The notes under the pieces: generated by a model
What the model saw: only the letters and a program-made list of their open reading frames with translations
What the model was told of the DNA's origin: nothing
The model's database searches: none
Assembly: GCA_013215655.1 (NCBI GenBank)
Contig: JABSOX010000055.1
Location: 1 to 37,424, forward strand
Source: Colwellia sp.
Lineage (GTDB): Bacteria > Pseudomonadota > Gammaproteobacteria > Enterobacterales > Alteromonadaceae
Length of the DNA stretch: 37,424 bases
Direction: 5' to 3'
Position numbers and translations under genes: made by a program
Shown: positions 1 through 37,424 of the stretch, in pieces
Layout of the letters: each line of letters opens with the position of its first letter
Position numbering within the stretch: the first letter of the stretch is position 1

Positions 1-1290
1 AAATCAATACAACTGACCATTGATGCTAATAAGCTCTTTGCCGCGCAAACTCAAATTCGGCAAGAGGTGATGACTTTATTGGGTTGGCAAATTCCCGCTG
101 AATTAACCAAAAAACTTGCGGCGAAAAAACCGGCGTTTGACGGCGCTTATCAACATTATTTAGCAGGGCAGGGTTATCTATATCGTTTTGATCATGGCGA
201 TAACATTACTAAGGCGCTGGAATCATTTCAGTCGGCTATTGCTTTAGACTCTAATTACGCCGACGCCTATGTGGGATTGGCACAAGCACAATTGCGTAGC
301 TTTCTTGAATACCAAGATATTAACTTACTTAAAACCATGAAAAAAACCGTTAAACGATTAGAGAAAGTTGATGGTAATCACCCTTTACTTAGTTACTTGC
401 TAGGTGAGCTTAAATTAAACCAAGGAGATTATTCAAAGGCTGTTACGTTGTTTGAACATAACATTAAGCAACAACCCAATTTTTTAAAAGCATATGTAAG
501 TTTGTCTATTTCTTATCTAGAGTTAGGCGAGTTAGTAAAAGCGGAACAAATACTGTTAAATGCCTATCAGTTAATGCCTAATAATAATGCTGTGTTAATA
601 GAGTTGGGGATTTTTCACTATGGTAGTGGTGATTATGAACGAGCGATTGAATACTTTGAACTTTTAGCGCAACAAGCCCCTAATAACTACATAGCTTACC
701 TTAATATTAGTGCTTGCCATTATCTTAATAGTAATATTAATCTGGCAATTATATCTGCACAACAATCAATAAGTATTCAACCTAATGCTGAGGCTTATTC
801 AAATATTGGTACTGCATATTTTCATTTAAAAGACTATAAAAAGTCAGTTTCTGCTTTTGAAGATATGCTAGCTCTAAATGATAGTGACTATATCAATTGG
901 GGAAATTTAGCCGATGCTTATCGCTTTTCTAGTAACCCTAAATATATTGGCGCTTTTAAAAAAGCGATAAAATTAGCTGAAATAGCGCTGGAAATAAACT
1001 CTAATAATAACGATGCTGTTACATTATTGGCATATTATTATGCTAATTTGGATAATGTTGAAAAAACTAATTTTTTCTCTAAAAAAATCACAAATAAAAA
1101 CTCCGGCAAATATAATTTTTATATTGCTGCTGCTTATGCACGATTAAATATGTACCAAGCAGCGCTTAATTACTTAGAACTTTCTATTAATAATAACTAT
1201 TCTCGTGAAGAAATCACTAATTCACCGTTATTTGATAACTTAAAAAGTGAGCCTAAATATCAACAATTAATGTCCATCCAATACGAATAA
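1..1290 (+). CDS. TPR-repeat protein, 5' end cut by the window edge
   Basis: The frame is open from base 1 without a stop, so the GTG/ATG at 67-72 is probably internal and this is the C-terminal part of a longer protein. After a short leader that reads FAAQTQIRQEVMTLLG, the protein is a run of tetratricopeptide repeats, with units near residues 45-75, 105-135, 140-205 and 240-275 of the 407-residue piece. The leader followed by a sentence such as YHYL-x-G-x-GYL and then TPRs is the usual C-terminal half of CadC-type winged-helix regulators or of serine/threonine kinases with TPR tails. The N-terminal signalling domain lies outside the window, so which of these it is cannot be seen. TPRs mediate protein-protein contacts. 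The product reads toward the convergent gene ending at 1296, leaving only 5 bp between the two stop codons. Confidence 0.75.
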   Translation, partial: KSIQLTIDANKLFAAQTQIRQEVMTLLGWQIPAELTKKLAAKKPAFDGAYQHYLAGQGYLYRFDHGDNITKALESFQSAIALDSNYADAYVGLAQAQLRSFLEYQDINLLKTMKKTVKRLEKVDGNHPLLSYLLGELKLNQGDYSKAVTLFEHNIKQQPNFLKAYVSLSISYLELGELVKAEQILLNAYQLMPNNNAVLIELGIFHYGSGDYERAIEYFELLAQQAPNNYIAYLNISACHYLNSNINLAIISAQQSISIQPNAEAYSNIGTAYFHLKDYKKSVSAFEDMLALNDSDYINWGNLADAYRFSSNPKYIGAFKKAIKLAEIALEINSNNNDAVTLLAYYYANLDNVEKTNFFSKKITNKNSGKYNFYIAAAYARLNMYQAALNYLELSINNNYSREEITNSPLFDNLKSEPKYQQLMSIQYE

Positions 1291-1295
1291 TTTAT

Positions 1296-1817
1296 CTATC
1301 TTTTTATTCTAATTACAGGATCCCAAGTCGCTGAAAATTTATCGCCATTGTTCTTAAAATCGATGTGAATAATGACATCGTCAGCTTCACTTGGTGGCGC
1401 ACCCGCAGTACTTTCTGTCGCTACGGCTTTATAATTTGCACTTCTTTTTTTCTCTGAAACTAACTGTAAATCAAAGCGATTTTGCAAAATGCCTTGCCAT
1501 TTGTAACTAGTGTCACTCTCATCAGTGGGGGCAGTTTGTAACTTAAACTTAATATTATCGCCATTGTTGATTTCAAAAGGTGGTTCGATGTGGGTTTCAC
1601 CCGCTTTATCCGATGAGTAATAAAGGTAATTTGATTCTTGATTTTCAGGGATAGGTGTAATTTTACGACCTTTGCCATTAAATTGATGTGCTAAGAGTCC
1701 ACTATTGATATCACTGGCAAGTTGAGCGAAATACATATTGATATAAATCTTAGTCGTTGTTGTTTTAGATGATGATATGACTTCAGTGGTTTCATTGGCC
1801 GTTTGAGCAATGTTCAT
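1296..1817 (-). CDS. small hypothetical protein, possibly AidA/PixA inclusion-body family
   Basis: A 173-residue soluble protein without a signal peptide or membrane segment. A good ribosome site (AAGGA, about 8 bases ahead of ATG) supports the start. I do not recognise it firmly. Three features recall the AidA/PixA family of crystalline-inclusion proteins: a hydrophobic beta strand KIYINMYF near residues 23-30, a GDNIKFK strand near the middle, and an ending in WDPVIRIKR, where AidA/PixA proteins end in a similar WDP motif. Length also fits that family. The next gene upstream on the same strand (1914-2333) shares a loose AH-x-F ... LYxxxSxxK ... GDxI pattern, so the two may be diverged paralogues. 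The gene is separated from it by about 100 bases and could be co-transcribed. Confidence 0.6.
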   Translation of the reverse strand: MNIAQTANETTEVISSSKTTTTKIYINMYFAQLASDINSGLLAHQFNGKGRKITPIPENQESNYLYYSSDKAGETHIEPPFEINNGDNIKFKLQTAPTDESDTSYKWQGILQNRFDLQLVSEKKRSANYKAVATESTAGAPPSEADDVIIHIDFKNNGDKFSATWDPVIRIKR

Positions 1818-1913
1818 TTTATAATTCCTTTTTGTTTTTTTTGAATAGAGGTACGGAATAAAAGTACATAGTCATTTAATTTATAAAATAAAAATCGTTA
1901 AATCAATAGTTTG

Positions 1914-2333
1914 TTAGCTTTTTATGGTGTCTTTTTTAAACAACTTAGATAAAGCAGCAGTGATTTTATTTGTAATCGTCAAAGTCGATTTTTGTTGTTC
2001 GGTTGATTTTCTACCTATATTGCTCGGTGGTTGGTCTTCATCAAATAATTTAATCGTGGTAATGGTTGTGCGCATTGGCGACTTTTTCTGCTTTTCTAAT
2101 GTAGAGTTTTCTTTGTTAGCGATAGTACTATTTCTAATCGAGATTTTATCCCCTGCATGACTACTTACATTATTGCCGTTTTTATTCTTGCTAAAAAAAC
2201 AGTATAGATGAGTATTATTTTCTTCATAGTCAAGGTCAAAATCTTTTGACTGTGTGTTATGACCAAACGCAGTAAACTTATGCGCTTGATGTGTGGTATT
2301 CATGTGATTAACAAATGATCCTGATTCGCTCAT
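1914..2333 (-). CDS. small hypothetical protein, possible paralogue of the downstream AidA-like gene
   Basis: A soluble protein of about 139 residues, unrecognised. The frame opens at a TTG at 2345, but an ATG at 2333 (protein starting MSESGSF) has a clear GGAG site six bases ahead, so that start is used. The first half (AHKF..., LYCFFSKNKNG, GDKISI) resembles the matching part of the 173-residue neighbour at 1296-1817 in order and spacing. The second half is a low-complexity, Lys/Ser/Thr-rich tail (KKSPMRTT, EQQKSTLTITNK, LFKKD) and lacks the WDP ending of the neighbour. This suggests a duplicated gene whose C-terminus has been replaced or shifted. The upstream gap carries an array of 12-bp repeats. 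A reading frame on the opposite strand at 1924-2160 is treated as a shadow. Confidence 0.5.
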   Translation of the reverse strand: MSESGSFVNHMNTTHQAHKFTAFGHNTQSKDFDLDYEENNTHLYCFFSKNKNGNNVSSHAGDKISIRNSTIANKENSTLEKQKKSPMRTTITTIKLFDEDQPPSNIGRKSTEQQKSTLTITNKITAALSKLFKKDTIKS

Positions 2334-2747
2334 GGTACTCTCCAATGTATCACTCTTTTTTCCATTAATAGTCGATATTATTTGTGCTTTGTTTTAGATA
2401 TGTCAGCTATCTTAATTGATGCACTATCATAACTGTGGTGAGGGGGACATAACCATTACACGGCATTACACGTCTGAAAAATGATGCATTAGGCTTTAAA
2501 CAGTGGACTCAAGCGGAGAATACAAAAATTAATCAAGATTAACACAAAGCCATTTTCCTATGTAATTGCCTAGGTTATTTTCTTAAGTAATTGGCTAGAT
2601 AGTTGACTAAGTAGTCGACTAAGTAATTGGCTAAGTTATATATTTTATTTTTGGCAGTTAGGGTGATATTTTAACATGGGCTCAGGGATGAGTAGCGTGA
2701 ATTTCATTTATTAATGTCCACCATATGTTTGATTTTGATAATCTACA
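2334..2747. other. intergenic region with a 12-bp tandem repeat array
   Basis: About 414 bases between the histidine kinase stop and the small hypothetical gene. It holds four directly adjoining degenerate 12-bp units (entered separately) and no coding frame I can support. The promoter of the downstream hypothetical gene pair should be here. Confidence 0.6.
2586..2633. repeat. four tandem 12-bp repeats (AGTAATTGGCTA type)
   Basis: Four contiguous units of exactly 12 bp: AGTAATTGGCTA (2586-2597), GATAGTTGACTA (2598-2609), AGTAGTCGACTA (2610-2621) and AGTAATTGGCTA (2622-2633). A fifth, detached copy reads TGTAATTGCCTA near 2561-2572. The third unit contains the perfect palindrome TAGTCGACTA (2612-2621). 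Twelve base pairs is a little over one helical turn, so copies sit on nearly the same DNA face, as in arrays of regulator sites. It could equally be simple slippage-derived sequence. It lies some 250 bases ahead of the small hypothetical gene. Confidence 0.7.
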
Positions 2748-4322
2748 TTAGTTTAAGCTTTGCGCTATTTTGTTAAGCAACTCATCAAACTTAAATGGTT
2801 TTAACATAATATCATCCATGCCCGAATTAATACTACGTTCGCCTATTTCACTAGATGCACTTGCTGACAACGCAAATATCAAAGTATGTTGATTAGCACT
2901 CTCCTGAGATCTAATGATCTCTGTTGCTTCAAACCCGTCCATAACAGGCATTAGACAGTCCATTAAAATAATATCAATTTTATGCTTATTGAATTGTTCA
3001 ACGGCTATTTGGCCATTTTCAGCTTCGATAATATTAGCTTGTGATTCATCAAGTGCCATTGCGACTATTTTTCGATTAATTCGATTATCGTCAACGACTA
3101 ATACGGTTTTATTGAGTAGTGATACAGGAGTCGAGGGTGATGAATCCGCGAGGGTGATTGTTTGTTGTTGGTCACTTATTGGCAGTGATAGTGTAAAACT
3201 AAAAACACTGCCTTTACCTTCACGGCTAATCACTTTTATTGTGCTATTCATCAATTTTACAAGCTGACTACTAATGGTTAATCCTAAACCTGTTCCTCCA
3301 TAATTTCTGGTAGTTGAAGAGTCATGTTGGGTAAATGGTTTAAATAGACTTTTAATTTTTTCCGGGGAGATACCTACACCCGTATCGATTATGGAAAACA
3401 CCAACTGACATTCATTCTTATTTACTGAAACAAAATCTAATTCAACTTTTACGTGACCTTTATTTGTGAATTTAATCGCATTATTCACTAAATTTATTAG
3501 TACCTGTTTTAATCGAACATCATCAACAAGCACTTTAGGGAAATCTTGTTCAGTAAATATCGCTTCAATGGTTAAGTCAGTGCTTACTTCTATACCGCTG
3601 GAACATAAGGCGATGACCTCATTAACAAGCTTTTTAGCATCGATGCTGGTAGGGTGTAAGTCAATTTTGTTAGCTTCAATCTTTGAAAAATCAAGCACTT
3701 GATTAATAATAGCTAGTAGTTGACCGCCCGAACTTTCAATTGTATCAAGTAAAAATGTCTGTTGCTCGGTTAATGGTGTTTTATTAAATTGCTGCACCAT
3801 GCCTAAAATGCCATTCATTGGCGTTCTCAGCTCGTGACTCATCGAAGCAAGAAACATGGTTTTAGCATTACTAGCAGCTTGTGCTTTTGCTATTGCTTGT
3901 TCCAGTAGTTTCTTATTTTTGGCGGCTAATACACTATGATCTTTGATCATTTTAGCCATTTGTATTTCAGCGCTGTTAATTCCTCCTTGAATAAGTAGAT
4001 AATTTTGTTTGTTAAGCACGATAACTTTACTATTAAAATCGATATGCTCTTCTCGTGCTCCCATTTTTATTTCGAGCTTAAACCGATATTTACGATTCTT
4101 TGAGATAGCATTATTTACTCGTTTTATGATCTTCTCATCAAACAAGTTTTCGAGGTTACTATTTCGGGAAATATCACTAAACCAAGTAGCAAAAGTTTGG
4201 TTAAATTCAATAATATTTAACGAATCACAATCACAAAGCACAAGTCCAAGGTCTAAATCAGTGAGTAATTCAGATAAAAGATTTGTTGGTGATTGAATTG
4301 ATTGATTAGTCACTTGCAACAA
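2748..4322 (-). CDS. hybrid sensor histidine kinase / response regulator
   Basis: A 524-residue cytoplasmic signalling protein with no membrane segment. Residues about 15-115 look like a PAS-type sensor fold. A helical linker (about 118-155) leads to the HisKA domain with the phospho-accepting histidine H163 in SMSHELRTP. The ATPase domain (about 260-385) has the N box (NLVNNAIKF), G1 box (DTGVGI) and G2 box (GGTGLGL). A C-terminal receiver domain (about 405-522) has the acidic pocket VVDD, phospho-acceptor D455 in MDCLMPVMDG and conserved K508. No output or Hpt domain is present, so the phosphate must go to another protein. Its start codon lies inside the end of the truncated hemoglobin gene (17-bp overlap), so translation is probably coupled and the globin is the natural candidate for supplying the sensed signal. 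The signal itself is inferred, not visible. Confidence 0.93.
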   Translation of the reverse strand: MLQVTNQSIQSPTNLLSELLTDLDLGLVLCDCDSLNIIEFNQTFATWFSDISRNSNLENLFDEKIIKRVNNAISKNRKYRFKLEIKMGAREEHIDFNSKVIVLNKQNYLLIQGGINSAEIQMAKMIKDHSVLAAKNKKLLEQAIAKAQAASNAKTMFLASMSHELRTPMNGILGMVQQFNKTPLTEQQTFLLDTIESSGGQLLAIINQVLDFSKIEANKIDLHPTSIDAKKLVNEVIALCSSGIEVSTDLTIEAIFTEQDFPKVLVDDVRLKQVLINLVNNAIKFTNKGHVKVELDFVSVNKNECQLVFSIIDTGVGISPEKIKSLFKPFTQHDSSTTRNYGGTGLGLTISSQLVKLMNSTIKVISREGKGSVFSFTLSLPISDQQQTITLADSSPSTPVSLLNKTVLVVDDNRINRKIVAMALDESQANIIEAENGQIAVEQFNKHKIDIILMDCLMPVMDGFEATEIIRSQESANQHTLIFALSASASSEIGERSINSGMDDIMLKPFKFDELLNKIAQSLN

Positions 4323-4668
4323 TTTGGTCCATCAGACTCGAAATTAACGTAATGATTGTTGAAATATCTTTTTGTTCAACACTTGCTTCATCCAAGGATT
4401 CTTCTAATAATTCTGCAACTTCTTGGAAGTGTGGAACGGTTATTTTATAAGGAGCATGAACTGTTTTTAAATCTAATCCGGTATAATTTTCTGGTCCACC
4501 TAAAGCTACAGCAATGAAGTTAGTTTGGTGAGACATTAATTTTTCCATATTAACGTTTTCAAAGTAAGGAGCCAGTTCTTCGCTATCTAAAATTTTTTGA
4601 TAAAAATTACTGACCACCATACTAAATGTATCGAAGCCGCCATATTTGTCATATAGAGTTTCCTCCAT
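4306..4668 (-). CDS. glbN: group I truncated hemoglobin
   Basis: A 120-residue heme protein of the group I (TrHbN) class. It aligns well with Mycobacterium tuberculosis trHbN from LYDKYGG through YTGLDLKTVHAPYKIT. The key positions are at the same spacing: B10 tyrosine Y23, E11 glutamine Q48 and proximal F8 histidine H71 (23-48-71, against 33-58-81 in trHbN). The Tyr/Gln distal pair is typical of globins with very high O2 affinity and NO dioxygenase activity, so it should bind O2 and NO. The gene is the first of a two-gene unit and its end overlaps a hybrid histidine kinase. A GAGG ribosome site precedes the ATG, and a dyad sits 44-62 bases upstream. Role is either NO detoxification or ligand sensing on behalf of the kinase; the overlap favours sensing, but this is inference. 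Confidence 0.92.
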   Translation of the reverse strand: MEETLYDKYGGFDTFSMVVSNFYQKILDSEELAPYFENVNMEKLMSHQTNFIAVALGGPENYTGLDLKTVHAPYKITVPHFQEVAELLEESLDEASVEQKDISTIITLISSLMDQIVASD

Positions 4669-4984
4669 GATATTTCCCTCTCTTTAGTAAAGAATATAAA
4701 CGTAGTGAATAACATACTAAAAATGTATGTAATCATAAGCGTGGGATTAAAAATCAAACTTTGCAAATTATTAATTGAGAAAATTCATACAATCGGAAAA
4801 TAACGAGGTGAAATGAGTTAATTTAACCAAGTATAAAATATGGTTCATCGGCTCCGTTGGTAATGCAAATATAATTAAATGACAAAAATATCAGTGAGAT
4901 ATTAGGCTTATAACAGCAATGGAGCAGAGACATTGAAAAGAGAATAATTCAATATCGCTGCCCTCATAACTTACATATAGATTG
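4669..4984. other. intergenic region between aceF end and glbN start
   Basis: About 316 bases. The side next to glbN carries the ACATAC/GTATGT dyad and should hold the glbN-kinase promoter. The side next to aceF should hold its transcription end, but I see no clear GC stem with a T tract. No coding frame is supported. Confidence 0.5.
4712..4730. promoter_or_regulatory. inverted repeat upstream of glbN, candidate operator
   Basis: ACATAC, seven bases, then GTATGT: a perfect 6-bp dyad centred about 53 bases before the glbN start. One half, read on the minus strand as ACATACATTT, loosely resembles half of an NsrR site (8 of 11 positions), but the other half does not. The regulator is unknown. 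Confidence 0.3.
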
Positions 4985-6700
4985 CTATAGATTAAACGCT
5001 AGCAGTGCAGGGTCTTCACAATAACTTTTTAAGCGTGCTAAGAAACGAGCCGCATCGGCGCCATTGATTATTCTATGGTCAAAACCCAATGATACATTCA
5101 TGATCAAGCGTGGTACAAAGTTGCCTTGCTCTGGAGGAATACCGCTGATTTGTGCTAAACGTGGTAACCATTGTGCGGCGGTTACCCCTAAAATGGCTGC
5201 TTCAGGCCAGTTAATGACGGGCATAATACCAGTGACACCTAAGCCGCCTAAATTTGAAATAGTCATCACCGAACCTTGCATATCAGCTGGCTTGAGTTTG
5301 CCATCACGTGCCTTAATACTGACTTGTGTTAGATCTTGGGCAAGTTCAACAATAGATTTTGTATTAACATCTTTAATGACGGGAACCACTAAACCTCTTG
5401 GCGTATCTACGGCGACACCGATATGACGATAATCTCTGAAGACAAATTCAGTATTGTTTTCATCATAAGCTGCAGAGAATACTGGGAACTCATTGATCAC
5501 CTGCGCTAACAACTTGGTTAAAATTGCAGTGATAGTTAATGAGCCTCCTTGAGATTTAACCTGGTCTTTATGTCGTTTACGAGCTTTTTCAAGGTCGGTA
5601 ATGTCAATTTCTTGTTGGATCCAAGCATGCGGAATACGATGACAACTATGGGACATATTTTCAGCGGTAACTTGTTGGATACGTGTTGCCGCCTCTCGTC
5701 GTGTTTCACCAAAGGTTGAAAAGTCTGGTAAAGGTTTTTGCAGCATACTTACGTTATTATTGTTGATGCCAGTATCCGGATTTTGCATCTTTTCTTTGGT
5801 AAAGGCTTTAACATCACTGCGACTAATTCGTCCACGCACACCGCTACCCTTGATCTGTGATAGTTCAATGCCCAGTTGACGGGCCAAACGGCGTGCCGAT
5901 GGTCCGGCGCTAACCGACTGGCTACAGCCATTAATTTCGGGTGTTGCTAATATATTACTTGGTGTATTGGTGGTCAGTTTTTCTGTCGTTTTTTTAGTAG
6001 GTACAACATTAATTTCTTTACTACTTGTTGTCGTGCTTATCTGCTCAGCTCTTCCTTGCTCTGTTTTATCTTCTTCAGCTTTATTTAGTTGTGTAAGGGT
6101 TAATTTGGCAAATATATCGCCCATTGCGACCTTTTCGCCGACGTTAAGTATAAAGTTATCAATAATACCGTCATATTCGCTTGGTACTTCCATCACCACT
6201 TTATCGGTTTCAACTTCCAAGAGGTTGTCTCCAATACTGACCTTGCTACCCGGTTCAACCAAAAATGATAAAATGATACCTGTTGTGGTGCTATCGCCCA
6301 ACTCAGGAATAGTTAATTCAATGTGTTTTACTGTCGTGGTCTCACTGACATTAATACTCTTTTCTAGCTGCGTAATAGCTTCTTCACTAGTTACTAATTG
6401 CTCTTTGCTCTGATCGAAAATCTTATCCTGAACAACGGGCTTCAACTCAGTAGAGCTTAGCTCTTCAGGGCTCAACAGCGCAAATTCAGTACCCATCTCA
6501 ACGGTATCGCCAACATTAATCTCAAAACTGCTAATAATGCCAGCTTGTTCGGTCGGCACTTCCATTACTACTTTGTCGGTTTCTATTTCTAATAAGTTAT
6601 CACCGATATCGACTTTACTGCCCGGCTCAACCAAAAGTGATAGCACAATACCTGTTGTGGTACTGTCTCCCAATTCAGGGATAGTTAATTTAATTGTCAT
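4985..6700 (-). CDS. aceF: dihydrolipoamide acetyltransferase, E2 of pyruvate dehydrogenase
   Basis: E2 core of a 2-oxoacid dehydrogenase complex, transferring the acyl group from lipoyl-lysine to CoA. The order is lipoyl domain 1 (about 2-77, lipoyl-lysine K43 in ETDKVVME), lipoyl domain 2 (about 126-201, K167 in the same motif), a flexible linker, an E3/E1-binding domain (about 264-300, SAGPSARRLARQLG), and the catalytic domain (about 330-571). The active site reads DHRIINGAD with H542; the usual aspartate is asparagine N546, as also found in Azotobacter/Pseudomonas E2, so the enzyme need not be defective. Two lipoyl domains against three in E. coli. The two lipoyl domains are very alike in DNA as well. 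It starts 9 bases after aceE with AAGG ahead of the ATG, so the two are one operon. No lpd follows. Confidence 0.96.
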   Translation of the reverse strand: MTIKLTIPELGDSTTTGIVLSLLVEPGSKVDIGDNLLEIETDKVVMEVPTEQAGIISSFEINVGDTVEMGTEFALLSPEELSSTELKPVVQDKIFDQSKEQLVTSEEAITQLEKSINVSETTTVKHIELTIPELGDSTTTGIILSFLVEPGSKVSIGDNLLEVETDKVVMEVPSEYDGIIDNFILNVGEKVAMGDIFAKLTLTQLNKAEEDKTEQGRAEQISTTTSSKEINVVPTKKTTEKLTTNTPSNILATPEINGCSQSVSAGPSARRLARQLGIELSQIKGSGVRGRISRSDVKAFTKEKMQNPDTGINNNNVSMLQKPLPDFSTFGETRREAATRIQQVTAENMSHSCHRIPHAWIQQEIDITDLEKARKRHKDQVKSQGGSLTITAILTKLLAQVINEFPVFSAAYDENNTEFVFRDYRHIGVAVDTPRGLVVPVIKDVNTKSIVELAQDLTQVSIKARDGKLKPADMQGSVMTISNLGGLGVTGIMPVINWPEAAILGVTAAQWLPRLAQISGIPPEQGNFVPRLIMNVSLGFDHRIINGADAARFLARLKSYCEDPALLAFNL

Positions 6701-6709
6701 GTTTATCCC

Positions 6710-9394
6710 TTAGATACTAGTTGGATCAATTTTGTCACTGTTAATGTTTAGCTTGGTCATCGCGTTTTGTAGTTCAGTCAAACTTAAGTGATTATTTTTG
6801 TGTAGAGCATATAAGGCCGCATGAGAAATATAGGGTGCACTGACTTCAAAGTGGTCTCGTAATTCAGGACGGGCTTCACTTAAACCGTAACCGTCGGTAC
6901 CTAAAGCAAGATAATTTTTCGGCATCCAACGGGCAATGCCTTCGGCCAATGATTTCATGTAATCCGTTGCGGCAATGAAAACACCTTGCTCATCTTTAAA
7001 TAGTTGTTCTAAGTAAGGAACTTTAGCGGTTTTATCCGGATTTAAGCGATTCCAGCGATCACAACTTTCTGCTTCCCGAGCAAGTTCAATAAAGCTAGGC
7101 ATGCTCCAAATATCGACACTGTAACCATCGTCTTCGAGCTGTTTTGCGGCCATAAGTGCTTGTTGCATAATAGAGCCACTCGATAACAAATGAATTTTTT
7201 GTTCAGCATTGGTATTTGTCTGCTCAGAGCGGTGATAACAATAACCACCCTTAATAATCCCCTCAAGTACGCCTTCACCTTGTGGTAAAGCTGGCATCGA
7301 GTGATTTTCGTTATAAAGGGTCAGGTAGTAAAAAATATCTTCTTGTTTTTCATACATGCGTTCTATACCGTCACGCACAATGACTGCCACTTCATAACCA
7401 AAAGCGGGGTCATAACTTTTCATATTCGGTATGGTACTGGCCATAATGTGGCTGTGACCATCTTGATGCTGTAAACCCTCTCCGTTTAGGGTCGTTCTGC
7501 CAGCTGTGCCTCCTAACAAGAAGCCACGACAAAGCATATCGCCACCGCTAAAGATCATATCGCCAACACGTTGAAAGCCAAACATTGAGTAGAATATATA
7601 AAATGGAATGGTCGGTATACCGTGCATTGCATAAGCGGTACCTGCGGCCAAGAATGATGCTAGGCCACCCGTTTCACAAATACCTTCTTGTAAAATCTGT
7701 CCGTCCGTCGCTTCTTTATAAGGCATTAAGCTTTCCGCATCTACAGGGGTATACTTTTGCCCTTCATGAGAATAAATACCAGCGACCTTGAATAATCCAT
7801 CCATACCAAATGTTCGCGCTTCATCGGGAACAATAGGCACAATATACTTGCCTATTTCCTTATCTTTCATTAATTTAGATAATAACCGTACCATTGAAGA
7901 GGTTGTTGATATTTGACGTTTGCCACTATCTTGTAAAAATTCACTGAGCATTTCTAATGAGGGTGTATTGAGGGTAGGGCAATAGACTTTTCTTTCCGGT
8001 AAAAAACCACCCAACTCTTTACGGTGTGATTGTAGATAGCGAATAATATCACTGTCTTCTTCTGGTCGATAAAAATCGGCACGCACTATCGCATCATCAG
8101 CTAGTGGAATTTGATAGTCACGAGCACATTTTAAGCGTTCTTCTGGCGATAAGTTTTTCTTTTGATGGGCGGTATTACGTCCTTGAGCAGAAGTACCCAT
8201 GCTATCGCCTTTAACGGTTTTAACTAAGATAACCGTGGGTTTTCCACTATTGTTGTTAGCTTTAGCAAAGGCAGCATAAACTTTCTTTGGATCTTGACCA
8301 CCCCGTTTAATTTCTTTGATTTCTTCATCGGTTAATGAATTCATCATTTTTTCGAGTTCAGGGTTATTTTCAACCCACAGCTCACGTTGGCGACCACCTT
8401 CGGAAACCGAAAAATATTGATAATCACCGTCAACGGCTTCATCCATACGTTTACGCAGTATACCGTCACTGTCTTGTGCTAATAAGGTGTCCCAACCCGA
8501 GCCCCAAATAACTTTTTCAACATTCCAGTCAGCGCCGCGGAAACTACGCTCTAATTCTTGAATGATCTTACCGTTACCTCGCACTGGGCCATCAAGACGT
8601 TGCAAATTACAGTTGACTACTAATACTAGATTATCAAGGTTTTCACGGGCAGCAATATTAATGGTGCCTAATACTTCCGGCTCATCAGATTCACCATCAC
8701 CAATAAAACACCAAATTTTGCCACCATCTTTAGGTTTTAAGCCACGGTTTTCTAAATACTTGGCAAAACGTGCCTGATAAATAGCGGTTGGCGTTGATAA
8801 TCCCATAGAAGCATTTGGCAATTGCCAAAAATCAGGCATTAACCTAGGGTGAGGGTAAGAGCTAAGACCACCATCAGAACTTTTTTGACGGCGAAAATTT
8901 TTCAGTTGTGATTCGCTTAGTCGACCTTCAAGAAATGCCCGAGCATAAACACCAGGGGCCGCATGCGGTTGAACCATTACTAACTCGCCACCATAGTTAC
9001 TGCTCTTATTGCGGAAAAAATGATTAAAGCCAACTTCGAGCATGGTCGCTGCTGAAGCATAGGTAGCAATATGACCACCGACACCACTACCACTATCCGC
9101 CGCTTGTAAAACCATCGCCATAGCATTCCAGCGATTAATGTTTTCAATGCGTTTTTCCATCTCGATATCACCGGGATATCTTGGTTGGTCATGTACCGGA
9201 ATAGTATTAATATAGGGAGTATTTAATGTCGCTTCTTCAATGGCAATACCATTATTTAGCGCATGTTCTTGGACCACACGTAATATTTCTCTAACGCCTG
9301 CTTCACCATACTCTCGATTAATATAATCTAAAGAGTCCTTCCACTCATTTTTATCGAGGGATAATTCATCCAGTGCTAAATAGTCAGTTGTCAT
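6710..9394 (-). CDS. aceE: pyruvate dehydrogenase E1, homodimeric type
   Basis: 894 residues, the usual length for the homodimeric AceE of gammaproteobacteria, and collinear with E. coli AceE (YINTIP near residue 61, FNHFFR, SPGVYARAFLEGRL-like segment, FGMDGLF, FYIFYSMFGFQR, TTLNGEGLQHQDGHSH). The thiamine diphosphate motif begins with GDG (232-234) and ends with NCN (261-263). E1 decarboxylates pyruvate, or a related 2-oxoacid, and acylates the lipoyl group of E2. First gene of aceE-aceF, with a divergent Lrp/AsnC regulator 147 bases away. PdhR, the usual regulator in enteric relatives, is not here. The related E1 MdeB of Pseudomonas putida is also linked to an Lrp-type regulator and acts on 2-oxobutyrate, so substrate should be treated as pyruvate-like rather than proven. 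Confidence 0.95.
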   Translation of the reverse strand: MTTDYLALDELSLDKNEWKDSLDYINREYGEAGVREILRVVQEHALNNGIAIEEATLNTPYINTIPVHDQPRYPGDIEMEKRIENINRWNAMAMVLQAADSGSGVGGHIATYASAATMLEVGFNHFFRNKSSNYGGELVMVQPHAAPGVYARAFLEGRLSESQLKNFRRQKSSDGGLSSYPHPRLMPDFWQLPNASMGLSTPTAIYQARFAKYLENRGLKPKDGGKIWCFIGDGESDEPEVLGTINIAARENLDNLVLVVNCNLQRLDGPVRGNGKIIQELERSFRGADWNVEKVIWGSGWDTLLAQDSDGILRKRMDEAVDGDYQYFSVSEGGRQRELWVENNPELEKMMNSLTDEEIKEIKRGGQDPKKVYAAFAKANNNSGKPTVILVKTVKGDSMGTSAQGRNTAHQKKNLSPEERLKCARDYQIPLADDAIVRADFYRPEEDSDIIRYLQSHRKELGGFLPERKVYCPTLNTPSLEMLSEFLQDSGKRQISTTSSMVRLLSKLMKDKEIGKYIVPIVPDEARTFGMDGLFKVAGIYSHEGQKYTPVDAESLMPYKEATDGQILQEGICETGGLASFLAAGTAYAMHGIPTIPFYIFYSMFGFQRVGDMIFSGGDMLCRGFLLGGTAGRTTLNGEGLQHQDGHSHIMASTIPNMKSYDPAFGYEVAVIVRDGIERMYEKQEDIFYYLTLYNENHSMPALPQGEGVLEGIIKGGYCYHRSEQTNTNAEQKIHLLSSGSIMQQALMAAKQLEDDGYSVDIWSMPSFIELAREAESCDRWNRLNPDKTAKVPYLEQLFKDEQGVFIAATDYMKSLAEGIARWMPKNYLALGTDGYGLSEARPELRDHFEVSAPYISHAALYALHKNNHLSLTELQNAMTKLNINSDKIDPTSI

Positions 9395-9495
9395 TACGAT
9401 TCTCTATTTTTTATCATTTTTTAAGGTTTTCGCTATTTTATTATTTTAGGGTATTTCGACTAACAGATGATTGCTTTTAATAGTGTCTTTTTGTG

Positions 9496-9509
9496 ATATT
9501 TTGAAATAT
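9496..9509. promoter_or_regulatory. AT-rich palindrome between aceE and the Lrp/AsnC gene
   Basis: ATATTT-TG-AAATAT, a perfect 6+6 dyad 33-46 bases before the regulator's ATG and about 100 bases before aceE. Its symmetry and AT-rich centre fit sites bound by Lrp/AsnC proteins, which often control their own gene and the divergent neighbour. Such palindromes also arise by chance in AT-rich DNA. Confidence 0.3.
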
Positions 9510-9541
9510 TATGTCTTAAAAGTAATGCTTGAGGGTAAATT

Positions 9542-10018
9542 ATGCCAAAAAATGAATTGGATAAGGTTGATTACGAAATTTTAGGTCACCTGCAAAATGA
9601 TGCTCGCATAACCAATGCCGAACTAGCAGATAGAGTGTGTTTGTCACCTTCACCTTGTTTGCGTCGAGTTAAAAAATTAGAAGAGGCAAAAATAATTCAA
9701 CGATATACGGCGATAGTTGACCCAAAAGCGGTTGGTTTGCCAATCAGTGTTGTTGTTAACGTATCGATGACAAATCAAGAACGTTCACATTTAAATTTTT
9801 TTGAGCAACGTCTAGCTGAATGTGAAGAGGTAATGGAAGCTTACCTAATGACAGGAAATACCGATTATATGTTAAGGATTGTGGTACCTGATCTGGAAGC
9901 CTACGAAAGGTTTTTATTTGACAAACTAACGCCTATTCCTGGTGTTACGGATATAAAAAGTAGTTTTGCTTTGAAACAATTAATTGGTCGTACTGAATTG
10001 CCTTTAACGAGAAATTAA
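9542..10018 (+). CDS. Lrp/AsnC family transcriptional regulator
   Basis: 158 residues with the standard two-part layout: an N-terminal winged helix (about 6-62; DYEILGHLQNDARITNAELA, then LSPSPCLRRVKKLE as recognition helix) and a C-terminal RAM/AsnC ligand-binding and oligomerisation domain (about 70-148; MEAYLMTGNTDYMLRIV, the gly/asp effector loop). These proteins form octamers or dimers and respond to amino acids or related metabolites. The gene is divergent from aceE-aceF with a 147-base shared spacer, the classic arrangement of a local regulator and its target. It is distinct from the global Lrp. Which effector it senses cannot be read from the sequence; an amino acid whose breakdown gives pyruvate or 2-oxobutyrate would make sense. 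Confidence 0.93.
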   Translation: MPKNELDKVDYEILGHLQNDARITNAELADRVCLSPSPCLRRVKKLEEAKIIQRYTAIVDPKAVGLPISVVVNVSMTNQERSHLNFFEQRLAECEEVMEAYLMTGNTDYMLRIVVPDLEAYERFLFDKLTPIPGVTDIKSSFALKQLIGRTELPLTRN

Positions 10019-10737
10019 TGACTCGCTAGCGTTGGACCGTGTTTTTAGAGCATGGTTTGTATAAGTCAGTTTTAAAATATTCTTTGCGTCATTTATATTT
10101 TAAAGATTAAGTCAGAACGGTGTAAATTTAAACGCTTAGTTATGATTTTTCTATCAACTGAAAAGCAACATGCTTTTAAATGACCAAGGAATTTAAAACA
10201 TTGTGCTAAAGCGAACTAACGATGAATACTGTGTCTGAGCATCACTAGCTCTTTTAAACATAATATTTACCGCTTTTGATAAAAGGGAATAACGTAAACA
10301 CTCTACCGCTTTTGTTTATGTAGTCTAATTTAAAAAAGACTACGCTTAAGTTGATTCGTAGTCACATCAAAAGTTGTACCTTCATATTTTTAACCGGCCA
10401 AGAATCCAGTTTTACAAAAGAATGACTTGAATAGATTTTGGTTAATATTTATATAAAAGTAGATAGGAGTTGAAACTATTCTCGCTAATCTAAACGTTTA
10501 AATGAAGGTAGACGATCTTTTTTTCTTAATTCTAAAGTGCGAATTATAATTATTTTAGTTTCACCCCCCCCAGAATAAATCTGTTCGGGTTATATACGTG
10601 CAATAGATGAATATTGTTCGTTCATCATTTTGATATTAGAACATTTTTATCATTATTTACTTTAAAAATTAGAAATGTATTCTACGCTTTGTGTACAGTA
10701 AATTTAAATAAAATCAACTTAGTAGCAAGGAATCCCA
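10019..10737. other. 719-base intergenic region
   Basis: No coding frame I can support. It contains a 7-bp hairpin (GTAGTCT/AGACTAC, 10320-10343), two copies of TACCGCTTTTG (near 10269 and 10303), and a run of eight C (10564-10571), unusual in this AT-rich DNA. The end holds the leader of the glycine-zipper gene with AAGGA ahead of its ATG. The size would allow a small RNA, but I see no promoter-terminator pair to support one. Confidence 0.5.
10320..10343. other. perfect 7-bp hairpin, function unknown
   Basis: GTAGTCT, ten A/T bases, AGACTAC. There is no following T tract, so it is not a convincing terminator. It could be a regulator site or structured RNA element. Confidence 0.3.
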
Positions 10738-11142
10738 ATGAAGAAATTATTTTTTATCATGTGTATGACATTAATATCAACTCATAGCTTAGCCGCGTCA
10801 AAGGTTATGGAGGGGGTCGTTGAAAAGTCAGAGGTTATTACGACTCAAGTTGGTAAAAATGGTCGCCCAGTACTCGGTGCTGCAGTTGGGGTGGGCGTTG
10901 GTTCTGCATTTGGCTCGGGCAGTGGCAAAGACGCTGCAAAAATTGTTGGAGGCTTAATTGGCGCAAGAAAAGCGGCGAAGAAGAAAAAGAAAACCTTGTA
11001 TGGATGGCGCTATATCGTAAAAGCTAATGATGAATTACACGTTATTGATACATGGTGTGCTGCACCAAATGAACAATGTACAGGTATCATTAAAGGCAAA
11101 GAAGTCTATGTGATTAATGGCAATGAAGTGTCTGAAAAATAA
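10738..11142 (+). CDS. exported glycine-zipper protein, hypothetical
   Basis: 134 residues with a clean signal peptide (MKKLFFIMCMTLISTHSLAA, cleavage near residue 20). The middle (about 47-82) is a glycine-rich stretch with G-x3-G spacing (AAVGVGVGSAFGSGSG, then IVGGLIGARKA), the pattern of glycine-zipper membrane-inserting domains known from SlyB/OsmB-like envelope proteins. A strongly basic patch (KAAKKKKKT) follows, then a small folded tail with two cysteines (CAAPNEQC) that could form a disulfide in the periplasm. There is no lipobox, so it is periplasmic or membrane-associated rather than a lipoprotein. AAGGA precedes the ATG. It stands alone, with an HtrA-type protease gene 178 bases downstream. 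Function unknown; a role in envelope integrity is a guess from the family. Confidence 0.7.
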   Translation: MKKLFFIMCMTLISTHSLAASKVMEGVVEKSEVITTQVGKNGRPVLGAAVGVGVGSAFGSGSGKDAAKIVGGLIGARKAAKKKKKTLYGWRYIVKANDELHVIDTWCAAPNEQCTGIIKGKEVYVINGNEVSEK

Positions 11143-11320
11143 AACAGATCAAACATGTATTGACTAAATTCCCTATTAACAATTTCTACATTTTTGGCCA
11201 CTTTTGTCTTTAAATATGCAATGAATAAATGTTAGGAAGCAAGTATCCATTTTATACGGAAACTGAGTACTTATTAGTTTTAGTACTTGATGATGGTTGG
11301 CTAAAGTTTGAGGGTGTGAA

Positions 11321-12349
11321 ATGAACTATCGTATTATTGGCAGTTTGGTTTTTTATATATTCCACTGTTGCGTTTTAGCAGAAGAAAACCAACTACCTTT
11401 TTTATATCAAACATTGTTACCCAGTGTTGTAACTTTGCATACTTTTGAAAATGAAATTATCCAAAAGCAAGTTCACGTCGTTAAAAGCCCAAACGGGCTT
11501 GGTTCTGGTGTTATTATTTCAAAAGAGGGATTAATTGTTACTGCAGCTCATGTAGTTCAAGCTATCGACGGCCTGCACATAGAATTTTCAAATGGTGAAC
11601 GTCGTATCGGTAAAGTGATTTCGTCTTTACCTTGGGCTGATCTTGCCCTTGTAAAAGTCGATAACATGCCTAAAGAGGTGGCGATAGCCGTGCTAGGTGA
11701 TTCAAATAAAACGTTAGTTGGCGAAAGAGCATTTGTTATCGGTGCACCCTTGGGTTTAAACAGAACGTTAACTGTGGGTTATATCAGTGGACGCCATTCT
11801 AAAGGAAGTAGTCCATTTGCCCCTTTATCTGAATTTTTTCAAACGGATGCGGCAATAAATCCTGGAAATTCAGGAGGTCCTTTATTTAACATGAATGGCG
11901 AAGTTATCGGTATTTCTTCTTATATTAAATCTCAAACAGGCGGTTCAGTTGGTCTGGGTTTTACGGTTACCAGTGAATCAGTGAAGCAACTGATCTTGGA
12001 CAGAGCCTATTTTTGGTCTGGTATGGATGTTTATCCATTAACAACTGAGTTATCTCAAGCATTTCAATTACCTGAAAAGGTTGGTGTGCTTGTACAGAAA
12101 GTCGCTAAAGATTCACCAGCACAAAAAGCGGGTATCAAAGGGGGAACTATTTATGCCGTTATTGATGATATACCGATGATGTTAGGAGGCGATATTATTT
12201 TGTCAGTAAATGGTGTTTCATTTAATGGTGACAGTGATATCAATAATGTCATTCAATCGACGGCAGAAATAAAATCACGCGACAGATTGGTGCTAAGCAT
12301 TTGGCGTCAAGGAAAGCGAAAAGAGATAACCTTAAAAGCAAGTCAATAA
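11321..12349 (+). CDS. HtrA/Deg-type periplasmic serine protease with one PDZ domain
   Basis: 342 residues. A signal sequence or anchor (about 1-20) leads to a trypsin-fold protease domain with the complete triad: H77 in VTAAHVV, D107 in WADLALVKV and S184 in NPGNSGGPLF. A single C-terminal PDZ domain (about 245-335, GVLVQKVAKDSPAQKAGIKGG, DIILSVNG) would recognise exposed C-termini of misfolded envelope proteins. One PDZ and about 340 residues match DegS in layout, but the N-terminal helix ends in LAEEN, which could be cleaved, so either a DegS-like anchored sensor or a secreted protease is possible. GAGGG lies ahead of the ATG. The gene downstream in the same direction is the TAXI lipoprotein, 175 bases away. 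Confidence 0.9.
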   Translation: MNYRIIGSLVFYIFHCCVLAEENQLPFLYQTLLPSVVTLHTFENEIIQKQVHVVKSPNGLGSGVIISKEGLIVTAAHVVQAIDGLHIEFSNGERRIGKVISSLPWADLALVKVDNMPKEVAIAVLGDSNKTLVGERAFVIGAPLGLNRTLTVGYISGRHSKGSSPFAPLSEFFQTDAAINPGNSGGPLFNMNGEVIGISSYIKSQTGGSVGLGFTVTSESVKQLILDRAYFWSGMDVYPLTTELSQAFQLPEKVGVLVQKVAKDSPAQKAGIKGGTIYAVIDDIPMMLGGDIILSVNGVSFNGDSDINNVIQSTAEIKSRDRLVLSIWRQGKRKEITLKASQ

Positions 12350-12358
12350 CCACAGGGT

Positions 12359-12379
12359 TAATACATTTAACGTGTATTA
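12359..12379. other. hairpin after the protease gene, weak terminator candidate
   Basis: TAATACA, a seven-base loop, TGTATTA: a perfect 7-bp stem beginning 10 bases after the stop codon. It is AT-only in most pairs and lacks a T tract, so termination would be weak. Confidence 0.3.
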
Positions 12380-12524
12380 TCACTTCATTATTTAGTTGCT
12401 ATCGCAATCGGTATAAGAAAGTATTCACTTCTTGGTGCAGCATGGTATTGCTTTGGTAAATAGTCCAATTTGTTTTTTAAGTAGCTGTAATTATTCGTTT
12501 TAATTGTGAAAGGTAAATCAATTT

Positions 12525-13751
12525 ATGTTTAAGAAAATGAACAAGACGCGGTTAATCTCGCTCATTATCTGTATGGTACTAAGCGCCTGTCAACAAGCGC
12601 CAGATTCATTACGTTTAGGTTTATCATTGCAATCCGTTGATAAAACAAAGCAATTCTCTAACATTATTGCTCAGCATGCCGAGATAGATTTACACATGGT
12701 GGCTTTTAAAAAAGGAGATCAGCCCTTAGATATGCTGGTGAAACGGCAGGTCGATCTCATGGTTATAGAAAATAGTGCTAAGTATAGAGAAGGGATAGCC
12801 GCAGTGTTACCTCTGTATACTGGGGTACTACATATTCTTTATCGATCAGATCTCAAATTAACAACACCGCAGGATCTGATCAAAGGACGAACCTTGTTTC
12901 TTGGTAATAGCTCTACCGTGTCGCGAAAATTTGTTGAAACGATAGCAAAACTTCGTGGCATAGATGAAAAAGAATATCAGATAGTTGATCGCTTGAGCCC
13001 AGGTAAGACGGATGTAGTATTCTTTTTTTCAGCTATTTCTCCGGCATTTAAACAGCATAATTTAAAAGGATATCGATTATATTCAATGGGACGTCCAGAA
13101 TCATTAGGACTGGGGTCGATAGCGGAAGCAATTCAGTATGTATTTCCTCAAATGAAGCCTTTCATCATTCCAGTAAATACCTATCCAGGGTTCGGTAATG
13201 AGCAAGCCGTGGTAACGATTAGCGTAGATATGGTATTAGTGACACATCAAGATATTTCAGAGCAAGTTATCTATCGATTAATGCAAACATTGGTTGAACA
13301 AAAGGCAAAATTAACCTCATTATCGCCCTCGTTATTTTTTGGCATTACTGATCAGTTTGAGCCGTTAAAACTCAATTTTCCGTTACACCAAGGTACTCGA
13401 CGATATTTGGAGCGAGATAGGCCTTCCTTTTTTGAACGATTTGCCGAAATGATCAACATGTTAGCCTATCTCTCTGTGTTGCTATTAACCAGTGGTGGAG
13501 CATTTTATCGCTGGCGTCGTCAACGAAAAAAGGATCGTATTGATCGTTTTTACTTAAGAGTATTGGCCGTTAGGGAACAACTTGATGAACTTTCTTTGCT
13601 TGCGGCTCTGCAACAATTAAAGGAAATAGAAAATGAGGCGTTTCAATTGCTGATTGATGAAGAGTTGGTAGCAGACGAAAGTTTTCAGATATTCTTAACC
13701 TTGTTGAAGCAAACCGTAGAAGATAAATATAATGAAGGAACATCGAAATAG
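12525..13751 (+). CDS. TAXI-type solute-binding lipoprotein with extra membrane helix and cytoplasmic tail
   Basis: 408 residues. The N-terminus is a lipoprotein signal with lipobox LSAC (C22). Residues about 28-300 form a periplasmic binding protein of the TAXI/NMT1 type (DLMVIENSAKYREGI, then LYTGVLHILYRSD, PQDLIKGRTLFLG, GNEQAVVTISVDMVLVTH), the family of TRAP-transporter binding subunits. Unlike ordinary TAXI proteins it continues into a hydrophobic helix (about 309-329), a strongly basic stop-transfer run (RWRRQRKKDR) and a helical tail of about 70 residues (LDELSLLAALQQLKEIENEAF). No TRAP membrane subunit is nearby. This layout suggests a membrane-fixed ligand sensor that passes a signal inward rather than a shuttle for a transporter; that role is inference. 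An alternative start at the ATG of residue 5 would not alter the lipobox. Confidence 0.8.
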   Translation: MFKKMNKTRLISLIICMVLSACQQAPDSLRLGLSLQSVDKTKQFSNIIAQHAEIDLHMVAFKKGDQPLDMLVKRQVDLMVIENSAKYREGIAAVLPLYTGVLHILYRSDLKLTTPQDLIKGRTLFLGNSSTVSRKFVETIAKLRGIDEKEYQIVDRLSPGKTDVVFFFSAISPAFKQHNLKGYRLYSMGRPESLGLGSIAEAIQYVFPQMKPFIIPVNTYPGFGNEQAVVTISVDMVLVTHQDISEQVIYRLMQTLVEQKAKLTSLSPSLFFGITDQFEPLKLNFPLHQGTRRYLERDRPSFFERFAEMINMLAYLSVLLLTSGGAFYRWRRQRKKDRIDRFYLRVLAVREQLDELSLLAALQQLKEIENEAFQLLIDEELVADESFQIFLTLLKQTVEDKYNEGTSK

Positions 13752-13832
13752 GTCAATACTAATTGCTCAAAACTAAATCGGAATTATTCCAGCATGTCAG
13801 AGTGGTAACTTACCTCACATATGGAAATTGGG

Positions 13833-14810
13833 TTAAAAACGTTTAGCCCACGCAAAAACAAAGGAGTCTGAATCAAGGCCCGTTGCGGAATTTGACTTCT
13901 GGTAAATATACGCCATTTTTATAGATTGGCTGCGACTAATAGGCATGCCAAATGAGATGGCTGATAACAAGGTATGCCTTTTATCCTTTTTATTTACGCC
14001 GTCTATTGTTGATTGACCGCCTATGCCATAGCCTGCGCTTACTGACAGCCACTTGCCAGCATCCAAACTATATATAACATGCCCTTGAATCGCATAAAGA
14101 GGTTTCTGCTCTCGGCGTTTCCCCCCATAAAAGTCATTATTGTTTGTATAAATAAAAATGGACGTTGTTAGTTCGTAAGACCATTTGTCTTGTCTATGAA
14201 CTAATCCTATTTGTGGCCTTATGGTATATCGATTTTGGCCCAAATTAATTAGCTTATCGCTATAGTATTCACCCAAGGGTACGGTTACTGAAATAGCCGC
14301 ACCTAAAATAGTATTAGCATGCTTCGCTCTTAAATAAGGTATTAACTTATCTAATTTCAACGCTGGGCTACCCAATAAGTTGATAGAGACACGAATCACC
14401 GGATCGAGAAATCCAACCCGATGTAATTCTGTTGGTTGAGAGGCTAATAACCCTTGCCATTTCCCATTTGCCCAAGGGAGCTTAATATCAAATCGAGCCA
14501 ACTTATCAGCGATTTTGAATGACGTTACATATGATGCCCCAATGGCATGTAAAGTTAGTTCAGCATTTTCAACTCGCATGACCGGATCAAATTCAATATC
14601 TGCTGAAATGTTCCCATAACCAAAGCCAATAATCTGCATATCAAGAGGAATAGGTGTCCATCGACGTGGCTCTATGTCTTGGGCTAATGTACTAGAACAG
14701 TAAAAAAAGCTCTGTATTAAGATAAAAATCGTGAAAACACGCAATTCCTTTGCTCCTAAGGATGTAACAAAGTGTAAAATATTTTCTATTTTCTTTTTAA
14801 GTTCTAACAT
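13833..14810 (-). CDS. outer-membrane beta-barrel, phenol-degradation MetA-like family
   Basis: 325 residues. A long N-terminal extension precedes a signal sequence (VFTIFILIQSFFYCSSTLAQ, about residues 26-45). The mature part begins EPRRWTPIPLDMQIIGFGYG, the typical opening of the family annotated as MetA-pathway of phenol degradation, outer-membrane barrels thought to let hydrophobic substrates pass. Alternating strands follow, with a TVPLGEYYSDKLINLGQNRY segment and an aromatic C-terminal residue (FAWAKRF), as expected for barrel assembly. The long N-terminus hints that translation starts later, for instance at a non-ATG codon nearer the signal sequence, but I see no better ribosome site. 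It is the last gene of the minus-strand envelope cluster. Convergent with the TAXI gene, 81 bases apart. The substrate is unknown; lipid or hydrophobic compounds would fit the neighbours. Confidence 0.78.
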   Translation of the reverse strand: MLELKKKIENILHFVTSLGAKELRVFTIFILIQSFFYCSSTLAQDIEPRRWTPIPLDMQIIGFGYGNISADIEFDPVMRVENAELTLHAIGASYVTSFKIADKLARFDIKLPWANGKWQGLLASQPTELHRVGFLDPVIRVSINLLGSPALKLDKLIPYLRAKHANTILGAAISVTVPLGEYYSDKLINLGQNRYTIRPQIGLVHRQDKWSYELTTSIFIYTNNNDFYGGKRREQKPLYAIQGHVIYSLDAGKWLSVSAGYGIGGQSTIDGVNKKDKRHTLLSAISFGMPISRSQSIKMAYIYQKSNSATGLDSDSFVFAWAKRF

Positions 14811-14860
14811 TCTTTAATCTATTTACGCATTTAGTTTAGGGTTTAAAATATTCAAGCTGT

Positions 14861-15670
14861 TTAATTAACATCGTTAACGTTCATCTTAATTTGTAAATTG
14901 GTCATCGCTTGTTGTCCAACAGTAATCAGTCCTTTTTCGGGGCGATTAAGGTCAACAGCAAGTACTAACAATGCGGAAAATGCCATTGATAAAGGAATAA
15001 CCGCAACCAACCTTCGTTTCCCTGAAAATCCTAGCTGAGTGCCTAGCGTTATCATAGTGAGGATACAAATACCCAATACGGCTATCCAAATACTTATAGG
15101 AATTCGATTGCGTAACCCCGCGGTAACTCGCTTTTCATGCATCTCTATTACATTATTGAGAGACGCTATCATTAGTGCTGTATTTACACTGTTGGCTTTG
15201 ATTGCTGCGGTAGACGCTTCAGCCCATAACAAGTTATGAAGAACCACCGATTTTTTTAAGACAGCACCAATGTTAGTTCCTGCTATACCCTTGGTGCGAA
15301 TATCCTCAACGGCTTTTATACGAATATCCACATATTCTCTCAACAGTGCCTTTAGTTTGTTTCGGTGTTGTGTATTTAGCAAATCAGCACGTAGATAGGC
15401 AGTACCAATAGCATTTGCTTCATCAAGTACATTTTGTTTTCGTGCGCTGTGATGAGCAGCCGTCATAGAAAAGGTAAAGGCTAAAACAAACGCTAACATC
15501 CCCAATAAGCCGCCAACCATAGGTCCCAAAGAGCTGGTAGCCTCTTTATCTTGCTTTGAGTGCAAATTTTTACCTAATTGGTAACCTAATTCACACGAAA
15601 ACAAGATGGTCAACGAGATACCAATGTAAATAGTTAGTACAGGTAAAGATTCAAATATTACGAAGTTCAT
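14861..15670 (-). CDS. DUF4239 (bestrophin-like) inner-membrane protein
   Basis: 269 residues with four membrane helices: about 10-30, 49-71 (GPMVGGLLGMLAFVLAFTFSM), about 195-217 and 222-242 (MAFSALLVLAVDLNRP). The long loop between helices 2 and 3 is helical and carries the family signature ARKQNVLDEANAIGTAYLRADLL. That places it in the DUF4239 family, called bestrophin-like because of a distant resemblance to anion channels; its function is not established. AGG lies six bases before the ATG. It sits between the small membrane protein and the barrel gene and reads the same way, with 54- and 50-base gaps, so it is probably part of the same unit. Confidence 0.85.
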   Translation of the reverse strand: MNFVIFESLPVLTIYIGISLTILFSCELGYQLGKNLHSKQDKEATSSLGPMVGGLLGMLAFVLAFTFSMTAAHHSARKQNVLDEANAIGTAYLRADLLNTQHRNKLKALLREYVDIRIKAVEDIRTKGIAGTNIGAVLKKSVVLHNLLWAEASTAAIKANSVNTALMIASLNNVIEMHEKRVTAGLRNRIPISIWIAVLGICILTMITLGTQLGFSGKRRLVAVIPLSMAFSALLVLAVDLNRPEKGLITVGQQAMTNLQIKMNVNDVN

Positions 15671-15724
15671 AAACTGCCTAAATAGCTATTCAATGATACA
15701 CCGCTAAATCATTGTGTTTAGCAA

Positions 15725-16069
15725 CTAAATTGCTCTGAACTGCCATGCCATTTCAATGATACGGACAGATAAGAAAATATATATGATGACCAGTAAAATA
15801 GTCAGTAATAGATGATGTTTAGATTTTGATATTTTTTTTATTCCATCATTTAAATTTAAGAAAAACAAAAGAATGGAGAGAAAAATAACACCTGTTCCCG
15901 ATAACTGATTTGGCACAAGATCAAAAAATAAGCTTGAATGTTGCTTAAATTCATTCATGCCAATGGTTAGCAAAAATGCACAAACAAAGAAATTTTTGAT
16001 GTGATCAAAAACTTCTTTGGTAGTCACTTCAGAGAATAAAAGGCCAATTTTTTTAAAGTTATTCATCAT
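15725..16069 (-). CDS. small membrane protein, hypothetical
   Basis: 114 residues with about three hydrophobic helices (FFVCAFLLTIGM near 28-39, GVIFLSILLFFLNL near 60-73, and HLLLTILLVIIYIFLSVRII near 86-105) and short basic loops (KKISKSKHH). No family recognised. AGAAGAA precedes two adjacent ATG codons. It lies 47 bases downstream of the phospholipase gene and 54 bases upstream of the DUF4239 gene, both on the same strand, so it probably belongs to their operon. It could be a small partner of the DUF4239 protein, but nothing in the sequence proves this. Confidence 0.65.
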   Translation of the reverse strand: MMNNFKKIGLLFSEVTTKEVFDHIKNFFVCAFLLTIGMNEFKQHSSLFFDLVPNQLSGTGVIFLSILLFFLNLNDGIKKISKSKHHLLLTILLVIIYIFLSVRIIEMAWQFRAI

Positions 16070-16116
16070 TTCTTCTGTATTAATAGCCTAGTATTTTGTA
16101 TTCAATTGAAGCGTAT

Positions 16117-17157
16117 TTACAGTACATTACTAAGCGCAATACCTAATCCAAACCTTTGTTGATTATGGTTATAATCAATTAAGCTGTCGCCATAGCCATT
16201 ACTATATTGCATATAACCACGTAATTTTCCCCATAAAGGAAACGTGACACCTAATTCCATGCCTCCGCGTTGTGTTGCAAAATTCTCTCGACCTTTAAAT
16301 GAGAATTCATAATCACGCCACTTATAGGCCATTCCCAATTCAAAATGCCCCATGTAATCCTCAATATCAGGATTATCATCGCCCTCAGATGAAAGCGGGA
16401 ATTCTTTGTCATCCTCAGGCAATCGAAACCAAGGTTTAAATGACAAGGCAAAATTTTCTTTTTCAAAGAGAAAATTCAAATAAGCTCTATTCCAACTTCG
16501 AGATAAGAATTGACTACGGCCATTTGATTGATGTTCAATTCCTAGCATAAAACCCGTATTACCTCCTGCGGGATGCCAATCTAATGGGGCAATGTAGAAC
16601 AACTCAGGTTGATAGTTTGTTTCTCTAAAAGGTTTAGAAATATTATCAGAGTATATTTGCCACCAAGATTGCAAAGTAAACCCCACATAAAGGCCATCAC
16701 CTTCTATAAACATACTGTTATAATTAAGCGGCACTTTTAAACTAATTTGGAATTTCGCTTCGCTTTCCTCCAAGTGTTCTGACCAGTCGCTAAATTCAGC
16801 ATAGGCACTTTTATTAATCGTGTCAGTGATACTTATTGGCAACATGTAATTCATTTTATGTGGTGTAAGAACATAGGGATCAAAGGCTGTTTTACTTTCT
16901 GCAAACAGTCGTTTTGAAATAAGCCCTTTTTTTGCAATAACCGGTTTATTAATATTCGCACAACGTTCTCGAATTTGCTCAACAGTGATGTTCTTTTCTG
17001 CTGATTTCAATGTTCTTAGTAAACAATCGTCTAAAGTTTCATCTGCCCATGCTTGGGTGGTTGTCGAGACTAAAACGTTACACATCAAAATGATATAAAG
17101 TGCTTGGTTTATTTTTTTCATAAAACTTTTCATAAAACTTTTCATAAAACTTTTCAT
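16117..17157 (-). CDS. pldA: outer-membrane phospholipase A (OMPLA)
   Basis: Calcium-dependent outer-membrane phospholipase that hydrolyses phospholipids misplaced in the outer leaflet. The frame opens at 17193; numbering from there, the catalytic residues are H221 and S223 (IEHQSNGRS) and N235 (SRSWNR), at the same H+2, H+14 spacing as E. coli H142/S144/N156. YSNGYGDSLIDYNHNQ near the end is also characteristic. The signal peptide (KKINQALYIILMCNVLVSTTTQAWA) is preceded by three copies of MKSF encoded by a 12-bp tandem repeat, giving four in-frame ATGs at 17157, 17145, 17133 and 17121. I place the start at 17157, nine bases after AGG; 17121 gives the most normal signal peptide. The 17193 start would overlap yiaV by 20 bp. 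The gene lies in an envelope-lipid cluster, fitting a role in outer-membrane lipid asymmetry. Confidence 0.92.
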   Translation of the reverse strand: MKSFMKSFMKSFMKKINQALYIILMCNVLVSTTTQAWADETLDDCLLRTLKSAEKNITVEQIRERCANINKPVIAKKGLISKRLFAESKTAFDPYVLTPHKMNYMLPISITDTINKSAYAEFSDWSEHLEESEAKFQISLKVPLNYNSMFIEGDGLYVGFTLQSWWQIYSDNISKPFRETNYQPELFYIAPLDWHPAGGNTGFMLGIEHQSNGRSQFLSRSWNRAYLNFLFEKENFALSFKPWFRLPEDDKEFPLSSEGDDNPDIEDYMGHFELGMAYKWRDYEFSFKGRENFATQRGGMELGVTFPLWGKLRGYMQYSNGYGDSLIDYNHNQQRFGLGIALSNVL

Positions 17158-17162
17158 AAAAC
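17119..17162. repeat. 12-bp tandem repeat spanning the pldA start codons
   Basis: Unit CATAAAACTTTT, three full copies (17119-17154) and a partial fourth (to 17162). On the coding strand each unit is ATGAAAAGTTTT, that is Met-Lys-Ser-Phe, so each copy brings its own in-frame ATG. Copy-number change would keep the frame but change the distance from the ribosome site and the length of the signal peptide's positive end. Confidence 0.85.
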
Positions 17163-17173
17163 AATGCCTACAT

Positions 17174-18322
17174 TTATTTAATCGGGTATACATAATTTAT
17201 CCAACCCATCATGCGTAATAAGAGTCTTCTCATTAACGAAACGTGTAGTGGGTCATGTTCACTATTAATAACAACGGCTTTGCCTTGTATACCCAGCGGC
17301 AACTTGTAATCATCTAGATTTTCCTCTAGTTCGATAACACCAATAGCAAAACCATGAGTCGTTAATTGTCTCGCAGAGATCAATTGGCCACTGGCTTGAA
17401 ATTCACCTTCAGACATTGCCGGCATTAACTGAATAAGTTTTCCTTTAAAAACATGTCCAGGTACCGCATCGAATATAACTTCAGCTTCTGAGCCTTCAAC
17501 CATTCTTAACAGTGAATTTTGCCAAAATAAACCAGCAAATAATCTTTTTTGCTTTGGAATAAAAGTCATAACAGGTCGTAGTGGCAACGATGCAGCACGC
17601 ACTCCTGGCGTAAGTGCTACTTGCGTGGCAAATCCGTCAGTAGGTGCCCGCACGAAGGTACTGGCTAAATCAAATTCAGCTTTATCTAACTGTGCTTGTA
17701 GCTGAGCAACTTGTGGATTCATTCCTAGGATTTCCGCGTCTGCAATCAGACGGTTGCGATTTTCTTCAGATTGACTTGCCTGGTACTTTGACAATGAAGC
17801 CTCAAATATTTGTTTTCTATTTTCTAATTCTTGCTCGGTAAAAGGAGAGTTTTGTCCGGCATTCTTTTTACCCTGTAAGTAACGTTGAAAATTTGATTGC
17901 TTGCGGTCCATGTCAGCTTTTGTTTGTGCAACATTGGCTATCGCAGTTTGTAATTTTTGGTCATTTTGTAAATCACCACTTTTGGCTTCCGCCAATAGTG
18001 CAGAGAGCTGATCGATTTTGGCTTGAAATGGCGTTGCATCCAGAGTGAACAGCAAGTCTCCTTTCGAAACAGGTTGATTTGCCACAATATCTACTGTTTT
18101 TACCGTACCACTAACATTGGGCACAATAGGAATGCTAACAAATATCTCTTTGCCATATTTTGCGTAAGGATGGTTATAGTTCATTAACATTAACAGTGCG
18201 CCAAGTATAAAAACGCCACCTAATACGGCGGTTGGCACTGACCATTTATTCATCGGTATTTTAAAAACTTTAAAAATGGCCGTACATATTGCGGTGTAGG
18301 TTAGTATTATGATTAAGTCCAT
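17174..18322 (-). CDS. yiaV: HlyD-family membrane fusion protein, YiaV type
   Basis: 382 residues, matching E. coli YiaV (378). Two N-terminal hydrophobic segments (about 2-20 and 31-48) are followed by a beta-barrel/lipoyl-like half-motif (GTVKTVDIVANQPVSKGDLLFTLD, about 73-95), a coiled-coil hairpin (about 96-215, rich in Gln/Lys/Glu) and the returning half-motif (ASTFVRAPTDGFATQVALTPG). It ends in a hydrophobic-basic tail (LMRRLLLRMMGWINYVYPIK). HlyD proteins bridge inner and outer membranes for export. No ABC or MFS pump is next to it; its partner is the DUF3302 protein ending two bases upstream. Its stop lies just inside the longest reading of pldA. The YiaV/YiaW pair has no firmly established substrate, but the phospholipase neighbour points to envelope lipids. 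Confidence 0.9.
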   Translation of the reverse strand: MDLIIILTYTAICTAIFKVFKIPMNKWSVPTAVLGGVFILGALLMLMNYNHPYAKYGKEIFVSIPIVPNVSGTVKTVDIVANQPVSKGDLLFTLDATPFQAKIDQLSALLAEAKSGDLQNDQKLQTAIANVAQTKADMDRKQSNFQRYLQGKKNAGQNSPFTEQELENRKQIFEASLSKYQASQSEENRNRLIADAEILGMNPQVAQLQAQLDKAEFDLASTFVRAPTDGFATQVALTPGVRAASLPLRPVMTFIPKQKRLFAGLFWQNSLLRMVEGSEAEVIFDAVPGHVFKGKLIQLMPAMSEGEFQASGQLISARQLTTHGFAIGVIELEENLDDYKLPLGIQGKAVVINSEHDPLHVSLMRRLLLRMMGWINYVYPIK

Positions 18323-18324
18323 GG

Positions 18325-18666
18325 TTAACTAACCTCCTTCGTTGCTAGGATATTCTTAATATCGGCTATATCACCTTCTAACAAACTAATTTTATTTTTA
18401 AGGAGTTCAACTTCATTAGAACTACCCGCTTGGTCTTGCTTAAATCCCCAACCACAATCTTCTCGGTATAAGGTTGCCCAAATCCACAAAAAAGGCCAAA
18501 TAACTCCCAAGGTAAATAGGCTGATCCATCCCGCAACATGAATTGCATCTTGATGGGGGTGATTTCGATGTACGGCGATTTCATAGGGAATATCATGAAC
18601 GACGATGATCCCGTAAAATAGAACAATACCAACAAAAAACACTAAAAATAGCGCGGCGTAATCCAT
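18325..18666 (-). CDS. yiaW: DUF3302 inner-membrane protein, YiaW type
   Basis: 113 residues, close to E. coli YiaW (107). Two membrane helices (about 4-25 and 44-67; LFLVFFVGIVLFYGIIVVHD and VAGWISLFTLGVIWPFLWIWA) flank a short conserved loop HDIPYEIAVHRNHPHQDAIH, and the family signature WATLYREDCGWGF follows. The C-terminus (about 88-113) is a short predicted coiled coil (VELLKNKISLLEGDIADIKN). GAGG precedes the ATG. It ends two bases before yiaV, so the two are translated together, the order known from many gammaproteobacteria. DUF3302 proteins are thought to work with the neighbouring HlyD protein; their biochemical role is not established. Confidence 0.9.
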   Translation of the reverse strand: MDYAALFLVFFVGIVLFYGIIVVHDIPYEIAVHRNHPHQDAIHVAGWISLFTLGVIWPFLWIWATLYREDCGWGFKQDQAGSSNEVELLKNKISLLEGDIADIKNILATKEVS

Positions 18667-18701
18667 AAGAACTCCTCAAAAAGCAATAATATTGGTAGGT
18701 G

Positions 18702-19364
18702 TTATAAACTCTCAAGCATAGTTTTTTGCATGGTCATTGCCCAATTATCAATAAGAGGTTTTAAATGTTTGAGGCTTAGACTGGTTTTGTCATCTTTTAA
18801 TCTTTCACCGACGCCACGTTTAACTGCAGCAGCTAATACTTCGCCAGTTAACGAATCGACAACTTCCGCTTCTATTTGAAATTTAACGTCCATTTCGCTC
18901 ATGCCGCCAGATGCTGCATTGATTAAAAAGGCAAGGGGAATATATTGATAGGCAGATAATTCGGAATCTTCAATGTTTACACCGGTAATGGCCATTTTGA
19001 TTCTTAAGGTATTCATTCCTGCATTGTTAACCAGCTCAACATTCGTAAAGGCTGTTTCTGAAAATTTTTGATTAAAGTAGTTACTGATCTTAGATAATAC
19101 TTCTTTTGAAATCATGTCAGTTTTTTGTGGAGCCGGATAATATGAAACAGGATCAAACATCACTTTGGTATATTTCCCCTCTTTAACCTGACTACTGATA
19201 TATCGTAGCAACTCTGAGTCATCTTTAGTTTTAACTTTTTTGAGTTTGTCGTAATCATTCAAGAAACCTGAATGATTAGTAATGGCTGCTGAAGTTGATG
19301 ATTGATTTGAGGTTGAATTACAAGCGGTGAACAGTAACGTAATGATGACTAAAATAGTTTTCAT
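18702..19364 (-). CDS. DUF3313 lipoprotein
   Basis: 220 residues with a lipoprotein signal and lipobox FTAC (C15). The mature part opens with a Ser/Thr-rich spacer, then SGFLNDYDKLKKV, the standard opening of DUF3313 lipoproteins, and continues through VMFDPVSYYP to the C-terminal SLTGEVLAAAVKRGVGE strand pair. It is presumably anchored in the outer membrane on the periplasmic side. A strong ribosome site (AAGGGAAAGGG) precedes the ATG. It is the first gene of the minus-strand cluster, 35 bases ahead of yiaW, and is divergent from pqiABC. Family function is unknown; such proteins often occur next to export or lipid-handling genes. Confidence 0.87.
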   Translation of the reverse strand: MKTILVIITLLFTACNSTSNQSSTSAAITNHSGFLNDYDKLKKVKTKDDSELLRYISSQVKEGKYTKVMFDPVSYYPAPQKTDMISKEVLSKISNYFNQKFSETAFTNVELVNNAGMNTLRIKMAITGVNIEDSELSAYQYIPLAFLINAASGGMSEMDVKFQIEAEVVDSLTGEVLAAAVKRGVGERLKDDKTSLSLKHLKPLIDNWAMTMQKTMLESL

Positions 19365-19800
19365 TTTCCCTTTCCCTTAATTAGTATTATTTTGGAAGTA
19401 ACAGAATGTGTCTTTACAACTACTAATAAAAGTAGAAGTGGATATTGTTTTTGTCAAGTATATGATTTAGATAAACATAACTATAAATAAAACCGCTAGT
19501 TCTATTAGATTAACTAGGTTGTTTTGATACATTTTAAGGGGCGATTAACTCTACTATATATGATATCGCGTTGAGTAAAACACTGTTCAATTATCCTTAA
19601 ATAAAGTTAAAGCCGAAGTAACTGACAATCTAGAGCGGTTACTTTCAGCTATCGCCAAATTGTCTTTAAATTATAGTCTAGGTATTTGAAAACTTGTTAT
19701 TATCAGTAAAATTAGATAACTTGAATATGGCAATTAATTTGCACTTGATTCTATCCATTTAATTCAATATTTTATTCAACATGAAATTCAACAGGAGTGT
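19365..19800. other. divergent intergenic region between the DUF3313 cluster and pqiABC
   Basis: 436 bases that must hold both promoters of two divergent envelope units. It contains the long stem-loop at 19611-19650. I see no coding frame. A strong AGGAG site sits just before pqiA. Confidence 0.55.
19611..19650. other. long imperfect stem-loop upstream of pqiABC
   Basis: AGCCGAAGTAAC (19611-19622) pairs with GTTACTTTCAGCT (19638-19650): about 12 pairs with one wobble and one bulged base, around a 15-base loop. There is no T tract, so it is not a plain terminator. It could be an operator for a dimeric regulator or a structure in a leader RNA. Confidence 0.35.
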
Positions 19801-20988
19801 ATGCAGAACAATAAGAACATCGTAACAGTTGAATGTCATGAATGTGGCCTTGCCGTTAATATGTTACCTCTGCATGAAAATCATAAAGCGCAATGTCCCC
19901 GTTGTGGTTATATTTTGATGGCTATTCATCGAAATGCTATAGAACGAATTTTGGCTTTTTCTTTAACAGCGTTGATTTTTTTACTCGGCTCTCTGCCATT
20001 TGAATTTTTATCATTTAAAGCGAACGGTCTGGAAAATAAATTTGATGTAGCGGCAAGTTTTAACATTTTGATTGATAACCATTATGAAGTGCTGGCGCTT
20101 CTTGAATTGATCACTATCTTTATTATTCCAACCGTGATTTTGCTCGCTTTGATCTATTTGTTAATCCCATTGAGGAAGGGGAATTATCCTCGAAAAGGAC
20201 ATCGGGTACTAAAGCTTATATTCACGCTTATGCCTTGGAGCATGGTTGAAATTTTTCTTATTGGCGCTTTGGTCAGCCTGATCAAAATCATTAGTATGGC
20301 CGATGTACATTTGGGTCCCTCGTTTTACGCCTTCACATTATTCTCTGTAGCGATGACCGCGGCTTTATTGCATCTTGATAAAAGCCATTTAACACAATTG
20401 CTTGATGACGCTAGTATTTCCTCATCTGAACCCGCACTTGCACCAGTAAAGAAGAAACGGCGCTCTGTAGCGGATAAACGTTTCAGCATTCAACAAACGT
20501 GGGCATTAATTATTACCTCAGTAGTTTTGTATATTCCAGCCAATGTATTACCAATTATGAATACCCGATTATTAGGGCAAGATGACCCAAGCACGATATT
20601 AGGTGGTGTCATATTACTATGGAATATGGGCTCTTATCCTATTGCTTTGGTGATTTTTGTTGCCAGTATTGTAGTGCCCGTTACTAAAATATTAGCACTT
20701 GCTTGGCTAAATTATAGTGTGCAAACGCAGCGCATAAATTTAACCATGGAGCGCATTAAACTTTACCGTATGGCTGAATTTGTTGGACGTTGGTCGATGG
20801 TGGATGTTTTTGTGGTGATCATTCTTGCTAGCTTGATCCAACTGGGAAATGCTATGAGCATCTACCCTGGTGCGGCAACCATTGCTTTTTCAGGTGTAGT
20901 TGTTGTAACTATGCTCGCGGCGATGAGCTTTGATTCTCATTTAATTTGGAAACTATCGAAATCTTATGACAATAAAACAACAAGTTGA
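19801..20988 (+). CDS. pqiA: PqiA, membrane component of the PqiABC lipid-transport system
   Basis: 395 residues, with two PqiA domains of membrane helices (about 47-200 and 225-385). The N-terminal zinc ribbon is intact (C12, C15 and C32, C35). In E. coli PqiA a second zinc ribbon (CSCC ... CPRC) precedes the second half; here it is replaced by a basic, cysteine-free linker (PVKKKRRSVADKRF, about 216-230). The second half is otherwise well conserved (NVLPIMNTRLLGQDDPSTILGGVILLW, EFVGRWSMVDVFVV). It should form the inner-membrane part that hands lipids to the MCE tunnel of PqiB. AGGAG lies just before the ATG. Its end overlaps pqiB by 23 bp, so the two are co-translated. Confidence 0.95.
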   Translation: MQNNKNIVTVECHECGLAVNMLPLHENHKAQCPRCGYILMAIHRNAIERILAFSLTALIFLLGSLPFEFLSFKANGLENKFDVAASFNILIDNHYEVLALLELITIFIIPTVILLALIYLLIPLRKGNYPRKGHRVLKLIFTLMPWSMVEIFLIGALVSLIKIISMADVHLGPSFYAFTLFSVAMTAALLHLDKSHLTQLLDDASISSSEPALAPVKKKRRSVADKRFSIQQTWALIITSVVLYIPANVLPIMNTRLLGQDDPSTILGGVILLWNMGSYPIALVIFVASIVVPVTKILALAWLNYSVQTQRINLTMERIKLYRMAEFVGRWSMVDVFVVIILASLIQLGNAMSIYPGAATIAFSGVVVVTMLAAMSFDSHLIWKLSKSYDNKTTS

Positions 20989-22639
20989 GCCTGTAGATGC
21001 AGATGCAGATATTCAACCAATGAAATCAATATCATCAATTTGGTTTGTGCCTGTTATCGCCGTTTTAATTGGCATGTGGATGGTTTATTACCAGTGGAGT
21101 AGTCAAGGGCCTTTGATCACCATTGCATTTAGTACTGCTGAAGGTATGCAATCGGGTAAAACTAAGATCAAATCTCGAAACGTAGATATTGGCGAAGTCA
21201 CTAACATCACTTTAAATAAAGATTCTAATGGAGTATTGATCACCGCAAGAATATCAAAATCTGCTGAGCATTTACTTGTTGATGATAGTGATTTTTGGGT
21301 GGTATCCCCGCAAATTACCCATGCGGGTATTTCGGGATTGAGTACTTTGATATCCGGTGTATATATCGAAATTTCACCGGGCACATCGGAACAAGAAAAA
21401 ACTGATTTTATTGCCTTGAATGATCCGCCGGTGACACCTGTAGGTACGCCGGGTATTCACATTACACTCAACAGCAACGATCAATTTGCTTATGCAAAAG
21501 GAGATCCGATTATTTACAACGGTCTTACCGTTGGAAAATTTGAAGATATCTATTTCAATTTTGAGGAGCGTGTTGTTTATTATAATGCTTTTATAAAAGC
21601 GCCTTATCATCAGCTAGTGACCAGTAATACGAAATTTTGGGATGTCAGTGGTTTACGTATTGACTTAAATGCTGATGGTTTGTCAGTTCATACTGGTAAT
21701 GTGCAAACGATGTTAACTAATGGTGTGACTTTTGGCATACCCAAAGATATGGAAGTGGGAGAACAAATTACCGAGCGGGCTTATTTCGATATTTATCCCA
21801 ATTACGAAGCTGCAGACGATGAGCGTTATACACAATCCGTTAAATTTGTGGTACTGGTCAGTGATACCATTCGAGGATTAAAAGTAGGCGCGCCAGTGGA
21901 GTATCGCGGAGTACATATTGGTCAAGTCATCTCAACTAACATGTTAGTTAAAAATGCACCTACTAAGATAATGAAAGAGGAAATTAAGATACCTGTATTG
22001 ATTGGTATGCAGCCAGGTCGTGTTGGCTTGCCTGATGATGCTTTTGGTCTTGCACGTATGGAAGAGCAAAACAGACTTTGGGTTAAACAAGGTTTAAAAG
22101 CAATGCTGCGTACCGGTAACCTGTTAACGGGTAGTCTATTTATTGACTTACAACATTATAATGACCAACCGATTGGTGAGGTCGATAGGTTTGCAGGTTT
22201 TCCTGTGATCCCAACTACAACCAACGAATTTTCTCAAATTGCTGAAAAGGCAGGTAAATTTGTGGATTCACTCAATAATTTACCTTTGAATAACCTTACC
22301 GATAATGCCAATGATTTAATGAGTGAAATAACGCTAACAGCAAAAGAGCTACGCGGCGTTAGCCAAAATTTAGAAAAATTGTTGGTTAGCGCTAATAACC
22401 AAAGGTTGGCTGAGCAACTTAAGCAGAGCTTGCAAGGCATAACTAACCTCACTAAAGATCTGTCATCGGGCTCTAGAGGTTATGAAGATTTGCGTAAAAC
22501 TCTCGGTTCAGTAAACAATGTAATGCAAGAACTTAAACCATTACTTAACCAATTAAAACATCAACCTAATGGACTTATCTTTAACTCGGGACAAAGTGAA
22601 ATACTTGAACCGAAAAAGCATTCAGGAGCAAATAATTGA
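20966..22639 (+). CDS. pqiB: PqiB, MCE-domain lipid-transport tunnel
   Basis: 557 residues, close to E. coli PqiB (546). One N-terminal membrane helix (about 25-44, IWFVPVIAVLIGMWMVYY) is followed by three MCE domains (about 48-145, 160-260 and 285-400), each with a central G-x-V-x-G-x-V-type strand (RNVDIGEVTNI, NGLTVGKFEDI, RGVHIGQVIST). The C-terminal part (about 425-540) is a long amphipathic helix (SEITLTAKELRGVSQNLEKLL) that forms the needle-like tunnel to the outer membrane. Conserved MCE hairpin LLTGSLFIDLQH is present at about 392-403. It should carry phospholipids between membranes. Its last bases overlap the TTG start of pqiC. Confidence 0.96.
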   Translation: MTIKQQVEPVDADADIQPMKSISSIWFVPVIAVLIGMWMVYYQWSSQGPLITIAFSTAEGMQSGKTKIKSRNVDIGEVTNITLNKDSNGVLITARISKSAEHLLVDDSDFWVVSPQITHAGISGLSTLISGVYIEISPGTSEQEKTDFIALNDPPVTPVGTPGIHITLNSNDQFAYAKGDPIIYNGLTVGKFEDIYFNFEERVVYYNAFIKAPYHQLVTSNTKFWDVSGLRIDLNADGLSVHTGNVQTMLTNGVTFGIPKDMEVGEQITERAYFDIYPNYEAADDERYTQSVKFVVLVSDTIRGLKVGAPVEYRGVHIGQVISTNMLVKNAPTKIMKEEIKIPVLIGMQPGRVGLPDDAFGLARMEEQNRLWVKQGLKAMLRTGNLLTGSLFIDLQHYNDQPIGEVDRFAGFPVIPTTTNEFSQIAEKAGKFVDSLNNLPLNNLTDNANDLMSEITLTAKELRGVSQNLEKLLVSANNQRLAEQLKQSLQGITNLTKDLSSGSRGYEDLRKTLGSVNNVMQELKPLLNQLKHQPNGLIFNSGQSEILEPKKHSGANN

Positions 22640-23229
22640 AATTATTAACCGGCTATTTTGTTGCAATATTATGTTTACTGGTAGGCTGTAGTTCAGCGCC
22701 TTTGTCAAAAACGAGTTATTATTTACTGAATAATCAAAAGGCTGGGCTCACAGCTAACGACGTTTCCGGTGACTCGTCAATGCCTAAGAAAGTGATGGTG
22801 TTGTCGGTAAGAGACTTACCTGAGTACCTTATTCAGCCTCATTTGGTCATGCAAATGGTTGATCATCAATTAAACTATGCACATTTTCATATGTGGGCAG
22901 AACCACTACAACTCGGTTTGAAAAAAGCATTACTTACTGAGTTAAATAGCAATAATACCGAGACTTATTTTATTGCTGAAAATAGAGATAATAGAGAGGA
23001 CAATTTAGCAACCGTGGTTGTCAATATCGATTATTTCCACGCAAGTAGTGATTCACTGGTGACGTTATCCGGGCAGTATTGGTTATCAAAATCTAATGAA
23101 AAGCAATATTCTCAGGTGCAACCCTTCTATTTTGAACAACAACTTGAACACGATGGTTATCCACACTCTGTTGCGAAAATGAGAGCATTAGTCTCACAAC
23201 TTGCCATAAAAATAATGAAGGGAATTTAG
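22636..23229 (+). CDS. pqiC: PqiC, outer-membrane lipoprotein of the Pqi system
   Basis: 197 residues with lipobox LVGC (C18), the DUF330/YmbA family. The start is a rare TTG that overlaps the pqiB stop as TTGA; AGGAG seven bases ahead supports it, and it gives the lipoprotein signal at once. Conserved stretches include KTSYYLLN at the mature N-terminus, VRDLPEYLIQPHLVMQM (family motif for the first strand pair), and HMWAEPLQLGLKKALL. PqiC binds the tip of PqiB and anchors it to the outer membrane. Third and last gene of the operon; translation is probably coupled to pqiB. Confidence 0.94.
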   Translation: MKLLTGYFVAILCLLVGCSSAPLSKTSYYLLNNQKAGLTANDVSGDSSMPKKVMVLSVRDLPEYLIQPHLVMQMVDHQLNYAHFHMWAEPLQLGLKKALLTELNSNNTETYFIAENRDNREDNLATVVVNIDYFHASSDSLVTLSGQYWLSKSNEKQYSQVQPFYFEQQLEHDGYPHSVAKMRALVSQLAIKIMKGI

Positions 23230-23308
23230 CCGTTATCTTCGTCTTGGTCTTAATTTAAGTTGCTTGTCATGTCCCTTAATTGGTGACAAGGTTAAACAGG
23301 TTTTGAAC

Positions 23309-23374
23309 TAATACCATTTCGTCTAAATATTTTCGCAAGCAAGAGTGGGCAAATATTTAGATGAATTTGTATAA
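23309..23374. repeat. long imperfect palindrome, REP/MITE-like
   Basis: Two arms of about 28 bases: 23309-23336 and 23347-23374. The core TTCGTCTAAATATTT (23318-23332) pairs with AAATATTTAGATGAA (23351-23365) with one wobble, and outer TAATAC pairs with GTATAA with one mismatch. It lies between convergent pqiC and the exporter gene and overlaps the exporter's stop codon, so it may work as a two-way terminator. Its shape, flanked by TAATACC-like ends, resembles small dispersed palindromes I recall from Colwellia-type genomes; the recall is from memory. Confidence 0.55.
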
Positions 23375-24100
23375 CATGAATATCGCCATTAGGGCGAGAA
23401 ATGCGGCAAAATATTTTTTGATTTTTTGTTGTGGTAGTTTTTGCGAAAAATGTTGACCGATAAAACTACCAACAATACCGATGGCCGTTATGATGGCAAT
23501 AGTGGACCAATCTAAAACTTGGTTATTCTCAGATAGAATGGCTTGATATTTAATAAATCCAGATGTCGAATTTATTGAGATCACCACCAAACTAGTAAAA
23601 ATTGCGTGACTCATGGTAATGCCAGCTAATAAAACCAAAGCAGGCACAATAAGAAAACCACCACCAACACCTACAAATCCTGTCAGCAGGCCAACGCAAA
23701 TTCCTTGCATAGCAGTTAATAGTAAATTCAATTTTTTTGGTGATCGTACAGGGAAAGGTTGAAACATTCGCCATGCGGCGATGAGCATGACGATTGCTAG
23801 TACCAATACTTGTGTGGATCCTGATACATAGCTACCGGCCCAAGCTCCTGCATAGGCACTGATCATACTCGGTATACCAAAATAGGTTACTAGCGGCCAA
23901 TGTATCTGTTTTTGCTGTAGCCCTTTTAAAGCCGATGTTGCACTGATTAATCCTACAATAACCAATGCACTTGCGATGGCCATTTTTTCAGAATAGCCCA
24001 AGCCATAAATGAGTACAGGCACTGTTAATATCGCACCGCCTGATCCTAATATGCCTAAGCTCAGACCAATCAAACATGCACCAATTAATACAATTAACAT
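23357..24100 (-). CDS. TauE/SafE family anion (sulfite/organosulfur) exporter
   Basis: 247 residues with about eight membrane helices in two similar halves. Each half opens with the family's glycine-rich motif: SLGILGSGGAILTVPVLI (about 14-31) and LLTGFVGVGGGFLIVPALVLL (about 138-158). TauE/SafE proteins export sulfite, sulfoacetate or related small anions; homologues accompany persulfide-oxidation genes such as the staphylococcal cst cluster. The gene lies 90 bases downstream of the cysteine desulfurase-persulfide dioxygenase-rhodanese gene, on the same strand, so the two are probably one transcript. Given that neighbour, sulfite or thiosulfate is the likely cargo; the sequence itself does not fix it. 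Its stop codon lies within the palindrome at 23309-23374. Confidence 0.88.
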   Translation of the reverse strand: MLIVLIGACLIGLSLGILGSGGAILTVPVLIYGLGYSEKMAIASALVIVGLISATSALKGLQQKQIHWPLVTYFGIPSMISAYAGAWAGSYVSGSTQVLVLAIVMLIAAWRMFQPFPVRSPKKLNLLLTAMQGICVGLLTGFVGVGGGFLIVPALVLLAGITMSHAIFTSLVVISINSTSGFIKYQAILSENNQVLDWSTIAIITAIGIVGSFIGQHFSQKLPQQKIKKYFAAFLALMAIFMLYKFI

Positions 24101-24190
24101 CTTCAGAACTCTTCGTTAGAGCAATAATTGCTTGCTAGTGTTTAATGGAACTATCTTCACAGTTAGCTCTTTGCTCAAAGCAGAGACGAC

Positions 24191-26488
24191 CTAATATTGA
24201 TGTAATGCATAGCCACCTTTTAAATGCCCAACTTGTTCAAACCCTAAACGTGATAGAGCCTGCGCAGCCAGATGAGAACGACTACCACTGCGGCAAACCA
24301 GTACCAATTTCTCTTGTTTGTTTTGTTGATGTTCCTGTACAAATTGTACTAAACGAGTCAAGGGCACATTAGTTGCGAAATTTTCATCGTGTTGTAAGGT
24401 GTATTCATGGGGCTCACGAATATCAATCAATCTAATTGTCTCGGGCTGTTTCATCGCCTCGGCTAAACTGGCACTATCATATTCACGTACCGTTGTTTTA
24501 TGACAATTACCGATCAAAGCACCACACATAATTTCACTACCCGACTCATCGATAATATGCTTATCCATGGTTGCTTTTTGACTTGAAAAGTCCCCGACGC
24601 TAATTTTGTTCGCCATGACTTGGGCAAGTAGTGAGTTACGTGATGTTTCGGTGGCAATTGATGTGGTAAATTCATTATTATAATCATGACTAGGACAAAT
24701 TAAACTCTCAGTGCCGATAAGCGCCTCTAATAATTGTAAACTTGTATGCATTGCCTTTGCACTACTGGTTGAGAAATTTGTACGGCCAAGGCTATCCATT
24801 AAAATTAAGTCACCACAAAACGCATAGTGAACAAGCAATTGCTCAGTTTCAGCCTTGATCGGGTCGCACAGTAACAGACTGATACTGTCATTGGTATGAC
24901 CTGGTGTAGCCACTTTAATCAACCACTTATCACCGAGAACAATGTACTGATAAGGTTTGCCTTCAATCGTTGTTGTTAGTGCATTCGCTGGCCAGCCAAG
25001 TGAGTCACTCTGTTGTTGGGCGAGGAATTCTACTGCAATACTGCCTCGACAAGACTCATGATCTGCATGACCATGAGTATCGATAACGGCAATTAATTTA
25101 AGTCGCTGACAGGCTAATAAGGTTTGTAAGCGGTCTGTTAATTCTGGTAAGGGATCAATGAATAATGCTGTTTTAGTCTTTTTATCGACATATAACCAGC
25201 TACAGCTACCACCTACTTTAAATTGTATTAAACCTTCAAGTTCAGTTTTATCTGCTATGGGATTAGTGTCTAACATTAAACAATTTTGTTCTAATGCTTG
25301 TGCAGCCAGACCTATTCTTTTACAGGTTTCGTCAATTTGTGGTTGTGTCATCGCAGGACCAAATGACATTCTAATTGCCGATTCACTTTGCCATGCAGGA
25401 AGTCCCATTGCGTCTAATACAAAACTACGGGTGACCTTAGAACTACAAGCAGAGCCTGAGCTGACACGAACATTTGCGGCGTCGAATAAATCCATGATTT
25501 CTTTTGAACTAAATCCTGGTATAGCAAAATTAATGGTGGTGGGTACTGAGTTTTCAAAACAATGATTAAGAACAATATCAGGAAATACTTTTCTTAAAGA
25601 TGTCACTATTTGTTGGCGAAATAAATGCAGAGTGTTTACTGGAGTAAAGGTATATTCACTTTCGTTAGTAAGCATCTTAAAGATTACATTTAATGCCGCT
25701 AAACCCGGTAAGTTTTCGGTGCCTGAGCGTAAACCACCTTCTTGTCCACCGCCAGCGATAAAAGCTGTAAATGGAGCGTTTTCTCTAACATACATAAAAC
25801 CAATGCCTTTAGGAGCATAAAGTTTGTGTCCGCTAAAGGGGGCGTAATCAATGCTTGTCTGCGCTAGGCTCAAATCAGTTTTACCTAATGCTTGCACACA
25901 ATCGACCATCCACCCAATGTCGGCATTATTAGCTCGAATGGTTTTATCTAATCGCTTGATGTCTTGGTAAACACCTGTTTCGTTGTTAACTGCCATAGTA
26001 CAGATCATCAAGGCATTGGGTACTTCTCTGGCGATAAACTCTAAATCAAGTTGACCTTTTTCATTTACTGGAATCGCTTTTAGCTCTGCGTTTATTTCAA
26101 GAACTTCATTCCAATGTTTGAGTGATTCGGGTACGGCTTTATGCTCGGTTGCACCATATAAAAGACAATATTTTTTATTTTTATCGAGTGTTTTTTTTAC
26201 GTGATGCAAAGCTGACAGAATGGCTGTTTGAATACCTTCTGTAGCGCCACTGGTGAATATAATTCCACCATTTTCTGCGCCAACAATGAGTTTTGCTCTT
26301 TGCCGTGTTTGGTCCACGATTTGTTTAGCTTGCAGTCCAGTAATATGACTACTGCTAGGATTTCCAAAGAGAGTTTCCATCGTCGATAAAGCTGCCGCTG
26401 CCGCTTGCGGTAAAACTTGCGTGGTAGCATTTTCATCCAAATAAATTAGACTAAGTGGTTGTTGCGTTTTTTTAGACAAATTGCTCAT
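24191..26488 (-). CDS. three-domain sulfur enzyme: cysteine desulfurase + persulfide dioxygenase + rhodanese
   Basis: 765 residues. Domain 1 (about 12-403) is a NifS/IscS-type cysteine desulfurase: PLP lysine K222 in FSGHKLYAPKG, H116 (ATEHKAV), and catalytic C348 in SSGSACSSKV, a long-loop class I site. Domain 2 (about 417-630) is a metallo-beta-lactamase fold of the ETHE1 persulfide dioxygenase type: H472, H474, D476, H477 (THGHADH), H531 (PGHT), D560 (CGD), LGRTNF and PSHDY (H601). The ETHE1 iron ligands match H472, H531 and D560. Domain 3 (about 660-765) is a rhodanese with C732 in VCRSGSRS. Together they would take sulfur from cysteine as persulfide, oxidise it to sulfite and move sulfur on or form thiosulfate. 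Dioxygenase-rhodanese fusions are known (CstB); the added desulfurase is unusual. No frameshift or internal stop. An anion exporter gene follows. Cytoplasmic, no signal peptide. Confidence 0.92.
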   Translation of the reverse strand: MSNLSKKTQQPLSLIYLDENATTQVLPQAAAAALSTMETLFGNPSSSHITGLQAKQIVDQTRQRAKLIVGAENGGIIFTSGATEGIQTAILSALHHVKKTLDKNKKYCLLYGATEHKAVPESLKHWNEVLEINAELKAIPVNEKGQLDLEFIAREVPNALMICTMAVNNETGVYQDIKRLDKTIRANNADIGWMVDCVQALGKTDLSLAQTSIDYAPFSGHKLYAPKGIGFMYVRENAPFTAFIAGGGQEGGLRSGTENLPGLAALNVIFKMLTNESEYTFTPVNTLHLFRQQIVTSLRKVFPDIVLNHCFENSVPTTINFAIPGFSSKEIMDLFDAANVRVSSGSACSSKVTRSFVLDAMGLPAWQSESAIRMSFGPAMTQPQIDETCKRIGLAAQALEQNCLMLDTNPIADKTELEGLIQFKVGGSCSWLYVDKKTKTALFIDPLPELTDRLQTLLACQRLKLIAVIDTHGHADHESCRGSIAVEFLAQQQSDSLGWPANALTTTIEGKPYQYIVLGDKWLIKVATPGHTNDSISLLLCDPIKAETEQLLVHYAFCGDLILMDSLGRTNFSTSSAKAMHTSLQLLEALIGTESLICPSHDYNNEFTTSIATETSRNSLLAQVMANKISVGDFSSQKATMDKHIIDESGSEIMCGALIGNCHKTTVREYDSASLAEAMKQPETIRLIDIREPHEYTLQHDENFATNVPLTRLVQFVQEHQQNKQEKLVLVCRSGSRSHLAAQALSRLGFEQVGHLKGGYALHQY

Positions 26489-26696
26489 GAAACTCTCTCA
26501 AATTATTTTGTTAATTTCTTCGGCTGACGAAGTAGATTTAACAATTGAAAATACAAGGGAATTATTTCACGTTAGAGCAGGTATTTCTTTGCTTGTTATC
26601 TACATAAATAGTGGTTTTGTAGTTTTAAATTCTAATTTAAATGTATAAGTGAGTGTTTTATACTACTAGCGTCGAAGTTGTGTAAAAATGAGTCTA

Positions 26697-26927
26697 CTAG
26701 TCGGCTTGATAGCCCTTTTTTCCTGATGTGATCTTACTAAGAACATCAGCATTGTCACTAATAGTGGTTTGTTGTAACGAGTAACCGCTACTTTTTTGAG
26801 CATAATCAATGCGCACAGAGAGTTCATCAATAGCGGTGATGAAACCTGTACTAAACGTTATGATAAACAAAAGACCAACAGGAAAACCAAGCCAACGGTG
26901 AGCTGTGGTCAAGAATTTTTTTATCAT
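26697..26927 (-). pseudogene. truncated PepSY-associated membrane protein, remnant
   Basis: 76 residues. The N-terminus (LTTAHRWLGFPVGLLFIITFSTGFITAIDEL) is the first membrane helix and signature of PepSY-associated membrane proteins, which assist iron-siderophore uptake or reduction and normally run to about 370-520 residues. After about 70 residues it stops at TAG, and the next 200 bases hold no continuation in any frame I can follow. It lies 14 bases after the TPR gene of the TonB2-type operon, where a full-length PepSY gene would make sense. I read it as the remains of such a gene, perhaps after a deletion. A functional single-helix protein cannot be excluded. Confidence 0.6.
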
Positions 26928-26941
26928 GACATCACCACTGG

Positions 26942-28333
26942 CTAAGTTTGATTACGTACTAAGTTTTCTAACGACTGGATGTTGGCTATGACATCACTAC
27001 GACGAGGATTAAACTGAATAACTTGGCGAAGTAAATGTAAAGCTTGTTGGTATTTCTTCTTGTCGATTGCTACTTGTGCTTGTCCCAATAGTGCACGTTC
27101 TTGATATCCTGATAAGGCTTGTGCTCTTACGTAATAAATTAATGCGCTTTCATTTCGTGTTTGTTGCCATAATAAAGTTGCCAAACTAAGTAGAGCTTCG
27201 CCATGACTTGGATCGTTGTTAAGGGCTTGTTTAAGTCGTTTTTTGGCGAGTCCAAACTTGTTTTCTGCGATTGCCAATTGTGCATGGTAAACATCAAACT
27301 TCGCTTGCATATTCCCCGCTAATTCAGCTCGGTTATCATCAACTGCACTGAGCAGAATTTTTAATTGCTGCCAATCCTGTTGATAAACTAACCAAGCACT
27401 GATTTGATCAACCGCGGCAATGCTGTTTTCCATTTTATTGTCTAAGAATAATGACATATTTTCTTTTAATATTTTTACTGCACGACGAGGACTACCTGCT
27501 TGAATATGAAGCTGTACTGTTGTGGTGAGGTTTTCTATGCCTTTTTCACCCAGTTGCAATGCCATTTCTAAACTACTGATTGCTTGTATTAAGCGATTTT
27601 GTTTTAACGCCAATTGCCCTCGTTGTAGCCATAAAAGATTGTTGTTCATATTATCGGCTAACATTTCCTCTAATAGTGCTTGCGCCTGATCAAAAGCATG
27701 GCTATTAAGTAGCGCGTATAACAATCCTTGCCGCCATTGTTCGCTTTCGGGTTCAAGAAATAACGCATATTGATAACCTGCAATCGCACTTGCCGCTTGA
27801 CCTAATTGCAAATTAACATAAGCAAGTTGGCCAAAAACCTGCGCGTCACCAACGCCTAATTCAATCGTACGTTTTAGGTGATATTGTGCCTTTTTATAGA
27901 ATTTTTTAACCATGTACACCATGCTCATACTACGATGAGCCAGTGCCAAGTTAGGCACTAGGTTAAGTGCTTGTTGTAAACTTTGTTCGGCTTTGTCGTA
28001 TTGTTTTAACAGTAGTTGCACTTGACCTCGTAGTTGGCACAAAGCAGCACTGTCATTTGTTAAAGAGCCATTTGATAATGAACGCTGGGAAAATGCTTTG
28101 ATCACTGCTTGGTAATTTTGTGCAGCAAGTAAAGGTTGAATTTTCTTTGAAAAGCTACGTTCATGGGGCGCTATTTTTACCTCTTTTTGCATCAAAGGTT
28201 GGTTATTCAAAAGAAACTCCCACTGCGGTGCTGCAAGTTTAATGTTTAATTCGCTATAACATGAAAATGCCACGCTAGATAAACACGCCATCAATAACAA
28301 GGGGTTGGTAAGTAAAGTAAAAGTTCTAGACAT
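26942..28333 (-). CDS. TPR-repeat protein of the TonB2-type operon
   Basis: 463 residues. An N-terminal signal or anchor (TNPLLLMACLSSVAFSC, about 9-25) includes FSC, which might be a weak lipobox but has a poor sequence. From about residue 95 nearly all of the protein is tetratricopeptide repeats (for example YDKAEQSLQQALNLVPNLALAHRSM and YQQALHLLRQVIQFNPRRSDV). It should sit in the periplasm and present a protein-binding surface. Its gene lies 25 bases after tonB and is the last intact gene of the operon. TPR genes at this place are common in marine gammaproteobacterial TonB2-type clusters. A role in organising TonB or the receptor is likely, but not shown by sequence. Confidence 0.83.
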   Translation of the reverse strand: MSRTFTLLTNPLLLMACLSSVAFSCYSELNIKLAAPQWEFLLNNQPLMQKEVKIAPHERSFSKKIQPLLAAQNYQAVIKAFSQRSLSNGSLTNDSAALCQLRGQVQLLLKQYDKAEQSLQQALNLVPNLALAHRSMSMVYMVKKFYKKAQYHLKRTIELGVGDAQVFGQLAYVNLQLGQAASAIAGYQYALFLEPESEQWRQGLLYALLNSHAFDQAQALLEEMLADNMNNNLLWLQRGQLALKQNRLIQAISSLEMALQLGEKGIENLTTTVQLHIQAGSPRRAVKILKENMSLFLDNKMENSIAAVDQISAWLVYQQDWQQLKILLSAVDDNRAELAGNMQAKFDVYHAQLAIAENKFGLAKKRLKQALNNDPSHGEALLSLATLLWQQTRNESALIYYVRAQALSGYQERALLGQAQVAIDKKKYQQALHLLRQVIQFNPRRSDVIANIQSLENLVRNQT

Positions 28334-28358
28334 TATTATTCTCTTTTATGAATCTCTT

Positions 28359-28997
28359 TTATGATTTTATTTCTAGTGGCCAGACAAAGCGGGCTCTGAC
28401 AGGAGAGTTGTCTTTTTTAGGAGCGGTGAAGCGACTGACGCGAATTAAACGCTGAATTTCACTATTCAATTCTCGATATGGGTTTTCAACTAGTTTGATT
28501 AAACTCAGGCGTCCCTGTTCGTCAATCATCACCTCCAATTTGACCAAAACACTTTTTATTCCTTGCCGACGCAGACTTTTTGGAAATTTGATTGCTAATG
28601 GTGTTAATAAGGTGGGTAATCCGTCTAATTCATTGAGTTCAAATGCGTCCCAGTTTATCTCCAATGTCTGCCATTTTGATTCGGTCATAACAATAGGCGG
28701 CATATCTGGCTTGGTTATCGTTATCTTTTGCGCGATATCTATCATTTGCATAACAGGTCCGGCTCCTTGAACCTGTATTGATATGGGGGTATCAATCACC
28801 GTTTTTTGTACTGCTGGTGGCGGTGAAGGAGGTGGTGTCGTAATTAAAGTGACTTCGCGAATAATGACTTTAGGTACGGGCGCCTGCTTGATGCTGTGTC
28901 CTAGCCAAAAAAATAGCAATGCAAATGCAAGTATCGTCAGACTGGCTATGCTGGCGAGAAGATTTTTTTGCAATGGAGTGATAAATTTAGCCTTCAA
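28359..28997 (-). CDS. tonB: TonB energy transducer, TonB2-like
   Basis: 212 residues. One N-terminal membrane helix (about 14-32, LASIASLTILAFALLFFWLG) anchors it in the inner membrane. A short proline-rich spacer (TTPPPSPPPAVQK, about 53-65) crosses part of the periplasm. The C-terminal domain (about 135-212) has the TonB fold (LRRQGIKSVLVKLEVMIDEQG, then RVSRFTAPKK) that contacts outer-membrane receptors. The spacer is much shorter than in E. coli TonB, as in Vibrio TonB2. It lies directly after exbD in the operon DUF3450-ttpC-exbB-exbD-tonB, and a siderophore receptor is transcribed divergently, its probable partner. Confidence 0.87.
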   Translation of the reverse strand: MKAKFITPLQKNLLASIASLTILAFALLFFWLGHSIKQAPVPKVIIREVTLITTPPPSPPPAVQKTVIDTPISIQVQGAGPVMQMIDIAQKITITKPDMPPIVMTESKWQTLEINWDAFELNELDGLPTLLTPLAIKFPKSLRRQGIKSVLVKLEVMIDEQGRLSLIKLVENPYRELNSEIQRLIRVSRFTAPKKDNSPVRARFVWPLEIKS

Positions 28998-29007
28998 AAT
29001 GTATCCT

Positions 29008-29415
29008 TTAAGGAGTTAATGCCGCTAGGTTTACGGTTTGTGCGCCGGCAAGTTTGGCTTCGTCAATCACCGCTAGCAATAAATGTGTTGGTACATTTTT
29101 ATCTGCTTGGATAACCACTGAACGTGATTGGCGGCGCAACAACTGCTCAACGGTACCTCGGATCCCCGCAATACCAATATGACCACCATCATAAAATACT
29201 TCACCACGATCAGTTATCGCCAGCAATATGGCTGTTTTCTCTAGTTTTTGCGCAGTTAACGCCTGTGGTTTATCAACTTCGACACCTGTTTCTTTGACAA
29301 AAACAGTGGTAACAATAAAAAATATCAAGAGAATAAAAACGACATCCAACAGTGGTGACATATCAATAGCTGTGGTTTGTTCTTGCTCAAGGCGACGCTG
29401 TAATCTTGCTGGCAT
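29008..29415 (-). CDS. exbD: ExbD/TolR biopolymer transport protein
   Basis: 135 residues. A single N-terminal membrane helix (about 21-43) follows IDMSPLLD; D24 in that motif corresponds to the essential E. coli ExbD Asp25 that carries protons. The C-terminal domain (about 60-135) is periplasmic, with VVIQADKNVPTHLLLAVIDEAKLAGA, the typical ExbD ending. With ExbB it forms the proton-driven motor that energises TonB. It starts three bases after exbB and tonB follows after 10 bases. Confidence 0.93.
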   Translation of the reverse strand: MPARLQRRLEQEQTTAIDMSPLLDVVFILLIFFIVTTVFVKETGVEVDKPQALTAQKLEKTAILLAITDRGEVFYDGGHIGIAGIRGTVEQLLRRQSRSVVIQADKNVPTHLLLAVIDEAKLAGAQTVNLAALTP

Positions 29416-29418
29416 AAG

Positions 29419-29847
29419 TTAAGACTCTAAACAGGATGGATTAGCGTTAATTGGTTGAATAATACGCTGATGTTTTATTTTCGAATGTACCCAAGATTGC
29501 AGTAACCAACCGGGAATAGCGCACAATAAACCTAACTGAGTGGTTAATAATGCTTTAGCTATACCTGAGCTAACTAATTCATTACTGGCTCCAGTGTTTG
29601 CAATCCCTGCAAAACACTCTAGTAAACCGGCAATTGTACCTAATAGCCCTAGAAGGGGTAGTGCACCAATGAGTATGCCAGTAAAGGCAAAGTTATTGCT
29701 GGTAACTGAATCACTTAATGATTCACCTTTCTGTGGTGCAATACTTTCAAAACACGCCAGATATTGACACCATAATTGTTGGTAACATACTAAAGCGAGT
29801 AATAAGATTGCCCAGCAAATCACACTATTTACTATTTGTTCTATCAT
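29419..29847 (-). CDS. exbB: ExbB-type proton channel protein (short)
   Basis: 142 residues, MotA/TolQ/ExbB family, with three membrane helices: about 6-23, 52-74 (FTGILIGALPLLGLLGTIAGL) and about 95-118 (KALLTTQLGLLCAIPGWLL). The LLGLLGT and TTQLGL motifs line the proton path. It is shorter than usual TonB2 ExbB proteins (about 175 residues), losing part of the cytoplasmic loop and C-terminus. Its start overlaps the end of the TtpC-like gene by 4 bp (ATGA-type), so the two are co-translated. The neighbouring TtpC-like protein has a second, larger channel domain, as in the Vibrio TonB2 system. Confidence 0.9.
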   Translation of the reverse strand: MIEQIVNSVICWAILLLALVCYQQLWCQYLACFESIAPQKGESLSDSVTSNNFAFTGILIGALPLLGLLGTIAGLLECFAGIANTGASNELVSSGIAKALLTTQLGLLCAIPGWLLQSWVHSKIKHQRIIQPINANPSCLES

Positions 29848-31223
29848 GCAACAATTCCTTGTACTGCGCTTTCCCTAACATCAGGCCTAACATCAGGCAA
29901 CTCGCTAATAATATAAGGTTCATCAAGTCGTTCATTTGACTTACTTAATAAAATGGCAAAATTTTCTAACTCGATATAATAGGCTTTAGCTTTACGTGAA
30001 AGTACCGCATTAAGAAGGAGTGCAGGAATGGCTACTACCAAGCCTAATTCCGTGGTGACTAAGGCTTGTGAAATACCACCAGAAACTACTTCAGCATCAC
30101 CAGAACCAAATAGTGTCATCATTCGAAAAGTTTCAATCATTCCGCTTACCGTACCTAACAGGCCTAACAAAGGAGCTACTGCCGCGGTAATGGCAATAGC
30201 ACTAATCCTCCGTTCTAATTGGTGTTTGTTTTTCTGTAGCTGCATGAATAATTCATCATCACGCTGAGTTGTTGACGATGCATTGTTTGCTATGGCGAGT
30301 AAGGATTTTTGCATACCTTTGATTTGATGGATGACTGCGCTATCTTCCAATTTTTTGCTTAAAGCTTTATCTACCATTGCTGGGCTCAACTGAACAAAAC
30401 GTGGTAATCGCCACAATTGAATAACTTTAAATAGTGCAATAGTAAGTGCAAACAGGGCAAATAGTAGTATCGGAATAACCCATAGACCGCCTTTAATTAT
30501 ATGCTCAATCAGGCTTTCTTGATGCTGAGAACGCACTAATGCACGATGCAGTGTTGGATCAAAAATAATATTACCTAGATCAGAATGTCTTAACTTTTCG
30601 ATGCCATTACTGTTGGGTAAATAGCCTTGATGCTGCCAAATATTATGTTCACCGAGACTTGCAAAACCGGCCTGTTGGCTTGTTTCATCCCAATACCAAG
30701 TTACCGGTCCTATGGTTAATAGGGGACTCTGGCTAATTTCCCCATTTGGCATAACAACATTGTCTTGTTGCCAGCCAGGGGAAAATTGCTTGGTGAGTTG
30801 CTCGCCTTTTATTAATACACGGGCAAATTGCGCAACAACTCCCGCAGTTGTAGGAAAATTAAGAATTGGTAAGTGTTGCTGCAAAAATCGATGTAAAAGG
30901 TTTTTTTGAAAAACGTGTTGTTGTTGCCAAGTTGATAATCGTTGCTCAAGTTTAGTTAAACTCAATGTTCCTTCATCTGATAGCCGTCTGACTACCGCTG
31001 TTTTTTTACGTAACTCGATGACTTCTTGTTCTAATTTAGCGAGTTTTCTGGCGATATTTTGGCGTTCGTTACTTATCTTATTTTCTACCACCGAGAGTGC
31101 TTTGTGCGCTAAGTTGATTTTATTGAGTAATTGTTGCTCGGCCCCATTTTCTGGTTGAGCTATGGCAGTTAACGGGTTGCAGATAGCGGCAATTAACAAA
31201 AGAATGGATATTTTGTAGTACAT
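29844..31223 (-). CDS. TtpC-like MotA/TolQ/ExbB proton channel protein
   Basis: 459 residues. A signal peptide (about 1-22) is followed by a coiled coil (about 35-125) and a periplasmic globular part with many Trp residues (VTWYWDETSQQAGFASLGEHNIWQH type, about 165-205). The C-terminal third (about 230-440) is the channel domain with three membrane helices and the motifs APLLGLLGTVSGMIETF and TTELGLVVAIPALLL. This layout is that of TtpC, a fourth essential component of the TonB2 system in Vibrio. Its gene shares one base with the preceding DUF3450 gene (TAATG) and overlaps exbB by 4 bp. It should supply force to the TonB here together with ExbB-ExbD. Confidence 0.87.
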   Translation of the reverse strand: MYYKISILLLIAAICNPLTAIAQPENGAEQQLLNKINLAHKALSVVENKISNERQNIARKLAKLEQEVIELRKKTAVVRRLSDEGTLSLTKLEQRLSTWQQQHVFQKNLLHRFLQQHLPILNFPTTAGVVAQFARVLIKGEQLTKQFSPGWQQDNVVMPNGEISQSPLLTIGPVTWYWDETSQQAGFASLGEHNIWQHQGYLPNSNGIEKLRHSDLGNIIFDPTLHRALVRSQHQESLIEHIIKGGLWVIPILLFALFALTIALFKVIQLWRLPRFVQLSPAMVDKALSKKLEDSAVIHQIKGMQKSLLAIANNASSTTQRDDELFMQLQKNKHQLERRISAIAITAAVAPLLGLLGTVSGMIETFRMMTLFGSGDAEVVSGGISQALVTTELGLVVAIPALLLNAVLSRKAKAYYIELENFAILLSKSNERLDEPYIISELPDVRPDVRESAVQGIVA

Positions 31224-32059
31224 TATGATTTGCCTTCATTTTTCTGGATAGTTACCGACTTTGCCTCGGAGGACGAATTTTTTACTAATTTGATCGGTAG
31301 CTCGGTAAAATCGGCTTGTTGTTTCTTTTCGAATATTGCGATAGCACGTTTTATTTCCGTTGCATTAACGTCATTATCAAAATGCCATATCCAGCCATTT
31401 TCATCAGCCTGTCCCCAACCACAATATTCACCGTTTGCACTGGTAAACCAAGCAATGCCGGTACCCAAATATAACTGTTTTACTAGGACGTCTTTTCCTT
31501 GAGGTGAAGTTAATGGTGTTTCATGCAGAGAAATTCTTTGTTCAAATTCTGCTAATTTAGCAAGTTTTGCTAAAGCTACTTGTAGTTGCAATGAGAGGTC
31601 AGGATTTACTGCCAATACCTGTTGCTCTTTGTGCCAGGACTGCATCAATGGCGGTGGTAATAGTTGTTCAATATAGACCAGTTGATTGGTCAATAAAGCG
31701 AGTTGTTGTTCTAATTCAAATTGTTGTTGTTCAAGTCGTGTTTGTTGTTCGAGTAGTGTCTTACGTTTACCATCGACATTTTCATTTTTCTGACCATCAA
31801 TATCAATTAATAACGTTAATTGTTTTTTTTCAGCATTTAACAGCACTAACCTTTGTGTTAATAACGGCTCTTGAATGTGCCAATCTTTTTGCAACTGCGA
31901 ATTTTGTTTCTCTATATCTAACCATTGCCGCGTTAACTGATCGACTTGCGCAACTTCTAGCGCATAAATTGGCACAACGACACCACTGACTACAAATAAC
32001 AATAACCACTTCATTGCCACGTACGGGATTTGAATGGAGCTAAATAATGCCATTTTCAA
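31223..32059 (-). CDS. DUF3450 periplasmic coiled-coil protein of the TonB2-type operon
   Basis: 278 residues, DUF3450 family. A signal peptide sits at about 16-33 (MKWLLLFVVSGVVVPIYA). Residues about 40-130 are a long coiled coil rich in Gln, Leu and Glu (LEQQQFELEQQLALLTNQL). The C-terminal domain has the family motif LYLGTGIAWFTSANGEYCGWG. The first codon of the frame is TTG, eight bases after GAGG; an ATG at 32053 and the ATG at residue 16 are alternatives, the last giving a clean signal peptide but without a clear ribosome site. It is the first gene of the operon. DUF3450 genes regularly lead TonB2-type clusters, and the coiled coil is thought to work with the TtpC-like protein. It is divergent from the siderophore receptor gene. 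Confidence 0.85.
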   Translation of the reverse strand: MKMALFSSIQIPYVAMKWLLLFVVSGVVVPIYALEVAQVDQLTRQWLDIEKQNSQLQKDWHIQEPLLTQRLVLLNAEKKQLTLLIDIDGQKNENVDGKRKTLLEQQTRLEQQQFELEQQLALLTNQLVYIEQLLPPPLMQSWHKEQQVLAVNPDLSLQLQVALAKLAKLAEFEQRISLHETPLTSPQGKDVLVKQLYLGTGIAWFTSANGEYCGWGQADENGWIWHFDNDVNATEIKRAIAIFEKKQQADFTELPIKLVKNSSSEAKSVTIQKNEGKS

Positions 32060-32168
32060 AAGAATTACCTCATTAATTGAAATGTAAAAGACAGCATAGA
32101 AATCTATTTTGGGTATGCCAATTACGCACTTTGTTTATAAACGAGTGCTTATCTGAGTCAACCTTAAC

Positions 32169-32187
32169 AAGAATGATTATCGTTTGC
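32169..32187. promoter_or_regulatory. Fur-box-like operator between divergent iron genes
   Basis: The 19 bases centred on AATGATTATC match the Fur consensus palindrome at 13 of 19 positions by my count. It lies in the 251-base spacer between the DUF3450 gene and the receptor gene, where one Fur dimer could repress both units when iron is plentiful. Confidence 0.6.
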
Positions 32188-32310
32188 AATTGGTTTGAGT
32201 GGTTGATATGATGCGCCGCGTTAAAAGTCGCGTAAACATAAAATGACTTATCAGCTACTTATCAACGACGCAAAACAACAAAACGACAATTAAAATGGGG
32301 ATTACAGTAA

Positions 32311-34548
32311 ATGACTCACTACGCACAAAAACTACCGTTGACTGGATTTAAATTCAGTGCGCTAACGCTGGTTATTGCCACTACTTTTCAAGTTCATACA
32401 TCGGCAGCAGCAGAAATAAAAGAGCTTGCAATCACAACTGTTTCGGCGCAAACAGAAGATAGTTATAAAGTTGAATTATCTAGTTCACCAAAATATACAC
32501 AACCATTATTAGACACCGCTAAAACGATTTCAGTGATTTCAAAATCGGTAATGAAAGATCGCAATGTTGATAGTCTACGAGATGCCTTACGCAATGTTCC
32601 AGGTATTACCCTTGAAGCAGGGGAAGGTGGCACACCAACCGGTGATAGCATGTCTATTCGAGGATTTAATGCGCGTAGTAATATCATGATCGATGGCGTG
32701 AGAGATGTTGCTGGATATTCACGTGATACATTTAATATTGAGTCGGTAGAAGTAGCCAAGGGACCAGGTTCTGCCGTATATGGTCGTGGCTCGGCTGGTG
32801 GAACGATAAATATGGTAACTAAAACGGCCAAATTAGATGAGTTTAACGATGTAAGTTTACGTATCGGCAGTGAAAGTGATTATCGTGTGCAAGTAGATGT
32901 AAATGTAGCTGTCGGTGAAAGTTCAGCACTGCGTATAAATTTACTTAATGATGATGGTGGGGTGGCTGGTCGTGATGAGGTAGAGAATTCAAAAACAGCC
33001 ATTGCCGCTTCGTTTGTTAGTGGTGTCGCTACGGATTCTCGTTTAACGATTAACGCGGATTATCAAAAACAAGAGAACATTCCCGATTATGGATTACCAT
33101 GGATCCCTAACTATTCTACTCGTAGTGATAGAACACTTCACACCGATATTGCTCAATATGAAGGACAAGAGCCTCCTGTTAAGTACAGTAACTTTTATGG
33201 CAATGTGAATCGTGATTTTGAAGATATCAAAGCAATGTCATTGACAGTGAAATATGAAAAAGACTTGTCGGAAAATACATTGCTTCGTGTTTTGGCACGC
33301 ACAGGCTCTATTGAAAGACAATCTATCGTGAATGCCCCTCGTTTTGAATATGAAAAAATTGACGATGTGCGGGTTTATGGTCAAGGTGCGGTAATTGGTT
33401 TAGGACATGACAAAACGCGAGATACTGAAGATTCTCTGTCGGTACTGCAACTTGATTTAATTGGCAATTACAATTTCAATGGTATTGATCACGATGTTGT
33501 TGTTGGTTTTGAATATGCAAAAGAGAAGTTTGAACGTTGGAATTTTGAAGCCATTATTGAAGATAACTTGCAAGATATTGAAGTTGATCTTTATAACCCG
33601 GATTCTTCACTTGCCTTTACAGGCCAATATAAACGCGCCGATAAAAGTAACGAAGCAACGGGTGATACGACGGCATTTTATATTTTTGATACGATGACTT
33701 TAAGCCCTAACTGGCAGATATCTGCCGGTATTCGTTATGATATTTTTGAGACTGAATATTTTTACGATTTAGATGGTGATGATCCTACACTCGTTTTAAA
33801 AGCTAAAGAAAATGAAGTCAGTTGGAATTTTGGTGTGGTTTATAAACCTGCCGATAATGGCAGTATTTATTTTGGCGCTGGCAATTCATTTAGTCCATCG
33901 GCGGAAGATTTGACTGCGTCATCACGAGGCAATAATGCAGAACTGGACCCAGAAGAAACACTTAGCTATGAATTTGGTACTAAATGGAATCTTTTAGATC
34001 ATCGTATTTTGGCAAGTGCCGCTATATTTCGCACAGAAAAGAATAACGCCCGTTCAGATGACCCGTTTGCAGAAAATAGCAGAGACGAGATTTTAAAAGG
34101 TGAGCAACGAGTTGACGGTATCGAGCTAAGTGCTGTAGGTCAAATTAACGATCTGTTATCTATTACTGCAGCTTATACCTATCAAGATAGTGAAGTGGTT
34201 AAAGCAACTGGCGCAGACGCCGTTCAAAATGGCGTTGAATTGAGAAAAACACCAAAACATTCATTTTCTGTTTGGGGCAAATATGATATTTCTGAAAAGC
34301 TTACTGTAGGCTTGGGTAGTCAATATATGGGTGAACGTTATAACAGCTCTGATCCCGGTGGTCGTGAACAAGCGGATGACTACTTAATTTTTGACATGAT
34401 GGTATCGTATCAATTCTCAGATCAGTTAAGTGTACAAATGAATGGGTCAAACTTAACAGATGAAGATTATGCAGACCAAATTGGCGGTGGCCACTTTGTT
34501 CCAGGTGAAGGACGTTACTTTTCAATAAGTGCAAATTACTCCTTTTAA
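32311..34548 (+). CDS. TonB-dependent catecholate siderophore receptor, Fiu/PiuA type
   Basis: 745 residues. A signal peptide (about 1-33, ending TSAAA) is followed by a short N-terminal segment with a possible TonB box (LAITTVSAQ), a plug domain (about 55-180; TAKTISVISKSVMKDRN, SIRGFNARSNIMIDGVRD, GPGSAVYGRGSAGGTINMVTK) and a 22-strand barrel to the C-terminus, which ends in aromatic YFSISANYSF. The plug motifs are close to Fiu/PiuA-type receptors for iron-catecholate compounds, and piuC follows, the usual partner of that type. It should take up Fe(III)-siderophores, energised by the divergent TonB2-type operon. A Fur-box-like site sits upstream. The exact ligand cannot be read from the sequence. 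Confidence 0.93.
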   Translation: MTHYAQKLPLTGFKFSALTLVIATTFQVHTSAAAEIKELAITTVSAQTEDSYKVELSSSPKYTQPLLDTAKTISVISKSVMKDRNVDSLRDALRNVPGITLEAGEGGTPTGDSMSIRGFNARSNIMIDGVRDVAGYSRDTFNIESVEVAKGPGSAVYGRGSAGGTINMVTKTAKLDEFNDVSLRIGSESDYRVQVDVNVAVGESSALRINLLNDDGGVAGRDEVENSKTAIAASFVSGVATDSRLTINADYQKQENIPDYGLPWIPNYSTRSDRTLHTDIAQYEGQEPPVKYSNFYGNVNRDFEDIKAMSLTVKYEKDLSENTLLRVLARTGSIERQSIVNAPRFEYEKIDDVRVYGQGAVIGLGHDKTRDTEDSLSVLQLDLIGNYNFNGIDHDVVVGFEYAKEKFERWNFEAIIEDNLQDIEVDLYNPDSSLAFTGQYKRADKSNEATGDTTAFYIFDTMTLSPNWQISAGIRYDIFETEYFYDLDGDDPTLVLKAKENEVSWNFGVVYKPADNGSIYFGAGNSFSPSAEDLTASSRGNNAELDPEETLSYEFGTKWNLLDHRILASAAIFRTEKNNARSDDPFAENSRDEILKGEQRVDGIELSAVGQINDLLSITAAYTYQDSEVVKATGADAVQNGVELRKTPKHSFSVWGKYDISEKLTVGLGSQYMGERYNSSDPGGREQADDYLIFDMMVSYQFSDQLSVQMNGSNLTDEDYADQIGGGHFVPGEGRYFSISANYSF

Positions 34549-34603
34549 TTTGAGTTAGCTGCGCTATGTAATATCAGTGGAATTAGCATAGTGTGTTTTT
34601 TAT

Positions 34604-34625
34604 CGGTCGGATTTAGTTCCGGCCG
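34604..34625 (+). terminator. GC hairpin between the receptor and piuC, possible attenuator
   Basis: CGGTCGGA, six-base loop, TCCGGCCG: eight pairs with one wobble, strikingly GC-rich here. The following run is AATTGATTTTT, so the T tract is delayed. It could partly end receptor transcripts and lower piuC expression. Confidence 0.45.
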
Positions 34626-34659
34626 AATTGATTTTTGATCGGTTTTTATCTGGAGTATA

Positions 34660-35346
34660 TTGGTTTTGTTATTAAAAATACCGAACGTATTAAATAAAGA
34701 ACAAGTACATCAAGTTAAACAAGTGATGTTAGCAGCCGATTGGACTGACGGTAATGTCACTGCTGGCTATCAAAGTTCTCAAGCGAAGAATAATTTACAA
34801 TTGCCTGAAAATTCACACGCTGCCATCGAACTTGGAGATTTGATATTAGCGACATTAGCCAAAAATAACATGTTTATGTCTGCTGCTTTACCTCTGAAAA
34901 TTTTTCCTCCACTATTTAATTGTTATCAAGGGGGCGGAAATTTTGGTGTACATGTGGACAATGCGATTCGTCAGGTGCCCGGAACCCCTGTAAAAGTACG
35001 CACTGATGTTTCTATGACATTATTTATTTCTGAACCCGATGAGTACGAAGGTGGTGAGTTAGTGATTGAAGAAACCTTTGGTTCGCAAAAAGTGAAACTA
35101 GCGGCAGGAGATATGATCCTTTACCCATCAACAAGTTTGCATCGGGTAACACCTGTTACGCGAGGTCGTCGACTAGCTTCCTTTTTCTGGTTGCAGAGCA
35201 TGATCAGTAGTGACGAAAAGCGCAGTTTATTATTTGATATGGACATGGCAATCCAATCGTTACGTAATAAAGTGGCTGACAGCCCTGAAATAATTCAATT
35301 AACCGGGGTTTACCATAATATGTTGCGTCAATGGGCGCAAACCTAA
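34660..35346 (+). CDS. piuC: Fe(II)/2-oxoglutarate-dependent PKHD-type hydroxylase, PiuC/YbiX
   Basis: 228 residues (226 from the second TTG), against 225 in E. coli YbiX, with which it aligns nearly end to end. The iron-binding residues are the H-x-D pair in FGVHVDNAIR and the later histidine in PSTSLHRVTP; the arginine in TRGRRLASFFW should bind 2-oxoglutarate. YEGGELVIEETFG is also typical. No ATG is available. TTG at 34666 matches the family's start (MLLKIPNV like MMYHIPGV) and has GGAG ten bases ahead; TTG at 34660 is only four bases away. PiuC genes usually follow Fiu/PiuA-type receptors, as here, and share their iron regulation. The exact hydroxylated substrate is not firmly established; modification of a siderophore or another iron-linked compound is likely. 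Confidence 0.93.
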   Translation: MVLLLKIPNVLNKEQVHQVKQVMLAADWTDGNVTAGYQSSQAKNNLQLPENSHAAIELGDLILATLAKNNMFMSAALPLKIFPPLFNCYQGGGNFGVHVDNAIRQVPGTPVKVRTDVSMTLFISEPDEYEGGELVIEETFGSQKVKLAAGDMILYPSTSLHRVTPVTRGRRLASFFWLQSMISSDEKRSLLFDMDMAIQSLRNKVADSPEIIQLTGVYHNMLRQWAQT

Positions 35347-35398
35347 TAAAAGTCAGATGATATTCATTAAACGAAATGAGTTAATAATAAAAACATAT

Positions 35399-35436
35399 AA
35401 AAAGGGCAATAACATTAATGTGTTATTGCCCTTTTT
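35399..35436. terminator. strong bidirectional rho-independent terminator
   Basis: A perfect 16-bp stem (AAAAAGGGCAATAACA with TGTTATTGCCCTTTTT) around a six-base loop. It carries A and T tracts on both sides, so it works on both strands, ending piuC on the plus strand and the convergent DUF2235 gene on the minus strand. Confidence 0.93.
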
Positions 35437-35501
35437 GATATTTCATTACTACTTTTTATTATGTAGATATCCTTGAATACTTTATCTGTTTATCCAAGGT
35501 T

Positions 35502-37073
35502 TTAAATGCGTTCAACCTCTAAGCGTATTTTACCTAAGTTATTGCCGTAGCGCTTTTTCATGTCATTGGCAAAAGGCAAAAATTCTCCAGATTTTTCAAT
35601 GACTTTATTGACTGGTCCATTGCCGATAACAAAGGCTAAATCATCATTTTTACTAATAGAGCCACATAAGGTAAACCAGTCACAATCAACTCGTCTGAAG
35701 GGCTGTTGCATGCGTATAAAGGGTTCGGATAAACCTAAGGATACGGTATCTAAATTCCAACCTCCCGGGCCACACTTTATTGAAGCATCTTGCCATTGCT
35801 GATCTGAAACAACCGTAAAACTGTACTCAACTCCTTTTTCTAGCATCAAGCCGGTGAAGTTATGAAGTTCACTGGCAAAGACAGTAACCGTTTCTTTATC
35901 TCCTGAGTTTTCAAGGAAACGCATATCACGTCTAGGATGCTCTATATGATCTTTGATTCCTGTACATTCAACAGTACGTCCATCGGCAAAAAGCAGAGTA
36001 TGATCTGTTCCTTTTAATGACTCTGGGCGATAATCTTTGTCTTTGTATATTCTTGCGGCAACCGCAGCATGCACAAAGGGTTTATGGTCAGCAAGTTTGT
36101 CATTCTCAATAACACAACACTTTCTATCCATAAGTGTGATTAAAGAAAACAGAAAATTTCTTTGCTGTTGATGGTTTTTACCAAAGGGATTCGGGTTACG
36201 CTTAATATCATCAAGACCCAATTTATATTTTACGTTGTCAGGTAATACGGTGTTGAGCATGTCTTGGTTAGGCATATCAAAGGTGAGATCTGACACATTA
36301 TCAGCGACCCAATTTAGATAATACTCAAGTGATACATCACTTAATCCGTCACGGTTATAACTGCCACCAACATCTGAATGAGCACCTGAAAACCATACTT
36401 CGTGTACTACGCCGGGTTGATAGTTCATTAACGTTGGCTGAAATGCATGGCGCTTATCGTCCATAGATACACAATGCAAAGCTTTTTTTACATTTGTCGG
36501 CAGGGTATGACCATTTTCAAATAATACTTTAGATTTAGGTCGATCAGACTTAGACATATTGGGTAAACCGAAACTGGCGACGGTATCGTATAAAGCTTCA
36601 TAAACAAAGGGTGTTAGTGCTTGGTAACTTTGATCGGTTAGTGCCTTCTTTTTATGGTGTTCTTCAATTTTAGCGACAAACCGTCGTGCCAGAGCTGAAC
36701 CTCTACTGAAACCACCAACCAATAATTTATCCCCAGGGGTATAAGCGAGGTGAAAGTCACTTAATGCATTTTTTAAAATAGTAGCAACATCGGAATTCTT
36801 ATTTGCTATCGTTGAGTTATATAAGCGTTTTAATTTAGAGCCATAGGTACCAATACCATGATAATAAAATACTTTTTGATCAGCTCTTGGCCATGAACAT
36901 AAACCGTAATCGGTGTGTTTTTTTTCTTTTAAATTTCCACCACACATCAAATGAAACTTGAGAACATTACTAATACTATTGTCTTCTTCAAGACCATTTT
37001 TATTTATTTCTTGCTCTGCATCGCTTGGCTCGTTACTTGTGCCATCGAAGTTAAAAATAAGTAGTTTTGACAT
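35502..37073 (-). CDS. DUF2235 hydrolase (Tle1-like lipase fold) with lectin-like C-terminal domain
   Basis: About 523 residues from the ATG at 37073, which has AAGGA seven bases ahead; an upstream ATG at 37166 would add 31 residues with no ribosome site or family match. Residues about 3-260 are the DUF2235 alpha/beta hydrolase: LLIFNFDGTSNEP opening, nucleophile S123 in GGFSRGSALARRF, D163 in LYDTVASFG and H232 in SGAHSDVGGSY, a plausible Ser-Asp-His triad as in the Tle1 type VI phospholipases. The last 130 residues look different: TVFASELHNFTGLML, DWFTLCGSI, LAFVIGN and FANDMKKRYGNNLGKIRLEV recall LecA/PA-IL-type sugar-binding sandwiches (YGNN-x-G). No VgrG or immunity-like gene is adjacent. 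A role as effector or surface-acting lipase is inferred. No signal peptide. Confidence 0.85.
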   Translation of the reverse strand: MSKLLIFNFDGTSNEPSDAEQEINKNGLEEDNSISNVLKFHLMCGGNLKEKKHTDYGLCSWPRADQKVFYYHGIGTYGSKLKRLYNSTIANKNSDVATILKNALSDFHLAYTPGDKLLVGGFSRGSALARRFVAKIEEHHKKKALTDQSYQALTPFVYEALYDTVASFGLPNMSKSDRPKSKVLFENGHTLPTNVKKALHCVSMDDKRHAFQPTLMNYQPGVVHEVWFSGAHSDVGGSYNRDGLSDVSLEYYLNWVADNVSDLTFDMPNQDMLNTVLPDNVKYKLGLDDIKRNPNPFGKNHQQQRNFLFSLITLMDRKCCVIENDKLADHKPFVHAAVAARIYKDKDYRPESLKGTDHTLLFADGRTVECTGIKDHIEHPRRDMRFLENSGDKETVTVFASELHNFTGLMLEKGVEYSFTVVSDQQWQDASIKCGPGGWNLDTVSLGLSEPFIRMQQPFRRVDCDWFTLCGSISKNDDLAFVIGNGPVNKVIEKSGEFLPFANDMKKRYGNNLGKIRLEVERI

Positions 37074-37424
37074 AATCATTCCTTGTAAGTTGTTATCGAT
37101 ATACTTCCGTTTAAAAAGCAGTGATAGCTTTTTCTCTATCATGATAGTTGATCGGTCAAAAATCAAACAGTTATTTGTTGCTAGCTAAACAACTGCTTTG
37201 TGCTGTTGTAAATCCTTTTGTGGAAATAAGACTAAAATAATAACGTTATGGAAATGTTGTTTTTATTAATACCTTCTTAATAGCTGATAATGATTGTGCA
37301 GAATTAATGTGTTGTTATTATTAACCTTTAAAATAAGTAAGTTACTATTAGGGTCTGTTGATCTTTCGAGTTCGAATTTTGTTCACTTAAGCGCATCCTG
37401 ATCGCGGCGCGAGGAATGTAACTT
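37074..37424. other. upstream region of the DUF2235 gene and window edge
   Basis: 351 bases without a supported gene. The part near 37080-37350 is AT-rich leader and promoter region. From about 37351 the composition rises sharply in G+C, which may mark the end of a mobile element cut by the window edge. Confidence 0.5.
37351..37424. mobile_element. possible insertion-sequence end, cut by the window edge
   Basis: The sequence begins GGGTCTGTTGATCTTTCG after a run of A/T bases and becomes GC-rich (GATCGCGGCGCGAGG) within 60 bases. That sharp edge and the GGGTCTGTTG start resemble terminal inverted repeats of IS elements. No transposase or second end is visible, so this is only a suggestion. 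Confidence 0.3.

Follow-up and report, generated by a model that had tools for sequence, protein, structure and literature searches.

The window, that is, the whole 37,424-nucleotide stretch of the Colwellia sp. contig analysed here, carries on its reverse strand a single 765-residue open reading frame without interruption, in which a cysteine desulfurase of the NifS/IscS class, an ETHE1-type persulfide dioxygenase (PDO) and a rhodanese follow one another from the N- to the C-terminus. Its features are as follows.

24191..26488, (-) strand: desulfurase-persulfide dioxygenase-rhodanese fusion, 765 aa (open reading frame, Pfam, homologues)
25331..26446, (-) strand: NifS/IscS-class cysteine desulfurase domain, residues 15-386, with H116, D196, Q199, H221, K222 and C348
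25109..25282, (-) strand: stretch with three additional conserved cysteines (C403, C429, C460) that lie after the desulfurase active site and before the iron site (conservation)
24509..25234, (-) strand: ETHE1-type persulfide dioxygenase domain, about residues 419-660, with the Fe ligands H472, H531 and D560 and also R569, N571, H601, Y603 and C655 (profile against PDB, fold, conservation)
24209..24469, (-) strand: rhodanese domain, residues 674-760, with catalytic C732 in CRSGSRS (Pfam, conservation)
24101..24190, (-) strand: gap between the fusion and transporter genes, 90 bp
23357..24100, (-) strand: TauE/SafE (TSUP) transporter gene, 247 aa, downstream of the fusion on the same strand (Pfam PF01925, E 7.7e-47)

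Pfam matches the fusion as Aminotran_5 at residues 15-386 (E 1.5e-54), Lactamase_B at 427-477 (E 9.3e-5; 22.9 bits against a cut-off of 22.7) and Rhodanese at 674-760 (E 1.6e-11), the last being the sole rhodanese stretch in the protein. The triple fusion in one frame, first described in a sequence-only reading of this DNA, is real, and the residues named there (K222, C348, H472, H531, D560, H601 and C732) are all at the positions claimed. One caveat to calling the protein intact is N571, which stands where the A. caldus PDO (AcPDO) has D141.

Relatives of the fusion were identified in 43 of 394 genomes of the order, where they span six families, in 49 of 147 genomes of the family, and in Planctomycetota and Verrucomicrobia (PVC); in the class and order searches the best two candidates were scored per genome. 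Because the same domain order and catalytic residues recur in most of the 109 distinct proteins (120 rows minus 11 duplicates), the fusion is neither a product of chance nor an assembly artefact. Contamination is likewise an unlikely source of the PVC copies, since nine distinct copies lie on nine contigs, have diverged in sequence from one another and fall into a single supported group. Median dN/dS values (20 disjoint pairs, none from a lineage without the iron triad) of 0.057 for the desulfurase, 0.106 for the PDO and 0.061 for the rhodanese indicate that all three domains are under purifying selection. Only seven of the 147 family genomes have a standalone PDO or PDO-rhodanese (E <= 1e-45), and in two of them the fusion is present too.

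The first domain has the hallmarks of group I (NifS/IscS-like) desulfurases, namely the PLP lysine with its neighbouring His, the Asp/Gln pair and a catalytic Cys on an SSGSAC loop, and the desulfurase residues are kept in all 109 distinct proteins. It misses the NCBIfam equivalog cut-offs for both NifS (262.7 against 530.75) and IscS (TIGR02006; 203 against 643.2). Judged by these scores, it belongs to the NifS/IscS class but is neither a NifS nor an IscS equivalog. It is hardly credible that the domain is instead a selenocysteine lyase, or acts on some other cysteine-like substrate, as NifS, IscS and Nfs1 match it as well as or better than selenocysteine lyase and the sulfur-specific partner domains would make little sense with selenium.

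Fold searches with the whole-protein model returned, among the matches listed, only desulfurases and selenocysteine lyases, so residues 405-765 were modelled separately (mean pLDDT 89.2). When this model was compared with known folds, ranks 1-7 were PDOs or PDO-rhodaneses and the first glyoxalase II came at rank 13. A profile of the middle region run against the PDB likewise scored best with PDOs of known structure (4ysb, 104 bits, E 9.1e-29), as against only 54 bits for GloB 6rz0, which shows that the weak Lactamase_B match is genuine. Taken together, the profile scores and the fold ranking rule out a glyoxalase II identity for this domain.

The 2-His-1-Asp facial triad (H472, H531, D560) is present in the window protein, and all three residues occur in 102 of the 109 distinct proteins. 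C655-G656 probably corresponds to the essential C224 of AcPDO, which also precedes a Gly; the match relies on a Cys-Gly motif of human ETHE1, and C655 is kept in 102/109. The glutathione-binding Arg of PDOs appears, from its spacing, to be replaced by L620 (Leu in 95/109). Of the AcPDO pair R139/D141, the window protein keeps the Arg as R569 and has N571 in place of the Asp; Asn is found at this position in 74/109 and Asp in 26/109, including all nine PVC proteins. The D141 to Ala mutant of AcPDO retained 1.5% activity (PMC6060420). Replacement of this essential Asp, along with loss of the iron site in related lineages (see below), could mean that the PDO of the window clade is catalytically poor or altered, and that the protein works as a desulfurase-rhodanese whose iron/MBL module serves in regulation or sensing. 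Such a reading is highly unlikely, given that the window protein keeps the three ligands, R569, H601, Y603 and C655, that dN/dS is low, and that the nine PVC members have the Asp.

The rhodanese carries the CxxGxR active-site loop (CRSGSRS at 732), and C732 is present in 108/109, the lone exception (L063) being truncated at the end of its contig. The desulfurase and rhodanese are also retained where the PDO active site has been lost, as it has in at least seven of the 49 matching family genomes (four genera), these being all six partial matches read of ten (L120-L125) and G107. Three extra cysteines are widely conserved (C403 in 107/109, C429 in 106/109, C460 in 97/109) and mark a stretch that I consider a candidate sulfur relay. 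Among the six partial homologues read, they are kept in four of 695-709 aa that lack the iron triad and are absent from the two most reduced.

This pattern of retention raises the question of whether the protein is a sulfur-trafficking enzyme, whose desulfurase-rhodanese core would relay sulfane sulfur onward, for persulfidation of proteins, thiolation of cofactors or tRNA, or formation of GSSH, with the PDO as a dispensable overflow valve. C348 and C732 survive where the iron site is lost, as do C403, C429 and C460 in four of the six, dN/dS is lowest in the desulfurase and rhodanese, and the natural desulfurase-rhodanese fusion of Pseudorhodoferax (CD-Rhd) carries out transpersulfidation of a model protein (PMC8931425). 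However, the triad is kept in 102/109, the PDO is under purifying selection, the recurrent TSUP neighbours described below suit an oxidised product better, and no recurring cofactor or tRNA-thiolation gene was seen beside the fusion among the neighbour clusters identified (a minority). Trafficking as the main role is thus possible but on balance doubtful.

The sequence-only reading had also placed a TauE/SafE gene 90 bases downstream on the same strand, as the 247-aa frame and its Pfam match confirm (160.4 bits against a cut-off of 32.6). Inside the gap there is no terminator-like or promoter-like match, which would be consistent with co-transcription of the two genes, though the scan as a whole gave no more matches than shuffled sequences did. 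Of 90 loci, 16 (8/81 non-PVC and 8/9 PVC) have a TSUP gene adjoining the fusion, in four arrangements, where 0.19 would be expected by chance; this estimate counts loci rather than independent events and uses, for the PVC loci too, the background frequency in the window's family (122 TSUP genes in 30 genomes). In the rest of the flanks of the same loci there are two TSUP genes against 1.04 expected, at 4.7 kb in L095 and 5.5 kb in L083 (wider profile). The first, narrow TSUP profile recovers 13/20 known family TSUPs and the wider one 20/20 in leave-one-out, yet both find the same 16 adjacent genes. The eight loci L120-L127, which lie outside the 16/90, gave no TSUP match. On the tree, adjacency requires at least six changes of state, and the adjacent TSUPs do not form one clade (p-AU 5e-59, with 8/20 known family TSUPs absent from the tree), although deep nodes are weak and branches long in both the fusion and TSUP trees. 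These comparisons of gene order and phylogeny support a link above chance that appears to have formed repeatedly. A constant partnership, on the other hand, fails, with no adjacent TSUP found at 73 of the 81 non-PVC loci, a count that makes adjacency there a lower bound because some of these loci end at contig ends. Nor is the fusion confined to this genome with no exporter among its relatives.

Three joined domains with a likely sulfur-anion pump alongside in several unrelated lineages look like self-contained disposal of cysteine sulfur, and this is the reading I favour, with a probability of about 0.58. In this scheme the PLP domain, judged by its family and residues, would convert L-cysteine to alanine and a persulfide on C348, from which the sulfane sulfur would pass, directly or via a thiol carrier, to the PDO iron site and be oxidised in cis with O2 to sulfite. 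Sulfane sulfur may also reach C732 of the rhodanese, which could hand a second sulfane sulfur to sulfite to give thiosulfate, for a predicted net reaction of 2 Cys + O2 + H2O -> 2 Ala + S2O3(2-) + 2 H+. The adjoining TSUP carrier would export the anion in the window and in several other lineages, the outward direction being presumed, while in lineages without an adjacent TSUP any export would depend on a gene elsewhere in the genome. The system probably serves to relieve excess cysteine or persulfide and to draw alanine, carbon and nitrogen from cysteine. The oxidation and export route proposed in the sequence-only reading therefore stands in part: architecture, catalytic residues, purifying selection and the recurrent TSUP link speak for it, whereas the PDO losses described above mean that oxidation is not common to all members, and the exporter is not constant. 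Iron-site loss, N571 and the lack of a fixed exporter all count against a purely oxidative reading, and the apparent replacement of the glutathione-binding Arg counts against the favoured reading as well.

A more speculative version, which I regard as unlikely though worth stating, is that cysteine would be converted to thiosulfate (or sulfite) on one polypeptide from which sulfane sulfur is never released, moving from C348 through C403, C429 and C460 to the iron site and C732. Glutathione would be bypassed, since its binding Arg seems to be replaced by Leu or Phe, and in aerobic marine bacteria protein cysteine would become extracellular thiosulfate with no free sulfide.

Parts of this architecture are known, and two of the fusions below, CD-Rhd and Blh, are chemical precedents that speak for the favoured scheme. 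BpPRF (5ve3-5ve5) has a PDO followed by a rhodanese in one chain, and the fusion aligns with 5ve3 over both domains (E 1.8e-36, profile 23-355 on chain 33-361), but BpPRF is without the additional N-terminal desulfurase found here at 15-386. Superposing both domains together on the 405-765 model gives an rmsd of 15.5 over 297 residues, so that either the domains are placed differently from those of BpPRF or the interdomain placement of the model is unsure. CstB of Staphylococcus, presumably the solved entry 3r2u, carries a further rhodanese-like domain and is not known to have a desulfurase, whereas the window fusion has one rhodanese only, plus the desulfurase. The Pseudorhodoferax CD-Rhd is a single chain of desulfurase and rhodanese with very high desulfurase activity, and its sulfur is proposed to travel as a persulfide from C334 to C466; it has no dioxygenase in between, the word being absent from the accessible text (PMC8931425). 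The Blh fusion of Xylella and Agrobacterium, encoded in their bigR operon, couples its sulfurtransferase to its PDO in vitro, and a gene for a TauE-related transporter belongs to the same operon; Blh differs in having DUF442 rather than rhodanese, reversed domain order, sulfide input, a BigR regulator and no desulfurase (PMC5823870). Desulfurase-rhodanese and PDO-rhodanese fusions have thus been published separately, and the window protein joins both, which would physically link the supply of sulfane sulfur to its oxidation and its transfer; the literature searched yielded no account of all three parts fused. If the activity is as predicted, the common marine genera Colwellia, Pseudoalteromonas, Shewanella, Thalassotalea and Paraglaciecola would gain a direct, sulfide-free route from cysteine to sulfite or thiosulfate, and a possible thiosulfate source in oxic seawater. 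Lineages that have lost only the iron site, compared with those retaining it, provide a natural test of substrate channelling.

No constant regulator or operon was seen around the fusion, and its neighbours vary between genera. At two Psychrobiaceae-type loci (L054 and L061), the divergent neighbour is a DecR-type Lrp regulator, sharing 45 and 49% identity with E. coli DecR and 37 and 35% with Lrp; DecR (YbaO) is the cysteine-responsive regulator of yhaO (PMC7373191). The E. coli CyuPA/DecR system resembles the favoured scheme in degrading excess cysteine but differs in that CyuA (YhaM) makes sulfide, pyruvate and ammonium (same source); a search for CyuA in the 147 family genomes at E 1e-50, run without a positive control, gave no match. 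These regulators support the favoured reading, although their restriction to two loci weighs against it. They point to cysteine excess, which speaks against the opposite direction of flow, in which the rhodanese would draw sulfane sulfur from thiosulfate, the PDO would make sulfite for assimilation, TSUP would be an importer and the desulfurase an auxiliary source. A role in sulfur assimilation has been proposed for BpPRF, which among solved structures is closest to the PDO-rhodanese half, and the direction of TSUP transport is not readable from sequence. Even so, the desulfurase is the best-conserved part of the protein and would be pointless or futile in thiosulfate use, which I consider distinctly unlikely. 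In one case (L010), a TusA gene lies two genes upstream of the fusion.

Both genes lie where the sequence-only reading had placed them, with 90 bases between them, and the catalytic residues that it named in the window protein were all found at their claimed positions:

24191-26488, (-), fusion gene, 765 aa, open reading frame
23357-24100, (-), TauE gene, 247 aa, open reading frame with a Pfam TauE match

The Pfam order within the fusion is Aminotran_5, Lactamase_B (barely over the cut-off) and Rhodanese. Cysteine desulfurases turn cysteine into alanine and a Cys-persulfide, ETHE1-type persulfide dioxygenases (PDOs) turn persulfide and O2 into sulfite, and rhodaneses make thiosulfate from persulfide and sulfite, or the reverse. 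Each step proposed for the fusion follows from this established family chemistry: the desulfurase domain would yield alanine and a Cys-persulfide from cysteine, the PDO domain would oxidise persulfide with O2 to sulfite, and the rhodanese domain would combine persulfide with sulfite to give thiosulfate or run in reverse, for a predicted sum of 2 Cys + O2 + H2O -> 2 Ala + thiosulfate. Pseudorhodoferax CD-Rhd, which like the window fusion joins desulfurase and rhodanese in a single chain, supports in-chain sulfur transfer from the one to the other (PMC8931425), and Blh, which like the window locus pairs a sulfurtransferase-PDO with a TauE-related partner gene, demonstrates sulfurtransferase-PDO coupling (PMC5823870). 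I found no report of the three-part fusion in the literature searched, which covered papers free of subscription, and the single annotated homologue encountered bears only the name 'aminotransferase class V-fold PLP-dependent enzyme'. I regard the fusion as known modules newly combined, the combination being conserved across families and phyla.

An even draw of the class yielded the fusion in 1 of 369 genomes, namely the window's own, and a separate survey of the order in 43 of 394, from six families. Within the family, matches at E <= 1e-80 occur in 49 of 147 genomes and 17 of 52 genera; 38 of these align across all three domains, one stops near a contig end and 10 are partial. Counting the starting genome in each, 2/146 genomes related to a Planctomycetota MAG and 7/144 related to a Verrucomicrobiales MAG also have it. 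The best 80 of 568 relatives in a contig scan include Colwellia, Paraglaciecola, Glaciecola, Pseudoalteromonas, Shewanella, Thalassotalea, Ferrimonas, Psychrobium and two MAGs from Planctomycetota and Verrucomicrobia (PVC), and all 80 but L063 cover the three domains.

Gathering 120 proteins, the window's included, and removing 11 duplicates left 109 distinct proteins, a set that is not a frequency sample because the partial homologues L120-L125 were fetched on purpose. Desulfurase K222, H221, H116, D196, Q199 and C348 are present in 109/109, and rhodanese C732 in 108/109, the exception being L063, which runs past its contig end. The PDO iron ligands are found in 102 (H472), 103 (H531) and 103 (D560), with the complete triad in 102, and R569, H601, Y603 and C655 in 98, 103, 103 and 102, respectively. 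MBL-motif residues that would bind a second metal show weaker conservation (D476 85/109, H477 80/109), as expected of a mononuclear ETHE1-type iron enzyme. Across 20 disjoint pairs whose whole-protein dS lay in the range 0.1-1.0, median dN/dS was 0.057 for the desulfurase, 0.106 for the PDO and 0.061 for the rhodanese; the PDO domain is thus constrained, though about half as tightly as the other two.

Position 571 is Asn in 74/109 and Asp in 26/109; its counterpart D141 is required in the A. caldus enzyme AcPDO (PMC6060420). A GSH-binding Arg of PDOs, mapped from motif spacing, appears to be replaced by Leu in 95/109. N571 and this apparent Leu count against full PDO function. All nine PVC proteins have Asp at 571 and the full triad. 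The main result counting against a purely oxidative reading is loss of the iron site. The PDO ligands are absent from all six of the 10 partial family matches that were read (L120-L125), which keep K222, C348 and C732, and the full-length homologue L030/L126 (genome G107) also lacks H472, H531 and C655. These losses require at least 3 changes on the tree. The candidate relay cysteines C403 (107/109), C429 (106/109) and C460 (97/109) are present in the four partial homologues of 695-709 aa and absent from the two of 604-613 aa.

At E <= 1e-45, a threshold beyond which more distant ones may exist, standalone PDO or PDO-rhodanese proteins were detected in 7 of 147 family genomes; they occur together with the fusion only in genomes G000 and G136. 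The G000 protein, a PDO-rhodanese of 367 aa (G000:C5:6389-7489, L004), is encoded in the same genome as the fusion, and the related G136 copy contains an internal TGA.

A first profile of the TauE/SafE transporter family (TSUP) placed a TSUP gene at 10 of 83 loci, all adjoining the fusion with gaps of 8-466 bp, and at 6 of 7 further PVC loci. This profile is narrow, recovering 13 of 20 known family TSUPs, and the scan was therefore rerun with a wider one (20/20 in leave-one-out), which returned the identical 16 adjacent TSUPs and two non-adjacent ones, at L083 (5.5 kb) and L095 (4.7 kb). Among the fifteen adjacent TSUPs outside the window, all seven checked exceed the Pfam cut-off. Four arrangements occur:

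downstream, same strand: window, L042, L043
upstream, divergent: L051 and the P. piscicida group (L009, L074, L085, L092)
upstream, same strand, 25-30 bp: Planctomycetota L114, L138
downstream, convergent: six Verrucomicrobia loci

With chance estimated from 122 TSUP genes in 30 family genomes, 16 TSUPs within 1.1 kb of 90 fusions compare with about 0.19 expected, and two in the remaining flanks with 1.04; the adjacent excess stands after the wider scan. The suggestion that TauE/SafE might always sit beside the fusion thus holds as adjacency far above chance but not as a rule, since a TSUP adjoins it at 8/9 PVC and only 8/81 non-PVC loci. Nor is the fusion confined to this genome with exporter-less relatives, given homologues in six families and PVC and the 15 TSUP neighbours elsewhere. 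Adjacency requires at least 6 state changes on the tree of the fusions, and a single clade of adjacent TSUPs is rejected (p-AU 5e-59; 0.042 without the P. piscicida type) on a TSUP tree lacking 8 of the 20 background TSUPs; the association therefore arose more than once.

The Lrp/DecR-type regulators seen at two or three loci amount to no more than a hint. At L054 and L061, from Psychrobium and Psychrobiaceae MAGs, a divergent Lrp-family gene lies 124-150 bp upstream of the fusion, its product sharing 45 and 49% identity with E. coli DecR but 37 and 35% with Lrp; DecR/YbaO is described as cysteine-activated (PMC7373191). At L138 the TSUP-fusion pair has at its side an Lrp-type gene whose product is not of the DecR kind (25%).

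Other neighbours of the fusion were seen, the Shewanella and Colwellia types each identified from one searched cluster member. Upstream of it, twelve Shewanella loci have a small DSP-PTPase-like protein (weak BLH_phosphatase match) and 24 a YhcH/YjgK/YiaL protein (example coordinates of these genes, L076:7177-7713 and L089:6620-7081). Three Colwellia loci have a divergent SBF/BASS-type transporter gene (e.g. L048:6745-7608). On a Pseudoalteromonas replicon, a fusion sharing 46% identity with the window protein has a TusA-family sulfurtransferase gene (L010:4469-4687) two genes away on its upstream side.

The window itself also contains:

9542-10018, (+), Lrp/AsnC regulator, divergent from pyruvate dehydrogenase E1/E2 genes and 14 kb away from the fusion; identity 37% with E. 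coli Lrp and 33% with DecR
19801-23229, (+), pqiABC-type operon (PqiA, MlaD-repeat protein, ABC_trans_aux lipoprotein), convergent with the TauE gene
26697-26945, (-), short frame stopping early, flanked by the TPR and fusion genes; probably a gene remnant, presumably resembling the N terminus of a PepSY-type membrane protein
26942-35346, TPR gene, TonB-type protein, further (-) strand genes, TonB-dependent receptor and PKHD-type hydroxylase; apparently a gene set for siderophore or iron uptake
35502-37166, (-), T6SS Tle1-like phospholipase effector catalytic domain (Pfam)
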